NCBI RefSeq assembly: GCF_026168555.1
Contig: NZ_CP092471.1
Location: 878,501 to 942,500, forward strand
Length of the DNA: 64,000 nucleotides
Direction of reading: 5' to 3'
DNA from: Qipengyuania spongiae
GTDB taxonomy: Bacteria > Pseudomonadota > Alphaproteobacteria > Sphingomonadales > Sphingomonadaceae
Part shown: in pieces, positions 1 to 64,000 of the stretch
Layout: each line of letters begins with the position of its first letter
Position numbering within the stretch: position 1 is the stretch's first letter
The notes under the pieces: model-generated
What the model was told of the DNA's origin: nothing
The model's database searches: none
The model's input: only the letters and a program-made list of their open reading frames with translations
Made by a program: the position numbers and the translations under genes

Positions 1-158
1 GAATGCCTTTAAGGCTGCGCGAAGCGCTTGTGCTCGTGACCATCGAGGGGCGTAGCCAGGCCGAGGCGGCCGATCTTCTCGGAACGACCGAAAAGGCGAT
101 CGAAACCCGCGTATATCGCGCGCGCAACAGGCTGAAGGAGCGCTTCGAAAAACTTTGA
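1..158 (+). CDS. RNA polymerase sigma factor, C-terminal end (partial)
   Basis: An open frame enters from the left edge and stops at 158. The visible 51 residues form a sigma-70 region 4 helix-turn-helix: a stretch reading LREALVLVTIEGRSQAEAA, then LLGTTEKAIETRVYRARNRL, which is typical of ECF sigma factors. The 5' part is cut off by the window, so the subgroup cannot be given. It lies 55 bases before copA in the same direction, so it may belong to the copper cluster as a regulator, but that is inference. Confidence 0.75.
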   Translation, partial: MPLRLREALVLVTIEGRSQAEAADLLGTTEKAIETRVYRARNRLKERFEKL

Positions 159-213
159 GGGGTTGGCTGGGCGCGCGCGTAAGTAACGGTAAACGCCAAG
201 TCAGGAGCCCTTT

Positions 214-2022
214 ATGATCGCCGTCAATCGACGCAAGTTTCTCGGAGCCGGAGCAGGAGGAATGGGTCTGCTCGGCCTTGCCGGGGCGATGCCTGCCTGG
301 GCACGGGGCGCGGACATCCTCGCAGGTAACGCCCGCAAGGGGCTGGACGAGATATCCGGCCCCAATATCGACCTCACCGTTGCCCGATCGGCCTTCGCGA
401 CCGGCAACAGGCGCGGCGGCGCGATCGCCGTCAATGGCACGATCCCCGGTCCGCTGTTGCGTTTGCAGGAAGGCACGACCGTCCGGCTCAATGTCCATAA
501 CCAGCTCGAGGAAGATACTTCGATCCACTGGCACGGTCTGCTCGTGCCGTTTCAGCTCGATGGAGTGCCCGGCGTGAGCTTCCCCGGTGTCAAACCGGGA
601 GAGACCTTCACCGCCGAGTTTCCGGTTCGCCAATCGGGCACTTACTGGTGGCACTCGCATAGCGGCCTGCAGGAACAGGCCGGGCATTACGGCGCGATCG
701 TGATCGATCCCGCCGGACCCGATCCGGTTCAGGCCGACCGCGAATATATCGTGGTGCTGAGCGAATTCAGCGCCATGTCGCCCCACACCATTTTCGACAA
801 GCTCAAGAAGGGCGAAGGCTACTTCAACTACAACCAGAACACCTGGACCGACGATTACCCGCTTTCGGGCGAGGATCGCCGGATGTGGGCGAAAATGCGC
901 ATGATGCCGACGGACATCCTCGACGTGTCGAGCGCGGCTTATACCTATCTTCTGAACGGCCATGGCCCGCTCGACAATCTGGAATACCTCTTCCGCCCGG
1001 GCGAACGCGTGCGGCTGCGCTTCATCAATGCCGGCGCCATGACCTTCTTCAATATTCGCATTCCCGGCCTGCCGATGACCATCGTTCAGGCGGACGGGCA
1101 GAACGTCGAGCCGGTGGAGGTCGACGAGTTCCAGATCGGTGTGGCCGAGACATACGACGTCGTCGTGACGCCGGGCGCGCAACAAGCCTACACGCTGGTC
1201 GCGGAGTCGATGGACCGCTCGGGCATGGGTATTGCCACACTCGCGAGCGCACCCGGCGCTCGCGCCGCCATTCCGCCGCTGCGCGATCCGCCGCTTCTGA
1301 CCATGGCCGACATGGGCATGAGCGGCATGGACCACGGCTCGTCTGGCGATGCCGGCATGTCGGGCATGGACCACGGAAGTGGCGGCGACATGGCGGGGAT
1401 GGATCATGGTTCGTCCGGCCAATCCGAGATGGCAGGCATGGCCGGCATGTCGGGGATGCAGATGCGCGACACGTCGCTTCTGCCGCCCGATGTGAAGGTC
1501 GGGCCCGGTCTCGACATGGTCTCGATGAACCCGGTCGACCGCATGGGCGATCCCGGCATCGGTCTCGCCGATGTGCCGCATCGTACGCTCGACTATCGCA
1601 AGCTGCGCGCGCTGACTCCACACCGCGAGGGCCGCACGCCGTCCCGGCGAATGGAAATTCATCTGACCGGCAATATGGAGCGCTACATGTGGTCGTTCGA
1701 CGGCAAGAAGTTCTCCGCCGTCTCAGACGAGCCGATCCGTTTCGCCTATAACGAGCGCGTGCGCGTGAAGCTCGTCAACGACACGATGATGGCGCACCCC
1801 ATTCACTTGCACGGTCATTTCTTCGAGCTGGTCAATGGCGCGCCGGCCGATCGTCAACCGCTCAAGCACACGGTAATCCTGCAGCCGGGTGGCAGCGCGC
1901 AGTTCGACCTGACGGCGGACGAGCCGGGCGACTGGGCCTTCCACTGTCACCTTCTATACCACATGCATGCCGGGATGTTTCAGATCGTCACGGTCGCCAA
2001 TCCCGACGGGAGCGAAGCATGA
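214..2022 (+). CDS. copA: Copper resistance multicopper oxidase CopA
   Basis: Periplasmic multicopper oxidase thought to oxidise Cu(I) and bind copper. The 602-residue product starts with a twin-arginine signal (RRKFLG at 6-11). All four copper ligand clusters are present: HWH at 105-107, HSH at 147-149, HPIHLHGH at 528-535 and HCH at 577-579 followed by H583 and M588. Between about 370 and 420 lies a Met/His-rich insert with repeats of the type MSGMDHGS, a copper-binding feature of CopA. The length matches the family. The start is ATG 214 with an AGGAG-like site upstream. It overlaps copB by four bases (ATGA), so the two are translationally coupled. Confidence 0.96.
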   Translation: MIAVNRRKFLGAGAGGMGLLGLAGAMPAWARGADILAGNARKGLDEISGPNIDLTVARSAFATGNRRGGAIAVNGTIPGPLLRLQEGTTVRLNVHNQLEEDTSIHWHGLLVPFQLDGVPGVSFPGVKPGETFTAEFPVRQSGTYWWHSHSGLQEQAGHYGAIVIDPAGPDPVQADREYIVVLSEFSAMSPHTIFDKLKKGEGYFNYNQNTWTDDYPLSGEDRRMWAKMRMMPTDILDVSSAAYTYLLNGHGPLDNLEYLFRPGERVRLRFINAGAMTFFNIRIPGLPMTIVQADGQNVEPVEVDEFQIGVAETYDVVVTPGAQQAYTLVAESMDRSGMGIATLASAPGARAAIPPLRDPPLLTMADMGMSGMDHGSSGDAGMSGMDHGSGGDMAGMDHGSSGQSEMAGMAGMSGMQMRDTSLLPPDVKVGPGLDMVSMNPVDRMGDPGIGLADVPHRTLDYRKLRALTPHREGRTPSRRMEIHLTGNMERYMWSFDGKKFSAVSDEPIRFAYNERVRVKLVNDTMMAHPIHLHGHFFELVNGAPADRQPLKHTVILQPGGSAQFDLTADEPGDWAFHCHLLYHMHAGMFQIVTVANPDGSEA

Positions 2023-3332
2023 AAATTCGTATTGTCAGCCTGCTCGCATCGGTCGCAGCCGCCTCAGTTCTCGCCTTCCCCGCGGCGGCGCAGCATGCCG
2101 GTCATTCGCCGGCGGAGCCGCAGCAAAGCGCCGAGGCGCAGGCTGACGCGAAGACGAAGTGCGAGGAAGAAGCCGAGCGCCATCGCGCGATGGGGCATCC
2201 GGTTGCAGATGGAGCATGCGAACCGGCTGCTCAACCTGAAGCCGCCATGGACCGCTCGCAGATGGATCACTCAACCATGGATCATGGTGCGATGACCGCT
2301 CAGGATGGCCATTCTGGCATGACAATGCCTGTGGACGCTGCCCGTCCACAGGCATCGCCCGAAAGTCATGAAGGAATGGATCACGGCTCGATGCCGCAGG
2401 GCAAGCCCGCCGAAGGCGCGATGGATCATTCGCAGATGAATCACGGCGAGATGGGTCAGGCGGAGGCCAGTTCGTCGATGGACCATGGGCAGATGGATCA
2501 CAGCCAGATGAACCATGGGGAGACGCCTTCGCAGGACAGGCAGGGCATGGACCATTCGGCGATGCAGATGGGCTCGGACGATGATATCCCGCTGCTGCCG
2601 CCTCCTCCAGAAGCAGGGAGCGGCCCAGCGCGCGCGGCGGTCGCCATCTGGGGCGAGGAAGCCATGAACGAAGCGCGCCGCGAGCTTGTCCGCGAGACCG
2701 ACGGAGGAATGCGCTTCTGGTTTCAGGGCGACCGGCTCGAGTACCGCGCCCGCGAGGGGAAGGATGGATATCTGTGGGACATCCAGGGATATTATGGCGG
2801 CGACATCGACAAATTCTGGTTCAAGTCCGAGGGTGAGGGCAGCTTCGGCGAAACCATAGAAGGCGCCGAGGTCCAGGCGCTCTGGAGCCGCGCCATTGCG
2901 CCCTTCTTCGATTTCCAGGCGGGTGTTCGCCAGGACCTGACCGGTCCGGAACGCACGCACGCGGTTATCGGTATCCAAGGGATCGCGCCTTACCAGTTCG
3001 AGGTCGATGCCGCGGCCTTCGTCTCCACCAAGGGCGATGTGACGGCGCGTTTTGAGGGCGAACTTGATCAGCGCATCACGCAGCGGCTGATCCTTCAACC
3101 GCGTGCCGAAATCGCACTTTCCGCTCAGGATATTCCCGAACTCGGCATTGGCGCTGGCCTCGACCGGATCGAGGCAGGTCTGCGTCTTCGCTACGAGTTC
3201 GCACGCGAATTCGCGCCCTATGTCGGCGTTTCCCAGGAATGGCGCATCGGCGACAGCGCGGATTTTGCGCGGGCCGCCGGAGAGGATCCGAGCGTCACCA
3301 ATTATGTCGTCGGTGTGCGATTCTGGTTCTGA
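2019..3332 (+). CDS. copB: Copper resistance outer-membrane protein CopB
   Basis: Outer-membrane protein of the cop system. The 437-residue product has a Sec signal peptide (about 1-25, cut after FPAAAQ), then a long low-complexity region (about 75-190) with many MDHS/MDHG/MNHG units expected to bind copper, then a conserved CopB domain (about 205-437) that should form a beta-barrel and ends in an aromatic residue (RFWF), as outer-membrane proteins do. It overlaps copA by four bases. The Met/His repeats are longer than in many CopB proteins. The family assignment is firm; its exact transport role is not settled in the literature. Confidence 0.94.
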   Translation: MKIRIVSLLASVAAASVLAFPAAAQHAGHSPAEPQQSAEAQADAKTKCEEEAERHRAMGHPVADGACEPAAQPEAAMDRSQMDHSTMDHGAMTAQDGHSGMTMPVDAARPQASPESHEGMDHGSMPQGKPAEGAMDHSQMNHGEMGQAEASSSMDHGQMDHSQMNHGETPSQDRQGMDHSAMQMGSDDDIPLLPPPPEAGSGPARAAVAIWGEEAMNEARRELVRETDGGMRFWFQGDRLEYRAREGKDGYLWDIQGYYGGDIDKFWFKSEGEGSFGETIEGAEVQALWSRAIAPFFDFQAGVRQDLTGPERTHAVIGIQGIAPYQFEVDAAAFVSTKGDVTARFEGELDQRITQRLILQPRAEIALSAQDIPELGIGAGLDRIEAGLRLRYEFAREFAPYVGVSQEWRIGDSADFARAAGEDPSVTNYVVGVRFWF

Positions 3333-3356
3333 AATCTCAAAAAGGATAGAACTTCC

Positions 3357-3875
3357 ATGACCAAGACTTTGACACGCATCGCGGCGACTGCGCTTGTTGC
3401 CGCGCTGATACCGCTGCCAGCCTTCGCGCAGCAGATGGACCACTCTTCCCATGCGAACCATCAGATGCACGCGATGGACGCTTCGGCGGACGATGTCGCG
3501 GGCGCTGAAGAAACCCTCAAGGCCTATCGCACCGCTCTTGAAGCGCGCGACACGCAGGCAATGCGCGCGCTCTTCGCCGAGGAGTCGGCGATCTTCGAGA
3601 ATGGCAAGGCCGAAGGAAGCTTTGCCAATTACATGGAGCACCATTTGGGCCCCGAGCTCGACGCGATTGTGAGCTTCACCTTTACCGACCCCACGCTGAC
3701 CGTCACCCGGATGGGGCACATGGCCCATGCCTATGAGACGTATGGCTATCGCATCGAACTTAGCGATGGCCGGGTGATCGAGCGCGACGGCGTGGCGACA
3801 TCGGTGCTTGCTCACGATGCGGACGGGTGGAGAATCGTCCAGTACCATTCCTCGTCGCGCGCGCTGCGCAACTGA
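3357..3875 (+). CDS. Secreted NTF2-like (DUF4440/SnoaL-type) protein of the copper cluster
   Basis: A 172-residue protein with a signal peptide (about 1-24, ending AFAQ), a short His/Met-rich segment (QQMDHSSHANHQMHAM) and then a cone-shaped NTF2-like domain (about 50-170) with the usual start ETLKAYRTALEARD and end DGWRIVQYHSSSR. The ribosome site AAAGGA precedes ATG 3357. It sits 24 bases behind copB and so is probably in the same operon. The Met/His segment suggests a periplasmic copper-binding role. No catalytic residues can be named and the function is unknown. Confidence 0.8.
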   Translation: MTKTLTRIAATALVAALIPLPAFAQQMDHSSHANHQMHAMDASADDVAGAEETLKAYRTALEARDTQAMRALFAEESAIFENGKAEGSFANYMEHHLGPELDAIVSFTFTDPTLTVTRMGHMAHAYETYGYRIELSDGRVIERDGVATSVLAHDADGWRIVQYHSSSRALRN

Positions 3876-3902
3876 TTACGGCTTTCGAAGAGGTAGCACC
3901 GG

Positions 3903-4520
3903 TTGGCAACGCCGTCGCTGAAGCTGCGCCTGCATGTGCTCGGCAGCAAGATCCACAAATGGCTGGCGATTTTCGTCGGTGTCCAGGTTCTCTTGTGGAT
4001 GGGAACCGGCGCCCTCATGTCGTTTCTCAACCTGGAAGAAGTTCGCTCCGAACATGTCGTTTCGCGTGAACAAGAGGCGCTGCCTGCCGATGCCCCGCTC
4101 CCGGCCTGGGTCGCAAACGACGGTACTCTTGCGGCGGTGTCGACGCGTTCGCTCGACGGCGATGCCGTGACCGAGGTCCGAAAGGTCGACGGTAGCGTGA
4201 GCCTTCACGAACCGGTGGGGACCGAGTTTCGCGGCCCTTTTCCGGCCTGGCAGGTCACCTATGCTGACGAGGCTTCGACGCGCCTCTACATCGATGCCAG
4301 CAGCGGTACCCTCGGGGCGGCGCGTAGTGATACTTGGCGCCTGTTCGATTTCATCTGGGGCCTGCACATCATGGACTGGACCGAGCGCGATCGCATCAAC
4401 AGTTGGTGGCTTCTGCTGTTCGGCATTGGCGGCACGATCATAGCCCTGTCGGGTTTCGTCCTGCTTGCGAACCGGATGCCGCGGCTGCGTCGTCGCACAA
4501 AGAAGAGCAAACTCGCCTGA
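3903..4520 (+). CDS. PepSY-domain membrane protein
   Basis: A 205-residue protein with an N-terminal membrane helix (about 15-40, WLAIFVGVQVLLWMGTGALM), a periplasmic PepSY-like region (about 45-140) and a second membrane helix near 160-190 (WWLLLFGIGGTIIALSGFVL), followed by a basic tail. This matches short PepSY-associated proteins found in cop clusters. The start is TTG 3903, with GAGG upstream (about 3889); no ATG fits. It follows the NTF2-like gene by 27 bases. Its role is unknown; copper handling or electron transfer near the membrane is inferred only from context. Confidence 0.8.
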   Translation: MATPSLKLRLHVLGSKIHKWLAIFVGVQVLLWMGTGALMSFLNLEEVRSEHVVSREQEALPADAPLPAWVANDGTLAAVSTRSLDGDAVTEVRKVDGSVSLHEPVGTEFRGPFPAWQVTYADEASTRLYIDASSGTLGAARSDTWRLFDFIWGLHIMDWTERDRINSWWLLLFGIGGTIIALSGFVLLANRMPRLRRRTKKSKLA

Positions 4521-4750
4521 GCCCATGGGGCTAATGCGCGTGGGCGAACGCCTTAACCCGTGCGCCAGGCCGAACGGGGCCAGGAGCCGACTGCGTTCGA
4601 CAATCGCGATGGTGCCGCCATCAGACGTGATACGGCGGACGCACATCTGTCGCGCCAATACCATCAAATTAATGTGAGGGGCAGGCGGCTGCGGTGCGTA
4701 TCAGGCACATAGGTCGCACTTTAACTGCAGGGTCGGGAGACATACGAGAC

Positions 4751-5422
4751 ATGAAAGCCCCCTCATTCTTGGCGCTGCTCGTCGCAAGCCTGCTCTTCGT
4801 CGGACCCGTTCATGCTCATGGCGACGAAAAACATGGCGAAGAGGCGAGCGCCGCGCCTGCTGCCACCAATGGCGATGCGCACGACCAGGCGGCCATGGCG
4901 CAGATGGGTGAGACTGCGGATGCTGGCGAATCCTCTGGCGCGCACGATGAAGCGGGCGGAGGTCATGACGAGGCCGTTGGCCATGCGGATGAGGGCGAAG
5001 CCGGCGTCATGGCCGTACTGAAGAAGCTGCATCCGGCAACGATCCATTTCCCGATCGCCTTGTTTCTCATGGCTGCGGCCACCGAATTGTTCGTGATGCG
5101 CCGGAAAGGAGCGGGCCTGGAAAGTGCGGTGCGCGTGCTTGCCTACGGCGGGGCCATCGGCGCGGTGGTCGCAGTCCTGTTCGGATGGATTCACACCGGG
5201 CTGTGGTTCGGCGGCGACACTGTCATGCAGGTGCATCGATGGAACGGTATGCTGATCGCGGTTCTCGGTATTGCGATGGCCTATCTCGCGAGCAGGCCGA
5301 GCCAGAGCCGCGCCTGGTTGCGCGCGTCGATCTTCTCCATGGCGGCGCTCGTTCTCATCCAAGGCTTCCTTGGCGGCGAGCTCGCGCATGGGGCGAACCA
5401 CCTCGGTATTTCCTGGCTCTGA
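4751..5422 (+). CDS. DUF2231-type membrane protein with His-rich N terminus
   Basis: A 223-residue protein: signal peptide (about 1-22, LLFVGPVHAHGDE), a His/Glu/Ala-rich stretch (about 20-80), then four predicted membrane helices that carry the DUF2231 signature KLHPATIHFPIALFLMAA and later GWIHTGLWFG and MQVHRWNGM. Conserved histidines in these helices suggest metal or haem contact, but the family has no proven activity. ATG 4751 is preferred over an in-frame GTG at 4694 because GGGAG lies about 11 bases upstream and the signal peptide starts there. About 230 bases separate it from the PepSY gene, so it may have its own promoter. Confidence 0.82.
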   Translation: MKAPSFLALLVASLLFVGPVHAHGDEKHGEEASAAPAATNGDAHDQAAMAQMGETADAGESSGAHDEAGGGHDEAVGHADEGEAGVMAVLKKLHPATIHFPIALFLMAAATELFVMRRKGAGLESAVRVLAYGGAIGAVVAVLFGWIHTGLWFGGDTVMQVHRWNGMLIAVLGIAMAYLASRPSQSRAWLRASIFSMAALVLIQGFLGGELAHGANHLGISWL

Positions 5423-5436
5423 AGGAGTTGAAGAGC

Positions 5437-5844
5437 ATGCGTACTTCCAGATTGAATGTAGCGATCGGGTTTCTCGCGATCTCGCCCTTGATGTCCGCTC
5501 TTGCTGCCTGCGACGAGGCGCAGGAGAGCACACCGATCACCGAGGTTTCGACTATGGGCGAAGCTGCGGTGGTGGCTGGTACGGCACCTGAAGCGGGTCT
5601 TGCAGACCCGGCAGCCTCTCCCTCCGAAGGTGAGGCAGCGACTGCGCGGCAGGACGCTACTTCGGCAGATGATGCCGCCACGCCCGCCTCACGGCGCGCC
5701 GCCTCGCCCGCTTCACGCGCAACTGCCACACCCGCCGCGCCAGCAACGCGCCCGCAACCCGCGAGCGAGGCGACTCCGCCCGCCGATCCCCATACGGGCC
5801 ATGACATGTCCTCGATGGCCGATCACGACATGGAAGGTATGTGA
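5437..5844 (+). CDS. Ala/Pro-rich lipoprotein with C-terminal Met/His tail
   Basis: A 135-residue product with a signal peptide and lipobox (LAAC, cysteine near residue 25), so probably a lipoprotein. The middle (about 45-110) is low-complexity Ala/Pro/Thr/Arg and looks disordered. The end, HTGHDMSSMADHDMEGM, has the same Met/His motif as CopA and CopB and probably binds copper. Start ATG 5437 has AAGGAG upstream and begins 14 bases after the DUF2231 stop. No known domain is seen. It is likely the last gene of the copper cluster. Confidence 0.72.
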   Translation: MRTSRLNVAIGFLAISPLMSALAACDEAQESTPITEVSTMGEAAVVAGTAPEAGLADPAASPSEGEAATARQDATSADDAATPASRRAASPASRATATPAAPATRPQPASEATPPADPHTGHDMSSMADHDMEGM

Positions 5845-6130
5845 TCGGACGCGTTTCCCGGTGACCCGGCAATTCAGGAGATATCCTCGGCAAGAAATCG
5901 CAACGAACAACGCAAGATCAGGAAAGGACGGCCCCGCCTCCCCCCGACGCCCTGCGGGTCGCAGGTGCCCCCAAGGGGTCGTTCAGGAACCACGCGTGAA
6001 GACCAACCCGACGCGCGGGGTTCCGTTTGCCCGGCTTCGCTGTCGCCGTGCCAAGCGCATCCCGGTAGGGCTTTGTGTTATGTGAGCAGCGTGCAGACGA
6101 TCGCCTCGTTGGTTATGAAAGGAACCGCAT

Positions 6131-6484
6131 ATGTCGGAAACGGGAAAAGCCGGGGCGCTGTCGCGCTGGGAAGACGAAGGCGGGGCATTGCCCTGCGGGC
6201 CGCAGGAAGCGCTCGCTGCCGACTGCGAGAAATGGGATATTCCGCCACTTTCCGATGCCGAGATCATCCAATTGCGCATCAGGGTGATCGCCCTTGAGAA
6301 CATGGTGCTCGGCCTTCTGTCGAAGGCCAGCGCCGATCAGCTTGCAGCAATCGAAGAAATCGCGGAATTCATATCCCCTCGTGCCGATGCGAAGCCGCAT
6401 CCGCTTACCCTGCATGCCGCCACCCAGATGGAGCACTTCGTCGAGCGCGCCCGGCGGCTTCGCGAGCAACCCACCGCTGATTGA
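6131..6484 (+). CDS. Hypothetical protein
   Basis: A 117-residue soluble, acidic protein with no family I recognise. Residues about 40-75 (LSDAEIIQLRIRVIALENMVLGLLSKAS) look like a long amphipathic helix, possibly a coiled coil. Start ATG 6131 has a clear AAAGGA site. It follows a 286-base gap (5845-6130) in which I see no gene. It stands at the start of a run of small genes with ssb that resembles the housekeeping part of sphingomonad plasmids and integrative elements. Function unknown. Confidence 0.6.
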   Translation: MSETGKAGALSRWEDEGGALPCGPQEALAADCEKWDIPPLSDAEIIQLRIRVIALENMVLGLLSKASADQLAAIEEIAEFISPRADAKPHPLTLHAATQMEHFVERARRLREQPTAD

Positions 6485-6555
6485 GCGACGCTTGACCGGG
6501 CCACGAATGCTGGCCTTCCTCGCCGCGGCCCGACCGATGATCCGAAAAGAGTGCG

Positions 6556-6825
6556 ATGGACCTCGATACGCTTCTCATGCGCTATTTTGGCACTGCCGAT
6601 CCTGGAGCGGTTGGCGCAGAAACCTTGGCCTCGGGGATCGAGCGATGCCAGGTCGATCTCGGTCTGGAGCAGGACCGGGGAAAACGCTTTGCCCTGTGGG
6701 CCATGCTCTACCTGCTCGGGTCTGCCCCCGACCTCGACGTGGCCTTCGAGAACGAGGAAGACCGGGAAGCAGCCCGCAACTTCATGGATCTCCTGGCGGT
6801 ATCGGAAGGCAATGAGGTAAGCTGA
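6556..6825 (+). CDS. Hypothetical small protein
   Basis: An 89-residue, acidic, helical protein (MDLDTLLMRYFGTADPGAVG, then a segment with RFALWAMLYLLGSAPDLDVAF). An AAAAGAG site lies upstream of ATG 6556. No domain is recognised. The same protein is also readable from ATG 6551 in another frame, but codon composition and the acidic product favour this frame. It lies between the 117-residue hypothetical gene and ssb and is probably part of the same backbone. The 269 bases up to ssb hold no gene I can support. Confidence 0.6.
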   Translation: MDLDTLLMRYFGTADPGAVGAETLASGIERCQVDLGLEQDRGKRFALWAMLYLLGSAPDLDVAFENEEDREAARNFMDLLAVSEGNEVS

Positions 6826-7094
6826 TTGCAGCAGGGTCTTGGCACCTTCAGACCCGCACCCGATACCCATCCGGCTTTCTTCGCGAACAGTCCTGAACCA
6901 GGTCAGCTGAGGAGCCGCAACCCGTTCCTTTCCGGCCGTGTTGGCGGCTTCGCCGCCTGCCCGCACCCCCCGTCATGAACAGGTTTCCCTTCGGCCCTTC
7001 AGGCCTGCGGTGCAGTCCTCCCATGCCCTGCTTCTTCTGGATGTTCGCAAGCCGGAGATGGTCTCCGGTTTGAGGAACTGAAGGAACTTATCTC

Positions 7095-7481
7095 ATGACC
7101 AATATCGCAATCCTCACCGGCCGTATCGCCCGCGATCCGGACACCCGCGAAACCAAGGGCGGAACCAGCGTTACCGGGATCACTGTCGTCACCGATCGTC
7201 CTGCACGCGACAAGGACGGCAAGACCTACAAGGACGAGAACGGCTACACCGCCAAGGACAGCGAATTCCACCGTGTGACCTGCTTCAACGGCCTCGCCAA
7301 GACCGTCGGTCAGTATTGCTCGAAAGGCCAGCTGGTCTCGGTCCAGGGCCGTATCCACTACACGCAGTGGGAAGACCAGGACGGTGTGACGCGGTATGGC
7401 TCGGAGATCCTTGCCGACAAGGTCGATTTCCTCTCGCGGGCCAATGGCGGCGACAACCAGGACGCCCCTCCGATCGACTGA
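7095..7481 (+). CDS. ssb: Single-stranded DNA-binding protein
   Basis: A 128-residue single OB-fold protein, starting MTNIAILTGRIARDPDTRET and containing the typical stretch EFHRVTCFNGLAKTVGQYCSKGQLVSVQGRI (shown here only as a family-type description over residues 56-86). It binds single-stranded DNA during replication or transfer. It is shorter than chromosomal SSB and lacks the acidic DDIPF-type C-terminal tip, ending in DAPPID instead; this is common for plasmid and ICE copies. The start is ATG 7095 with GAAGGAA upstream. A strong terminator follows within 30 bases. Confidence 0.9.
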   Translation: MTNIAILTGRIARDPDTRETKGGTSVTGITVVTDRPARDKDGKTYKDENGYTAKDSEFHRVTCFNGLAKTVGQYCSKGQLVSVQGRIHYTQWEDQDGVTRYGSEILADKVDFLSRANGGDNQDAPPID

Positions 7482-7506
7482 TCCGGCGCCATCGAACCAG
7501 CCAAAG

Positions 7507-7537
7507 GAGGCTCTGCCGGAAACGGCAGGGCCTCTTT
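7507..7537 (+). terminator. Rho-independent terminator of ssb
   Basis: A 12-bp stem (7507-7518 with 7523-7534, one G-T pair) closed by a GAAA tetraloop, flanked by AAA on the left and TTT on the right. It begins 26 bases after the ssb stop. Confidence 0.8.
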
Positions 7538-7881
7538 CGCTGTTCACACGTCCTTTCGCTCGGTCTTTTCTCCGGGGAATAGCCAGGCGCTGCCCGGAGG
7601 GCCCGACCCATTATGGCAGCGATCATCTGAAACGGTCGTTTGAGGTGGACTGGATTGGCCTGGCTTACCGCATTTCCAGCATGATGGTCCCGCGCCGCCC
7701 GCATCAAGGACGGCAGGGGCCCCACCATTTTGTCCGCCGCCGGATTGCATCCGGCACCGGACAAAACCGTTTCCCCCTGCGCCGCTTCGCGGTCGCCCTG
7801 TCAGGCGATCCTGTGACCCGGTCTGCCCGGGCCCATCGGCCAACCTCCTGTCGTCTCGCGACAGATTTCAGGAGGATTATC
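7538..7881. other. Gene-free gap between ssb and the next small gene
   Basis: About 340 bases with no ORF I can support. It contains the long inverted repeat listed separately at 7728-7766 and, at its right end, the AGGAGG ribosome site (7870-7875) of the next gene. It may hold the promoter of that gene. Confidence 0.5.
7728..7766. repeat. 39-base near-perfect inverted repeat
   Basis: Arms of 18 bases (7728-7745 and 7749-7766) pair at 16 positions around a 3-base loop. The outer arms read TTTTGTCCG and CGGACAAAA, so the hairpin is flanked by T and A runs and could end transcription from either side, or be a protein-binding or replication site. No gene overlaps it. Confidence 0.6.
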
Positions 7882-8103
7882 ATGACCTATTTCACGAAAT
7901 GCACACTGCCTTCGCGCAACTATTTCGAGGCTCTGGAAACAGCTGAGCAACGGGCCTTGCACAGCTTCTTCGACCAGCATGTCATCGAGGATGACGAGAT
8001 CGGATATCGCGCGGTCGACGAAGGCGACTACAATGCGCTGCCCCCGCATCTTGCGATCCGGGTCGTTCATACCGTCCATGGCGGAATGCTCGACGAATTC
8101 TGA
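7882..8103 (+). CDS. Hypothetical small protein
   Basis: A 73-residue acidic protein (MTYFTKCTLPSRNYFEALET) with an excellent AGGAGG site at 7870-7875 ahead of ATG 7882. A longer in-frame extension upstream has no start signal and overlaps the ssb terminator, so the short form is chosen. A good terminator follows the stop, so it is transcribed as a single gene. No domain is recognised; its place between ssb and the replication genes points to element maintenance. Confidence 0.7.
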   Translation: MTYFTKCTLPSRNYFEALETAEQRALHSFFDQHVIEDDEIGYRAVDEGDYNALPPHLAIRVVHTVHGGMLDEF

Positions 8104-8114
8104 GTCATCCGGCA

Positions 8115-8147
8115 GGGCAGGGACCAGCAGCGGTTCCTGCCCTTTTT
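8115..8147 (+). terminator. Rho-independent terminator
   Basis: An 11-bp stem (8115-8125 with 8132-8142, one G-T pair), a 6-base loop and a run of five T (8143-8147), directly behind the stop of the 73-residue gene. Confidence 0.85.
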
Positions 8148-8149
8148 CG

Positions 8150-8676
8150 TGTGTCTCGGTGGCCGGGCTTCAGGGTCAAGATGTCGATCCCGGGGAAGCC
8201 GGTGTTTCTCCAAATATCATCTTGGACCACTGGCCTTCGTGGGTGTTTGGAGCGGGGCTGGGGACGCACTCTGTCCCGCGCATCCGGCGATGCGCTCCTG
8301 AGGGTGCGGCATTATGCGTTCCGGGGCCCCGCACGCACTTGCGAACCGGCAGCGGGTCGGGCGAGCGGGAAGCTACGACCGCGACATGCCCCGCTTGCCT
8401 TGCTTCCCACAGGCCCTTGGCCGCTGCCTCTCTCGCAGGTGCGCCTACTCTTTCGGGCCTTTCGGCATTGCAGCCGAAAGCCTGCCGGGCGGCGCAATAG
8501 CGTCGGGCTCTGCACGGTTGTCGCCCCCCCTCAATCTTGCCGAGCCCACAACCGGTAGGGGCGACAAATCCGAACGCACCATTGTGTCGCTCCCCCCATT
8601 GCCAAAGCATGCTCCATCACCCTCTGCAATCAGCGGCAGTTAGCCGCAGCTACCCAAGCCTTGTGGAGCTCAGAAT
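8150..8676. other. Gene-free region before the replication genes, with inverted repeats
   Basis: About 525 bases with no credible gene. It holds a perfect 8-bp hairpin (CTTTCGGC and GCCGAAAG, 8459-8480) and a 10-bp perfect inverted repeat (TTGTCGCCCC at 8518-8527 and GGGGCGACAA at 8558-8567), with a further imperfect copy near 8586-8596. Its position just before an HTH gene and a RepA gene makes it a candidate for an origin of replication or the operator of the rep genes. That is inference; no iteron array is evident. Confidence 0.4.
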
Positions 8677-8949
8677 ATGTCCGCCGTTCCCGATCCGGTC
8701 CGTCCCCGTTACCTGCGCACCCCCGATGCCGCGGTGCATCTGGGGCTTTCGCCGCGCACGCTCGAAAAGCACAGATGCTATGGAACAGGGCCGGTCTACC
8801 ACAAGCTCGGCGGCCGCATCGTTTACCGGTGCGAAGATCTCGACGCCTGGGCCGAGCAGGGTCTCCGGCGTTCGACCAGCGATCCGGGCAGGGGCATCGT
8901 TCATCCTGCCAAGCGGATCGACGGCTACACCGGTCCGGTCCGGCGCTGA
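8677..8949 (+). CDS. Helix-turn-helix (MerR/AlpA-like) DNA-binding protein
   Basis: A 90-residue protein with a winged helix-turn-helix (about 10-60) of the excisionase/AlpA type: RYLRTPDAAVHLGLSPRTLE, followed by KLGGRIVYRCEDLDAWAE. Such proteins are found directly upstream of the RepA gene in sphingomonad and rhizobial elements and are thought to control replication or transfer genes. ATG 8677 has GGAG upstream. It is 9 bases before the rep fusion gene and likely co-transcribed with it. Confidence 0.82.
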   Translation: MSAVPDPVRPRYLRTPDAAVHLGLSPRTLEKHRCYGTGPVYHKLGGRIVYRCEDLDAWAEQGLRRSTSDPGRGIVHPAKRIDGYTGPVRR

Positions 8950-8958
8950 GGCGGTACG

Positions 8959-10287
8959 ATGCGCTCCTTGAGGACATCGGACGGCGAGGCCGGGCAGCTC
9001 GACCTTTTCGTTGGCGCCGGCAGCGACATCGCCGCGCGCGATGCACAGGATCTGATGGCCTGGCCTTTCTTCAGCCTCGCCAAGTCGAAGCGCGTGAAGC
9101 CGATCGACTTTCGCATGGGCGAGGTCGCCATTCTGGTCGAAGCGACCGCCGAACATGGCATGGCCACCATCTGGGACGCCGATGTGCTGATCTGGGTAGC
9201 GAGCCAGATCGTCGAGGCGCGCGATGCCGGCAAAGCCACCTCGCGCCTTATCGCGGCGACGCCCCATGAAATCCTTACCTTCACCCGGCGCGGAACCGGA
9301 AAGGCTGGCTACGAGCGCCTGAAGGCGGCGCTCGACCGCTTGCAGTCGACCAGCATTGCCACCTCCATCCGGCAGGCCGGGGCGCGACGCCGCCGACGAT
9401 TTTCCTGGATCAACGAATGGCGCGAACGGCTCGATGACAACGGGCGCGCGCTCGGCATCGAAATGATCGTACCGGACTGGCTTTACGAGGGCGTGCTCGA
9501 TCGTGCGCTCGTTCTGACCATCGACCCGGCCTATTTTGCGCTTACCGGCGGTCTCGAGCGCTGGCTCTATCGCATCGTACGCAAGCATGGCGGGAAGCAG
9601 AAGGGCGGGTGGAGTTTCGACATTTCGCACTTGCATGTGAAGTCCGGCGCGCTCTCGCCATTGAAGCGTTTCGCTTTCGAAGTGCGGGCCATCGTTCGCC
9701 GCCAGTCGCTCCCCGGCACCGCCTTTCTGGCAGGCATGGTCGCGGCAGCGACACTGGCCAGCATCGCAATCCCGCTCTCGCGACTTTTGGTCTGGAACGT
9801 GACGGCCAGCGTGCCGGTTGGACTGTACTCAATCGGCGGAAAGACCGGTCTCCAGAGGGGCGACCGCGTCGCGATCGATCCTGCTTTCAGGCTGCAGAAA
9901 TACCTCGCCTCGCGCGGCTATCTTCCTGCGGGCGTTCCGCTCATCAAGGAGGTTGCGGCGCTTGGCGGGGATACGGTCTGCCGGCGCGACCTGCTCATCG
10001 AGATCAATGGGACACCTGCGGGATCGGCGCGTCGGCGCGACAGCCTTGGACGCGAACTGCCCGTCTGGAAAGGATGCCGGACTATCGCTGCGGATGAACT
10101 GTTCGTGATGAACAGGCGCGCCCCCGGCAGCTTTGACGGGCGTTATTTCGGCCCGGTCGCACGCGCCGATGTCATCGGGCGCGCGCGGCCCGTCTGGACC
10201 AACGAATCGGGCGACGGGGACTATGTCCTGCTCGCCTCGCCCGCCGACTTTCCCATCCAAAACACCACTGAAGGAGACGCACAATGA
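8959..10287 (+). CDS. RepA-type replication initiator fused in frame to a TraF-like S26 signal peptidase
   Basis: Residues 1 to about 252 match the replication initiator protein A (RPA) family: QLDLFV near the start, then LMAWPFFSLAKSKR, HGMATIWDADVLIWVASQIV, SWINEW and LTGGLERWLYRIVRKHGG. The RPA part breaks off at RRQSLPG, where the family normally continues for several tens of residues. From about 254 a membrane helix leads into a complete conjugative S26 peptidase (TraF) with the serine in TASVPVGLY (S284) and the lysine in PLIKEV (K330). Normally these are two adjacent genes. An internal ATG at 9736 could still start a free peptidase, but it lacks a good ribosome site. The frame is open throughout. 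It overlaps DUF736 by four bases. Confidence 0.85.
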   Translation: MRSLRTSDGEAGQLDLFVGAGSDIAARDAQDLMAWPFFSLAKSKRVKPIDFRMGEVAILVEATAEHGMATIWDADVLIWVASQIVEARDAGKATSRLIAATPHEILTFTRRGTGKAGYERLKAALDRLQSTSIATSIRQAGARRRRRFSWINEWRERLDDNGRALGIEMIVPDWLYEGVLDRALVLTIDPAYFALTGGLERWLYRIVRKHGGKQKGGWSFDISHLHVKSGALSPLKRFAFEVRAIVRRQSLPGTAFLAGMVAAATLASIAIPLSRLLVWNVTASVPVGLYSIGGKTGLQRGDRVAIDPAFRLQKYLASRGYLPAGVPLIKEVAALGGDTVCRRDLLIEINGTPAGSARRRDSLGRELPVWKGCRTIAADELFVMNRRAPGSFDGRYFGPVARADVIGRARPVWTNESGDGDYVLLASPADFPIQNTTEGDAQ

Positions 10288-10616
10288 CCTGTATCGGCAC
10301 TTTTGCAGCCACACCCGACGGCTTTGAAGGGCGCCTGCAAACCCTGACCATCGACGCACCGCTGACCCTGGTGGCCGCCGACCCCGGCGACACCGAGAAC
10401 GCCCCTGACTATCGCATCATGGCAGGTGAAGGCGAGGAAACCTACGAGGTGGGTGCAGGCTGGAAACATGTCGGCGACAAGGCAGGCAGTTTTGTCACGC
10501 TCGTCATCGACGATCCGGTATTGCCGCGGCCTCTGCGCGCCAATCTGTTCAGTTCTGACGGCCAGAGCCATGTCCTTATATGGTCGCGCGGTGCGCGCCG
10601 CCCGGCAAAGGATTGA
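10284..10616 (+). CDS. DUF736 family protein
   Basis: A 110-residue protein of the DUF736 family, recognised from MTCIGTF at the start, then GFEGRLQTLTID, the centre DYRIMAG and W near residue 53 in GAGWKHVG, and the end RPLRANLF. Members sit between traF and the transglycosylase or relaxase in many alphaproteobacterial conjugative elements; no biochemical function is known. It starts with ATGA overlapping the previous stop and ends 4 bases before the next start, so it lies within a tight operon. Confidence 0.87.
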   Translation: MTCIGTFAATPDGFEGRLQTLTIDAPLTLVAADPGDTENAPDYRIMAGEGEETYEVGAGWKHVGDKAGSFVTLVIDDPVLPRPLRANLFSSDGQSHVLIWSRGARRPAKD

Positions 10617-10620
10617 TTCC

Positions 10621-11301
10621 GTGCTCCGCCTGTATCTTCTGCCGGGACTCCTGGCGGCCATGGTGGCGGCGAGTCCGGCACAGGTTTTTGCGCAATCGGA
10701 GCAGTTTGTCCGAGCTTCCCAGGGCGTCGAGATTGCAGCGCATGTCAGCGAAGCATCGCAGCAATTCGGCATTCCCGAGCACTGGATCTACGCGGTGATC
10801 CGCGCCGAAAGTGCGGGCCGGGTGCGGGCGGTTTCCAGAGCAGGAGCGATGGGTCTCATGCAGCTCATGCCCGGAACCTGGTCGCGGCAGCGCGCCCGGT
10901 TCTCCCTCGGGCAAGACCCGTTCGACCCGCGCGACAACGTTCTGGCCGGCACGTCTTACCTGCGCGAAATGTACGATCGCTACGGCGCGCAAGGCTTCCT
11001 CGCTGCATACAATGCAGGTCCGGGACGCTACGAAGACTGGCTTGCCGGACGGCGTTCGCTGCCACACGAAACGCGCCGCTATGTCGCCCGGATTGCGCCG
11101 CTGTTGCAGTCCGAGCGCATGTTTGCGGCGGCGCCTCTACAAGCCAGGAATGTTCCGGCTGGCGCCTTGCAGCCTCCCGGCGCAGCGCGAAAAGAGTTGG
11201 ACGAGGTGGCTATGCCCGGCCCCGCGGCGAACCCCTTCGCGCGACCGGAACAAGCCGCGCACGATCTATTCGCGCCCGTCTCGACGGCTTCCTCCCAATG
11301 A
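10621..11301 (+). CDS. Lytic transglycosylase of the conjugation module
   Basis: A 226-residue secreted SLT-type enzyme expected to open peptidoglycan locally during DNA transfer. A signal peptide (about 1-24, ending VFAQS) is followed by the SLT domain (about 38-150): HWIYAVIRAESAGR with the catalytic glutamate, then GAMGLMQLMPGTW and FLAAYNAGPGRY. The C-terminal 60 residues are Ala/Pro-rich. GTG 10621 is chosen because it begins the signal peptide, lies 4 bases after the DUF736 stop and has AAAGGA upstream; an in-frame ATG at 10570 would add an unlikely N-terminus. Confidence 0.88.
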   Translation: MLRLYLLPGLLAAMVAASPAQVFAQSEQFVRASQGVEIAAHVSEASQQFGIPEHWIYAVIRAESAGRVRAVSRAGAMGLMQLMPGTWSRQRARFSLGQDPFDPRDNVLAGTSYLREMYDRYGAQGFLAAYNAGPGRYEDWLAGRRSLPHETRRYVARIAPLLQSERMFAAAPLQARNVPAGALQPPGAARKELDEVAMPGPAANPFARPEQAAHDLFAPVSTASSQ

Positions 11302-11541
11302 AAGCGAGCCTCGCACCTTCGCGCAGCCATGCGTTCCCTGGCGAAAGCGGGCGAAGGACGGGAGGCTTGCGCACCAAAGGAAGGGAGGGATGGCGAGATA
11401 AAAGCAGCGCCGTCGGCCGGGCTGCAGGTGGTTGGTTTTGCGGGAGAATATGCGCCGTCTCTGCTGTACGCCTGCAGGCGCTTGGATCGGAATCCTTAGG
11501 CTTTTCAATGCTGAAAGCGCCGTCTTCCGATTTTCTTGTCT
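11302..11541. other. Gap before the relaxase gene; possible oriT
   Basis: About 240 bases with no supported gene (a weak 83-residue frame is dismissed). It contains the 12-base palindrome CGCCTGCAGGCG near 11470 and an imperfect hairpin around 11500-11520 (GCTTTTCA and TGAAAGC). Transfer origins commonly lie next to the relaxase gene, so this is the best candidate for oriT, but no nic motif could be recognised. Confidence 0.3.
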
Positions 11542-13284
11542 GTGGCTGACGACGAATTCGACATCAGGCCGGGTCGGTCGAGAGACAGCGATGCGCGCGC
11601 CTATCGCAAGGCCGGTTCGCTGGTGGGACGCGTGCTGCAGGCCTCACGCCGGTCAGGCTATACACCGCTCGGGCGAGGCCGGGCAGGTGGCGGAGCCGGT
11701 CACCTGGGGCGCGGCAAACATGCTGCGTTCAGAGGCAGCCCCCATGCTTTCCAGCGGCGGGTCATCATCAAGGCGCGCGTCGTTCGTCATGGCGGCAGCC
11801 GCTTCCGCTCTGCACCGCTCGCTCGCCACATCGCCTATCTCGAACGCGACGGCGTCACCCGTGACGGATCGGATGCCCAGATGTTCGATGCCTCGTCGGA
11901 TGAGGTCGATGGCGATGCCTTCGCCGCGCGCTGCGAAGACGACCGGCATCACTTCCGCTTCATCGTGTCGCCGGAAGACGCGAGCGAGATGGCTGACCTG
12001 CGCGCTTTCACGCGCGAACTGCTTGAAGATATGGCGAGCGACCTCGACACCAGCCTCGACTGGGTAGCGGTCGATCACTGGAATACCGATAACCCGCACG
12101 TCCATGTTCTGGTCCGCGGAGTTGCCTCGGACGGCAGGGATCTGGTGATCGATCGCTCTTATATCAGCGAAGGCATGCGTGCCCGTGCCCAGGAGCGCGT
12201 CACTATCGAACTCGGGCCGCGCAGCGAGCGCGATATTCAGCTAGCGCTTCGCCGCGAGGTCGATGCCGAGCGCTGGACCTCACTCGACCGCCGGCTGCAA
12301 AAGCAACGCGACGATCTCGGCGTGGTCGATTTGTCCCCCGAAGTCGATGCGACACGCCGCAGCAACCGCGCATTCCTTATCGGCCGCGCACGAACGCTCG
12401 AACGCATGGGATTGGCCGAGCGGATCGGGGCGGCGCGCTGGACCTTGGCCGCAGATCTCGAACCGACCTTGCGCGCGCTTGGCGAGCGCGGCGACATCAT
12501 CAAGACCTTGCACAAGGCGATGAGTGAACGGGGCGTACAAGTTGCCCCTGCAGCCTTCGCGCTGCATGGCGAAGACGAGAACCGCCGAGTCATCGGCAGG
12601 TTGGTCGAGCGCGGTTTCCATAACGAGCTGACAGGCGAGGCTTATGCGATCGTCGAAGGAGTGGACGGGCGTGCGCATTATCTGCGTTTTCCCGATCTGG
12701 ACCAGACAAGCGATGCAGCACCCGGCGCAATCGTCGAGACAGGCGAATGGACCGACCGCAACGGGCGACGGCGCAGCAGCCTGCTGGTGCGTTCGGACCT
12801 GCCGCTCGAGCGGCAGATTGACGCGCGCGGGGCGACCTGGCTCGACCGGCAGCTGCTGTCGGCACGAGCCGCGTCGCTGGGAGGCGGCTTCGGCAATGAA
12901 GTCCGGAAGGCTCTTGACGAGCGCCGTGACTGGCTCGTCGATCAAGGTCTTGCGAAGCGACATGGTAGGAGCGTGACCTTGGTGCGCAACCTGCTCGGAA
13001 CGCTCCGCAAGCAGGAACTGGACGCGGCAGGTAAAGCGCTGGCTGCGCGTCATGGTCGTCTGGCAAATCCGGTAACGGAAGGTGATCACATTTCCGGCAT
13101 CTACCGCGAGCGCATTTCGCTGGCGTCGGGTCGCTTCGCCATGATCGATGACGGAGTGGGTTTCCAGCTCGTGCCCTGGAGGCAAGACCTCGAGCGGCAT
13201 CTTGGAAAAGAAGTCGCTGGCAAGGTCCATGTGCGAGGCGGTGTCGACTGGAACTTTGCGCGTTCGCGCGGTCCGGCGGTTTGA
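11542..13284 (+). CDS. Relaxase/mobilisation protein with DUF3363 domain
   Basis: A 580-residue DNA relaxase of the VirD2-like class with a DUF3363 C-terminus. It would nick oriT and lead the strand into the recipient. The N-terminus (ADDEFDIRPGRSRD) matches the family, followed by KARVVRH, RDGVTRDG and RCEDDRHHFRFIVSPEDA. The HUH-type metal motif is in VDHWNTDNPHVHVLVRG (about 177-193). The C-terminal part includes GATWLDRQ and ASGRFAMIDDGVGFQLVPW. GTG 11542 gives the family start; TTG 11536 would add two residues. No strong ribosome site is seen. The length is full, so the protein should be functional. Confidence 0.9.
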   Translation: MADDEFDIRPGRSRDSDARAYRKAGSLVGRVLQASRRSGYTPLGRGRAGGGAGHLGRGKHAAFRGSPHAFQRRVIIKARVVRHGGSRFRSAPLARHIAYLERDGVTRDGSDAQMFDASSDEVDGDAFAARCEDDRHHFRFIVSPEDASEMADLRAFTRELLEDMASDLDTSLDWVAVDHWNTDNPHVHVLVRGVASDGRDLVIDRSYISEGMRARAQERVTIELGPRSERDIQLALRREVDAERWTSLDRRLQKQRDDLGVVDLSPEVDATRRSNRAFLIGRARTLERMGLAERIGAARWTLAADLEPTLRALGERGDIIKTLHKAMSERGVQVAPAAFALHGEDENRRVIGRLVERGFHNELTGEAYAIVEGVDGRAHYLRFPDLDQTSDAAPGAIVETGEWTDRNGRRRSSLLVRSDLPLERQIDARGATWLDRQLLSARAASLGGGFGNEVRKALDERRDWLVDQGLAKRHGRSVTLVRNLLGTLRKQELDAAGKALAARHGRLANPVTEGDHISGIYRERISLASGRFAMIDDGVGFQLVPWRQDLERHLGKEVAGKVHVRGGVDWNFARSRGPAV

Positions 13285-13310
13285 GGAGCACCGGCATCAT
13301 AACGGAAATC

Positions 13311-13347
13311 TTGACAAACGCACCATATGATGCTTATAAACGCATCA
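13311..13347 (+). promoter_or_regulatory. Promoter and operator of the Xre/RES operon
   Basis: A near-consensus promoter: TTGACA at 13311-13316, a 17-base spacer and TTATAA at 13334-13339. A perfect inverted repeat, TGATGC (13328-13333) and GCATCA (13342-13347), brackets the -10 box, as expected for binding by the Xre antitoxin. A further pair, ACCATAT (13322-13328) and ATATGGT (13357-13363), spans out to the start codon. Confidence 0.75.
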
Positions 13348-13358
13348 GGAGATGCGAT

Positions 13359-13790
13359 ATGGTAAGTGCAGCGATTCAGCATGCCGAAGCTCCCCCGGGG
13401 CTTCAGACCTTTGCAAGCGACGGTGATCGCAGCCGCCTCACCAGCGCTGCGGTAAAGGCCGTGCTGCGCCTCATCGAGGCCTGGAGTGCGAGCAACGCTG
13501 AGGGCGCTGCGCTGCTCGGCGTGTCCGAAAGTACCTGGGACCGGATGAAAGCCGGAACCTGGGAGGGCTCGCTCGGTCAGGACCAGCTGACCCGCGCGTC
13601 GGCGCTGATCGGTCTGTTCAAGGGACTGCATCTGCTGTTCGCCAACGACATGGCCGATCGCTGGCCAAAGCTCGAAAACAGGGCCCCGTTGTTTGATCGC
13701 CGCTCGCCCATCGGGGCGATGATCGAAGGCGGCATTCCGCGCATGCTGGAGACCAGACAATATATCGACGCGCTTCGTGGCGGGCTCTGA
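13359..13790 (+). CDS. Xre/MbcA/ParS-type antitoxin
   Basis: A 143-residue antitoxin. The middle (about 30-75) is a helix-turn-helix (VLRLIEAWSASNAEGAALLG, then VSESTWDRMKAG) and the C-terminal part (about 80-143) is the toxin-binding domain seen in partners of RES toxins, with FANDMADRWPKLEN and GIPRMLETRQYIDALRGG. It should neutralise the RES toxin and repress its own promoter. ATG 13359 has CAGGAGA upstream. Its last 14 bases overlap the toxin start, so production is coupled. It stabilises the element by addiction, an inference from location. Confidence 0.9.
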   Translation: MVSAAIQHAEAPPGLQTFASDGDRSRLTSAAVKAVLRLIEAWSASNAEGAALLGVSESTWDRMKAGTWEGSLGQDQLTRASALIGLFKGLHLLFANDMADRWPKLENRAPLFDRRSPIGAMIEGGIPRMLETRQYIDALRGGL

Positions 13791-14478
13791 GGAGGCAGGC
13801 GAGCCGCCGCAGATCCGCGAAGCGTTCGAGCGGACTGTCCGGCTCGTTTCCAGCGCGCGCTTGCGCGAAGCGGTCATGGCTCCACTTGCCGACAGTGATG
13901 CCGAGCTTGCGCTGCTCGCTGAAATCGAGGGGGCGACGAGTTCGCGCCTGATCGCCGAAGAGCGCGGGTTTGGCGGGCTGACAGCCGACGAACTGGTTCA
14001 CGGCGTGCCGCATGCCAGGTTCATCAATGCGAGCTTTGCCTACGCCAAACCGCGCGAGCCCAATCGCTTCAACCCCGCGAACCGCGGCGCATGGTATGCC
14101 GCGCTCGATGTCGAGACCTGTATTGCCGAGGTCGGCCATCACCTGACACAGGCGCTCGCCGATGCCGGCGATTTCGATGCCGTTGTCGAATATGGCGAGA
14201 TGATTGCCAGCATGGCGGGCGTCTTCATCGATTTGCGCGAGCAGCCCGGACACCCGGCCCTCGATCCGGACAAGACGAAAGGCTATCCTGTCGGCAATGC
14301 TCTAGCGGCGCAGGCACGCGCAGCCGGTCATAACGGCATTATCTATCCCTCTGTGCGCCATGCGGATGGAACTTGCATCGCGGCCCTGTGGCCCAACGTC
14401 GTGCAATCGGTCGCGCAAGGGGCGATGTACCGCCTGACCTGGTCCGGTAACCCGGACTATAGTCGGGAAGCAATCTAG
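13777..14478 (+). CDS. RES-domain toxin (NAD+ phosphorylase type)
   Basis: A 233-residue RES-family toxin. Known members deplete NAD+ by phosphorolysis, stopping growth. Visible family features are the arginine-rich start of the fold (ARFINASFAYAKPREPNRFN), the tyrosine and glutamate in GAWYAALDVETCIAEVGHH and the C-terminal IIYPSVRHADGTCIAAL. It starts at GTG 13777 inside the antitoxin gene. The stand-alone N-terminal 75 residues are longer than in minimal RES toxins. It lies between relaxase and coupling protein, inside the mobilisation module. Confidence 0.88.
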   Translation: MAGSEEAGEPPQIREAFERTVRLVSSARLREAVMAPLADSDAELALLAEIEGATSSRLIAEERGFGGLTADELVHGVPHARFINASFAYAKPREPNRFNPANRGAWYAALDVETCIAEVGHHLTQALADAGDFDAVVEYGEMIASMAGVFIDLREQPGHPALDPDKTKGYPVGNALAAQARAAGHNGIIYPSVRHADGTCIAALWPNVVQSVAQGAMYRLTWSGNPDYSREAI

Positions 14479-14578
14479 CCGTACGCCGCTTTTGCTACGC
14501 CAACCTGCGATCACGCAGCTTCCGACTTGAATATGCAATGCAAAGCCGCCGTGCTGTCCTTCACGAAAGGAGCCAGCC

Positions 14579-16573
14579 TTGTCGGCAACCCGGATATTGT
14601 GGGGTCAGATACTCGTCGTCTTTGCTCTCACGCTCGCAGGTGTGTGGGCGGGTACTCAATGGACGGCGCACGCGCTCGGCTATCAAGCACAATTGGGCGC
14701 GCCGTGGTTCAGTGTCTCCGGAGCGCCCGTCTATCCGCCTTATGCCATCTTCTGGTGGTGGTTCAGCTACGAAGCCTATGCGCCGCGCATCTTCGAGATC
14801 GGCGGAATGATTGCCGCATCGGGCGGTCTCGTGTCGGTGGCGGTCGCGATCGGCATGTCGGTCTGGCGCGCCCGAGAGATCAGGAACAGCGCGACCTATG
14901 GCTCGGCGCGCTGGGCGACCCGTTCCGAAATATCACGCGTGGGCCTTCTGGCAGGCAAGGGCGTCATTATCGGCCAGCATGCCAATCTCTATCTTCGTCA
15001 CGACGGGCCCGAACATGTGCTCTGCTTCGCACCGACGCGCAGCGGCAAAGGTGTAGGCCTTGTCGTCCCGACGCTGCTGACCTGGCCCCACTCGGCGATC
15101 GTGCATGATATCAAGGGCGAGAACTGGGAGCTGACCGCAGGCTTCCGCTCCCGGTTCAGTCGCACGCTTCTGTTTGATCCGACCAATGAGGCGTCGGCAG
15201 CCTATAACCCGCTGATGGAAGTGCGACGCGGCATCAACGAGGTGCGCGACGTGCAGAACATCGCCGATGTGCTGGTCGATCCCGAAGGCTCGCTTGAACG
15301 GCGCAACCACTGGGAGAAGACCAGCCATGCGCTGCTCGTCGGGGCCATTCTGCATGTGCTTTATGCCGAGCCTGACAAGACGCTTGCCGGGGTGGCGAAC
15401 TTCCTGTCCGATCCGCGCCGATCGATCGAGGCGACACTGACCGCAATGATGCGCACGCCGCATCTGGGGGAAGACGGCGTCCATCCGGTGGTTGCGAGCG
15501 CGGCGAGAGAATTGCTCAACAAGTCGGAAAACGAACGCTCGGGCGTGCTCTCGACCGCCATGTCGTTCCTCGGGCTTTACCGCGATCCGGTCATCGCCAG
15601 CGTCACGCGGCATTGCGAATGGCGCATCGCGGACCTCGTGGCACAGGGCCGGCCGGTCACGCTCTATCTCGTCGTCCCGCCGTCAGACATCAGCCGCACC
15701 AAGCCGCTTATCCGGCTCATCCTCAATCAGCTCGGAAGACGCCTGACCGAGGACCTGCAGGAAGGTGCCGGTCGCGAGCGGCTTCTCCTTATGCTCGACG
15801 AGTTCCCGGCTTTGGGCAGGCTCGACTTCTTCGAAAGCGCGCTCGCCTTCATGGCGGGCTACGGCATCAAGGCCTTTCTGATCGCCCAGTCATTGAATCA
15901 GATCGAGAAGGCCTACGGACAGAACAATGCCATTCTCGACAATTGCCATGTGCGGGTGTGCTTCGCGACCAATGACGAGCGAACCGCAAAGCGCGTTTCG
16001 GAATCGCTCGGGACCGCCACCGAAACCCGGGCAATGCGCAATTATGCCGGGCACCGCCTCTCCCCGTGGCTCGGTCATTTGATGGTCTCGCGCTCGGAGA
16101 CGGCGCGCGCTCTTCTGACCCAGGGCGAGATCATGCAGCTTCCCGATACCGACGAAATCGTGATGCTCGCAGGCGTGCATCCGATCCGTGCCAGGAAAGC
16201 GCGCTACTACCGCGATCCGCAGCTCAGCAAACGGGTGGAGTGTCCACCGACGGTTGAAAAGCCGGAGTTCGCAGCGGACGAGAGCGAATGGCACGGGAGA
16301 CATGTGACCGCGCCTTCGCAATTGGAGAAATCGCCGACCGCGTCTGAAGAGTTTCAGGTCGATGATCGCCAGTCCGATGGCGGGATCCGCCAATCCCCTG
16401 AATTGCCGGAATACGAAGATGTGGCGCCGCCGCCAGTCGAGATCCCCAACGAATTTGAGTTTGACGACCGAACGGACGACGATCAGGCAAACCGCAATCG
16501 CAGAATGGCCGAGCGGATGCAGGCCAATGCGCGGCGCGCTGCGCTCGATCCCGGCGACGGGATCGAGCTATGA
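14579..16573 (+). CDS. Type IV secretion coupling protein VirD4/TraG
   Basis: A 664-residue inner-membrane ATPase that would hand the relaxase-DNA complex to a mating channel. Two or three N-terminal membrane helices (about 7-27, 53-70, 75-96) precede the P-loop APTRSGKGVGLVVP at 151-164; the Walker B is LLLMLDEFPALG near 400, and the usual GIKAFLIAQSLNQIEKAYG follows. The last 90 residues are acidic and disordered. TTG 14579 has AAAGGA 8 bases upstream. It overlaps the next gene by four bases. The channel genes it would serve are missing from the window. Confidence 0.93.
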   Translation: MSATRILWGQILVVFALTLAGVWAGTQWTAHALGYQAQLGAPWFSVSGAPVYPPYAIFWWWFSYEAYAPRIFEIGGMIAASGGLVSVAVAIGMSVWRAREIRNSATYGSARWATRSEISRVGLLAGKGVIIGQHANLYLRHDGPEHVLCFAPTRSGKGVGLVVPTLLTWPHSAIVHDIKGENWELTAGFRSRFSRTLLFDPTNEASAAYNPLMEVRRGINEVRDVQNIADVLVDPEGSLERRNHWEKTSHALLVGAILHVLYAEPDKTLAGVANFLSDPRRSIEATLTAMMRTPHLGEDGVHPVVASAARELLNKSENERSGVLSTAMSFLGLYRDPVIASVTRHCEWRIADLVAQGRPVTLYLVVPPSDISRTKPLIRLILNQLGRRLTEDLQEGAGRERLLLMLDEFPALGRLDFFESALAFMAGYGIKAFLIAQSLNQIEKAYGQNNAILDNCHVRVCFATNDERTAKRVSESLGTATETRAMRNYAGHRLSPWLGHLMVSRSETARALLTQGEIMQLPDTDEIVMLAGVHPIRARKARYYRDPQLSKRVECPPTVEKPEFAADESEWHGRHVTAPSQLEKSPTASEEFQVDDRQSDGGIRQSPELPEYEDVAPPPVEIPNEFEFDDRTDDDQANRNRRMAERMQANARRAALDPGDGIEL

Positions 16574-17040
16574 GCAAGGGCAACCGTATCAAGCATACGT
16601 TCCGCCTGCCGCCAGCCCTTTCCAGGCAGCTTGCAGACTATGCGGGTCGCAAGCGCGTTTCCCAGGCTTCGGTGGTAGAGGCCGCCGTCGGCTCTTTTCT
16701 CTCTCCCGATGGATCGGAACGCATGGAAGCGGCCTTCAGTCGACGCCTTGATCGCATAAGCCGACAGATCGGCAAGCTCGACTATCATATCGAGGTCGGG
16801 AACGAGGCATTCGCGCTCTACCTCAGGCGATGGCTGGCGGTGACCCCGGCCATGCCGTTTGAAGCCAATGCCGCTGCGCGTGCCGATGCAGAAAAGCGGT
16901 TCGACTTCTTCGTCGAAGCGCTCGCGCGGCGCATGGAAACGGGCAGACATCTCGCTGACGATCTCATTCGCGCGGCTTCGGAACCAAGGCTGGGTGAGAT
17001 TGAAAATCCGGACGGAGACGGCCCTCAACCTCCGGCGTAG
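16570..17040 (+). CDS. Ribbon-helix-helix (CopG-type) protein
   Basis: A 156-residue protein whose first 50 residues form a ribbon-helix-helix DNA-binding fold (HTFRLPPALSRQLADYAGRK, then RVSQASVVEAAVGSFL). The remainder is helical. This gene classically links traG to the trb operon in alphaproteobacterial elements and may regulate transfer. Here the trb genes do not follow. ATGA overlap with traG shows coupling. Confidence 0.85.
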   Translation: MSKGNRIKHTFRLPPALSRQLADYAGRKRVSQASVVEAAVGSFLSPDGSERMEAAFSRRLDRISRQIGKLDYHIEVGNEAFALYLRRWLAVTPAMPFEANAAARADAEKRFDFFVEALARRMETGRHLADDLIRAASEPRLGEIENPDGDGPQPPA

Positions 17041-17141
17041 CCCTGACAAAGACCTTCGATAGTCCGGCAGGAAAGCGAACCAGCAATGCGGGAGATCATC
17101 TGGTCCTCGCCGGTGGTGGCGCTCGCCATCGGCTGCTCGTT

Positions 17142-17543
17142 ATGGCCTCCGCCCGGTTGGGTGGAGACAATTATCTGATCCCTCGGGACCAGTCGTTTCC
17201 GATCAGGCTGGCGGCGCTCGATGCGTTTCACTGCTGTGTAGATGGTTCCGCTGCTCCCAGCGTGCGAAACCAGTTGCAGCCCACTGCCTATCAGTCCCAC
17301 CGCTTCCACTTGCTGCTCGCCATACTTGATGCTTTATCCCGGGCGCCTGAGGGTGTTATGCTAAAAGATATCGCTGGAACCATTGTTTATCGGGGATTGT
17401 CCGCGCAGCGCGCCATTGACTGGAAATCGTCATCGCAACGCCGCCAGACCCAGCGTCTCGTGGTTGAGGCGCGGCGAATGGCGTCGCACGGCTATCTCGG
17501 CTTGCTTCGCCAAAGCCGGCTCCGCTCTTTTCAAACGCACTGA
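17142..17543 (+). CDS. DUF2285-domain protein, N-terminally truncated
   Basis: The C-terminal part (about 50-130) matches DUF2285: TAYQSHRFHLLLAILDAL, then LKDIAGTIVYRG and WKSSSQRRQTQRLVVEARRM. The same frame is open back to a stop at 17001-17003 and the upstream translation (GDHLVLAGGGARHRLLV) still looks like the family, but it has no ATG, GTG or TTG before 17142. Full-length relatives carry an additional N-terminal domain. The gene is therefore probably a remnant with its 5' end replaced when the copG gene was joined to it. Confidence 0.6.
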   Translation: MASARLGGDNYLIPRDQSFPIRLAALDAFHCCVDGSAAPSVRNQLQPTAYQSHRFHLLLAILDALSRAPEGVMLKDIAGTIVYRGLSAQRAIDWKSSSQRRQTQRLVVEARRMASHGYLGLLRQSRLRSFQTH

Positions 17544-17727
17544 ATGCACTATGGTTTTTCGTGGGGCATGCTGCTGAATTTTGCGGCGCGCCCGGATTGG
17601 AACCGGACCTTGAGGGTCGCAACTGCAACTGCTGGAACAGGTGGAATGGAACCGTCTGATCCGGCACCGAGCAGGCGGTCAGGTGGCGGCGTGTTGGATT
17701 GCGTGCTGCCGATCGAACGGCAGGTCT

Positions 17728-18480
17728 ATGTACGCATATCTCGCGGAGGAATTCGCAACTGAACTTATCAATGTCCGTTCGGACACTGAACTCGACGGTG
17801 CGCTTAAACAGGTTTCCCGGCGCCTTGGCTTCGACCACTTCGCGCTTAGCCTGGAGATGCGTTCGACATCGTGCGAGGCACCGGGCCTGCTATTGCACGA
17901 CTATCCCGACGAATGGGCGAAAGTCTATATTGCCTTCGACCTCGCAGGGCAGGATCCGGTGCGAAGAGCCTGTGACAAGACCATCATCGGTTTCGCCTGG
18001 GACTGGATTGACGAACTCGTCCCTCTCACGCGCGGCGACCGTCAAATGCTCAATGTCGGCCGGGAATGCGGAATTGGCAATGGTTATACTGTTCCGCGGC
18101 ATTTGCCCGGGATAGGGCGCGGCACCTGCACCTTTGCTGTTCGACCCGAGCGAGAACTGCCCCGACGGCGCTTCGCCGTCGCGGAAATGATCGGGACGCT
18201 GGCTTTGAGCTGTGCGCTGGGCCTGAGTTCAGAAAAGTTCGATGAGAAGGTCCCTTCCCTGACCGATCGGCAGCGGGAGTGTCTGCTTTGGGTTGCAAGA
18301 GGGAAGACTGCAGCTGAAACGGCCATGATACTCGAAATCAGCACCGAAACCGTCATTCAGCATCTTAAGATGGCCCGCGAGCGCTACCAGGTCCATTGTA
18401 AACAGTCCCTCGTCGTCGCGGCGCTGTTCGACGGGTTGATCGGGTTTGCCGACATTATCCGTTGGCGGGACACAGGCTAG
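17728..18480 (+). CDS. LuxR-family quorum-sensing regulator with autoinducer domain
   Basis: A 250-residue transcription factor. Residues about 10-165 form the acyl-homoserine lactone domain with the typical positions W63, Y67, D76, P77 and W91 (EWAKVYIAFDLAGQDP); about 175-240 is the LuxR helix-turn-helix (LTDRQRECLLWVARGKTAAE, ETVIQHLKMARERY). ATG 17728 fits the family length; an in-frame upstream ATG would add an unlikely extension. There is no synthase next to it, but luxI lies about 8 kb away in the same island, so they may be partners, separated by the ars and mer clusters. It could control the transfer genes, as TraR does; this is inference. Confidence 0.88.
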   Translation: MYAYLAEEFATELINVRSDTELDGALKQVSRRLGFDHFALSLEMRSTSCEAPGLLLHDYPDEWAKVYIAFDLAGQDPVRRACDKTIIGFAWDWIDELVPLTRGDRQMLNVGRECGIGNGYTVPRHLPGIGRGTCTFAVRPERELPRRRFAVAEMIGTLALSCALGLSSEKFDEKVPSLTDRQRECLLWVARGKTAAETAMILEISTETVIQHLKMARERYQVHCKQSLVVAALFDGLIGFADIIRWRDTG

Positions 18481-18552
18481 TTTTCGCGCCACTGCCTCTC
18501 AATCACTCGAACATGGCCGTACTGCCTATTTCGCAACCGTTCAGAAAGCAAT

Positions 18553-18593
18553 TTGACTTCTCTCGGCATTTCGATATTTTAATAGTTATCGAA
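18553..18593 (+). promoter_or_regulatory. Promoter and ArsR operator of the ars operon
   Basis: TTGACT (18553-18558) with a 16-base spacer to TATTTT (18575-18580) forms a plausible promoter. It is overlapped by an inverted repeat, TTCGATA (18570-18576) and TATCGAA (18587-18593), separated by 10 AT-rich bases, the form expected for an ArsR dimer site. It ends 15 bases before arsR. Confidence 0.65.
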
Positions 18594-18608
18594 TCATTGG
18601 AGTGAGCG

Positions 18609-18947
18609 ATGCAAGCCGACCGCGTGATCCGAGCCCTATCTGCTCTGGCACAGGAGCATCGCCTCGCCGCGTTCCGCCTGCTCGTGCAGGCTGGTGAGCA
18701 AGGCGTTGCCGCCGGGGTGCTAGCTGAAAAGCTCGACGTGCCTCCGTCTTCAATGAGCTTTCACTTGGCTCAGCTCGCCAATGCGGGGCTGGTCACCCAG
18801 CGGCGCGAAAGCCGCTCGATCATCTATTCGGCGGACTATGCCGCGATGAATGGCCTGATGGGCTACCTCACTGAAAATTGCTGCGGCGGCCTCTCCTGTT
18901 CCGAGGATGCCGCCTGCCTTCCTTCTCCTCAACGAAAGAGCGCCTGA
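18609..18947 (+). CDS. arsR: Arsenic-responsive ArsR repressor
   Basis: A 112-residue winged-helix repressor (DNA helix about 45-63, PSSMSFHLAQLANAGLV). It lacks the ELCVCDL metal site in the DNA-binding helix. Instead cysteines lie at the C-terminus: C91, C92, C97 and C103 (TENCCGGLSCSEDAAC). This matches the ArsR subgroup that binds As(III) with a C-terminal CC...C triad, as in Acidithiobacillus ferrooxidans. It heads a tightly packed ars operon and overlaps arsI by one base. Confidence 0.92.
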   Translation: MQADRVIRALSALAQEHRLAAFRLLVQAGEQGVAAGVLAEKLDVPPSSMSFHLAQLANAGLVTQRRESRSIIYSADYAAMNGLMGYLTENCCGGLSCSEDAACLPSPQRKSA

Positions 18948-19417
18948 TGAAACGCTTTCACGTGCATGTCGGCGTGACCGACATCGACCACTCTATTGCC
19001 TTCTATTCAAGTCTGTTCGGTGCCGAGCCCGACGTGGTGAAGGCCGACTATGCCAAGTGGATGCTGGAAGATCCGCGCATCAACTTCGCGATTTCGATGC
19101 GCGAGGCTGCTGCCAAAGGCATCGAGCATGTCGGCTTGCAGGTCGAGGACAAGAGCGAACTCGAAGAGGTCTATGGCCGCCTCAAGGCTGCTGACCGCCC
19201 GGTGCTCGAAGAAGGCGCGACGACCTGTTGCTACGCGCAATCGGAAAAGAGCTGGATCGCCGATCCTGATGGCGTGGTGTGGGAAGCCTTCCTGACCGAA
19301 GGCGAAAGCACGACCTATGGCGGCAGTCCCGATCTCGACCAGCTAGCCTCGGCGAACGCTGCTTCGAGCGCCTGCTGCGCACCGCAACTCGCTCCCGCCA
19401 AGACGTCCTGCTGCTGA
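18947..19417 (+). CDS. arsI: ArsI/CadI-type metalloenzyme (C-As lyase family)
   Basis: A 156-residue vicinal-oxygen-chelate (glyoxalase fold) enzyme. Candidate Fe(II) ligands are H5 or H7 (FHVHVGV), H61 (GIEHVGLQVED) and E113 (VVWEAFLT), and the substrate-binding vicinal pair is C94-C95 (TTCCYAQ). These match ArsI, the oxygen-dependent lyase that cleaves trivalent organoarsenicals such as methylarsenite. The cadmium-induced CadI is a near relative, but the ars context favours ArsI. The tail is Cys-rich (SACCAP, SCC), suggesting additional metalloid binding. Confidence 0.88.
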   Translation: MKRFHVHVGVTDIDHSIAFYSSLFGAEPDVVKADYAKWMLEDPRINFAISMREAAAKGIEHVGLQVEDKSELEEVYGRLKAADRPVLEEGATTCCYAQSEKSWIADPDGVVWEAFLTEGESTTYGGSPDLDQLASANAASSACCAPQLAPAKTSCC

Positions 19418-19423
19418 AGTCCC

Positions 19424-19924
19424 ATGTCAGACCAACCGATGAACGTGCTGTTCCTGTGCACGGGCAACTCCGCTCGCTCGGTCTTGGGCGAGGCAATCCT
19501 CAACCATGACGGGGCAGGCCGCTTCAAGGCCTACAGCGCCGGAAGCAATCCGACCGGCAAGGTAAATCCCTGGGCGATCCATACGCTCAAGACCCTGGGC
19601 TATCCGGCAGAGGGCTATTCCTCCAAGAGCTGGAGCGAGTTTGCCGATGGACCGGAGTTCGATCTCATCTTTACCGTCTGCGACAGCGCAGCGGCTGAAT
19701 CCTGTCCGGTCTGGCCTGGTCGTCCGACCTCGGCGCATTGGGGCATTCCCGATCCGGCGGCTGTCGAGGGCAGCGATGCGGAGAAAGCAGCGGCCTTCCT
19801 CGATGCCTTCTGCATGCTGAAGCGCCGTATCGACCTGATGCTTGCGCTCCCGATTGCGAGCCTTGAGCAAATCGCCCTGCGCGAAAAGTTGCAAGCCATT
19901 GGCCACGAGGCGGATGAACAATGA
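19424..19924 (+). CDS. arsC: Arsenate reductase ArsC (low-molecular-weight phosphatase type)
   Basis: A 166-residue cytoplasmic enzyme that reduces arsenate to arsenite. The P-loop is CTGNSARS (C12 to S19), the nucleophile being C12; a second conserved cysteine lies in [17 protein letters not shown] (about 86 and 93), and the DPA of GIPDPA is the expected aspartate region. It follows arsI by 6 bases and overlaps acr3 by four bases. The product is handed to Acr3 for export. Confidence 0.93.
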
Positions 19925-20991
19925 CCGCTGCAGCTGCTGACATGGACGCCCGCGCGGCGGGGCTAGGCCTGTTCGAGAAATGGCTTTCGGTCTGGGTCGG
20001 CGGCGCGATCCTCGCCGGGATTGCGCTCGGCAATGCAGCGCCAGAGCTATTCGCCTCGCTAGCGGGCATCGAATACGCCTCGGTCAATCTTGTCGTCGCA
20101 GTACTGATCTGGGCGATGATATTCCCGATGATGGTGGCGGTCGATTTCGGCGCGGTGCGTCGCGTCGGTGACAAGCCAAAGGGCCTGATCATCACGCTGG
20201 TAGTGAACTGGTTCATCAAGCCTTTCACGATGGCTGCACTTGGCGTGTTGTTCTTCGAGGTCGTCTTTGCCGACCTGATCGCGCCTGCCGATGCCCAGCA
20301 ATACATCGCCGGGCTGATCCTGCTGGGTGCGGCCCCTTGCACCGCGATGGTCTTCGTATGGTCGCAGCTCACCAGGGGCGATCCTGCCTATACGCTGGTG
20401 CAAGTCGCGGCGAATGATCTCATCATGATCGTGGCCTTCGCGCCCATTGTCGCGCTGCTGCTGGGCGTGACCGACATTGCGGTCCCGTGGGAGACGCTGC
20501 TGCTCTCGGTCGCGCTCTATGTGGTCGTGCCGCTCGCAGCCGGTGCCATTGTGCGGCATCGGCTTCTCGCGACCCATGGCGGCGATGAAGCGGCGGTGTC
20601 CGAATTCACGGGGCGCATGAAGCCGCTCTCGATCATCGGCCTGCTGCTGACGGTGTTGCTGCTGTTCGGCTTCCAGGCGGAAACCATTGTCGCCCGACCG
20701 CTGTTGATCGCGCTGATTGCAGCGCCCATTGTTGTCCAAAGCTACGGCATCTTCTTCATCGCTTATGGCTGGGCCAAAGCGTGGAAGGTCCCGCACGCAG
20801 TAGCCGCGCCCTGCGCTCTTATCGGCACGTCCAATTTTTTCGAACTGGCGGTGGCGGTTGCGATCGGCCTGTTCGGCCTAGGGAGCGGAGCTGCTTTGGC
20901 TACGGTGGTAGGCGTCCTCGTAGAAGTGCCTGTCATGTTGTCGCTGGTAGCGATCGCCAATCGGACGCGTGGTATATTCCCTTTGGCTTGA
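19921..20991 (+). CDS. acr3: Arsenite efflux transporter Acr3
   Basis: A 356-residue inner-membrane carrier of the Acr3 (BART) family with about ten membrane helices. The conserved cysteine needed for arsenite transport is C140 in [16 protein letters not shown], and the family signature [13 protein letters not shown] lies near the C-terminus. It is the last gene of arsR-arsI-arsC-acr3 and overlaps arsC by ATGA. It converges with the YnfA gene, 12 bases away. Confidence 0.95.
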
Positions 20992-21003
20992 TGCGGATGT
21001 GCC

Positions 21004-21330
21004 TCATACCGGTCTGGGGGCGAGCAAGATGACGCCGGCGCCTACAAGGCAGATCGCCACGCCCAGAGTGTCCCACCGATCGGGCTTCACGCCTTCTGCG
21101 ATCCAAAGCCACAAAAGCGCGGACAGAATGTAGACCCCGCCGTAGGCAGCATAAGTTCGACCTGCATGCTCGGCATCGACCAGCGTTAGCAAATAGGCAA
21201 AAAGGACGAGTGAAGCCACGCCCGGAACGAGCCACCAAGCCGACTTGTCCATACGCAACCACGCCCAGAAAGCGAAACAGCCCGCAATTTCAGCAATTGC
21301 AGTACCGAGATATGCGAGAAAGGTCATCAT
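21004..21330 (-). CDS. YnfA/UPF0060 family small membrane protein
   Basis: A 108-residue protein with four predicted membrane helices, recognised by [20 protein letters not shown] and [19 protein letters not shown] of the YnfA family (a small-multidrug-resistance-like fold). Two ATG codons are adjacent (21330 and 21327); GAGG lies upstream. The longer ORF extending to 21411 lacks a ribosome site. It is often found near metal-resistance genes in such elements, but its substrate is unknown. Confidence 0.88.
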
Positions 21331-21411
21331 CTGACCTCTATCGAGATTTCGACTGTCGATCGCAAACGGGATTACCCGGTTGATGGCTTTACTGGACCAA
21401 GCGAGGCGCAA

Positions 21412-22771
21412 CTACGATAGCATGGAGCCAAGATCGGAGCCCACGCTCGGATACACCGATACCATTTTCTTGAGATCGCTTGTTGTCAGTCCAAGTCGGA
21501 TGGCCAAACCGAAGAAATTAATGATTTCGCCATATTCGGGTCCGAGCAGATGGGCGCCCAGGATAGTGTCGCTGTCCTTATCGATTATAACCTTGGTTGC
21601 AGCGCAGCTTTCGCCAACGCGAAGGTTGGAATACCAGTCGCCGGTGTCATTCTCGACGACGCGGATATCGTGCCCGGCCTCTCGTGCATCCTGTTCGAGC
21701 ATGCCAACGCGGGTTAGCTCCGGTACGGTAAATACAGCGCTCGGAACTCCCGAATAATCCGGCTTGGTCCGGTTGCCCTTGAGCATATTGGACGCAGCTA
21801 CCTTGCCCTCGAAAACCGCGACAGGCGTAAGCGGGGCACCCTGCGTATCGGCGGCATCCCCGGCAGCGTAGATTTTCGGGTTGGACGTGCTTTGCAGGTA
21901 GGCGTTGACCGCAACGCCCTTGTCACCTGCCTCGACATTGGCTGCGGCCAGATCGAGCTGATCAATTGCCGCGACGCGGCCCGCCTTGGACGACGAGATC
22001 GGCGCGCAAATCTTTCGTTTCGCTACCCGTTTCTACCGTGACAAGAAAGTCCGTCCCGTCCTTCTTGATGGATTTGAGTGACGTGCGCCGTCGCAGTTGG
22101 ACGCCGACTTCCTCGCCTCGCGCGACGAGTCTTTCAACAAGATCGGCATCGAAACCTTTAAGCGGTCTCTCGCCGCGATCGATCATGCACACCTCGCTGC
22201 CGGCGCGTGCTGCGATATGGCCAAACTCGAACGAGATGAAGCCGCCGCCGATGAACAGGATGCGTTCGGGCAGCGCATCGAGCCGCATGAACTCGGTGCT
22301 GTCGGTAAGGTGTTCGGAGCCGGGAACATCTATCGTCCGCGGCTTGGCACCCGTTGCGATCAGGAAATGGTTTGCCTGAAACTGCCCCTCGCCGTCGATT
22401 TCGACGGTATCTTCGCCGACGAAGCGCGCTTTCCCGTGAAGGGTAGTGACGCCGTTGCTCTCCAGACCGTTTTCGATCCGACCGGGCATTTTGTCGGTGA
22501 ACGTCTGCGTGAAGGCGACCAGATCGGGCCAGTTGATGGCGATGTCGTTCGGTTCGATGCCCTTGCCGTGCATGAGCCGCGCTGCGTCGATGATTTCCGC
22601 CCCGCGGCGGAGCATTTTCTTCGGATCGCAGCCGCGCAGGGCGCAGGTGCCGCCATAAGGCAGTTCGTCGACCACCGCGACCGACCAACCGGCTGAGGCG
22701 CATTTGTTGGCGGCATTTACGGCCGCCATACCAACACCCAGCACTATAAGATCGAAGTTTCGCGTACTCAT
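21412..22771 (-). pseudogene. FAD/NAD(P) disulfide oxidoreductase (glutathione/mercuric reductase type), frameshifted
   Basis: Two frames together encode one flavoprotein disulfide reductase of about 450 residues. The first (22771 to about 21985) holds the FAD motif (FDLIVLGVGMAAVNAA), the redox pair GGTCALRGCDPKK, the NADP-binding ILFIGGGFISFEFG and ends SETKDLRADLVV. The second picks up at about 21983 with GRVAAIDQLDL, then YAAGDAADTQG and a full dimerisation domain ending at 21412. The frames join if two bases (GC) are restored near 21980. It lacks the N-terminal HMA domain and C-terminal Cys pair of true MerA, so a glutathione reductase-like role in the mer cluster is more likely. Start ATG 22771 lies 2 bases after the GDCCVxC stop. 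A sequencing error cannot be excluded. Confidence 0.82.
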
Positions 22772-22772
22772 C

Positions 22773-23003
22773 TCACCGCCCTCCGCAACATGTGGCGCCC
22801 TTGCGATCGGCACGCGTTTCCTGGATCGGCGGGCAGGGGATGGTGCCGAATGAGCAGAAGACACAGCAATCGCCCGCATTGGGGCGGAGTTTCACACCGC
22901 AACCATTGCAATCGTAGAAAAACCAGCAGGCATCCGTCGGCATTCTTTCGAGCTTTTTGTACCCGCAAGTAGGGCATGTGATCTCGGACTTCAGTTCGAT
23001 CAT
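22773..23003 (-). CDS. GDCCVxC-domain small Cys-rich protein
   Basis: A 76-residue cytoplasmic protein with two CxxC pairs (C10/C13, C32/C35) and the family signature GDCCVFCSFGTIPCP (about 44-58), followed by CC near the end. It belongs to the GDCCVxC (seleno)protein family found in mercury operons; some relatives carry selenocysteine, here cysteines are used and no in-frame stop is seen. It probably binds Hg(II) or zinc. It overlaps merP by ATGA and is followed directly by the frameshifted flavoprotein. Confidence 0.87.
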   Translation of the reverse strand: MIELKSEITCPTCGYKKLERMPTDACWFFYDCNGCGVKLRPNAGDCCVFCSFGTIPCPPIQETRADRKGATCCGGR

Positions 23004-23341
23004 AGCGCGCTCTCTGAAAGGATCGCCGGATATCCGGCCTCGGTCGACGCCGCGGCGATCGCGCTTGTGGTTGTTCGCTCAGGATCGAACTGCGCAGTCG
23101 CCGTCCTGGTCTCGTAATCGATAGTCACCTCGTGCACGCCTGCCACGCCTTCCATCGCGCGCCGAACCGTTATCGGGCAGGTCGCGCAGGTCATATTCTC
23201 GACCGCAAAACTTGCCGATTGCAGATGCGCGGAATTTTGTTGAACCCGTTCGTCGGAGTTTGGCGGAAACAAGGTCGCTGCCCAGATACCCGCTCCGGCC
23301 AGTCCCAGTATCGCAACTGCGACGATCATCGTCTTCTTCAT
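23000..23341 (-). CDS. merP: Mercuric ion binding protein MerP
   Basis: A 113-residue secreted protein with a membrane/signal segment (MKKTMIVAVAILGLAGAG) and one HMA domain with the metal pair C52/C55 in ENMTCATCPITVRRAM. MerP takes Hg(II) in the periplasm and passes it to MerT. The start is ATG 23341 with AGGAG upstream; the longer frame to 23680 overlaps merT and is rejected. It lies 11 bases behind merT. Confidence 0.92.
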   Translation of the reverse strand: MKKTMIVAVAILGLAGAGIWAATLFPPNSDERVQQNSAHLQSASFAVENMTCATCPITVRRAMEGVAGVHEVTIDYETRTATAQFDPERTTTSAIAAASTEAGYPAILSESAL

Positions 23342-23352
23342 CTTTCGAACTC

Positions 23353-23715
23353 CTAGTAGAATTGCGGCGCCCACCACTCGACCGTGGACGAGGCAGCGAC
23401 CAATACGGTCGCCAGCCACAGGGAGCTTTTGACGAGCAGGTTTGCTCCGGGCCGCGCGCAATATGTTCCGTCTTCGCAAGGTTCGGCTTGCCGAAAATAG
23501 ACGTGCCGGAATCCAAGGGCCAAAAAGACAACCGCAATGGCGATAAATACCCATTTGTACGGTTCGAGCGCAGTGAGATTGCCGATCCACGCGCCGCTGA
23601 TGCCAAGGCTCAGCAATAACAGCGGGGCAATACAGCAGGACGAGGCGAGTATCGCGCCGAGCGTCCCGCCGCTCGCCCATAAGCGCTGCGCGTTCTTGTG
23701 CATTTGATCGACCAT
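23353..23715 (-). CDS. merT: Mercuric ion transporter MerT
   Basis: A 120-residue inner-membrane protein with three helices. The first helix carries the vicinal C27-C28 (LASSCCIAPLLLL) that receives Hg(II) from MerP; a cytoplasmic loop has a second pair (EPCEDGTYC). An ORF extends to 23757, but its upstream part lies across the mer promoter, so translation must start at ATG 23715 (almost leaderless) or ATG 23703. This is the first gene of merT-merP-GDCCVxC-reductase. Confidence 0.92.
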   Translation of the reverse strand: MVDQMHKNAQRLWASGGTLGAILASSCCIAPLLLLSLGISGAWIGNLTALEPYKWVFIAIAVVFLALGFRHVYFRQAEPCEDGTYCARPGANLLVKSSLWLATVLVAASSTVEWWAPQFY

Positions 23716-23722
23716 GGAAACC

Positions 23723-23753
23723 AATGTACTCCCTGTAGTAACTACAGGTTCAA
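23723..23753 (-). promoter_or_regulatory. MerR-controlled mer promoter with 19-base spacer
   Basis: On the minus strand TTGAAC (23753-23748) and TACATT (23728-23723) are separated by exactly 19 bases, the overlong spacer of MerR-activated promoters. The spacer holds the perfect dyad CTGTAGTTACTACAG (23747-23733). It lies between merT and the divergent merR, whose start is 22 bases away. Confidence 0.85.
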
Positions 23754-23774
23754 GCACTAATTGGCATATGGCTC

Positions 23775-24197
23775 ATGACAGCATCGCAAGTGATCAAACG
23801 GGGAGAACTGGCCAGACGGTCGGGCTGCAACCTTGAGACAATCCGCTACTACGAGAACATCGGTCTGCTTCAGCCTCCCGAGCGTACGGCAAGCGGGCAC
23901 AGGCTCTATCCACCCGGCGACCAGGCGCGGCTCGGCTTTATCTTGCGCGGCCGCGATCTGGGTTTTTCGATCGAGGAGCTCAAAAGCCTGCTCAGCCTCG
24001 TTGATTCGCACCCCTACAGCTGCGGCGAGGTTCGGGATCTGACCAATAACCATCTGGCCAGCGTGCGAGCTAAAATTGCTGATTTGACTAGGTTGGAGCG
24101 CACGCTAGCCGATGTATCAGCCCGCTGCGAAGGCGGTGATGTTCCGGAATGCCCCATCATAGATACGCTCTTTGGTCGTGGTCCTGGCGCCCGATAG
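23775..24197 (+). CDS. merR: Mercury-responsive regulator MerR
   Basis: A 140-residue MerR-family activator/repressor. The N-terminus is the winged helix (RGELARRSGCNLETIRYYEN), then a long dimer helix. The three Hg(II)-binding cysteines are in place: C83, C118 and C126 (Tn501 MerR has C82, C117 and C126). It is divergent from merT over a 19-spacer promoter with a dyad, which it should untwist on binding mercury. Confidence 0.92.
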   Translation: MTASQVIKRGELARRSGCNLETIRYYENIGLLQPPERTASGHRLYPPGDQARLGFILRGRDLGFSIEELKSLLSLVDSHPYSCGEVRDLTNNHLASVRAKIADLTRLERTLADVSARCEGGDVPECPIIDTLFGRGPGAR

Positions 24198-24336
24198 TGA
24201 AGCTATGCCGTCGGAACGGGTGCGCGTCTTGAAGCTATTTCGATCGAAGCCGGATGCGACGAGGCGAGGGAACGAATATGCGCCCTGTCCGTCCCCTCAC
24301 TACAGAGCCTCGTCATTTAACTTTTGATAGCTTTCC

Positions 24337-24765
24337 ATGCCGACCACCATTCTGATTGTCGAAGACGAATTCCTCATAGCTGTCGAAATGGAGGCGGTGG
24401 TTCACGATCTCGGTCATGAATCCGCAGGCATAGCCGACGACATGCAATCGGCATTGGCAAAGGCTTCAGACGCGATCGATGTGGCGCTCGTCGATGTCAA
24501 TCTGGCCGATGGAGCCACTGGTCCGAGGATCGGCGAGAAGCTTGCTGCGGATTTCGGGATCGAGGTTATTTTCGTAACCGCCAATCCCGCACAACTCGGC
24601 GAAGGGGTGAGCGGAACGCTGGGCGCGCTGGAAAAACCGGTCGATCTTAGCATTCTCAAGCAGGTTCTCGACTATGTCATTGCGGTCCGGAAGCCAGCTC
24701 GTGGAACACCAATGCAACCGGCGTGGCGGCGCGGCTTTCGACCGCGATATCGGGGCCGGAAATAG
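24337..24765 (+). CDS. Single-domain response regulator with altered C-terminus
   Basis: A receiver domain protein (142 residues): acidic pair D10-E11, phospho-acceptor D53 (VALVDVNLADG), the T in VIFVTANPAQ and K in ALEKPVD. The receiver ends at about residue 118 (LDYVIAVRK). The last 24 residues (PARGTPMQPAWRRGF...) are translated from the opposite strand of the truncated kinase gene and are not part of the family, so the gene's original 3' end has been lost by a deletion near 24690. It would be the partner of an HWE-type kinase. Confidence 0.8.
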   Translation: MPTTILIVEDEFLIAVEMEAVVHDLGHESAGIADDMQSALAKASDAIDVALVDVNLADGATGPRIGEKLAADFGIEVIFVTANPAQLGEGVSGTLGALEKPVDLSILKQVLDYVIAVRKPARGTPMQPAWRRGFRPRYRGRK

Positions 24766-25198
24766 CAATCCTTCTTTCGGAAAAGGCAGGATAGGTCTCG
24801 AAGATCGTCGCAAGCAGCGTGGCGAGGGTCACTTCCTTGCCCTCGGGCTGGGACTTTTCGCTGTGGGGCCGGACGAATTCGTGCGCGCGCCCCAGCGCGG
24901 AAATCCGGCCCAGCAGGTCGCGCGACGCTTCACCGAACGCTTCATTTGCGCGCGCTGTCAGGCTGATCAAACCGGAAACAATCGCGAAGATGTTCTTGAT
25001 GCGATGGCTGAGCTCTTGACTCAGGATTTCGTTTTGGAGGGCGGTGCGCTTCAGGCTGTCTCTTACCGGCGTCATGCTCACTCCGAAATCGTCAGCGAGT
25101 CGCATCGCCTCAAGCTTCGTACCGGCCCGGAAGCGCCCTTCCAGCAATGCATCTTTCAACCGCCTGTACGTAGGCTCGAGGACGTGAGCGGGACTCAT
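24677..25198 (-). pseudogene. Chimeric ORF: GntR N-terminus joined to an HWE/HisKA_2 kinase fragment
   Basis: A 173-residue frame with two unrelated halves. Residues 1-49 are the start of a GntR regulator's winged helix (YRRLKDALLEGRFRAGTKLE, then DDFGVSMTPVRDSL). From residue 50 on it is the dimerisation domain of an HWE-type histidine kinase (LQNEILSQELSHRIKNIFAI, phospho-acceptor H65) through to the N-box (VALVFHELA), where it breaks off with SGPQ. The missing GntR half and missing PAS half are in the gene at 26904-27812. The ATP-binding domain is absent. It overlaps the phyH stop by four bases (ATGA), and its 3' end overlaps the response regulator. The product is unlikely to work as either parent. 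Confidence 0.85.
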
Positions 25199-26061
25199 CG
25201 TCCGCCGCGGCGCGTCTTGGCGAACTCACGAACCGCTTCTTTCTGGTCGGGGCGCAGACTATCGGTTGCCTGAGGGAATTCGGGCACCTTGTCGCTCAGC
25301 AAAACCGACGGGCATTGCCCTTCGAAATTACCCAGGTTCGGACGGTGCTGCACATATCCGGCGAGCTCGGCGAGTTCGGGAGAGAACTCTTTTGCTACTG
25401 CTGGTGGATAGGCCAGCCAGAGATTCTCGTAGGGTTTGAGCCAGCCGAGACTGTAGCCGATTACGACACCGCGGCGGACATCCTCGGTCTGGTTTGGTCC
25501 CGCTCCATGGACGGTGGAGCCGAGAAAGCAGATCGCATCGCCGGGCTTGCAAACAGCTACTATGGGATCGTCGAGACTTTCGAGATTGTCGACAGGCTTC
25601 CTGTGCGTCCCGGGGTAGATGCGTGTCGCGCCATTGAGGCGAGTAAATTCGGTCAGCGGCCAGATGACGTTGAGAAGATATTCGTGATCGCCCTTGCGGC
25701 CTGCCCACATATCCTGATCGCAATGCGGAAACTGTTCTATCTCGCCGGGATGGATCGCGATCGCCTGGGCGACATTGAGCTGTATCCGGTCGCAGGCGCT
25801 GCCGAGAATTGCGCGGGCGAGCGATAGGACTAGCGGCTGCAGGACTAGATCGCCTGCGACCTGCGACCGGCGAAGCAGGCTTCCAAACCGTTTGGTCCGA
25901 TGGCCATAGAAGTCTCCCTTGCCGAGGGGCGCCTGCGCAAATGCACCTTCCAGGTCGGCATCGAGTGCGGCGATCTGTTGCTCGGCGACAAGCTGCGGAA
26001 TGATGCAATAGCCATCCTCTTGCAGCTGATCGAGCCAATGCGCCTCCCTCGGCCCAGTCAT
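25195..26061 (-). CDS. Phytanoyl-CoA dioxygenase family protein (PhyH)
   Basis: A 288-residue Fe(II)/2-oxoglutarate oxygenase of the PhyH family. The metal triad is H113 and D115 (FPHCDQDMW) and H185 (STVHGAGPN), with R197 (VRRGVVIGY) to bind 2-oxoglutarate. It overlaps luxI upstream and the GntR start downstream by four bases each, so it belongs to a luxI-phyH-gntR operon. A phyH-like gene next to luxI is known from several sphingomonads; the substrate is unknown, and an acyl-homoserine lactone or a fatty-acyl precursor is only a guess. Confidence 0.9.
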   Translation of the reverse strand: MTGPREAHWLDQLQEDGYCIIPQLVAEQQIAALDADLEGAFAQAPLGKGDFYGHRTKRFGSLLRRSQVAGDLVLQPLVLSLARAILGSACDRIQLNVAQAIAIHPGEIEQFPHCDQDMWAGRKGDHEYLLNVIWPLTEFTRLNGATRIYPGTHRKPVDNLESLDDPIVAVCKPGDAICFLGSTVHGAGPNQTEDVRRGVVIGYSLGWLKPYENLWLAYPPAVAKEFSPELAELAGYVQHRPNLGNFEGQCPSVLLSDKVPEFPQATDSLRPDQKEAVREFAKTRRGGR

Positions 26062-26684
26062 GCTGCCAGCTCCATGCCGCCATAGGCTTCCGGCTTAGGA
26101 TTGCGGCAGTAGATCCCTGCGTTGGCGAGTTGCGCGCGTGTATCTTGGTCGATGTCGATCCGAAGAGCGACAAGCTGCTGCCCATCGATAGAAACGCACG
26201 GTCCAAGCTGCTGGCAGCGCCAGCCGAACTGGGCGATCTGACGGAACCAGGGCACTGGGGCGACCGCCGAATAACCAGAGATCCCTTCCGATATTGCAAA
26301 ATCGGCGAGTGCGGAGACGAGCTGGTTGCGGACACTCCGGCGATCAGCGCGCGGCAACGTGGGATCGATACAGAATCGGGTAATCTCGCGAAATGCCTCA
26401 TCCTGCGGAACAGGTCCGGTGCACAGCTGCGGAAAGAGATCGCGTAAGATATGAGGTCCATCAGAACGCAGGAGCCGGGCCGATGCGCGATGCTCGCACT
26501 TTTCGCCGGTGAGGACGAGATAGGCGGCCGAGGGCGTATCGAACTGGTCGATTTCAAAGGTCCCGTCGAGCACCGGAACGTCCCACCCAAGAAGATCCAC
26601 GAACACGCGCTTGCGCGCCTCGAACATGGCGCGAAGTGCCGGATCGACCAAGTTTGCACCATTTATACCGCTGCTTTGCTGCAT
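26058..26684 (-). CDS. Acyl-homoserine lactone synthase (LuxI family)
   Basis: A 208-residue enzyme that makes an AHL signal from S-adenosylmethionine and an acyl carrier. All the invariant LuxI positions are visible: R24, F28 and W34 (FEARKRVFVDLLGW), D46 and D49 (EIDQFD), R70 (ASARL), E100 and R103 (REITRF). ATG 26684 is preferred over 26768 because CAGG lies upstream and the family length fits. It is first in the luxI-phyH operon. The LuxR at 17728-18480 may be its receptor. Acyl chain specificity cannot be told from the sequence. Confidence 0.93.
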   Translation of the reverse strand: MQQSSGINGANLVDPALRAMFEARKRVFVDLLGWDVPVLDGTFEIDQFDTPSAAYLVLTGEKCEHRASARLLRSDGPHILRDLFPQLCTGPVPQDEAFREITRFCIDPTLPRADRRSVRNQLVSALADFAISEGISGYSAVAPVPWFRQIAQFGWRCQQLGPCVSIDGQQLVALRIDIDQDTRAQLANAGIYCRNPKPEAYGGMELAA

Positions 26685-26841
26685 GAAGATTACCTGTGAA
26701 CTTGATGACTGCTCGCATCTCATCAAATCCGGATAGGCAGCGACATACCAAGAACTGGGGAGGGCCACATCTGGCGCTCTACAGGGGAGAGTTTACTGGC
26801 CATCCCACCTTTGCGATGAGCGTCAGCGTTTGAAAATCATC

Positions 26842-26860
26842 AAGATACGACAGGTATCTT
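26842..26860. promoter_or_regulatory. 19-base perfect palindrome between luxI and the PAS gene
   Basis: AAGATAC (26842-26848) and GTATCTT (26854-26860) flank five bases. It lies in the divergent intergenic region, 44 bases before the PAS gene and 158 before luxI. It could bind the LuxR regulator (a lux-box-sized site) or the GntR regulator encoded in the operon before the inversion. Confidence 0.55.
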
Positions 26861-26903
26861 ATCGGTCCGATTCTGTTCATCCCGGGAAGGTCACAAGCTG
26901 GCT

Positions 26904-27812
26904 ATGAATGCAAAAGTCATCACGAACTTCCAGCTTGGCAGCCGCGAATCCTCTTCGGCGCCTGATGTCTTGCCCCTCGCTACAGAGCATGCGCTGCAAT
27001 CCGCCGGAGCTGCTTTCCATGCGCTCGCCGACACCATGCCGCAGATGGTATGGTCGACTCTTCCCGACGGCTCCCACGATTATTACAATGCGCGCTGGTA
27101 TGAATTCACGGGTGTCCCTGTCGGATCAACCGACGGCGAAGGATGGGCCGGGATGTTCCATGAGGATGACCAGGCCGACACATGGAAGAAATGGAACCAC
27201 AGCCTCGCTACCGGCGAACCGTACGAGGTTGAATATCGCCTGAGGCATCACAGCGGCGATTATCGCTGGATGATCGGTCGTGCGCTGCCGATCCTCAACG
27301 AGGAGGGTGAGATCCAGCGCTGGATCGGCACTTGTACGGATATCGACGAGCAGAACCAGCTTGTCGGTGAAGGGCTGGTCGACCTCACGCCCGGCGAAGG
27401 ATTTCGCGTACCGCTGCTTACCGAACAGGCCTTGCGCGACATTCTGCAAGTCAACGCCCTGCTTTTGGAGCAGGCTCCCGACAACGATCACAAATCACTG
27501 ACAATCAACGAAGGATCAAACGACACGCGAGGTGCTTATGCCGACCGATTGGCGCGCGCCTTCAGAGACATCGCGGCAAGCTCAGGCAATCGGTTTCGCG
27601 TACATTTGGTCGAACGCATTAGCGACAGACTCCAGCCGCTACGTGAACTCGAGCCGGTGATTTGGCCTGGCGCGCCGCATGCCCTTGAGCAAATTGAGCG
27701 AAAAGCGCAGCAAGGGTTCGATGGCTCAAACCGAGCGGTACGCGCATATCATCAACACATTGAGGATCTGGTACCCGCTCTTGTCGGACGTTTGAACCAG
27801 CAGACGCCCTAG
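26904..27812 (+). pseudogene. Chimeric ORF: PAS sensor domain joined to the C-terminal half of a GntR regulator
   Basis: A 302-residue frame. Residues about 35-150 are a PAS domain with PAC end (LADTMPQMVWSTLPDG, YYNARWYEFTG, YRWMIGRALPILNEEGE, IQRWIGTCTDIDEQ), the N-terminal half of an HWE histidine kinase. From residue 151 the text is the end of a GntR winged helix and its ligand domain (NQLVGEGLVDLTPGEGFRV, TEQALRDILQVNALLLEQ). The junction codon is near 27354. The matching halves are in the frame at 24677-25198. It has no kinase core and no complete DNA-binding domain, so a normal function is unlikely, though the ORF is intact and could be expressed. ATG 26904 lacks a clear ribosome site. 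Confidence 0.85.
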
Positions 27813-27826
27813 CCCTCGCCAATATT

Positions 27827-29041
27827 TTAGGTCGTCTCCCCACTCTCGGACAGAACCGTCGCGAGGTGGTCATTCCAGGCATCGAGCGCCTGGCGCTTTT
27901 CGTCCTTCCAGTCGTGGCGCTGGTAGATGCCGGCGACTCCGGCGCGAGATCCGCCCACATGGTTGAGAACGGCTTCGGTGACTTCAAACCGAACGCCAAG
28001 CCGCTGGAAGTTCGTTGCGAGGGTTCGTCGTAGATCATGAAGGCGCCAGGCTTCGAGCGGCTCTTCGCAACGTTCCTCGATCAGGCTGTCGAGCTTCACC
28101 TTCCCTTTGGCGTATCCCGTAAAGCCCGCCCCGCTAGCTGTCGCGAAAACACGGCCCTTACGCGGCCACCTCTCGCCGCGAGCCTCCCGGTCGAGCTCGG
28201 CGATTGCAAGATCGTTGAGGGGAATGGAGTTAGGTTCTCCGTTCTTGGTTCGAGATCCGGGCAGGGTCCATAATCTTTCGCTGCGACTGAGCTCCTGCCA
28301 GTGCATCCCGGAGACTTCTTCACGGCGCTGTCCGGTTACGATCAGAAGCCTGACAATTGGACCAAAGCAGCGATGACATTCCGGCGCCGCATTCCAGATA
28401 TGGCGGAGTTCGCCATCCTTGAGCCAGCGCTCTCGTGGCTTGACCGGAGGCGGCGTTTCCATGCCCTCCATCGGATTGCGATCGATATCTCCGCGACTGA
28501 CGGCCCAGCGAAACAGGCGGCGCATAACGGCAAAGACATTTCGCCGGTTTGCCACCTGCTTGGGCGGCATCTGATCGAGAACCGAAACGACGTCGATCTT
28601 CGTAATCGCTGGCAGCGCCTTCATTCCGAATGTGGGCTTGAGGTAGAGGCGAATGGATCGCTCCACGAGGCGACGCCATCCCTCGCGTTTGCAGGAGCGA
28701 GTGAAGAGGTCAGCGTAATTCGAGAAGGCGAGGTCGACAGCTTCCCGGCGGCGCTGCTTTTCCGCATCAACCGGATCAATGCCCTGCGCAACAATCACCA
28801 ACAATCGCTCAGCTTCCAAGCGTGCAGTAGTCGGTGTCCAAGGCGATCCATGTGATCCGATCGTGAAACGACGGGTCTTCGCTTCTCGTCCGCCCATTCG
28901 GAACTGGATTATGTAACTGATTGATCCAGCAGTTGTAATCTTGACGCCAAAGCCCTTGAGATCGGTGTCCCAAAGATAGTTTTCCTTTGGTCCAACCGGG
29001 AGCGAATCGACCGTGCGCTTGCTGATTTTTCCTGTTGCCAT
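27827..29041 (-). CDS. Tyrosine recombinase (integrase) of the island
   Basis: A 404-residue phage-type integrase with an N-terminal arm-binding DUF4102 domain (KISKRTVDSLPVGPKENYLW), a core-binding SAM-like domain (about 105-190) and a catalytic domain with the expected residues: R in TGQRREEVSG, K in RTKNGEPNSIPL, HDLRRT, H in LNHVGG and the nucleophile Y in AGIYQRHDW. ATG 29041 has GAGG 7 bases upstream; the frame reaches back to 29068. Its 5' end faces trmB, marking the right end of the island. Confidence 0.94.
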   Translation of the reverse strand: MATGKISKRTVDSLPVGPKENYLWDTDLKGFGVKITTAGSISYIIQFRMGGREAKTRRFTIGSHGSPWTPTTARLEAERLLVIVAQGIDPVDAEKQRRREAVDLAFSNYADLFTRSCKREGWRRLVERSIRLYLKPTFGMKALPAITKIDVVSVLDQMPPKQVANRRNVFAVMRRLFRWAVSRGDIDRNPMEGMETPPPVKPRERWLKDGELRHIWNAAPECHRCFGPIVRLLIVTGQRREEVSGMHWQELSRSERLWTLPGSRTKNGEPNSIPLNDLAIAELDREARGERWPRKGRVFATASGAGFTGYAKGKVKLDSLIEERCEEPLEAWRLHDLRRTLATNFQRLGVRFEVTEAVLNHVGGSRAGVAGIYQRHDWKDEKRQALDAWNDHLATVLSESGETT

Positions 29042-29167
29042 GCGATACCTCGTGGCCTTTTCTGGCAATCACCGGGTAATCACGCAAGCGGAAAAAGGGG
29101 CGAATTGGAGGCAATTCTGGCGTAAGTGTTTTGCGCTAAGTCGTTGTTTTTACAACATCAGCGTAGT
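29042..29167. other. Gap between integrase and trmB; likely attachment site region
   Basis: 126 bases without a gene. It contains a small perfect hairpin, GTTGT (29143-29147) and ACAAC (29152-29156) around TTTT, 11 bases before the trmB stop. Island recombinases usually cross over next to their own gene, so the att site is probably here or at the 3' end of trmB. No second copy of this sequence is in the window, and there is no tRNA. Confidence 0.4.
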
Positions 29168-29869
29168 CTAGCGTCGCCTGAATCGAAAGTACCAGACTTC
29201 GTGGCCCATCTGGGTGCGCGCCTTGTGTTCGTAGCGCGTCTCGCACCAGCCGGAGGGGCGGTTCTCCCAGCTGTCCCGGCTTTCGACCTGCCATTCGAAC
29301 ACGTCGGTAAAACGCCGCATTACCATCAGAGCGTGGCGCAGATAGACCGGGTGGTCGGTGCCGAAGCGGAACTCGCCGCCCGGCTTCAGCTTGTCGGCGA
29401 ACATCCGCACCGGCCCGTCATTCATCATCCGCCGCTTGGCGTGCTTGTTCTTGGGCCAGGGGTCGGGATGGAGGAGATAGAGCATGGTCAGCGCGCCGTC
29501 GGGCACCCGGGCCAGCGCCTGCAACGCATCGCCGTGGACCAGGCGGACATTGGCGAGCTTGCCTTCCTCGACATGGGCAAGGCACTGGGCGACGCCGTTG
29601 AGATAGGGTTCCGCGCCGATCAGCCCGTGATCGGGCAGCAGATCCGCCCGATGCGCCAGGTGTTCGCCGCCGCCGAAACCGATCTCGAAATGGAGCGGGC
29701 GGTCGTCGCCGAACAGGCGCTCGGCGGTCACCGGCCCCTCGTCCGGCACCGCGATCCGGGGAAGCAGGTCCTCGACCAGATGTTGCTGATGCGCGCGCAG
29801 CGGCTTGCCTTGGCTGCGCCCGTAGAGCCGGCCGAGCGTGGTCGGATCGCCTTCCTTGAATGCCGTCAT
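29168..29869 (-). CDS. trmB: tRNA (guanine-N7-)-methyltransferase TrmB
   Basis: A 233-residue SAM-dependent enzyme making m7G46 in tRNA. Features: EIGFGGGEHL (SAM loop), the aspartate in LVHGDALQAL, LLHPDPWPKNKHAKRRM (family signature) and FGTDHPVY. The start is ATG 29869 (MTAFKEGD); the frame runs further upstream without a ribosome site. It is the first chromosomal gene right of the island and is intact. Confidence 0.93.
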   Translation of the reverse strand: MTAFKEGDPTTLGRLYGRSQGKPLRAHQQHLVEDLLPRIAVPDEGPVTAERLFGDDRPLHFEIGFGGGEHLAHRADLLPDHGLIGAEPYLNGVAQCLAHVEEGKLANVRLVHGDALQALARVPDGALTMLYLLHPDPWPKNKHAKRRMMNDGPVRMFADKLKPGGEFRFGTDHPVYLRHALMVMRRFTDVFEWQVESRDSWENRPSGWCETRYEHKARTQMGHEVWYFRFRRR

Positions 29870-29885
29870 GCCGCGCGCCGTAGCG

Positions 29886-30653
29886 CTAACCGGCAAGCGC
29901 CGTCCAGATGCCAAAGAGGCTGGTCGCGGTCAGCACCGTGCCGACCAGGATCAGCATGACCTTGGGGCTGAACCGCTTCGCCGCGACGGCGCCGAGGGGA
30001 GCGGCGACGATCCCGCCAATCAGCAACCCGGCGGTCGCCCCGACGAGATCGGCGATGCCAAGATGGAAGATGAAGGTCGCCGAGATGGCGACCGTCAGGA
30101 AGAATTCGGCCGAATTGACGGTGCCTACGACCTTGCGCGGCTCGGCGCCCTGGATCAGCAGATTGCTTGTCACCACCGGCCCCCAGCCGCCGCCGCCCGC
30201 CGCGTCGAGGAAGCCGCCCACGAGGCCGAGCGGGGCGACCAAACGCGCCTCGCGAAACTTCGGCGGGTAGAGCAGACCGCGTATCAGAAGGTAGACGCCG
30301 ATCCCGGCGAGGTAGGCCAGCACGAAAGGCTTCACGACGCCGGCATCGAGCGATGACAAGAGATATGCGCCTGCAACTCCGCCGATCATTCCCGGCACGA
30401 CCAGCCGCATAAACAGCCGGCCGTCGATGTTTCCGCTGATCAGGTGGCTAATGCCGCTGGTTGCGGTGGTGAAGCATTCGACTACGTGGACCCGCTGGCT
30501 GGCCAGCGCGGGCGGGACCCCGAACACCCCGACCAGCAGCGTGTTCGAAATGACCCCGAACGCCATTCCGAGCGCACCGTCCACCAGTTGGGCGGCAAAG
30601 CCGACAAGAATGAAGGGCAGGAGGGGCGCAAGGTCGAAACCGAAGATTTCCAT
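29886..30653 (-). CDS. TauE/SafE (TSUP) family permease
   Basis: A 255-residue membrane protein with about eight helices of the sulfite exporter TauE/SafE family. Family hallmarks: VGFAAQLVDGALGMAFG at the start, VGGFLDAAGGGGWGPVV in the middle, and VGTVNSAEFFLTVAI. Members move sulfite, sulfoacetate or other small anions; the substrate here is unknown. It lies 16 bases upstream of trmB in the same direction. Confidence 0.9.
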   Translation of the reverse strand: MEIFGFDLAPLLPFILVGFAAQLVDGALGMAFGVISNTLLVGVFGVPPALASQRVHVVECFTTATSGISHLISGNIDGRLFMRLVVPGMIGGVAGAYLLSSLDAGVVKPFVLAYLAGIGVYLLIRGLLYPPKFREARLVAPLGLVGGFLDAAGGGGWGPVVTSNLLIQGAEPRKVVGTVNSAEFFLTVAISATFIFHLGIADLVGATAGLLIGGIVAAPLGAVAAKRFSPKVMLILVGTVLTATSLFGIWTALAG

Positions 30654-30822
30654 GGCGGATCAGCCCTGTCCGATTGTCCGCGCCATATAGTTGCGGAAAA
30701 TCGACGAGGCGAAGCAGAAACTTCGTAAGGATCGAAAAGATCTGACAGTCGCGCGACTGCCGGATCGTTGTATCCCGTGTTCGTCGCGCGGATCGCGCGC
30801 TACGAATTATTGGCTTGCGAGA

Positions 30823-31518
30823 TCAGGCGGCTTCGGCCTCTTCGCCCGGATCGCGTAGGACATAGCCGCGGCCCCAGACGGTCTCGATATAGTTTTCGCC
30901 GCCGCAGGCATGGGACAGCTTCTTGCGCAGCTTGCAGATGAAGACGTCGATGATCTTGAGTTCGGGCTCGTCCATCCCGCCGTAGAGATGGTTGAGGAAC
31001 ATTTCCTTGGTCAGCGTCGTGCCCTTGCGAAGCGAAAGGAGCTCCAGCATCGCATATTCCTTGCCGGTCAGATGCACGCGCGCGCCGTCGACCTCGACCG
31101 TCTTCGCATCGAGATTGACGCAGAGCTTGCCGGTGCGAATGACGGACTGGCTGTGGCCTTTGGAGCGGCGAACGACCGCATGTATCCGCGCCACCAGTTC
31201 CTCGCGATGGAACGGCTTGGTCACGTAATCGTCGGCGCCGAACCCGAAACTGCGAACCTTGCTGTCCATCTCGGCGATGCCGGAAAGGATCAGGACCGGG
31301 GTCTGCACCTTGGCGACCCGCAGTTTCTTCAGCACGTCGTAACCATGCATGTCAGGCAGGTTCAGATCGAGCAGGATGATATCGTAATCGTAGAGCTTTC
31401 CGAGATCGAGGCCCTCTTCGCCCAGATCGGTGGAGTATACATTGAAGCCTTCGGTCGTGAGCATCAGCTCGATCGCCTTGGCGGTAGTCGGCTCGTCTTC
31501 GATCAGCAATACGCGCAT
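30823..31518 (-). CDS. ctrA: Cell-cycle response regulator CtrA
   Basis: A 231-residue OmpR-class regulator almost collinear with CtrA of Alphaproteobacteria: [21 protein letters not shown]51 in [31 protein letters not shown], and the winged helix with [31 protein letters not shown] and [11 protein letters not shown]. It controls cell division, flagella and, in many species, gene transfer agents and replication. It is transcribed alone; AT-rich TTAA half-sites occur upstream. Confidence 0.96.
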
Positions 31519-31584
31519 GGATCGTCCCCTGTTGGCCCCCGTTCGACACCCGATGCGATCACCGGCTAATGAACTTCGCCCACT

Positions 31585-31638
31585 GTTAACCACGCACCTT
31601 CTGAAGAGAAAAGGTTAACGGGACGTAAAAGGCGTTAA
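31585..31638 (-). promoter_or_regulatory. TTAA half-sites upstream of ctrA
   Basis: GTTAAC occurs at 31585-31590 and 31614-31619 and TTAA at 31635-31638, 65 to 120 bases before ctrA. CtrA boxes are TTAA-N7-TTAA; the N7 spacing is not met, so these would be half-sites at best. They are compatible with autoregulation. Confidence 0.3.
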
Positions 31639-31702
31639 GGTTTTTGGGTGTTGCAGAGGGGGCTCACCGCGCCGCCCGGTAATATACGGCGTCAGAGGTC
31701 GG

Positions 31703-32467
31703 TCAGGACTTTACCTTTTCGCGAGACGTCGAGCGCATGTTCTGCGAACCATCCTCGCGCAGCGCGTATTTCAGGCTCGCGCCGAGAATCAGGCCGGAAA
31801 GGCCGGTGAGGAGGATTGCCCAGACCCAATGTGGCAGGAACAGCGCCTGCTCGATCACTCCGGTGTCCGACAGGATCGGCCGGCCCGCGATCACCGCGCT
31901 TTCGGTAAAGAGATAGTGCCAGTCGCGAAACATGCTGAACCCGGCCAGCACGCCGAGGAACTGGAGCGCGAAGCGGGCCGGGCCGTCGCTTGCCCGCCAG
32001 GCGATGAGGGCGATCAGCGCGGCGACCAGCGGCAGGACGATCAGCCCGGTCGCCGAACGCACCCAGATCACCACCGAGAGCGCGATCGCGGCGGCGAGCG
32101 TGTAGAGCGCCGGACGCCAGAGCGTGTGGCGGGCCGAGGCGAGGATCAGCAGCGCGCCCACCACGACGGGGCCCAGCGGCCCGCCCGCGCTCACCAGCGC
32201 CTGCGACAGGCGGCCCGGCTCGCCCAGCGTGTAGCTTTCGGCGACGCCCGAACCGTCGGGGAACAGGATCAGGCGATCGAACTGCCAGCCCAGCAGCAGC
32301 GCCGTCAGCCCGTGGCCCATCTCGTGGAACCAGGTGGTGAGGATGGCGAAGGGGTAGAGCAGGTAATTGCCGAGCGGCAATTGGGGCAGGAACAGGACCA
32401 GCGCGGCTGCGATGATCAGCCGACCGACCTGTTCCGACTGGGAATGGGGCCCCGGGAAGCTCGCCAT
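31703..32467 (-). CDS. M50B-type membrane metalloprotease
   Basis: A 254-residue membrane protein with about six helices. The zinc motif HEMGH lies near residue 48 (ILTTWFHEMGHGLTALLLGW), the family form HExxH, and the second ligand region may be in the later helix with GGPLGPVVVGALL. Similar to bacterial M50B-like proteins of unknown substrate. It lies 17 bases beyond gyrB's stop in the same direction, so it may be co-transcribed. Confidence 0.82.
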   Translation of the reverse strand: MASFPGPHSQSEQVGRLIIAAALVLFLPQLPLGNYLLYPFAILTTWFHEMGHGLTALLLGWQFDRLILFPDGSGVAESYTLGEPGRLSQALVSAGGPLGPVVVGALLILASARHTLWRPALYTLAAAIALSVVIWVRSATGLIVLPLVAALIALIAWRASDGPARFALQFLGVLAGFSMFRDWHYLFTESAVIAGRPILSDTGVIEQALFLPHWVWAILLTGLSGLILGASLKYALREDGSQNMRSTSREKVKS

Positions 32468-32484
32468 CCTATTCCCGTATCAAG

Positions 32485-36540
<4,056 letters not shown>

Positions 36541-36547
<7 letters not shown>

Positions 36548-37245
36548 TGCTGTTCGCCGTGGTGCTGGTGGTCTCGGGCGCGCTGGTCGCCGGGGCCGCA
36601 TGGGGCATCTACGGCAAGCTGCCCGAAAAGCTCGAGGGATTTCTGGTCGCGCTCGCGGGCGGCGCGCTGCTGCTGTCGGTGACGAGCGAACTGATCGAGC
36701 CGTCGATCGACAAGAGCAGCGTGTTTCACGCCATGCTCGGCGTCGCGGCGGGCGCATTAGTGTTCACGATCTGCGACTATTTGATCGACGAGAAATGGGG
36801 GGCAGAATCAGGTGGTGGCCTGCTCGCCGCGATCACGCTTGACGGGATACCGGAAAACCTCGCGCTCGGAGTTGCGCTGATCGGGGCGGGCGGCCTCGAA
36901 GTGGCCGCGCTCGCCGGATCGATCCTCTTGTCCAACCTGCCCGAAGCGGCTGGCGGGGCGCGGGGCATGAGCGAGGGCGGCAAGCGGAAGGGGCGGATCA
37001 TGCTGCTCTGGACCGCCACCGCCATCCTTCTCTCGGTCGCAGCGATCGCGGGCAATCTTCTGCTGTCGGGCGTGGGGGAGGGAACGCTTGCCGTCATCCG
37101 CTGCTTTGCCGCCGGTGCCGTGGTGGCGAGCCTCGCGACCGAAGTCTTCCCCAAGGCCTTCAAGGAAGATCATTACATGGCCGGGATCGCCACCGCGCTC
37201 GGCGTGATCCTCGCCTTCGTGCTCGGAAGCCTCGGGGGAGGCTAG
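36541..37245 (+). CDS. ZIP family metal transporter
   Basis: A 234-residue membrane protein with about eight helices. Helix 4 carries ITLDGIPENLALGVAL, the metal-binding signature of ZIP transporters, and helix 5 SNLPEAAGG. It should import zinc or another divalent cation. ATG 36541 overlaps sdaA's end, so they are coupled. The central histidine-rich loop of many ZIPs is short here. Confidence 0.85.
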
Positions 37246-37309
37246 AGCGGCGGCGGCCAGCGCGACCGGCGGGGCTCGACAGCGCGCGGCTTGGCGATAG
37301 GGTGGAGCG

Positions 37310-38878
37310 ATGGAAAACGCCCCCGATGCAGCCGACCTCTCGCAACCCTTCGGGTCCTATCACGCGATCTTCGCGCGCTGGGCAGAGGTGCAGCCCGAAG
37401 CGGTCGCGCTGCGCGACGAGAGCGGCGCGCTTAGCTGGTCCGACATGGTCGACCGGATCGAGCGGATCGCCGCGCGGCTGGCGGCGGACGGTCTGGATCG
37501 CGGGCAGTCGGTCGCTATTCTCGGCACTTCGACCATATCCTATGCGCTGGTCTTCCTCGCCGCCATGCGGGCCGGTGGAGTGGCGGCGCCGCTGACCACC
37601 AGCGCCAGCGCGGACCAGCTGGCCGGAATGGCGGCGGACAGCGGCGCGCGGCATATCTTCATCGACCGCGCCAAGCTGGGCGAAATGGGCGAAGACAGCT
37701 TTCCCGGCATGGAACGGATCGTGCTGGACGAAGAGCTGAGTAACTGGATGGCGCCCGCCGGAGCGAAAGCTCCCGATTTCGCGCCCGACCCGGACGATCC
37801 CTTCAACATCATCTATTCGAGCGGGACGACCGGCACGCCCAAGGGCATCGTCCATTCGCACCGGATGCGCTGGCGGCAGTTCGGCTCGACCGCGGCGAGC
37901 TATCTGGCGGCGGGCCTTCCGGTGCGCGCGCTCGCATCGACGCCGCTTTATTCGAACACCACCATGGTCGCCTTTCTCGCCCCGCTGCTGGCGGGCGGAT
38001 CGGTGCGGATCATGGGCAAGTTCGACGCTGCGAAATGGCTCGGTTTCGCCGAGGCCGACCGGACGACCACGACCATGCTCGTTCCGGTCCAGTACCAGCG
38101 GCTGATGGACGAGCCGCGTCTGGACGACTTCGACCTGTCATCGCTGGCGATCAAATACTGCACGTCGGCCCCGTTCCCCGCCGAGCTCAAGCGCGAAGTG
38201 CTCGTTCGGATGCCGGGCGCGCTGATCGAGATCTACTCGATGACCGAGGGCGGCGTCGTCTGCCTCCTTCCCGCGCACGAGTTTCCCGACAAGCTGCACA
38301 CGGTCGGCCGGCCCGCGCCGGGCAGCGAGCTCAAAGTGCTCGACGACCGGGATGGCGAGGTCGCGCCCGGCACGCCCGGCAATCTCGTCGGCCGCAGTGG
38401 CACCATGATGGCGGGGTACAGGAATCAGCCCGAGAAGACGCGCGAAGGCCAGTGGATCGATCCGGACACCGGCGAGGTGTGGCAACGCATGGGCGATATC
38501 GGCCGCATCGATGCGGACGGATTCGTCGAACTGGTCGGCCGCGCCAAGGACATGATCATCTCGGGCGGGTTCAACATCTACCCGGTCGATCTGGAGAACG
38601 CGCTGCTCGAGGAGGATGGCGTGGTCGAGGCGGCGGTGATCGGGGTGCCGTCGCGCCGCTGGGGAGAGACGCCGGTCGGTTTCGTGCGTTTGGCGCATCA
38701 TTCGAAAGGCGGGCCGGACGTGGCCGAAGCCATCCTCGCTGCGGTCAATTCCCGGCTCGGAAAGACCCAGCGGCTCGCCGCGCTGTACCCCATAAACGAA
38801 ATGCCGCGCAGCCATATCGGCAAGCTGCTCAAGAGCGAGCTGCGCGAAATGGCGGCACGGCATGACGACCCGGCCTGA
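37310..38878 (+). CDS. AMP-dependent acyl-CoA synthetase/ligase
   Basis: A 522-residue ANL-superfamily enzyme. The AMP-binding P-loop is YSSGTTGTPKG (about 180), followed by YSMTEGG (about 310), the aspartate in MGDIGRIDADGFVELVGRAK and the C-terminal lysine near PRSHIGKLLKSEL. It should activate a carboxylic acid as acyl-AMP and then acyl-CoA. The substrate cannot be told; short to medium acids are possible. It lies 64 bases behind the ZIP gene. Confidence 0.88.
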   Translation: MENAPDAADLSQPFGSYHAIFARWAEVQPEAVALRDESGALSWSDMVDRIERIAARLAADGLDRGQSVAILGTSTISYALVFLAAMRAGGVAAPLTTSASADQLAGMAADSGARHIFIDRAKLGEMGEDSFPGMERIVLDEELSNWMAPAGAKAPDFAPDPDDPFNIIYSSGTTGTPKGIVHSHRMRWRQFGSTAASYLAAGLPVRALASTPLYSNTTMVAFLAPLLAGGSVRIMGKFDAAKWLGFAEADRTTTTMLVPVQYQRLMDEPRLDDFDLSSLAIKYCTSAPFPAELKREVLVRMPGALIEIYSMTEGGVVCLLPAHEFPDKLHTVGRPAPGSELKVLDDRDGEVAPGTPGNLVGRSGTMMAGYRNQPEKTREGQWIDPDTGEVWQRMGDIGRIDADGFVELVGRAKDMIISGGFNIYPVDLENALLEEDGVVEAAVIGVPSRRWGETPVGFVRLAHHSKGGPDVAEAILAAVNSRLGKTQRLAALYPINEMPRSHIGKLLKSELREMAARHDDPA

Positions 38879-39347
38879 TTGGTAGAAGTTTTCGAGACGC
38901 GGACCGCCGAAGGGGTTCTGGGGGAGAGGAATTCGGCGGCCGCGTCTCTACTCGCTGCCATGTGCCTTGCGGGCGATGGGTCAGCCGATGTGGGGGACCA
39001 GCATCAAGGTGCTGACCGCACTCGCCGCAAGAAAGGCCAGGATATTGACTGCAAAGCGCATGTCTTTTCTCCTGATGTCCGGCGGCTGAATTGGGAGGTG
39101 TGAACCGCCGGGTTGAGGGTGTAATAATGTTGCCGGCTGCCGAACGAAAGTGACTTTACGCGTAGAGAGGTTGCGAGAAACGCAATCAATATTAGACATC
39201 TTCGGCGGAAGGTGAAAATCCCGCATCGGGGAAATCGCTGGATTCGCGTCATTGCACGCCATCGGCGCGCTGCCTGCATGGCTCTCGGCGCCGGTCGGCG
39301 GCGTCGGCTATTGACGCTGGGGGCCGAGCGCCTATCGCCTCGGCGCC
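38879..39347. other. Intergenic region before guaA
   Basis: 469 bases between the ligase gene and guaA. Apart from the small leftward ORF listed at 38981-39061, nothing is supported. The section 39100-39220 is AT-richer and may hold the guaA promoter. Confidence 0.5.
38981..39061 (-). CDS. Possible 26-residue membrane peptide
   Basis: ATG 39061 is preceded by AGGAGA at good spacing, and the frame reads a hydrophobic peptide, MRFAVNILAFLAASAVSTLM followed by LVPHIG. It would be a single membrane helix. Codons are GC-rich like the neighbours. There is no known family; it is proposed only from the ribosome site and composition. Confidence 0.4.
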   Translation of the reverse strand: MRFAVNILAFLAASAVSTLMLVPHIG

Positions 39348-40922
39348 ATGGACCAAGAGCACCTTCCCGACTCAATCCTGATCGTCGATTTCGGCAGTCA
39401 GGTGACACAGCTCATCGCCCGCCGCGTGCGCGAGGCCGGGGTTTATTCCGAGATTGCGCCCTTCACTCAGGCCGAGGAAGCTTTCACCCGGATGAAGCCC
39501 AAGGGCATCATTCTGTCCGGATCGCCCGCCAGCGTGCCCGACGAAGGGAGCCCGCGCGCCCCGCAATGCCTGTTCGACAGCGGGCTGCCGATCCTCGGCA
39601 TCTGTTACGGCCAGCAGGTGATGACCCATCAGCTCGGCGGCGAGGTCCGCCCTGGCCACGAAACGGGGGAGGGCGGCGAATTCGGCCGCGCTTTCCTGAC
39701 CGTCACCAAATCCTGCGCGCTGTTCGACGGGTTGTGGGAGGAGGGCGAGCGCCATCAGGTCTGGATGAGCCACGGCGACAAGGTCACCCGCTTCGCCGAC
39801 GGGTTCGAGATCGTCGCCATCAGCGACGGCGCACCCTTCGCCGTGATCGCCGACGAGGCGCGCAGATATTACGGCATCCAGTTCCACCCCGAAGTCGTCC
39901 ACACGCCGGACGGGGCGAAACTGATCGCCAATTTCGCGCGCCATGTCTGCGGGCTCGCGGGCGACTGGACCATGGCCGAATTCCGCGCGACCAAGATCGC
40001 CGAGATTCGCGAACAAGTCGGGGACGGGAAGGTCATCTGCGGATTGTCGGGCGGGGTCGATTCGGCCGTCGCCGCGGTGCTGATCCACGAGGCGATCGGC
40101 GACCAGCTCACCTGCGTCTTCGTCGACCATGGCCTGATGCGGATGAACGAGGCGGAGCAGGTCGTCACGCTGTTCCGCGATCACTACAACATCCCGCTCG
40201 TCCATGTGGATGTCGAGGAGCAGTTCCTCTCCGGCCTTGCGGGTGAGACCGACCCTGAAAAGAAACGCAAGTTCATCGGCAAGACCTTCATCGACGTGTT
40301 CGAGGAAGAGGCGCGCAAGATCGGCGGCGCGGATTTCCTCGCGCAGGGGACGCTCTATCCCGACGTGATCGAGAGTGTCTCCTTTACCGGCGGGCCGAGC
40401 GTCACGATCAAGAGCCACCACAATGTCGGCGGTCTGCCCGAACGCATGAACCTGAAGCTGGTCGAACCCTTGCGCGAACTGTTCAAGGACGAGGTCCGCG
40501 ATCTCGGCCGCGAGCTGGGCCTGCCGGACGTGTTCGTCGGCCGCCATCCCTTCCCCGGCCCCGGCCTCGCCATCCGCATTCCGGGCGAGGTCACGAAAGA
40601 GCGGTGCGACATCCTGAGGAAGGCCGACGCGATCTATCTCGACGAGATTCGCAAGGCCGGGCTCTACGATGCGATCTGGCAGGCTTTCGCCGTGCTGCTC
40701 CCGGTCAAGACGGTCGGCGTGATGGGCGACGGGCGCACCTATGACAGCGTCTGCGCCCTGCGCGCGGTGACCAGCACTGACGGCATGACGGCGGACGTCT
40801 ATCCCTTCGACGCCGGCTTCCTCACCCAGTGCGCCACGCGCATCGTCAACGAGGTGAAGGGCATCAACCGGGTGGTCTACGATTACACCAGCAAGCCCCC
40901 GGGCACGATCGAGTGGGAATGA
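39348..40922 (+). CDS. guaA: GMP synthase (glutamine-hydrolysing)
   Basis: A 524-residue enzyme that aminates XMP to GMP. The N-terminal amidotransferase has [20 protein letters not shown], the nucleophile Cys in [10 protein letters not shown], and HPEVVHT; the ATP pyrophosphatase has [17 protein letters not shown]; the C-terminal dimerisation domain ends in [14 protein letters not shown], as in all GuaA. Complete and intact. Confidence 0.97.
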
Positions 40923-40958
40923 GTTGCTATCTAACAAGTCGTGATTCATAGAATCGCG

Positions 40959-41588
40959 ATGCAAAATACTTCTCATGCAGTAATGGCTCAGAGGGTCGAG
41001 CCGCGGGACAGTCTCGACGATTTTCCGACGCCTCCGTGGGCTACCCGCGCCTTGATCGAACATGTGATCGGCCGCGACGTACAATATCAGAACTGCCTTG
41101 AGCCGGCTTGCGGTGCTGGTCACATGGCGCGCACTCTTGATGAATATTTCGACACGGTGACGGGACAAGACGTTGCTGATTATGGCTACGGCGATCTGCA
41201 GGACTATCTTACGTTTGAGCCTAACCAGCGGTGGGATTGGGTCATTACCAATCCGCCGTTTCGCTTGGCAGAGAACTTTATAGACCAAGCGCTAAAAATG
41301 TCCCGGGCTGGTTGTGCCATGTTGGTCCGAACAACCTTTATCGAGAGTGTGGGTAGGTATCGGCGTCTCTTTAGCCAGCAACCACCCACGAAAGTCGCGC
41401 AGTTTGTAGAGCGTGTTCCGATGGTCAAAGGTCGACTGGATAAAAAGGCTTCTACAGCGACTGGCTACTGTTGGCTTGTCTGGCAGAAAAACGAAACGTC
41501 CAGTTCGGAGCTAGTTTGGATTCCCCCATGTCGAAAGAAACTTGAATTTGACGACGATTATCCCACTTCACAGCTGCAGTTGGTGTGA
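40959..41588 (+). CDS. Orphan N6-adenine-type SAM methyltransferase
   Basis: A 209-residue class I methyltransferase. The SAM motif is LEPACGAGHMARTL (about 45-58), the acidic residue follows in GQDVADYGYGD, and the catalytic motif is NPPF (DWVITNPPFRLAE), the adenine-amino type. There is no target-recognition domain or restriction partner. Similar short enzymes occur in phages. An in-frame GTG at 40941 or ATG at 40983 could also start; none has a strong ribosome site. The gene is clearly AT-richer than its neighbours, which suggests recent transfer. Confidence 0.75.
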   Translation: MQNTSHAVMAQRVEPRDSLDDFPTPPWATRALIEHVIGRDVQYQNCLEPACGAGHMARTLDEYFDTVTGQDVADYGYGDLQDYLTFEPNQRWDWVITNPPFRLAENFIDQALKMSRAGCAMLVRTTFIESVGRYRRLFSQQPPTKVAQFVERVPMVKGRLDKKASTATGYCWLVWQKNETSSSELVWIPPCRKKLEFDDDYPTSQLQLV

Positions 41589-41597
41589 GGATGGAAT

Positions 41598-41876
41598 ATG
41601 GCAAGTAACAAGAGGTCAATTCCCGAAATAAGGGAGCGTCTTTACGAGTTGGCCGACGAGCTTGGGGTCGATGAACTGCGACAGCTTGCTGACGAGACTT
41701 ATCGTCGACCGCCGCGTAAAAGGGCAAAGACAAGAAGCCCCAAACTGACGCCTGCAATGGCTGCTCGAATTCGGCAATATGCGCGAGATAACCCCGAGGC
41801 CCATCAGCAAGACATCGCAAATGAGTTTGAGGTTAACCACGGAAGAATTTCCGAGGCCCTCGATAACCAGATGTAG
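41598..41876 (+). CDS. Small protein with C-terminal helix-turn-helix-like segment
   Basis: A 92-residue basic protein. Residues about 50-90 (LTPAMAARIRQYARDNPEAH, QQDIANEFEVNHGRISEAL) resemble a helix-turn-helix. It follows the methyltransferase by 9 bases and shares its AT-rich composition, so the two probably arrived together. The first 45 residues are helical (IRERLYELADELGVDELRQL). No named family. Confidence 0.55.
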   Translation: MASNKRSIPEIRERLYELADELGVDELRQLADETYRRPPRKRAKTRSPKLTPAMAARIRQYARDNPEAHQQDIANEFEVNHGRISEALDNQM

Positions 41877-41895
41877 TTCACGAAGGTCTCAAGTT

Positions 41896-42603
41896 TTGCA
41901 GCTGCCGCTCGGTCCGGACCCCCGGACCGGCATCCTCCGCCGTCTCCAGCCCCTGCTGATCCAGCGCTTCGGCCGGATCGAGCGGGCGGCGGCGAGCCGG
42001 CGGAGGCCCGAATGGGTGCTGGTGCAGGGTGTGGTCGGCGCGCGGACGAAATCGGCGGTGTCGAATGCCGCCACCGACCGGCTGCTGGCGCGCTGGGGCA
42101 GCTGGGAGGCGGTGGCCGATGCTCCGCTCGCCGCGCTTCGGGCCGAACTCGGCACCCAGACCTATCCGAACGTGGCCGCCGAACGCCTGAAGGCCTGCCT
42201 TGCCAATCTGGTCGCGCGGCGCGGCGCGGTCGACCTCTCCCACCTCGAGGGGATGGAGACCGCCGAAGCGATGCGCTGGCTCGAGCAGCTGCCGGGGATC
42301 GGGCGCAAGATCGCCGCCGGGGTGATGAACGCCAGCACGCTCGACCGCCGCGCCATTGTGCTCGACGGACATCACACGCGCATCCTGCGGCGCATGGGGC
42401 TCGTCCCGGCGAAAGCGGAAACGGTGCGCGCCTTCGCCGCGATCATGCCCGCCATGCCGCCCGAATGGAGCGCGGCCGATTTCGACGAGCATCACCTGCT
42501 GATGAAGAAGGTCGGCCAGACGACCTGTCGCCCTTCGCAAATGCTGTGCGGCGACTGTCCCGCCGAGGCGCTCTGCGAGACGGGAAGGCAACGCGCGTGC
42601 TAG
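41896..42603 (+). CDS. Endonuclease III-like base-excision protein
   Basis: A 235-residue HhH-GPD protein with LEQLPGIGRKIAAGVM (hairpin and lysine), the aspartate in VLDGHHTRILRRMG, and the iron-sulfur cysteines in CRPSQMLCGDCPAEALC (spacing 6-2-5). It is a divergent paralogue of Nth at 43175. TTG 41896 has AAGG upstream and gives a natural start (MQLPLGPDPRTG); longer frames run back into the small HTH gene. The neighbouring foreign patch ends about 15 bases before it, so its promoter may have been replaced. Confidence 0.82.
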   Translation: MQLPLGPDPRTGILRRLQPLLIQRFGRIERAAASRRRPEWVLVQGVVGARTKSAVSNAATDRLLARWGSWEAVADAPLAALRAELGTQTYPNVAAERLKACLANLVARRGAVDLSHLEGMETAEAMRWLEQLPGIGRKIAAGVMNASTLDRRAIVLDGHHTRILRRMGLVPAKAETVRAFAAIMPAMPPEWSAADFDEHHLLMKKVGQTTCRPSQMLCGDCPAEALCETGRQRAC

Positions 42604-43100
42604 CCGCCCGCCATGGTCCGGCCGTCGAGGATCTCCACCCAGTATCCGTCGGGGTCCTTGATGAAGGCGATGTGTTTCATCATCCCGTCCTCGGGCCGCT
42701 TCTGGAAGGTGACGCCGTGCGCGTCGAAATGGGCGACGGCCTTGTCCAGATCGGGAACGTCGAGCGCGATATGGCCGAAGCCGCGCGGATCGGAATTGCC
42801 GTCGTGGTAGACCGGGCCGTCCTCGTCCTCGGTGCCCCAGTTGTGCGTGAGTTCGAGCACGCCCTGGCGCGAGAACACGTATTCCGCCGCCGCGCGCTCG
42901 TCCTGCGGCACCTCGTCCTCGCTGCCGGTGAAGCCGAGGAAATAGAGCGAGAACTCGCCCGCCTCGACATCGACCTTGCGCAGCAGCGTCATGCCGAGAA
43001 CGCCGCAGTAGAATTCGAGGCTCTTTTCCGGGTCCTTGATGCGCAGCATGGTGTGGTTGAAGGTGAAGCCGTGCGGATTGGCGGGCGTGGTTTCGGCCAT
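42600..43100 (-). CDS. gloA: Lactoylglutathione lyase (glyoxalase I)
   Basis: A 166-residue VOC-fold enzyme that turns the methylglyoxal-glutathione adduct into S-lactoylglutathione. Family marks: FNHTMLRIKDPEKSLEFYCG (first metal histidine), VLELTHNWGTE (glutamate), GFGHIALDVPDL (histidine) and DPDGYWVEILD (glutamate). ATG 43100 begins MAETTPAN. It is convergent with the endonuclease gene, sharing 4 bases. Confidence 0.93.
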   Translation of the reverse strand: MAETTPANPHGFTFNHTMLRIKDPEKSLEFYCGVLGMTLLRKVDVEAGEFSLYFLGFTGSEDEVPQDERAAAEYVFSRQGVLELTHNWGTEDEDGPVYHDGNSDPRGFGHIALDVPDLDKAVAHFDAHGVTFQKRPEDGMMKHIAFIKDPDGYWVEILDGRTMAGG

Positions 43101-43174
43101 GGGAATGCGGTCTCCTGTTCTGTCGCCCCCACAGGTCGGAAGAGGTCGGCGATCCTGCAAGGGGCGCGGGCCAG

Positions 43175-43831
43175 GTGCTGAGCGAGTCCGAAACCGAGGA
43201 GGTGTTCCGCCGCCTCGCCGCCGCCATGCCGGGGCGCACGCCCGGAGCGAAGGGTCCGAAAGGCCAGCCCGATGCCTTTCGCAGCTGCATCTCCTGCATG
43301 CTCTCGGCCCAGTCGCTCGACCGCAACACGGCCAAGGCGGCCAAGGCGCTGTTCGCGCTGGCGACGACGCCGGAGGCCATGCTCGCGCTCGACGATGCGA
43401 CCATCGCGGCGGCGATCCGACCGTGCGGGCTCTACAACAACAAGACCCGCTCGATCCGCCACTTCTGCGAGGCATTGCTAGCCGGATATGGCGGAATTGT
43501 ACCCGATACGCGCGAAGACCTGCTGAACTTGCCCGGAATTGGACGCAAATGTGCCGACATCGTGCTCAGCTTTACCTTCGGGAAGGACACGATCGCGGTC
43601 GACACCCACGTCCATCGCGTGTGCAACCGCATCGGCCTGACGCACGCGAAAACCGCCGACACAACCGCCATCCAGATCGAGGAGCGCGCTCCCGCCTGGG
43701 CCATGCACGAGGGCCATTTCTGGCTCATCCAGTTCGGCAAGCGGGTCTGCACTGCCCGCGCGCCAAAATGCCCGAGTTGCCCGCTGAACGATCTGTGCGA
43801 ATGGTATGCGGAAGCGCGGCCTACCAGCTGA
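43175..43831 (+). CDS. nth: Endonuclease III
   Basis: A 218-residue DNA glycosylase/AP lyase for oxidised pyrimidines. Helix-hairpin-helix with lysine: LNLPGIGRKCADIVLSFTFG; aspartate in VDTHVHRVCNR; 4Fe-4S cysteines C-x6-C-x2-C-x5-C in CTARAPKCPSCPLNDLC. GTG 43175 is the likely start. It overlaps the next leftward gene by 11 bases at its 3' end. Confidence 0.92.
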   Translation: MLSESETEEVFRRLAAAMPGRTPGAKGPKGQPDAFRSCISCMLSAQSLDRNTAKAAKALFALATTPEAMLALDDATIAAAIRPCGLYNNKTRSIRHFCEALLAGYGGIVPDTREDLLNLPGIGRKCADIVLSFTFGKDTIAVDTHVHRVCNRIGLTHAKTADTTAIQIEERAPAWAMHEGHFWLIQFGKRVCTARAPKCPSCPLNDLCEWYAEARPTS

Positions 43832-44372
43832 AGCCGGCAGCCACCGCGCGAATTTCCGCTGCAGTGCTGTGTCGCCCGAGAACGGCGTTGCGGTGCGGAA
43901 AGCGCCCGAATCGCGCGATCATGCGATGGTGGCTCCGCGCGAAGGACAATGATCCGGGGGCGTAGCGCATGAACAGTCGCAGCGAGAGGCGCTGGTCGGC
44001 GATCGCCTCGCTGTGCATCAGCGGCATCAGCACGAATTGCGCCTCGTCGCGAGACAGCCCGCGATGCCATCCCTTCCGGATGGCGCCATGCGTGATGGCA
44101 AGAGCGAGCGGGTCCCAGCGATAGGCACGCGGATCGTCGCGGAAGAGATTGCGCGGCAACTGGTCGAACAGGAGGATTGCGGCGCGGGCGGTCGCCCTAT
44201 CGGTCAGGAAGCTTTCGGCAGATTGCGTACCGAGGGGCGTCAGCCAGCGTCCGAACTGGACCTTGAGAAAAGCGTCGACATCCTCACCCCCGGCAAACCA
44301 GGCGGCAGGGCCGAGCACGTGAAACCAGCAATAGAGGAGGTCCCGCGCCCACGGCCGGTTCGTTACGGCCAT
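43821..44372 (-). CDS. DUF924 family protein
   Basis: A 183-residue protein of the DUF924 family (tetratricopeptide-like helical fold): LLYCWFHVLGPAAWFAGG, ILLFDQLPRNLFRDDPRAY and the C-terminal RFGRFPHRNAVLGR signature. Function unknown. ATG 44372 is the best start (MAVTNRPWARD); the frame continues to 44411 with no ribosome site. Confidence 0.88.
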   Translation of the reverse strand: MAVTNRPWARDLLYCWFHVLGPAAWFAGGEDVDAFLKVQFGRWLTPLGTQSAESFLTDRATARAAILLFDQLPRNLFRDDPRAYRWDPLALAITHGAIRKGWHRGLSRDEAQFVLMPLMHSEAIADQRLSLRLFMRYAPGSLSFARSHHRMIARFGRFPHRNAVLGRHSTAAEIRAVAAGFSW

Positions 44373-44382
44373 GGGCGAAAGA

Positions 44383-44808
44383 TCAGCCTTCGACCTTGCG
44401 GTAGGGAACAAAGTCCTCGAGGATCAGCACGCCAGCGAAAAACCCGCCGGCGCGGTCGCGCAGAGTGATCTGGTCTGTGCGGCAGAGATTGGTGCCGCTC
44501 CACCGATCGATCACCAGTATGTCATCGTCGTCGATCGAATCGGGGCTGGATGTGGTGTTGACCCACAAGGTCTCTCCCGCCCGGTAGACGAGCGCGGTCT
44601 TGTCGATCACCGTGAAGTTCTGCGAGGGGAAGGTGCGGATGCAGTTTTCCGGCTCTCCCGCGACGCGGCCTTCGAGCATTTCGGCGAGCTTTGCTTCGCC
44701 CTTGGTCATTTCGGGCCGTGCGTCGTCCGCATCCTGTGCCTGCGCGACCGGGGCGGCGAACAGGGCCAGCGCGGCGGCGGCCATGGCGGTGGTTTTCAGC
44801 TTGGTCAT
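44383..44808 (-). CDS. Hypothetical secreted protein
   Basis: A 141-residue protein with a signal peptide (about 1-24, ending PVAQAQ). The rest (about 30-141) is compact with two cysteines, ENCIRTFPSQNF and NLCRTDQ, possibly a disulfide. It is a type conserved among sphingomonads, without a known function. ATG 44808 has AGGAGTTG upstream. It is 10 bases from the DUF924 start. Confidence 0.75.
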   Translation of the reverse strand: MTKLKTTAMAAAALALFAAPVAQAQDADDARPEMTKGEAKLAEMLEGRVAGEPENCIRTFPSQNFTVIDKTALVYRAGETLWVNTTSSPDSIDDDDILVIDRWSGTNLCRTDQITLRDRAGGFFAGVLILEDFVPYRKVEG

Positions 44809-44865
44809 GGATCAACTCCTTACCCCCCGGACTATCAGCAAACGGCTGAACCGGGGCTGAGTTTC

Positions 44866-46305
44866 CTAGCCCGTTCCGCCGACCGTGAGCCCGTCGATCA
44901 GCAGGGTCGGCTGTCCGACCCCAGCAGGCACGCTCTGACCGCCCTTGCCGCAGACGCCCACCCCTTCGTCGAGCGTCATGTCGTTGCCGATGCCCGAAAC
45001 GCGGGTGAGCACCTTCGGCCCGTCGCCGATCAGCGTCGCGCCCTTGATCGGCGAGACGATCCTGCCGTTCTCGACCTTGTAGGCCTCGGTGCAGGCGAAG
45101 ACGAACTTGCCGCTGGTGATGTCGACCTGACCGCCGCCGAAGCTGGTGGCGTAGATGCCATCCTTCACGCGGGCGAGCAGTTCGGCCGGATCGTCATGGC
45201 CGGAGCGCATGAAGGTGTTGGTCATGCGAGGCATGGGCGAATGTTTGTAGCTTTCGCGCCGCCCATTGCCGGTGGGGGCGACGCCCGTGAGGCGCGCGTT
45301 CAGCCGATCCTGCATGTAGCCTTTGAGAATACCGTCCTCGATCAGCACGGTTTCCCCGGTCGGCGTCCCCTCGTCGTCGATCGAGAGCGAACCGCGCCGT
45401 TCCGCGATGCTCCCATCATCGACCACGGTCACGCCCGGTGCGGCGACCCGCTCGCCGATCCGGCCGGAAAAGGCACTGGTGCCCTTGCGGTTGAAATCGC
45501 CTTCAAGCCCGTGGCCGACCGCCTCGTGCAGCAGCACGCCCGGCCAGCCCGGGCCGAGAAGAACGGTGGTCTCGCCCGCCGGAGCGGCCACGCTGTCGAG
45601 ATTGACGAGCGCCTGCCGCACCGCCTCGTCCACACCGCGCAGCCACTCGCCTTCATCGAACAACCGTTCGTAGAGATAACGCCCGCCCATGCCGAAGCTG
45701 CCGCGCTCGCGCCGTCCGTTCGCCTCGGCGACGATGCCGATATTGAGGCGCACCAGAGGGCGCAGGTCGCGCGCGACGAAACCGTCGGCGCGCACGATCT
45801 CGACCACGCTCCAGCTCGCCAGCAGACTGGCGGTTACCTGTGCCACGCGCGGGTCCTTCGCCCGCGCAACCGCGTCGATCTTCTCGAGCAGCGCGACCTT
45901 CTCGGCGAAGGGCACGAGGTCGAGCGGGCTCGCATCGGTGTACATGAAGCGATTGGTCCGCGCCGGAGGCGGGGCCGGCTGGCCCTTCGCCGGATCGAGC
46001 AGTTGCAGCGTTTCGCCCGCGCGCGCGATCGCCGCCGCGCTGATCTCGTTGGCATGGGCGAAGCCGGTCGTCTCGCCGCTCACGCCGCGCAGGCCGAAGC
46101 CGGAGTCGCGCGAATAGTCGGCGGTCTTCAGCCGCCCGTCATCGAAGGCGAAGCTCTCAGAGGCGATGAATTGCAGGTACAGCTCGCCGTCATCGGTGCC
46201 CGACAACAGACGGGCGGTGAGCGCCTTTGCCTCGTCGGGGTCGAGCTGCCCGGGCTTGTAGAGCAGACTGGTGGCGTCGGTCGCCGAATTGGGAAGTGCG
46301 GTCAT
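44866..46305 (-). CDS. tldD: Metalloprotease TldD
   Basis: A 479-residue TldD-type protease that, with TldE/PmbA, degrades peptides such as microcin precursors. The zinc motif is HEAVGHGLEGDFNRKGTSAF (HExxxH), preceded by LLGPGWPGVLL and followed by PRMTNTFM. The partner PmbA is not in the window. The first ATG of the frame (46323) is 6 codons upstream; 46305 is as likely. Confidence 0.93.
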   Translation of the reverse strand: MTALPNSATDATSLLYKPGQLDPDEAKALTARLLSGTDDGELYLQFIASESFAFDDGRLKTADYSRDSGFGLRGVSGETTGFAHANEISAAAIARAGETLQLLDPAKGQPAPPPARTNRFMYTDASPLDLVPFAEKVALLEKIDAVARAKDPRVAQVTASLLASWSVVEIVRADGFVARDLRPLVRLNIGIVAEANGRRERGSFGMGGRYLYERLFDEGEWLRGVDEAVRQALVNLDSVAAPAGETTVLLGPGWPGVLLHEAVGHGLEGDFNRKGTSAFSGRIGERVAAPGVTVVDDGSIAERRGSLSIDDEGTPTGETVLIEDGILKGYMQDRLNARLTGVAPTGNGRRESYKHSPMPRMTNTFMRSGHDDPAELLARVKDGIYATSFGGGQVDITSGKFVFACTEAYKVENGRIVSPIKGATLIGDGPKVLTRVSGIGNDMTLDEGVGVCGKGGQSVPAGVGQPTLLIDGLTVGGTG

Positions 46306-46338
46306 GCCTTGCGATGTAGGCATTCCCCGTCGTACGCG

Positions 46339-46599
46339 CTAGCGGTGTCCGGGGTCCGCGCCTTCGGAGATGTCGATGATCTGCGCCTGGTCGACCCCAT
46401 CCGCCGGTCCGCCCTCGAGCACGAAGCGACGGTCGCAATAACCGCAATCGACATAGCCATGCTCGTCGATCTGGAGATAGATCTTGGGATGGCCGAGCGC
46501 GATCGGCTTGTAGTTCTCCCCGCTGCGGATGTCGGTCGCGCCGTCGCACCAGACGCGGCGTGTGGTGACCTTGGTGACTTCGGGCGGGGGCAGGCTCAT
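46339..46599 (-). CDS. CHCC-type zinc-finger protein
   Basis: An 86-residue protein with a C/H/C/C zinc site (VWCDG, ALGHPKIYLQI, DCGYCDRRF) like the NDUFS6-related accessory of respiratory complex I. Zinc binding is well supported by the motif; the complex I role is from the family. It is divergent from the ABC ATPase gene. Confidence 0.85.
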   Translation of the reverse strand: MSLPPPEVTKVTTRRVWCDGATDIRSGENYKPIALGHPKIYLQIDEHGYVDCGYCDRRFVLEGGPADGVDQAQIIDISEGADPGHR

Positions 46600-46654
46600 G
46601 AACGGGGCGGATAGTGGGTTTCGCTCCCGCTCTCAAGCCTATACGGCGCGGGTC

Positions 46655-47590
46655 ATGACTGGGCAGCCCGCGATCCGCATCGACAATCTCGTGAAGCGCT
46701 ATGCGGGGACCGGGAGCGGTGACGACAAGCTGGCGCTGAAGGGCGTCAGCTTCGACGTGCCCCAGGGCGAGGTCTTCGGCCTGCTCGGCCCCAACGGCGC
46801 GGGCAAGTCGACGCTTATCAACATTCTCGCCGGTTTGGTCACCAAGACATCGGGCAATGCCGAGATCTGGGGCTTCGACATCGACGAACATCCCCGCAAC
46901 GCCAAGCGCAGCATCGGCATTGTCCCGCAGGAAATCGTCTTCGATCCCTTCTTCACCCCGTTCGAGGTGCTCGAGAATCAGGGCGGCTTCTACGGCATCG
47001 GCAAGGGCGAGCGGCGGAGCGAGGAGCTGCTGCGCGCGGTCCATCTGGCGGACAAGCGCGACGCCTATGCCCGCACGCTCTCGGGCGGCATGAAGCGCCG
47101 ATTGCTGATCGCCAAGGCGATGGTCCACTCGCCCCCGATCCTGGTGCTGGACGAGCCGACGGCGGGCGTCGATGTCGAATTGCGGCGGCAGTTGTGGGAA
47201 CTGGTGACCGAGCTCAACCGCGAGGGCGTGACGGTGGTCCTCACCACCCACTATCTCGAGGAAGCCGAGCAATTGTGCGACCGGATCGCGATCATCAATC
47301 ATGGCGAGCTGATCGCCAACAAGCCGACCCGCGACCTGATCGGCATGGCACGCGAGAAGATCGTCGCGATCACGGTCGACAAGGATATTGCCGGCCCGCC
47401 GATGGAAGAGGCGTTCCTCAAGGCCGAGGTGGTCGAGCCGCGCCGCATCGAGATTACCTACGATCGCGACGCGACCAGCGCGGGCCAGGTCCTCGCGCTG
47501 CTCCAGCAGCATGGCTATGCGATCGAGGATGTCACCACGCGGGAAGCCGATCTGGAGGACGTGTTCGTCCAGCTGACCGGCGCGGGCTAG
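46655..47590 (+). CDS. ABC transporter ATPase (ABC-2 type export)
   Basis: A 311-residue ATPase: Walker A GLLGPNGAGKSTL, signature LSGGMKRRL, Walker B ILVLDEPTAGVD, and H-loop TTHYLEEAEQ. The close match is the CcmA/NodI-like drug and polysaccharide exporters. No permease gene follows; a small unrelated gene lies convergent. The permease may be elsewhere. ATG 46655 is the natural start. Confidence 0.88.
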   Translation: MTGQPAIRIDNLVKRYAGTGSGDDKLALKGVSFDVPQGEVFGLLGPNGAGKSTLINILAGLVTKTSGNAEIWGFDIDEHPRNAKRSIGIVPQEIVFDPFFTPFEVLENQGGFYGIGKGERRSEELLRAVHLADKRDAYARTLSGGMKRRLLIAKAMVHSPPILVLDEPTAGVDVELRRQLWELVTELNREGVTVVLTTHYLEEAEQLCDRIAIINHGELIANKPTRDLIGMAREKIVAITVDKDIAGPPMEEAFLKAEVVEPRRIEITYDRDATSAGQVLALLQQHGYAIEDVTTREADLEDVFVQLTGAG

Positions 47591-47604
47591 GGGGCGGAGA
47601 TTTG

Positions 47605-47631
47605 CGGGCCGGGGGACGATGCGCCGGCCCG
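47605..47631. terminator. Putative bidirectional terminator
   Basis: A perfect 8-bp stem, CGGGCCGG (47605-47612) and CCGGCCCG (47624-47631), between the convergent ABC gene and the small leftward gene. No T run follows, so it is tentative. Confidence 0.45.
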
Positions 47632-47635
47632 GGCA

Positions 47636-47824
47636 TCAGCCCATGCGCCTGTTGCCGAGCCCTGCATCGTGAACCTTCTGCGCCTTCCAGACGAAAGGCG
47701 CGACCTCTTCCAGCGCGGTGCCGCAGTGCCGGCAACGTCCGACATGCCCGCCATGGGTCCGCCGGACGTTTGTAAGATCGACGCTGTGCCTGCCGAGCGC
47801 GCAGGTAAGATAAGCCAGCTTCAT
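47636..47824 (-). CDS. Small zinc-ribbon-like protein
   Basis: A 62-residue protein with a Cys/His cluster typical of zinc binding (YLTCALGRHSVDLT and GHVGRCRHCGTALE). No further domain is seen. ATG 47824 (MKLAYLT) has GGGAGGGG upstream; the frame extending to 47929 lacks a good start. Function unknown; such small proteins are frequent in sphingomonads. Confidence 0.6.
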   Translation of the reverse strand: MKLAYLTCALGRHSVDLTNVRRTHGGHVGRCRHCGTALEEVAPFVWKAQKVHDAGLGNRRMG

Positions 47825-48062
47825 AGCTGAACCCCTCCCGAAAAAATGTCTGGCCCCCGTCCGTCCGCTATTCGGCAACGGGCGGCTGTCCAACCCCCGC
47901 GGAGGCGAGCCGTTGGAGAATTGCGACACAAATGCGGCAAGAGCGACGGGGACGTCGCAAACTCGGGAATGTTAAGAGTTTTTTATCCTGCTTCGGGGGG
48001 AATTGCGTAAATCCTCCGGGAATTAGGATGGCCCATTCCAAACGCCCGAAAGGAGCAGCAGC

Positions 48063-48629
48063 TTGAGCTTTTTTTCAGCGATCGGCCTCGGCCCCCGACC
48101 CACCCCGACTCCCGCACCCGCGCCGGCCCCACCTCCGCCGCAATCCTCTCCCGCGGCGGAAACCTCGAACCCGCCGCCCGCTGCCAGCGAACCGCCTTCC
48201 AATGGCGCAGGCTCGCAGGGCAACCCTCCACCCAGCGAACCCGGCGTGACTTATCAGCCCTCGCCCCCGCCGAGCGAGCCAGTGACCTACGACGCGCCGC
48301 CGCCCGCACCGTCGGCGTCTCCCGAAGCGCCGTCGGCCGCCGGACCGGCTTCCCCGCTGGCTTCCGGCACCACCTCGTCCGCGCCGGTCGCGAGCAGCAC
48401 TCCCGACCGGCCAAGCCGCACCGCGCCGCTCCTCGGGGAAGCCAGCACGCTGACCGCAGCGAAGGGTTCGATCACCGAACAGGTCGCCGCCAGCCGCACT
48501 GTTTCCGCACCGCCGAGCGAGGCGGTCGCGGCGGGCGAAGCGGTCCGGCCCGACGTGGCCGAAGTGATCGCGGCGTTCACCAGCCAGTTTGCAGGCGCCG
48601 AGCGCCGCAATCTCGAAATGCTGCTCTGA
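48063..48629 (+). CDS. Proline/alanine-rich hypothetical protein
   Basis: A 188-residue protein, mostly disordered Pro/Ser/Ala (about 12-110), ending in a helical tail (VAEVIAAFTSQFAGAERRNLE). TTG 48063 follows a good AAAGGAG site. There is no signal peptide. No known domain; it may be a structural or chaperone-like protein. It precedes nadB by 121 bases. Confidence 0.6.
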   Translation: MSFFSAIGLGPRPTPTPAPAPAPPPPQSSPAAETSNPPPAASEPPSNGAGSQGNPPPSEPGVTYQPSPPPSEPVTYDAPPPAPSASPEAPSAAGPASPLASGTTSSAPVASSTPDRPSRTAPLLGEASTLTAAKGSITEQVAASRTVSAPPSEAVAAGEAVRPDVAEVIAAFTSQFAGAERRNLEMLL

Positions 48630-48750
48630 TCCTGTACCCGGCGAGCGTCGCACGCGCCTGATCCTGTCGGGCGCGGCGCGCTCGCCGGTCGGGCGAAGGC
48701 GCAGCCTCTTGCGCCGCGCCTTGCTTGCGTGTTGAAGCTTGGGAATGGCC

Positions 48751-50337
48751 ATGCCTTCTCACACGCACGACGTGCTTGTCATCGGTTCGGGCGCGGCCGG
48801 ACTGACCGCCGCGCTCGCGCTCGCCGAAACCCGCAAGGTCTGCGTCCTTGCCAAGGGCAGCCTGACCGGCGGCAGCACGGCCTGGGCGCAAGGGGGGATC
48901 GCCGCGGTCCTAGACGCCGGCGACACCTTCGAGGATCACGTGCGCGACACGATGATTGCCGGGGCGGGACTGAACGATCGCGAGGTGGTCGAATTCGTGA
49001 TCGAGCGCGCGCCGGCCAGCATCGACCGGCTGTCCGAGCTCGGCGTGCCCTTCAATCGCGAGAGCGGCGATCTCCATCTTACGCGCGAGGGCGGGCACAG
49101 CCACCGCCGGATCGTCCATGTCGACGATGCGACCGGCTGGGCTGTGCAGGAGGCGCTGCTCAACGCCGCGCGCGCCAATCCGAACATCACACTGGTGCCG
49201 GGCCAGACCTGCATCGACTTCATCACCGGGCGCAACCAGGTCGATTTCTCCGCAGCGGGCCGGGTCTGGGGCGTCTATGCTCTCGACGAGGCGAGCGGGC
49301 GGGTGATGAAGCATGTCGCGCGCGCCACCGTGCTGGCCGCGGGCGGCGCGGGGCGCGTCTACCAGTTCTCCACCGCCCCGCGCGGCGCGACCGGAGACGG
49401 GATCGCCATGGCCTACCGCGCCGGGGCGCGTGTTTCCAACATGGAAATGATGCAGTTCCACCCGACCTGCCTCTACAATCTGGAGGTCAAGAACTTCCTC
49501 ATTACCGAGGCGGTGCGGGGCGAGGGCGGGCGGCTGATCAATCCGGAAACCGGCGAGCGTTACATGGAGCGCTACGATCCCGAACGCATGGAGCTTGCCC
49601 CGCGCGATGTGGTCGCCCGCGCGAACGACGACCAGATCAAGCGCTACGGCCTCGATTTCGTCCACCTCGACATCAGCCACCAGCCCGCCGATTTCGTGCG
49701 GGGGCATTTCCCGACCATCCACGAGAAGCTGCTCTCGCTTGGCATCGACATGACGAAGGAGCCGATCCCCGTGGTGCCGGCCCAGCATTACACCTGCGGC
49801 GGCGTGGTCATCGGGCTCGACGCGCGGACCGATCTGCCGGGCCTGTGGGCGGCGGGCGAATGCACCGAGAGCGGTCTCCATGGCGCCAATCGTCTCGCCT
49901 CGAACTCGCTGCTCGAATGCTTCGTTTTCGGCGAGGCCGCCGCGCGCGACATTCTTGCCCACTGGGACGGGCTGGAGGCGGCGCCCGAGATCCTCGAATG
50001 GGACGAGAGCCGCGTCACCGATTCCGACGAGGAGGTGGTCATCAAGCAGAACTGGACCGAGATCCGCCGCTTCATGTGGAACTATGTCGGCATCGTGCGC
50101 ACCACCAAGCGGCTGGAGCGCGCGGCCAATCGGATCGAGATGCTCGGCAAGGAGATCGAGGATTATTACGGCAGCTTCCGGGTCACCACCGACCTCATCG
50201 AGCTGCGCAACCTTCACCAGGCCGCCGGGCTGATCGTTCAGAGCGCGCTCAAGCGCTACGAAAGCCGGGGGCTGCACTACACGATGGACTATCCCGACAC
50301 CGCCTCCATCGCCCGCGACACGGTGCTGGTGCCCTAA
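48751..50337 (+). CDS. nadB: L-aspartate oxidase
   Basis: A 528-residue FAD enzyme oxidising aspartate to iminoaspartate, the first step of NAD synthesis. FAD site DVLVIGSGAAGLTAALAL, then GGSTAWAQGGIAAV, the catalytic region HPTCLYNLEVKNFLITEAVR, VVPAQHYTCGGVVIG and GLHGANRLASNSLLECFVFG. ATG 48751 is preferred since GGGA lies 7 bases upstream; ATG 48745 is also possible. NadA and NadC are not in the window. Confidence 0.95.
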   Translation: MPSHTHDVLVIGSGAAGLTAALALAETRKVCVLAKGSLTGGSTAWAQGGIAAVLDAGDTFEDHVRDTMIAGAGLNDREVVEFVIERAPASIDRLSELGVPFNRESGDLHLTREGGHSHRRIVHVDDATGWAVQEALLNAARANPNITLVPGQTCIDFITGRNQVDFSAAGRVWGVYALDEASGRVMKHVARATVLAAGGAGRVYQFSTAPRGATGDGIAMAYRAGARVSNMEMMQFHPTCLYNLEVKNFLITEAVRGEGGRLINPETGERYMERYDPERMELAPRDVVARANDDQIKRYGLDFVHLDISHQPADFVRGHFPTIHEKLLSLGIDMTKEPIPVVPAQHYTCGGVVIGLDARTDLPGLWAAGECTESGLHGANRLASNSLLECFVFGEAAARDILAHWDGLEAAPEILEWDESRVTDSDEEVVIKQNWTEIRRFMWNYVGIVRTTKRLERAANRIEMLGKEIEDYYGSFRVTTDLIELRNLHQAAGLIVQSALKRYESRGLHYTMDYPDTASIARDTVLVP

Positions 50338-50353
50338 CGAAGCAGGAGAGGAC

Positions 50354-51241
50354 ATGCCCGAGACCACCGCCAATTCGATCACGCTCCATTACGAGGACCA
50401 TGGCGATCCGGCGAACACGCCGATTCTGCTGGTCATGGGGCTGGGCGCGCAGATGACGCTGTGGCCGATCGAACTGGTCGAGGCGCTGGTGGAGCGGGGC
50501 TTCCGCGTGATCCGTTACGACAATCGCGACATCGGCCTCAGCCAGAAGATGGACGGGGCAAAGGTGCCGGGCATGGTGCGGCACATGATCATGCGGCGGA
50601 TCGGGTTTCGCCCTGCCGTGCCCTACACGCTTGCCGACATGGCGGCGGACGGGATCGGGCTGCTCGACGCGCTCGACATCGCCCGCGCGCATGTCGTGGG
50701 CGCTAGCATGGGCGGGATGATCGCGCAGCTGATGGCGGTGAATCATCCCGAGCGCCTGCTCTCGCTCACCTCGATCATGTCGACCACCGGCAATCCCCGC
50801 CTGCCGGCCGCCGAGCGTGCCGCGATCAGGGCTCTGACCGCGCGGCCCGCCTCGCTGGAGGAAGAGGCGCTGGTCGAGCACGGATTGCGAGTCGCCGGTG
50901 CGATCGGCAGCCCAGGCTACCGCCCCGATCCCGAACGGCTGCGAGCGAGGGTCCAAGAGAACGTGCGCCGTTCGGTCTATCCCGCCGGGCTCCCACGCCA
51001 GATGGCCGCGATCATCGACGATGGCGATCGCCGGGCGAGGCTGGCGGAGGTGAAAGTCCCGACGCTCGTGCTCCATGGCGAGGCCGATCCGCTGGTCCGT
51101 CCGGAGGGCGGCAGGGACACCGCCGCCGCAATTCCTGGCGCACGCCTGAAGACGATTCCCGGCTGGGGCCACGACCTGCCGGCGGAGCTGGTCGACGAAC
51201 TGGCCGATGCCATCGCGGAGCACGCGGCCACAGCCGCCTGA
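50354..51241 (+). CDS. Alpha/beta hydrolase
   Basis: A 295-residue alpha/beta hydrolase with the nucleophile elbow GASMGGM (about residue 118), the oxyanion region LVMGLGAQMTLW near 33, the acid in HGEADPLVRPEG and the histidine in PGWGHDLP near 270. It resembles esterase/epoxide hydrolase-type proteins; the substrate is unknown. It lies 16 bases behind nadB with AGGAG and may be in one operon. Confidence 0.87.
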   Translation: MPETTANSITLHYEDHGDPANTPILLVMGLGAQMTLWPIELVEALVERGFRVIRYDNRDIGLSQKMDGAKVPGMVRHMIMRRIGFRPAVPYTLADMAADGIGLLDALDIARAHVVGASMGGMIAQLMAVNHPERLLSLTSIMSTTGNPRLPAAERAAIRALTARPASLEEEALVEHGLRVAGAIGSPGYRPDPERLRARVQENVRRSVYPAGLPRQMAAIIDDGDRRARLAEVKVPTLVLHGEADPLVRPEGGRDTAAAIPGARLKTIPGWGHDLPAELVDELADAIAEHAATAA

Positions 51242-51716
51242 GCACCATCCCCAGCAAGCGCGCCGGATTCGATAATTGCCGGTACGGATTCGATTGCTTC
51301 ACAAGCCGCGCCGCGCGCTTTTGCCCGCCAAAATTTTTTCCCGGATTCATTTTCGTGCTTGCGCCCTCGCGAAGTCCAGCTTGGTCCACGCGTCGCTGCG
51401 TTGCATCGCTGCAATACACGTGGTCTGGCGGCTGCCGATTGGGCTCGAAGAGCCATCGACGGCCTTGCATAGACGGGCCGAGTGATTCAGTATTTAGGTC
51501 CGGGCAGCAGGGGGACCCACAAGACCTAGCGTCGTCAGGCCGCATACCCATATTGCGGCGAAACGGTGCGAAAGGCGCCTTGTGGTCAAACCGGGGGAAA
51601 AGTTTAGCCCCCGCCGCCCGGTCAAAATGCTAGAGCGGGGCTTGCCCGTTCGAATCGAACACATGCGGAACATGGGGCGACAGGCGCCGGTTCGGCAAAC
51701 AGCGGAGCGGGCACAG
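51242..51716. other. Long leader region before nrdA
   Basis: 475 bases with no supported gene. An in-frame nrdA extension to 51582 is open but has no signal. The only recognised site is the possible NrdR box at 51517-51532. The T-loop-like GTTCGAATC at about 51646 is not part of a tRNA. Confidence 0.5.
51517..51532 (+). promoter_or_regulatory. Possible NrdR box
   Basis: CCACAAGACCTAGCGT is close to the 16-base palindromic form of NrdR boxes in Alphaproteobacteria (CACAAGATCTAGTG-like). It lies about 185 bases upstream of nrdA. NrdR represses ribonucleotide reductase genes when dATP is high. Only one clear box is seen, although tandem boxes are usual. Confidence 0.35.
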
Positions 51717-53759
51717 ATGGATTTCAGAATTGGGGACGATGCGGCGATGAATCTCGACGGCGAGACACAGGAAATCGAGCGCGATGCGCCCGCTCCTGCG
51801 CAGGCACCGGCAACAGCGCCGGAGAAGGCAGTGACCATGAACGCGAAAGACACGGGCAGCGAAGCGCTCACCAGCGCGACCGCATCGGCGATGGGGGAAG
51901 CGGCCAAGGCGCTCGCTGCCGCGCCCGCGCCCGACAGCAAGAAAGTGCTCGACCGCCGCTTCACGGTCGAGACCGATCAGGCGCGCGATGCCAACCTCAC
52001 CGAATTCGGCAAGGAAACGCTGATCGACCGCTATCTGCTGCCGGGCGAGACCTTTCAGGACCTCTTCGCACGCGTGGCCGATGCCTATGCCGACGATCAG
52101 GAGCACGCTCAGCGGCTCTACGATTACATTTCCAAGCTGTGGTTCATGCCCGCGACCCCGGTGCTGTCCAATGGCGGCACCACGCGCGGCCTGCCGATCT
52201 CGTGCTATCTCAACAGCGTCGAGGACAGCCTCGACGGGATCGTCGGCACCTGGAACGAGAATGTCTGGCTCGCCTCCAAGGGTGGCGGCATCGGCACCTA
52301 TTGGGGCAATGTCCGCGGCATCGGCGAGCCGGTCGGCCTCAACGGCAAGACCAGCGGCATCATTCCCTTCGTCCGCGTGATGGACAGCCTGACGCTGGCG
52401 ATCAGCCAGGGATCGCTGCGGCGCGGTTCGGCGGCGTGCTATCTCGACGTCAGCCACCCCGAGATCGAGGAATTCCTCGAGATTCGCAAACCGTCGGGCG
52501 ACTTCAACCGCAAGGCGCTCAACCTGCATCACGGCGTGCTGCTCACCGATGCCTTCATGGAGGCGGTGCGCGAGGGCGCCGAGTTCGACCTCGTCAGCCC
52601 CAAGGACGGTTCGGTCCGCAAGACGGTCGACGCGCGCAGCCTGTTCCAGAAGCTGGTCGAGACCCGGCTGGCCACCGGCGAGCCCTATATCGTCTTCTCC
52701 GACACGGTGAACCGGATGATGCCCAAGCATCACCGCGAACTGGGCCTAAAGGTCTCGACTTCGAACCTGTGCTCGGAAATCACCCTGCCGACCGGCATCG
52801 ACCATCTCGGCAACGACCGCACGGCGGTCTGCTGTCTCTCCTCGCTCAACCTCGAGAAGTGGGAAGAGTGGGAAGGCGACAAGCGCTTCATCGAGGACGT
52901 GATGCGTTTCCTCGACAACGTGCTGCAGGACTATATCGACCGTGCGCCGGACGAGATGGCCCGCGCCAAATATTCCGCCGCGCGCGAACGCAGCGTCGGC
53001 ATGGGCGTGATGGGTTTCCACTCCTTTCTGCAGAAGAAGAACATCGGCTTCGAAAGCCCGATGGCCAAGGTGTGGAACCTGAAAATGTTCAAACACATCA
53101 GCGCCAAGGCGGAAGAGGCCAGCATGGTCCTCGCCAACGAGCGCGGGCCGTGCCCGGACGCCGAGGAAACGGGCGCGATGGAGCGGTTCAGCTGCAAGAT
53201 GGCCATCGCGCCGACCGCGTCGATCAGCATCATCTGCGGCGGCACCAGTGCCTGCATCGAGCCGATCCCGGCCAATATCTACACGCACAAGACCCTGTCG
53301 GGCAGCTTCGTGGTCAAGAATCCGTATCTGGAAAAGCTGCTGGACAAGAAGAGCAAGAACTCGGTCGCGGTGTGGAACTCGATCCTCGAGCGGGGCGGGA
53401 GCGTTCAGCATCTCGACTTCCTGACGCCGGAAGAAAAGGCGACCTTCAAGACCAGCTTCGAGATCGACCAGCGCTGGCTGCTCGAATTCGCCGCCGACCG
53501 CTCGCCCTTCATCGATCAGGCGCAGTCACTGAACCTGTTCATCCCGGCCGATGTCGACAAGTGGGACCTGATGATGCTCCACTTCCAGGCATGGGAGAAA
53601 GGCATCAAGTCGCTCTATTACCTGCGTTCGAAGAGCGTCCAGCGTGCCGGCTTCGCGGGCGGCGTCGAAGCGGACAACACCTCTGATGCGGCGAAATACG
53701 AGCTGATGGCAGGGGCGGGCGAGCAGACCGATTACGAGGAATGCCTGGCCTGTCAGTAG
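51717..53759 (+). CDS. nrdA: Ribonucleoside-diphosphate reductase, alpha subunit (class Ia)
   Basis: A 680-residue catalytic subunit making dNDPs. The catalytic region has SNGGTTRGLPISCYLNSVED (active-site Cys), NLCSEITLP, CCLSSLNLEKW and the C-terminal redox pair ECLACQ. The N-terminal 80 residues are Ala-rich, unlike the compact domain of other alpha subunits, and the ATP-cone is not recognised. ATG 51717 has GGAG upstream. Its partner nrdB lies 3.3 kb downstream rather than next to it. Confidence 0.95.
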   Translation: MDFRIGDDAAMNLDGETQEIERDAPAPAQAPATAPEKAVTMNAKDTGSEALTSATASAMGEAAKALAAAPAPDSKKVLDRRFTVETDQARDANLTEFGKETLIDRYLLPGETFQDLFARVADAYADDQEHAQRLYDYISKLWFMPATPVLSNGGTTRGLPISCYLNSVEDSLDGIVGTWNENVWLASKGGGIGTYWGNVRGIGEPVGLNGKTSGIIPFVRVMDSLTLAISQGSLRRGSAACYLDVSHPEIEEFLEIRKPSGDFNRKALNLHHGVLLTDAFMEAVREGAEFDLVSPKDGSVRKTVDARSLFQKLVETRLATGEPYIVFSDTVNRMMPKHHRELGLKVSTSNLCSEITLPTGIDHLGNDRTAVCCLSSLNLEKWEEWEGDKRFIEDVMRFLDNVLQDYIDRAPDEMARAKYSAARERSVGMGVMGFHSFLQKKNIGFESPMAKVWNLKMFKHISAKAEEASMVLANERGPCPDAEETGAMERFSCKMAIAPTASISIICGGTSACIEPIPANIYTHKTLSGSFVVKNPYLEKLLDKKSKNSVAVWNSILERGGSVQHLDFLTPEEKATFKTSFEIDQRWLLEFAADRSPFIDQAQSLNLFIPADVDKWDLMMLHFQAWEKGIKSLYYLRSKSVQRAGFAGGVEADNTSDAAKYELMAGAGEQTDYEECLACQ

Positions 53760-53920
53760 AGGGCAGGCGGTATTCGTTCATCGCCCGCGCTGGCAGCTTC
53801 CGCGCCCGATTGCGGGCGTTCACGACACCCACGGCGCCACCTGAAAGCCGTCACGCGGCTAGATAACGATGGTCGCAGGCGAAATGGCGGAAAATGGGGT
53901 GGGGAGCGGACATTTGAGCG

Positions 53921-54187
53921 TCAGCATGGTCTATTCCACGGCTGTTTGCGTTCCCGAAACCAAAGGACGCCTCGCCAAAGAAAGATTAGAGACCAAGGTA
54001 TCATCCAAAGCGCGACATAGATCACCATGGCACCCGTAGGGGAACCCAGCCAAATTAGGAGCAGCAGCGGTCCTAATACGATGACCCAATAGATGTTTGT
54101 TCTGTATGGGAACCCATCGACGACCCAATCTACCCATCTGATGAACTTTCTGCGCTCAAGCCTAGAAAGTGCAGAAGAGAAGATCAT
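53921..54187 (-). CDS. Hypothetical small membrane protein
   Basis: An 88-residue protein with two predicted membrane helices (IYWVIVLGPLLLLIWLG and MVIYVALWMIPWSLIFLW). It is in an AT-richer patch that may be recent. ATG 54187 lacks a strong ribosome site. No family recognised. Confidence 0.45.
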   Translation of the reverse strand: MIFSSALSRLERRKFIRWVDWVVDGFPYRTNIYWVIVLGPLLLLIWLGSPTGAMVIYVALWMIPWSLIFLWRGVLWFRERKQPWNRPC

Positions 54188-54336
54188 TGATGAGAGTTAG
54201 CACTTGCGCGCCGACGTTGGCAATGAGGTCGCTAGCTGCTGGTCTCTTTTCGGCTAGTGAGCTGACGTAGCCGCCAGTTCGCTTGCAAGTCACCCGCCCA
54301 CTCCGTCCAAAGGCTGCTTCTGGGCTGAGACGCGGC

Positions 54337-54846
54337 CTAAGTCGGACCTCCAAGTGGTAGGCGCATCAACAGTTCGTCAAAATAATCCGAACCGATTTTG
54401 ATGGCGCGCGGCTCGCGCCCGTATTCCACGAAGCCAGCAGCGGCATAAAGGCGATGTGCCGCCTTGTTGTCTGCAACGACTGTTAGCAAGACTTCCTCAC
54501 AGCAGGTTCGCGAATGAGTGAGAACCTGGCGCAAAAGACGCTTGCCAATACCACAGCCTCTCGCTTCCGGTCGGACGAACATACCCCACAAATGGCCTTT
54601 GTGGCGCAACTTCGTCTTCTCCCGCAGCGCAAGTCCCGCACAGGCAACGAGTTCTTTACCTGACCATATACCGAACACTCCCCCATCCTTCAGCCGCTCG
54701 GCAAAAACATCGTTCTTGAGCAAGGTTTCTTCTTCAAACGAAGAGCCAAAAGACTCCGGGTGCAAGCGCAAAGCTAGAAGACGAAGTTCACGGTAGTGGA
54801 CCGCGTCGTCCAATCTCAGTGGCCTGATCTTGGAACCATCGCCCAT
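54337..54846 (-). CDS. GNAT family N-acetyltransferase
   Basis: A 169-residue acetyl-CoA transferase. The acetyl-CoA motif is MFVRPEARGCGIGKRLLRQV, followed by LTVVADNKAAHRLYAAAGFVE. Substrate unknown. ATG 54846 with GGGAGAA upstream is chosen; the frame extends to 54903. It lies in the AT-richer patch. Confidence 0.85.
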   Translation of the reverse strand: MGDGSKIRPLRLDDAVHYRELRLLALRLHPESFGSSFEEETLLKNDVFAERLKDGGVFGIWSGKELVACAGLALREKTKLRHKGHLWGMFVRPEARGCGIGKRLLRQVLTHSRTCCEEVLLTVVADNKAAHRLYAAAGFVEYGREPRAIKIGSDYFDELLMRLPLGGPT

Positions 54847-55019
54847 TTTAACTTCTCCCACGTGTTGAAGAAGACGATCGCACGAGGCGGCTGATCTCGG
54901 CAATGGGGTCGGTTTCCGCCATCACCAAAATCCGGGCTGCCGAACCTACGTCCGCTTTCGCGCCCCAATAGCCGACAGTCACAAGCCCACCCAATCGCGG
55001 CCAATCCCACTTCCCACGC

Positions 55020-55031
55020 GGGGGGGGGGGG
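55020..55031. repeat. Run of 12 G
   Basis: A homopolymer of twelve G directly before GATTTCC, 68 bases upstream of the gene at 55099. Such tracts are prone to slippage and to sequencing error. Confidence 0.8.
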
Positions 55032-55098
55032 ATTTCCCCGTGAACCCCTTTGCCTCCCGTCCGTTGCCCTATCGAACGGACACACGAAGGAGATATCC

Positions 55099-55473
55099 AT
55101 GAACGACGATCGCATCTGGGAATTCGAGCGCGAACTGTGGCTGGGCGGCGGGGACGTCTATCGCGAGAACGTGGCGGAGGATTGCGTCATGGCGCTCCCC
55201 GCCGAACCCTTCCTCTACGACCATAGCTCGGCGACCGAGGCGGTCGAGAAAACGCCTCGCTGGAGCGAAGTCGAATTTGCCGACACGCGCGTGACCCGGC
55301 CCGAAGAGGGTCTGATCGTGATCGGATACCGCGCTCATGCGCGTCGTGACGACGAGGACTACCATGCCCTGTGCACCAGTACGCTACGCCGGATCTCGCA
55401 TGAGAACTGGGTCGTGGTGCAGCACCAGCAGACCCCGTTCGGCGTCGAGGTGAAGGACCCCGACGCTGCCTGA
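55099..55473 (+). CDS. Hypothetical NTF2-like (DUF4440-type) protein
   Basis: A 124-residue protein with a SnoaL/DUF4440-like start (IWEFERELWLGGGDVYRENV) and end (NWVVVQHQQTPF). AAGGAG precedes ATG 55099. Catalysis is not evident. It ends with a hairpin terminator shared with the opposite gene. Confidence 0.72.
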   Translation: MNDDRIWEFERELWLGGGDVYRENVAEDCVMALPAEPFLYDHSSATEAVEKTPRWSEVEFADTRVTRPEEGLIVIGYRAHARRDDEDYHALCTSTLRRISHENWVVVQHQQTPFGVEVKDPDAA

Positions 55474-55483
55474 TGCCTTAGCC

Positions 55484-55518
55484 GGGAGGAGCGTGCGATC
55501 GGCTCGCGCGCTCCTCCC
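55484..55518. terminator. Bidirectional hairpin terminator
   Basis: Perfect 10-bp stem GGGAGGAGCG (55484-55493) and CGCTCCTCCC (55509-55518), between the NTF2-like gene and the convergent DUF2171 gene. No T run. Confidence 0.6.
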
Positions 55519-55529
55519 AGGGCTGAATG

Positions 55530-55796
55530 CTACTCGTCGCCTTCCTCTTCGAAGGTGACTGCGTTGGCCGCCGTTGCGCTCAGGCGCACCTTGTCGCCCT
55601 CGATCTCCGCCACGAGACCGGTCGAGATAAAGTGGTGGTGGTTTTCGTGGGCGCCGGTCGCACCTTCGATCTGCGCGCCCGAATCCTTCTTCGTCAGCTT
55701 GATCCGATCGCCCTCGATACGGTCGACCGTGCCGACATGGACGCCGTCGGCGCCGATCACTTCCATGTGTTCCCTGATCTGGCTGGTATCGGTCAT
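55530..55796 (-). CDS. DUF2171 family protein
   Basis: An 88-residue beta-rich protein of DUF2171: IREHMEVIGADGVHVGTVDR, IEGDRIKLTKKDSG and HHHFISTGLVAEIEGDKVRL, a PRC-barrel-like core. A tandem relative lies at 55933. It has an AAGGAGAG site. The function is unknown; relatives are linked to stress. Confidence 0.85.
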   Translation of the reverse strand: MTDTSQIREHMEVIGADGVHVGTVDRIEGDRIKLTKKDSGAQIEGATGAHENHHHFISTGLVAEIEGDKVRLSATAANAVTFEEEGDE

Positions 55797-55876
55797 GTCG
55801 CTCTCCTTGCTGGGTTCATACGACTATCTCAATTCGCCGCGCCCGACTTCGCTCCCGGAAATCAACTCCGGATGCG

Positions 55877-55912
55877 ACGAACCCCGCCGACCGCGAGGCC
55901 GACGGGGTTCGT
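55877..55912. repeat. Hairpin between the two DUF2171 genes
   Basis: A perfect 10-bp stem (55877-55886 with 55903-55912) with a 16-base GC-rich loop; it lies 20 bases beyond the stop of the upstream DUF2171 gene and could end or attenuate its transcript. No T run. Confidence 0.5.
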
Positions 55913-55932
55913 TGTTCGCGAGTGCAAACGGA

Positions 55933-56163
55933 TCAGGCGTTGGCGCCGGTTCCGCCCGGAACGGTCGCGCCCGCCTTGAGGTAGACACGGTTGTCATCGA
56001 TCTTCTCGACATCGTCGAGCTTCACCATGTGGTGCATACCGTCCGAACTGTCGGACTTGGTGAGCTTGATCATGTCGTCCTTGACCTCGTCGACCGTGCC
56101 GATGTGCTGGCCGTTGGCGTCGGTGACTTCCATGTGTTCCTTGATGCGGATCTTCTCGAACAT
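55933..56163 (-). CDS. DUF2171 family protein (second copy)
   Basis: A 76-residue protein closely similar to the 55530 gene: IKEHMEVTDANGQHIGTVDE, DDMIKLTKSDSSDGMHHMVK. The pair is a tandem duplication that has diverged. ATG 56163 has GAAAGGCAA upstream; the frame runs on to 56661 without a start signal. Function unknown. Confidence 0.83.
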   Translation of the reverse strand: MFEKIRIKEHMEVTDANGQHIGTVDEVKDDMIKLTKSDSSDGMHHMVKLDDVEKIDDNRVYLKAGATVPGGTGANA

Positions 56164-56263
56164 GCAATTGCCTTTCGTGATTGGGTATATGTCCGAGTAA
56201 CGAGTGGACCGCCCCGTCGTTCCTCGATTTACCGGGGTTGTGGCACGGCTCGCTCGAACGCGA

Positions 56264-56788
56264 TCAGCTTTCTCCGAGCGGACGGGAGGCATCGGCCTTG
56301 GCGCGTTCGGCGGGATCGCCCGAGGTCTCGCCCACCGGTTGTTCGCCCGCCTGGCGCTGACGCTCGGCGCGGTCGGGATCGGCCTGCTGTTCCTCGCGCT
56401 GGCCGGCCTCGTCCTGCGAATTACCATAGGCGGCCTGAGCCTCGGGCTCCTTGCGCTCGTCGCCATCCGCCTGAGCTTCCATCTGCGAGGAGCCGTCCTC
56501 GGGCGCCTTGTCGATGTCGCTCGGTTGATTGACCTCGTACTGGTCGTATTCCGGACGCGCCTCGCCACCTTGTTGTTGCTGGTTGCCGCCGGAGGACTGG
56601 CTCTGCGACTGGCGGCCCTCCTGCTGTTGCTGCGGCATGGACTTGCCGTCCTTGTCGGCATCTTTCTTGTCCTGATCGGCCTGTCGCCGCGCCGCGTCCT
56701 CGCGCGGACCGGTGCGTTCGATGCCGCCTGGCTCGCTGCCCGGGTTGAGCGTCACGTCGCGGCTGTCGTCTGGTTCGTACTGTCCCAT
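56264..56788 (-). CDS. Disordered, Gln/Asp-rich hydrophilic protein
   Basis: A 174-residue protein very rich in Q, E, D, G and R with no hydrophobic core (for example QQQQEGRQSQSQSSGGNQ). It looks like an intrinsically disordered hydrophilin of the kind made under stress. GAAAGGAA lies before ATG 56788. The neighbouring DUF2171 genes and a similar small protein at 60297 point to a general-stress set. Confidence 0.6.
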   Translation of the reverse strand: MGQYEPDDSRDVTLNPGSEPGGIERTGPREDAARRQADQDKKDADKDGKSMPQQQQEGRQSQSQSSGGNQQQQGGEARPEYDQYEVNQPSDIDKAPEDGSSQMEAQADGDERKEPEAQAAYGNSQDEAGQREEQQADPDRAERQRQAGEQPVGETSGDPAERAKADASRPLGES

Positions 56789-57045
56789 GGGAATGTTCCT
56801 TTCCTCCGATCAACCCGCGCATGCGCCTGCCCGTTCCGCGGCCCGTCGCAAACGGTTCGCCGCTTATCCCCGAACCTTCGCCCAACGCGCCTTCGATTCC
56901 CGCCAGCGATCCCTTATATGAGTCGCATACGGCGTGGCCTCGAACACAATATGTGGTTGCTCTCACCCGGCATCACCCACTAGGTGTCCGCCCACGCGCC
57001 GAATTCGCGCCGAAGTTCACGAAGCATTCCCGGAGTTTTCGCCCC

Positions 57046-58116
57046 ATGTCCCTTCTCGAAGCCCGCAAGACCTACAAGCCCTTCGAATATCCCTGGGCCT
57101 ACGAGTTCTGGAAGCGGCAGCAGCAGATCCACTGGATGCCGGAGGAAGTGCCGCTGGGCGAGGATTGCCGCGACTGGGCGCAGAAGATCACCGAGCACGA
57201 GCGCAATCTGCTCACCCAGATATTCCGTTTCTTCACACAGGCCGATGTCGAGGTGCAGGATTGCTACCACGACAAATACGGCCGCGTGTTCAAGCCGACG
57301 GAAGTGAAGATGATGCTGACCGCGTTCAGCAACATGGAAACCGTCCACATCGCCGCCTATTCGCACCTGCTCGACACGATCGGGATGCCGGAATCCGAAT
57401 ATTCCGCCTTCATGGAATACGAGGAGATGAAGGACAAGCACGACTATCTTCAGCAGTTCGGCGTCGACAGCGACGAGGATATCGCCCGCACGCTGGCGGC
57501 GTTCGGCGGCTTCACCGAAGGGCTCCAGCTCTTCGCCAGCTTTGCCATGCTGATGAACTTCCCGCGCTTCAACAAGATGAAGGGGATGGGGCAGATCGTC
57601 AGCTGGTCGGTGCGCGACGAATCGCTGCACTGCGAAGGCATCACCCGCCTGTTCCACGAATTCGTGCGCGAGCGCGACTGCCTGACCAAGTCGGTGAAGG
57701 AAGACATCACCGACATCTGCCAGAAGACCGTGCGGTTGGAAGATGCCTTCATCGATCTCGCTTTCGAGATGGGCCCGGTGCCCGGCATGACGGCGAAGGA
57801 GATCAAGAAATATATCCGCTACATCGCCGACTGGCGGCTGGGCCAGCTGGGCCTGCAGCCGATCTACATGGTCGACGATCACCCGCTGCCCTGGCTGACG
57901 CCGCTGCTGAACGGGGTCGAGCACGCCAACTTCTTCGAAACGCGCGCCACCGAATATTCCAAGGGCGCGACCAAGGGTAACTGGAACGACGTCTGGTCGA
58001 GCTTCGACAAGCGCAACGGCGCCAAGACCAAGGCCGCGAACGAGGAAATGGTCGCGAGCGACGAGGGTCCGGGGCTGTTCGGGGATGAGGGTTCGGCGAG
58101 CGTGGCGGCGGAGTAA
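57046..58116 (+). CDS. nrdB: Ribonucleoside-diphosphate reductase, beta subunit (class Ia)
   Basis: A 356-residue diiron protein that makes the tyrosyl radical. Ligands are in EHERNLLTQIFRFFTQADVE, ETVHIAAYSH (radical Tyr and Glu/His) and DESLHCEGITRLFHEF. C-terminal tail ends after GLFGDEG. It is 3.3 kb from nrdA. ATG 57046 is the start of MSLLEARKTYKPF; the upstream frame is not coding. Confidence 0.95.
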   Translation: MSLLEARKTYKPFEYPWAYEFWKRQQQIHWMPEEVPLGEDCRDWAQKITEHERNLLTQIFRFFTQADVEVQDCYHDKYGRVFKPTEVKMMLTAFSNMETVHIAAYSHLLDTIGMPESEYSAFMEYEEMKDKHDYLQQFGVDSDEDIARTLAAFGGFTEGLQLFASFAMLMNFPRFNKMKGMGQIVSWSVRDESLHCEGITRLFHEFVRERDCLTKSVKEDITDICQKTVRLEDAFIDLAFEMGPVPGMTAKEIKKYIRYIADWRLGQLGLQPIYMVDDHPLPWLTPLLNGVEHANFFETRATEYSKGATKGNWNDVWSSFDKRNGAKTKAANEEMVASDEGPGLFGDEGSASVAAE

Positions 58117-58122
58117 GTTTAA

Positions 58123-59022
58123 TTGGAGGCGCTCAAGAATCTTGGGCGTCCGCCCTTCGCCAACTACGACCTCGTTGTATATTTCGGGGGAGGGCTTTTC
58201 GCTCTCCCTTTTTTATATCGTTATTTAATCCACCCCTTGGGCATTCCGATGCCGACATTTGTGATAAACCAGTCCCCTCAAATCACTTTAGAAGTTGTGC
58301 GTGGATTGACGATTTTAGTCGCCGTCTACATTTTGGGCCATCTCCTTGCTTTTCTAAGTAGTCAATTGATTGAAAAATCTGTCGATCGGTTCCTTGGCAA
58401 GATGAGCACCGCGATAATCATATCAATGAAGACCACAAAGGCTAGGAGAAACGAAGATTTAAAAGACATGTTTGGGAGAAGGGTTAAGAGGATAAAAAGG
58501 GACAACTCGCGTTTTACGGCTTCGGTCAGAGCGCTTTTTCACTTGCCAAATATCATTCATTACATCTTTGTGTACCGAATTGGAATATTCGGCTACCTAG
58601 ATACTCGTATTCCCCCAGAAGCATTCGAAATGGCAAAGAAAAGATACTCTAGAGAAGTTGTTCTTGGTAGTAGCGTCCGGTCGGATACCCGATGGTACAA
58701 ATCGCTGGAGTATTTTGTTATCAATCGAATTCCGAGTGCAGTTCCGAGGATGTATAACTATCTTGTCATGGCTGGATTATTTCGCAGTTTATCGTTTATC
58801 TTTCTCTTCTCATCTTGGTTCGTCATCGTATATTCGGTAGCGTTTTGGCTTTTTGGTACTTGGCCGTTGGGTCTAACGGAAAACGGAATCGGACCCGGTG
58901 CTGGATTTTTAGAGTGGATGTCTCTTTCTAGCCTGTCAGTATTTTCGCTGGTCGCTTATATAAAGTTTCAGCGACGGTACGCAGAGGAAGCAATTATGGC
59001 CCTAGCGTTCTCAAAGCTATAG
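58123..59022 (+). CDS. Hypothetical membrane protein, AT-rich
   Basis: A 299-residue protein with about four membrane helices (LVVYFGGGLFALPFLYRYLI, TLVRG-type second helix near 60-80, SLSFIFLFSSWFVIVYSVAF, SLSVFSLVAYIKF) and a basic cytoplasmic part in between. TTG 58123 begins 7 bases after the nrdB stop, with GGAG inside nrdB. Base composition is far lower in GC than its neighbours, which points to recent transfer. No family recognised. Confidence 0.7.
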   Translation: MEALKNLGRPPFANYDLVVYFGGGLFALPFLYRYLIHPLGIPMPTFVINQSPQITLEVVRGLTILVAVYILGHLLAFLSSQLIEKSVDRFLGKMSTAIIISMKTTKARRNEDLKDMFGRRVKRIKRDNSRFTASVRALFHLPNIIHYIFVYRIGIFGYLDTRIPPEAFEMAKKRYSREVVLGSSVRSDTRWYKSLEYFVINRIPSAVPRMYNYLVMAGLFRSLSFIFLFSSWFVIVYSVAFWLFGTWPLGLTENGIGPGAGFLEWMSLSSLSVFSLVAYIKFQRRYAEEAIMALAFSKL

Positions 59023-59107
59023 TCGTCAAAAGGCGTCTTTTACCTTTTGCTTTTGCAAGTTTCCGACATTTCGCTAATCAGCCTTGGGAAAGCGGCCGCA
59101 GAAGTTT

Positions 59108-59401
59108 ATGGTCCTCGCCCTCCTAACCCCACTCAACATCGCGCTCTACCTGATCGCGATCAACTGCGTCGCCTTCGCCAGCTTCGGGATCGACAAGGCG
59201 CGGGCGGAGAACGGGTGGCGGCGGACGAGTGAGTTGAACCTGCTTGCTCTGGCGTTGATCGGCGGGACGCCCGGAGCCTGTGCCGGGCGCAAGCTGTTCC
59301 GGCACAAGACCCGCAAGCAGCCTTTCTCCAGCCAGCTCCACACCATCGCCATTCTCCAGATCGCGGCGCTGGTCGGGCTCGGCGTCTTCCTGATGCCCTG
59401 A
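59108..59401 (+). CDS. DUF1294 family small membrane protein
   Basis: A 97-residue protein with DUF1294 signature: NCVAFASFGIDKARAENGWRR, ELNLLALALIGGTPGACAG, then RKLFRHKTRKQPF. Two or three membrane helices. The frame can start at TTG 59084, but ATG 59108 is preferred. Function unknown. Confidence 0.85.
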   Translation: MVLALLTPLNIALYLIAINCVAFASFGIDKARAENGWRRTSELNLLALALIGGTPGACAGRKLFRHKTRKQPFSSQLHTIAILQIAALVGLGVFLMP

Positions 59402-59573
59402 CAGCGCGGAGGCATCGTGCCGGGCCGCTCCCTGTCGGGCCTCGCGGTGTGGGCCCGTTGTCGTGCGACGCGCCGCCAGTTTCTCGCGCTCGCGGCCGTT
59501 CTCGCTGGACGGGTGCATTGCCCGGCAATAGCTTCATTTTCCTACACGCCCGAAATCTGCTTCACCCTCGCCG

Positions 59574-60038
59574 ATGAAGCACTATCCGCCCCGCGCCGCC
59601 CGCGCCCGTCATCTGCGCATTCCCGCCTTCCATCCCGTGCCCGTCCATCCGCGCGCCGACGGGTGGACGCATGAGCGGCAGGCGCAGTTCATCGGCTGCC
59701 TTGCCGAAACCCGCTCGGTGCTGGCCGCCTGCCGCCGCGTGTCGATGGGGCGGGAAAGCGCCTATCGCCTGCGCAAGCGGCCCGGCGCGGCGGGCTTCGC
59801 GGCGGCGTGGGATACGGCGCTGGGCCGGGCGCACGACAAGGTGAATCCCGCCAGCGCGAAGTCCACAGGCCTCGATGCCGCCTATCGCTTCCGCGTGGGC
59901 CGGCTGAAAGTGGTGATGTATGCCGGGCGCTTCACCGCCATCCGGCGGATTCCCGACCATTCCGCGCTCCTCCAGCATCTCGCCCGGCTCGATCGGGCGG
60001 TGGGGGACAAGCGTTCCGGCGAGGACCCGCAAGGATGA
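59574..60038 (+). CDS. Hypothetical protein with HTH-like segment
   Basis: A 154-residue basic protein. Residues about 30-75 (RADGWTHERQAQFIGCLAET, ACRRVSMGRESAYRLRKRPG) look like a helix-turn-helix. Similar proteins occur in many sphingomonads without a known role. The 258 bases downstream to 60297 hold nothing I can support. Confidence 0.6.
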   Translation: MKHYPPRAARARHLRIPAFHPVPVHPRADGWTHERQAQFIGCLAETRSVLAACRRVSMGRESAYRLRKRPGAAGFAAAWDTALGRAHDKVNPASAKSTGLDAAYRFRVGRLKVVMYAGRFTAIRRIPDHSALLQHLARLDRAVGDKRSGEDPQG

Positions 60039-60296
60039 AAGCCACACTGTTTGGCATGGGCGGGAGCGGTCCATCCGAAAACCACATGCCGCTGCGGAAA
60101 AAGGCGGTCGCGGCGAAGGTACGATGCAGTGCGAACCTCCTTAACATATGCGAATTTAGACCGCCATTTCAGTAGCTTGTCGCATCCAAGGGGCGTTGTG
60201 GCGCAAGTCCGGAAACCTTGGGGCCGACCCGTTCCTTGATCTTGCGTGACCCGATCCCCGAGCCACGAAATCGAGCACGAAGCAGAGGATGTGACG

Positions 60297-60461
60297 ATGA
60301 ACCAGAAGGACCAGAACCCCGACCGCAATCAACAGGCCGGACAGCGTAGCGGGCAGACCGATGCCGGCGAGGGCCAGCAGCAGGACTCCACCAAGCGGGG
60401 TCAGCAGACGGGTAGCCAGACCAAGAACCAGACCGGCACCCGGCAACAGCAGCGGGATTGA
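60297..60461 (+). CDS. Small Gln/Asp-rich hydrophilic protein
   Basis: A 54-residue disordered protein (NQKDQNPDRNQQAGQRSGQT) with AGAGGA before ATG 60297. Composition is like the 174-residue protein at 56264. Stress role is guessed from composition only. Confidence 0.6.
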   Translation: MNQKDQNPDRNQQAGQRSGQTDAGEGQQQDSTKRGQQTGSQTKNQTGTRQQQRD

Positions 60462-60664
60462 CACCCCCCTCGCGCTCACCCTCAGGCGCGACATGGCGGT
60501 CGCCTCCCTATCGGAGGCGGCCGTCTTGCATCGGGGTTCTGCCTCCCGCCCGCTCGCCGCGATCGGGAAGGATTGCGGGGGAAAGTGGATGCGGAGCGAA
60601 AGGGCGTTCGGAACGCCGTCCGCTCCAAACCATTGAGCTTGCAAGCAATAGGAGAACCAGAACG

Positions 60665-60979
60665 ATGACCGATCCCCTTCCCGAAGACGGCCCCTCCGGC
60701 ACCAAGTGGCTGTGGGTCGGCGTGCTGGTGCTGCTCGCCGTGGCTGCGGTGATCTTCTTCCTCAACGCCGATGGCGACGAGAGCCTCGAGACCATCCCCG
60801 ACGAAGCAATCACCACCACCGAGGAACGGCTCAACACCGAAATCGCGCCGCCCGAGACCGAATCCCTGCCCCCGGTGAACGGGACCGAGGATGCGAACAC
60901 CATCGTCGCCGATCCGACCGCTGTTCCGCCTTTGGCGACGCCGACGCCTGCCGGAACGCCGATGGCCGATACGCAGTAA
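60665..60979 (+). CDS. Hypothetical single-pass membrane protein
   Basis: A 104-residue protein with one helix ([20 protein letters not shown], about 15-35) and an acidic Pro/Thr-rich outer segment. AGGAGAACC lies before ATG 60665. It is 52 bases from argB. Function unknown. Confidence 0.65.
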
Positions 60980-61031
60980 CGGGGCCCTTAGCCTTTGCGG
61001 GGGCGCGCCTTACGGGCTAAGCGCGCCCCCG

Positions 61032-61937
61032 ATGAACGACATGGACACCATCCGCGCCAAGGCGGAAACGCTGATCGAGGCGCTGCCCTACCTCCGCCGC
61101 TACGCCGGGCGGACCTTCGTGGTCAAATATGGCGGTCACGCCATGGGCGAGGAACGCGCCGCCCGCGAATTCGCCGAGGACGTGGTGCTGTTGAAAGCGG
61201 TCGGCATTAATCCGGTCGTCGTCCATGGCGGGGGCCCGCAAATCGGCGCGATGCTGGCAAAGCTCGGCGTCGAGAGCCGCTTCGTCGATGGCCTGCGCGT
61301 GACCGACAAGGCGACCGCCGATATCGCCGAAATGGTCCTCTCGGGCGCGATCAACAAGCAGCTCGTCGGCTGGATCGCTCGCGCCGGCGGCCGCGCATTG
61401 GGCCTTTCGGGCAAGGATGGCGGCCTCGTCACCGCGACCAAGGTCGAACGCACGCAGAAGGATCCGGAAAGCAATATCGAGCGGGCGCTGGATCTCGGCT
61501 TCGTCGGCGAACCGACCCATGTCGACACCAGCGTGATCGAGACCGCGACCGCTGCAGGGCTGATCCCCGTCGTCGCCCCGATCGGTGCGGGCGAGGACGG
61601 GCATACCTACAACATCAATGCCGACACGATGGCCGGCGCACTCGCCTCGGCGCTGGGTGCAGCGCGGCTATTCCTGCTGACCGACGTCGCGGGTGTACTC
61701 GACAAGAGCGGCGAGCTGCTCACCGATCTGACGCCCGCCGACATCGCGGAGCTGCGCGCCGACGGCACGATCGGCGGCGGGATGATCCCCAAGCTCGAAA
61801 CCTGCGTCCACGCGGTCGAGAACGGCTGCGATGCGGCGGTGGTGCTGGATGGGCGGGTGCCGCATGCCATGCTGCTCGAGTTCTTCACCGAACAGGGCGC
61901 CGGAACTCTCATCCGCGCCGAAGAAGACGGGCGCTAG
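61032..61937 (+). CDS. argB: Acetylglutamate kinase
   Basis: A 301-residue kinase that phosphorylates N-acetylglutamate in arginine synthesis. [11 protein letters not shown] (nucleotide lysine), [42 protein letters not shown] and [10 protein letters not shown] match ArgB. It is likely feedback-regulated by arginine, judging by the N-terminal helix of that type. Confidence 0.95.
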
Positions 61938-62012
61938 GCCTTTCCTACCCGGCACCCCGCCTGTAAGCGGGGCTTTGCAAACGAACTCCACCCTCGAAAA
62001 GACGGGACCGGC

Positions 62013-62303
62013 ATGCAGGCGCTCTACACGATCTACGAAATCATCGCGATGCTCACCAATGTGCTGGTGATGCTGATCATCATCCAGTTCATCATCGGGC
62101 TGCTGTTCGCCTTCAACGTGGTGAACAGCTCGAACGAGTTTCTCTCCAGCTTCTACATGGCGATCAACCGGCTGTTGGACCCGATCCTGCGTCCGATCCG
62201 GAACATCATGCCCAACACCGGGGCGATCGATTTCTCGCCGCTGGTGCTGATCATCCTGCTCAATGTCGTCCTGATCGTGCTGGGCGGGATCATCTACAAC
62301 TGA
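62013..62303 (+). CDS. YggT family membrane protein
   Basis: A 96-residue protein with two YggT helices and the signature [16 protein letters not shown]. It is near cell-division functions in other bacteria. It overlaps folD by one base, so the two are coupled. Confidence 0.88.
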
Positions 62304-63196
62304 TGGTTGCCGAGACGATCGACGGGAAGGCCTTCGCCGCACGCCTGCGCGAGCGCGTGGGCGAAGCTGCCGCGCGGTTTGAGGAGAAGGCGGGGCGCAA
62401 GGCCGGCCTGGCCGTTGTTCTGGTAGGCGAGGATCCGGCGAGCCAGGTCTATGTCCGTTCGAAGGGAAAGGCCACGCTCGCTGCCAGCATGAACAGCTTC
62501 GAGCACCGGCTGGAGGCGGACACATCGCAGGACGATCTGCTTGCACTGGTCGAGCGGCTCAATGCCGACGATGCGGTCGACGGCATCCTCGTGCAGTTGC
62601 CGCTGCCGGCTCATATCGACGCGCAGGCGGTGATCGCGGCAATCGATCCCGACAAGGACGTCGACGGGTTTCATGTGACCAATGCCGGGCGGCTTGCGGT
62701 GGGGCAGGCGGGCTTCGTGCCCTGCACGCCGATGGGCTGCATGATGCTGCTGACCGACCGGCTGGGGGACCTTTCCGGACTCGACGCGGTGGTGATCGGC
62801 CGGTCGAACATCGTCGGCAAGCCGATGGCGCAGCTCCTGCTCGACGCCAACGCTACCGTCACCATCGCGCACAGCCGGACCAGGGATCTCGCCGCGGTGG
62901 TTCGCCGGGCGGACATCGTGGTCGCAGCGGTGGGACGGGCGGAGATGGTCAAGGCCGAATGGTTGAAACCGGGGGCGACGGTGATCGATGTCGGCATCAA
63001 CCGGCTGCCCCCCGCGGATGGCGAGGAAAAGGGCAGGCTGGTCGGCGACGTGGACTACGGTCCGGCCAGCCAAGTGGCGTCGGCCATCACGCCGGTCCCT
63101 GGCGGGGTGGGCCCGATGACCATCGCGGTTCTCTTGCGCAACACGCTCGTCGCCGCGCACCGCAATGCCGGGCTGACAGCACCGGAAGGGATTTGA
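62303..63196 (+). CDS. folD: Bifunctional methylenetetrahydrofolate dehydrogenase/cyclohydrolase
   Basis: A 297-residue one-carbon enzyme. YVRSKGKA (catalytic K), [47 protein letters not shown] (NADP) and [11 protein letters not shown] show it is complete. It overlaps yggT by one base. Confidence 0.95.
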
Positions 63197-63201
63197 CCGC
63201 G

Positions 63202-63990
63202 ATGCGCCGCACTTTCTCCGCTGCGATTGCCCTAGCGGTCGGTGCTGCCCTGCTGGCCGGGTGCGCCTCGGGACCGCGCAAGCCGACTTCCCGCCAGATC
63301 GCGCGTATCGAACGCGCACTTTCCAACGCGCCGGGTGCGGCTCAACCATCGACCATCATCGCGACGGAGATAGCGTTCGCGCGGATGGCGCGGGACGAGG
63401 GGCAGTGGACTGCCTTCACCCATTTCGCGGCCGAGGAGGGGGTCCTTCATGGCGAGAACGGACCGATCGCCGCGAAGCCGTGGTTGGCGCAGCAGAGCAA
63501 TCCGCCCAAACCGGTCCAGTGGGGTCCGCGCACGGTGTGGATGAGCTGCGACGCCAGTCTCGCGATCAGCCAGGGGCGGTTTCGCGATCCCGAGGGCAAG
63601 GTCGGGATTTTCAACACGGTGTGGGAGCGGCAGGGCGATGGAACCTATCGCTATCTCTACGACGGCGGCGCGCTCGATAATCCGCAGCCGCCGCCTCCGC
63701 CCGCCGGCGAGGAAGATGAAGAGGTCATCGTCGTCACCGCGCTCGACACGGTGCGCGGCGAGGTGGCCGACTGTTTGGGACCCGGCAACCCCCTTCCTGC
63801 GGCGCCCTTTGCTCCGGCGAGCACGGGCGCCGAGATCGGTGGCACTCGTTCGGGAGACGGATCGCTCGTCTGGCAATGGCGTCAGGATGCGGAAGGATCG
63901 CGCCAGTTCCGCTCCTTCATCTGGCAGGGCGGCGAGTGGCAGGAAGCCGCGAGCTTCGACTTCGGCGCAGAGGCGGGTGGCGCAGAATGA
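63202..63990 (+). CDS. Hypothetical lipoprotein
   Basis: A 262-residue protein with a lipobox (LLAGC near residue 21) and a globular domain (about 50-255) with WMSCDASLAISQGRF and VGIFNTVWERQGDGTYRYLY, reminiscent of SnoaL/DUF4440-type lipoproteins. A Pro-rich linker with PPPPPAGEEDEE follows. ATGA overlap with the next gene shows coupling. Function unknown. Confidence 0.75.
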   Translation: MRRTFSAAIALAVGAALLAGCASGPRKPTSRQIARIERALSNAPGAAQPSTIIATEIAFARMARDEGQWTAFTHFAAEEGVLHGENGPIAAKPWLAQQSNPPKPVQWGPRTVWMSCDASLAISQGRFRDPEGKVGIFNTVWERQGDGTYRYLYDGGALDNPQPPPPPAGEEDEEVIVVTALDTVRGEVADCLGPGNPLPAAPFAPASTGAEIGGTRSGDGSLVWQWRQDAEGSRQFRSFIWQGGEWQEAASFDFGAEAGGAE

Positions 63991-64000
63991 GCGAACTCTT
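63987..64000 (+). CDS. Start of a downstream gene (partial)
   Basis: ATG 63987 overlaps the lipoprotein stop (ATGA) and opens MSEL before the window ends. Nothing more can be said. Confidence 0.4.

Follow-up and report, generated by a model that had tools for sequence, protein, structure and literature searches.

The window, a 64,000-nucleotide stretch of the Qipengyuania spongiae genome, contains a locus carried as cargo on an ICE-like island, next to the island's integrase. This island carries both luxI and luxR and is nearly identical in several genera. Away from the cargo, its recognizable components are:

14579 to 16573, forward strand: T4SS coupling protein of the TraG/VirD4 type (PF02534, E 1.2e-99)
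17142 to 17543, forward strand: RovC-type DNA-binding protein (PF10074), presumably the family called DUF2285 in older naming
17641 to 18480, forward strand: LuxR-type regulator of the island (PF03472 and PF00196)
27827 to 29068, reverse strand: tyrosine integrase of the island (PF00589, PF13356)
29168 to 29197: probable attachment core, at the 3' end of a gene that we take to be trmB; the identity of the element reaches about here, then host genes diverge

The coupling protein suggests a conjugative element, and the ICE hallmarks seen are the integrase, the coupling protein and the probable right end at trmB. The left end was not found within the stretches compared. A single AHL synthase family match and a single AHL-binding family match (the luxI and luxR products) occur in the genome, both on the island. 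Also borne by the island are MerT, MerR, LMWPc- and SBF-type genes, of which the last two look to us like an arsenic set. Compared with five relatives of other genera or species, the window keeps close to 100% identity between 20 kb and about 29.2 kb, beyond which identity drops to host-gene divergence; the block from 18.5 to 20 kb is more divergent.

The cargo next to the integrase includes two chimeric reading frames, with intact phyH and luxI genes between them:

24337 to 24765, forward strand: response regulator (PF00072) whose C-terminal tail, by comparison with relatives, has been replaced through a 312-bp deletion
24677 to 25198, reverse strand: chimeric ORF, GntR residues 1 to 49, then the HWE kinase dimerization part, cut at HELA (relatives run on into the ATPase part)
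24692 to 24693: deletion junction, with a 2-bp AG microhomology
25050 to 27355: inverted segment, defined by alignment to relatives, with the gntR 5' part, phyH, luxI and the PAS part of the kinase
25050 to 25052: left inversion junction, GAA/TTC microhomology; the exact junction word occurs only in loci from the window's own genome
25195 to 26061, reverse strand: phyH, phytanoyl-CoA dioxygenase family, intact and within the inverted segment (PF05721, E 3.8e-28)
26058 to 26768, reverse strand: luxI-type AHL synthase, intact (PF00765)
26904 to 27812, forward strand: chimeric ORF, kinase PAS domain (150 residues; Pfam PAS_3), then the GntR C-terminal part (152 residues; identified from relatives)
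27353 to 27355: right inversion junction, GAA microhomology; the exact junction word again occurs only in loci from the window's own genome

The original prediction had read the leftward chimera as the start of a GntR regulator running into a kinase, and the rightward one as a PAS domain running into GntR. Both readings agree with the domain matches. Pfam identifies positions 5 to 47 of the 64-position GntR profile followed by HWE_HK in the former, and PAS in the latter, where the remainder has no Pfam match at E 0.001 and equals the GntR C-terminal part in relatives. In a search of 99 relatives, residues 1 to 153 and 148 to 302 of the 302-residue PAS-GntR frame match separate genes. P0006, a single 201-aa protein, begins with exactly the 49 GntR residues and ends with exactly the 152 that stand apart in the window. 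The genes luxI and phyH and their upstream region have been displaced as one block and are intact.

The inversion between gntR and the PAS kinase is real. The 2,306-bp segment from 25050 to 27355 matches relatives in the orientation opposite to that of its flanks, at 94 to 100% identity, in all 18 loci with both junctions readable. Compared with the G024 and G050 stretches, the left flank is followed by the segment in opposite orientation (100.000% identity over 2,306 bp) and then by the right flank. The exchange of halves that had been proposed from the window is borne out by the repaired order in relatives, with coordinates and junctions exact to the base. The segment ends have 3 bp (GAA) in common, and placement of the junctions is ambiguous by these 3 bp (25050 to 25052 and 27353 to 27355). 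It had been claimed that the ends share only GAA in inverted orientation, and this microhomology is seen at both junctions. Of inversions placed at random in this sequence, 5.9% have ends sharing at least 3 bp (P = 0.059). GAA lies at phase 2 in both genes; the two genes are thus cut at a common codon phase, and both chimeras stay open. The earlier observation that both frames stayed open is therefore correct, but it counts as one coincidence rather than two, with a chance of 1 in 3.

A second change went unremarked in the original prediction: 312 bp that are kept in relatives are absent from the window at 24692/24693. Window positions 24693 and 24689 correspond to offsets 6321 and 6629 in locus L054, and the gap is 321 to 322 bp in relatives and 9 bp here. 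The deletion junction word occurs only in loci from the window's own genome, and a microhomology of at least 2 bp at such a deletion has P = 0.16 (16% by chance). The deletion begins inside the HELATNAMKYGAL stretch of the kinase and takes out its ATPase half. ATPase matches of the intact kinase, P0004, lie at residues 255 to 335 and are below Pfam cut-offs; these weak matches and the HELATN stretch, which we take to be a familiar kinase motif, point to the ATPase identity of this part. It had been suggested that flipping the interval would repair both genes. This holds for gntR, which becomes whole, but not for the kinase, which stays broken by the 312 bp missing with its ATPase half. A flip back would mend gntR only, and this is a strong argument against a reversible switch.

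Copies of the cargo were drawn from 397 family genomes and, by PhyH protein, from GTDB contigs (the best 80 loci of 279 relatives). A search for intact GntR and PAS kinase homologues in the repaired order, which the original prediction had proposed as a check, found them at 18 of 18 loci with both junctions readable among L043 to L100 (L043 to L049 and L054 to L064). Across all 224 loci compared, 24 carry both repaired junctions, or 19 once five double fetches are taken out (L030, L031, L032, L210 and L215 duplicate parts of L054, L064, L059, L043 and L045; more repeats are possible). Flipped junctions occur in six loci of the same set, all from the window's own genome. A second copy in G434 is likewise in the repaired order, in which both the PAS-HWE kinase and the neighboring luxI-phyH-gntR operon are intact. 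Named hosts of copies at protein identities of at least 97% are Erythrobacter, Novosphingobium, Citromicrobium, Tsuneonella, Croceicoccus, Pacificimonas, Stakelama and Qipengyuania. Other kinds of breakage occur in the same cargo: a deletion in G001 takes out luxI-phyH-gntR and leaves an in-frame integrase-PAS-kinase ORF, and P0197 is a truncated GntR.

Six loci with a DNA identity of about 70% (L066 to L070 and L073) have the gntR 3' part immediately after luxI-phyH and the gntR 5' part, and show no kinase match at the DNA level. From this arrangement, the luxI-phyH-gntR operon seems to be the older unit. The same six loci, in which the two parts of gntR are contiguous, argue against the idea that the fusions are ancestral and that the relatives were rearranged instead. 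Intact GntR is widespread (P0010, 644 contigs), as is the intact kinase (377 member sequences in the P0004 cluster). No distant relative with the fused order was seen. We found no support for ancestral fusions and regard them as vanishingly improbable.

Stable copies of the same fusions elsewhere, the finding named beforehand as the one that would speak against an inversion, were looked for and none was seen. Among the best 120 of 3,397 protein matches to the PAS-GntR fusion, none covers more than 52% of the query, a null weakened by the fact that the window's own chimera is also not among them. The best 120 of 347 matches to the GntR-HWE fusion include only P0121 (two member sequences), on a contig that is apparently the window's own. 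Plasmid records searched in 'near' mode gave no match. In viral contigs the 24-base junction word had 0 matches; a 16-base word (44 matches) is too short. Allowing up to three mismatches, the inverted left junction is found in 0 of 396 other genomes of the family and 0 of 59 others of the genus, and the inverted right junction, searched in the genus only, in 0 of 59. The inversion and the deletion, with the ends given above, are absent from the relatives examined. Carriers of the element are few: the 2,306 bp are nearly whole in 7 of the 396 other family genomes and, within the genus, are found in G024, G050, G051 and G039. A rare flipped state could thus have been missed.

The original prediction had left room for the inversion being one state of a switch. 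A reversible site-specific inversion exchanging the C-terminal halves of two regulators would be in keeping with the two open frames. It could also draw on recombinases present in the genome, namely the tyrosine integrase adjoining the segment and two serine recombinases elsewhere. Against it, the inverted left junction turned up in 1 genome out of 397 for the family and 1 out of 60 for the genus, in each case the window's own (with the 7 and 4 carriers noted above), and only the other orientation was found elsewhere; the flipped state is in no other genome searched. The ends share only 3 bp and have no longer inverted site or dyad around them. Comparison of the flanks gives 11 matching positions out of 30 (P = 0.13), the dyad comparison gives 0 and 6 matches out of 27, and no inverted repeats placed at both ends are among the 25 longest of the 109 inverted pairs. 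The 312-bp deletion lies in the same kinase, so that a flip back restores no kinase. We consider a switch very unlikely. The related suggestion of an enzyme acting at a short site finds little support in the flank matches, the low dyad symmetry and a likeness to att that does not exceed chance. No link of the integrase or of the serine recombinases to the segment ends was found. Inversion by the integrase was considered and rejected: a 7-bp run does occur both in the 61 bp surrounding the probable att core and at the GntR breakpoint, but a match this good or better is reached by about 15% of site pairs chosen at random.

An assembly or library artefact, also named in advance, would account for an arrangement that is seen in one assembly only. 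There is, however, no repeat at the ends to mislead an assembler. Matches within the genome itself number three (the locus, a 79% partial match to PAS and one more), and the genome is in 2 contigs and 100% complete. Moreover, three base-exact junctions with short shared sequence resemble real joining. We judge an artefact improbable.

The rearrangements are recent. A comparison of 9,153 aligned bases with 12 stretches belonging to 10 genomes left a single difference private to the window, at position 21303, and none in the 4,461 aligned bases from 24694 to 29160; this count excludes small insertions. Differences number 12 in L054, 40 over shorter cover in L044, and 1 to 8 in the other ten stretches. 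Ancestral-order copies with zero differences from 24694 to 27352 occur in L054, L057, L064, g258 and L043 (the last two from one genome). The window's three new junctions all fall within 2.7 kb.

These data lead us to favor, with good confidence, an illegitimate rearrangement that was recent and one-way and affected the cargo of the ICE-like island, in however many steps. One private difference against three new junctions makes a single recent compound event of end joining or template switching the likeliest course, and we consider the chances about even that inversion and deletion were made together. Two independent events are a sub-case of the same one-way rearrangement, in which the deletion inactivated the kinase and the inversion followed in unselected cargo, or the reverse. 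The same cargo is broken otherwise in G001 and P0197, so decay is recurrent, which speaks for two events; on the other side, with only one private difference in 9,153 aligned bases there was little time for two rare events to strike about 360 bp from each other. We consider this course less probable than a single event.

The ancestral order has a response regulator on the forward strand facing a PAS-HWE histidine kinase on the reverse strand, with the kinase divergent from a forward luxI-phyH-gntR operon. Rejoining via 2 to 3 bp of microhomology may have started from broken ends or from a replication fork that had stalled. The 3' end of the kinase lost 312 bp, the next 356 bp were left unmoved, and the following 2,306 bp were rejoined inverted. 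The kinase was thereby cut between its PAS and dimerization domains and GntR inside its winged-helix domain, and their halves were swapped. The joining may have been carried out by Ku/LigD end joining or by template switching. Matches over cut-off to Ku (PF02735, G000:C1:409071-409610) and LigD_N (PF13298, 407891-408211) are present in the genome, with the two domain matches 0.9 kb apart. The joins have short shared sequence without long homology (GAA at the inversion, AG at the deletion), which is only weakly above chance. The inversion, its exact ends and the microhomology-type origin proposed earlier find support in the relatives. Hairpins at the breakpoints have ordinary fold energies (RNA parameters served as a proxy).

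Both chimeras are probably non-functional, to judge from their domain content. The GntR chimera stops at profile position 47, whereas the intact protein P0010 covers positions 5 to 64, and the winged-helix domain is thus incomplete. With GntR cut inside its DNA-binding domain and a kinase fragment that lacks the ATPase, both functions are likely lost. We give only a slim chance to the idea that several breaks made in one event, in the course of ICE transfer or later, yielded two reciprocal chimeras of which at least one (PAS with the GntR effector part, or the GntR N-terminus with the kinase dimerization domain) is expressed and acting, for instance as a dominant-negative partner through which the element's quorum-sensing control is rewired. 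A second PAS-HWE kinase is encoded in one open frame at G000:C1:588458-589261, beside a response-regulator match. This intact paralogous kinase may explain why the loss is tolerated.

In summary, this locus has the look of accidental breakage of spare cargo, with no evidence for a new switch. It is an unusually well-dated, base-exact case of illegitimate rearrangement in bacteria. It indicates that the cargo of an island can break when very few substitutions have accumulated since its arrival, and that one inversion can yield two open chimeric genes in a single step. No report of this rearrangement was found in the literature consulted.

Parts of the locus resemble known systems. Like invertons and intragenic inversions (for which reference entries appear in PMC11868660), a gene-bearing segment is inverted with a change in coding sequence; unlike them, there are no inverted repeats, no second state is seen in the genomes examined, and a deletion accompanies the inversion. 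The luxI-phyH pair is shared with other Sphingomonadaceae, as phyH adjoins an AHL synthase gene in four of five pairs in Novosphingobium (PMC3704786). Here, in contrast, gntR follows, the pair is on an ICE-like island, and luxR lies about 7.6 kb from luxI; the text of that paper does not mention GntR. As described in PMC10359603 for ICEs of the ICEMlSymR7A type, with TraR/LuxR and DUF2285 regulators, a luxR, a luxI, a DUF2285-type protein, a coupling protein and an integrase occur on one element; here the element seems to be integrated at the trmB 3' end. In mechanism, the locus resembles microhomology-mediated or NHEJ-type inversions and deletions in bacteria, with which it shares 2 to 3 bp of microhomology, absence of repeats, sequence loss, and Ku and LigD in the genome. 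Microhomology-mediated joining is mentioned in passages of PMC7719229, which have nothing on Alphaproteobacteria or on rearrangement. The locus differs from such events in having two reciprocal in-frame chimeras and a clustered deletion at one place, and Ku and LigD are candidate enzymes for it. The rearrangement is thus ordinary in kind and unusually clean.

The ICE-like island at the 3' end of trmB is nearly the same in several genera from about position 20000 to 29160 of the window, a single one of 9,153 aligned bases being private to the window (unlike all 12 compared stretches from 10 genomes, insertions being left uncounted). Because the element is almost identical across several genera, its sequence points to a very recent spread. 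The features of the island and of its relatives' versions discussed here are as follows.

Window 18500-20000: divergent block with as many as 36 mismatches in 250 bp, the rest of the element being almost identical
Window 21412-22879: pyridine nucleotide-disulphide oxidoreductase, apparently two separate ORFs (305 aa and 124 aa)
Window 26792-27355 plus about 24 nt: kinase upstream region and PAS part, joined to another fragment in loci L038 (genome G043) and L039 (G046)
Locus L037 (G001), about 7793-9854: a deletion has fused integrase and PAS-HWE kinase in frame, creating a single ORF of about 686 aa

The divergent block, which includes glyoxalase-type and LMWPc-type genes, is a putative mosaic cassette. 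The oxidoreductase is mercuric-reductase-like by its context; the Pfam scan there covered the first ORF (305 aa) only.

In G001, luxI, phyH and gntR are absent, having been removed with the deletion. The integrase part of the fusion comprises the first three quarters, and the kinase part the whole PAS-HWE kinase.

On visual inspection, the fragment fused to the PAS part in G043 and G046 resembles a TonB-dependent receptor; P0001, the corresponding protein form, comprises 62 member sequences. The break in this PAS piece lies about 24 bp away from the inversion break of the window, and the same piece is present in G156, G352, G384 and G345. G039 probably carries at least two copies of the PAS/kinase region, since the ends of its contigs C2, C3, C4 and C6 (loci L033-L036) coincide with repeated copies of it.
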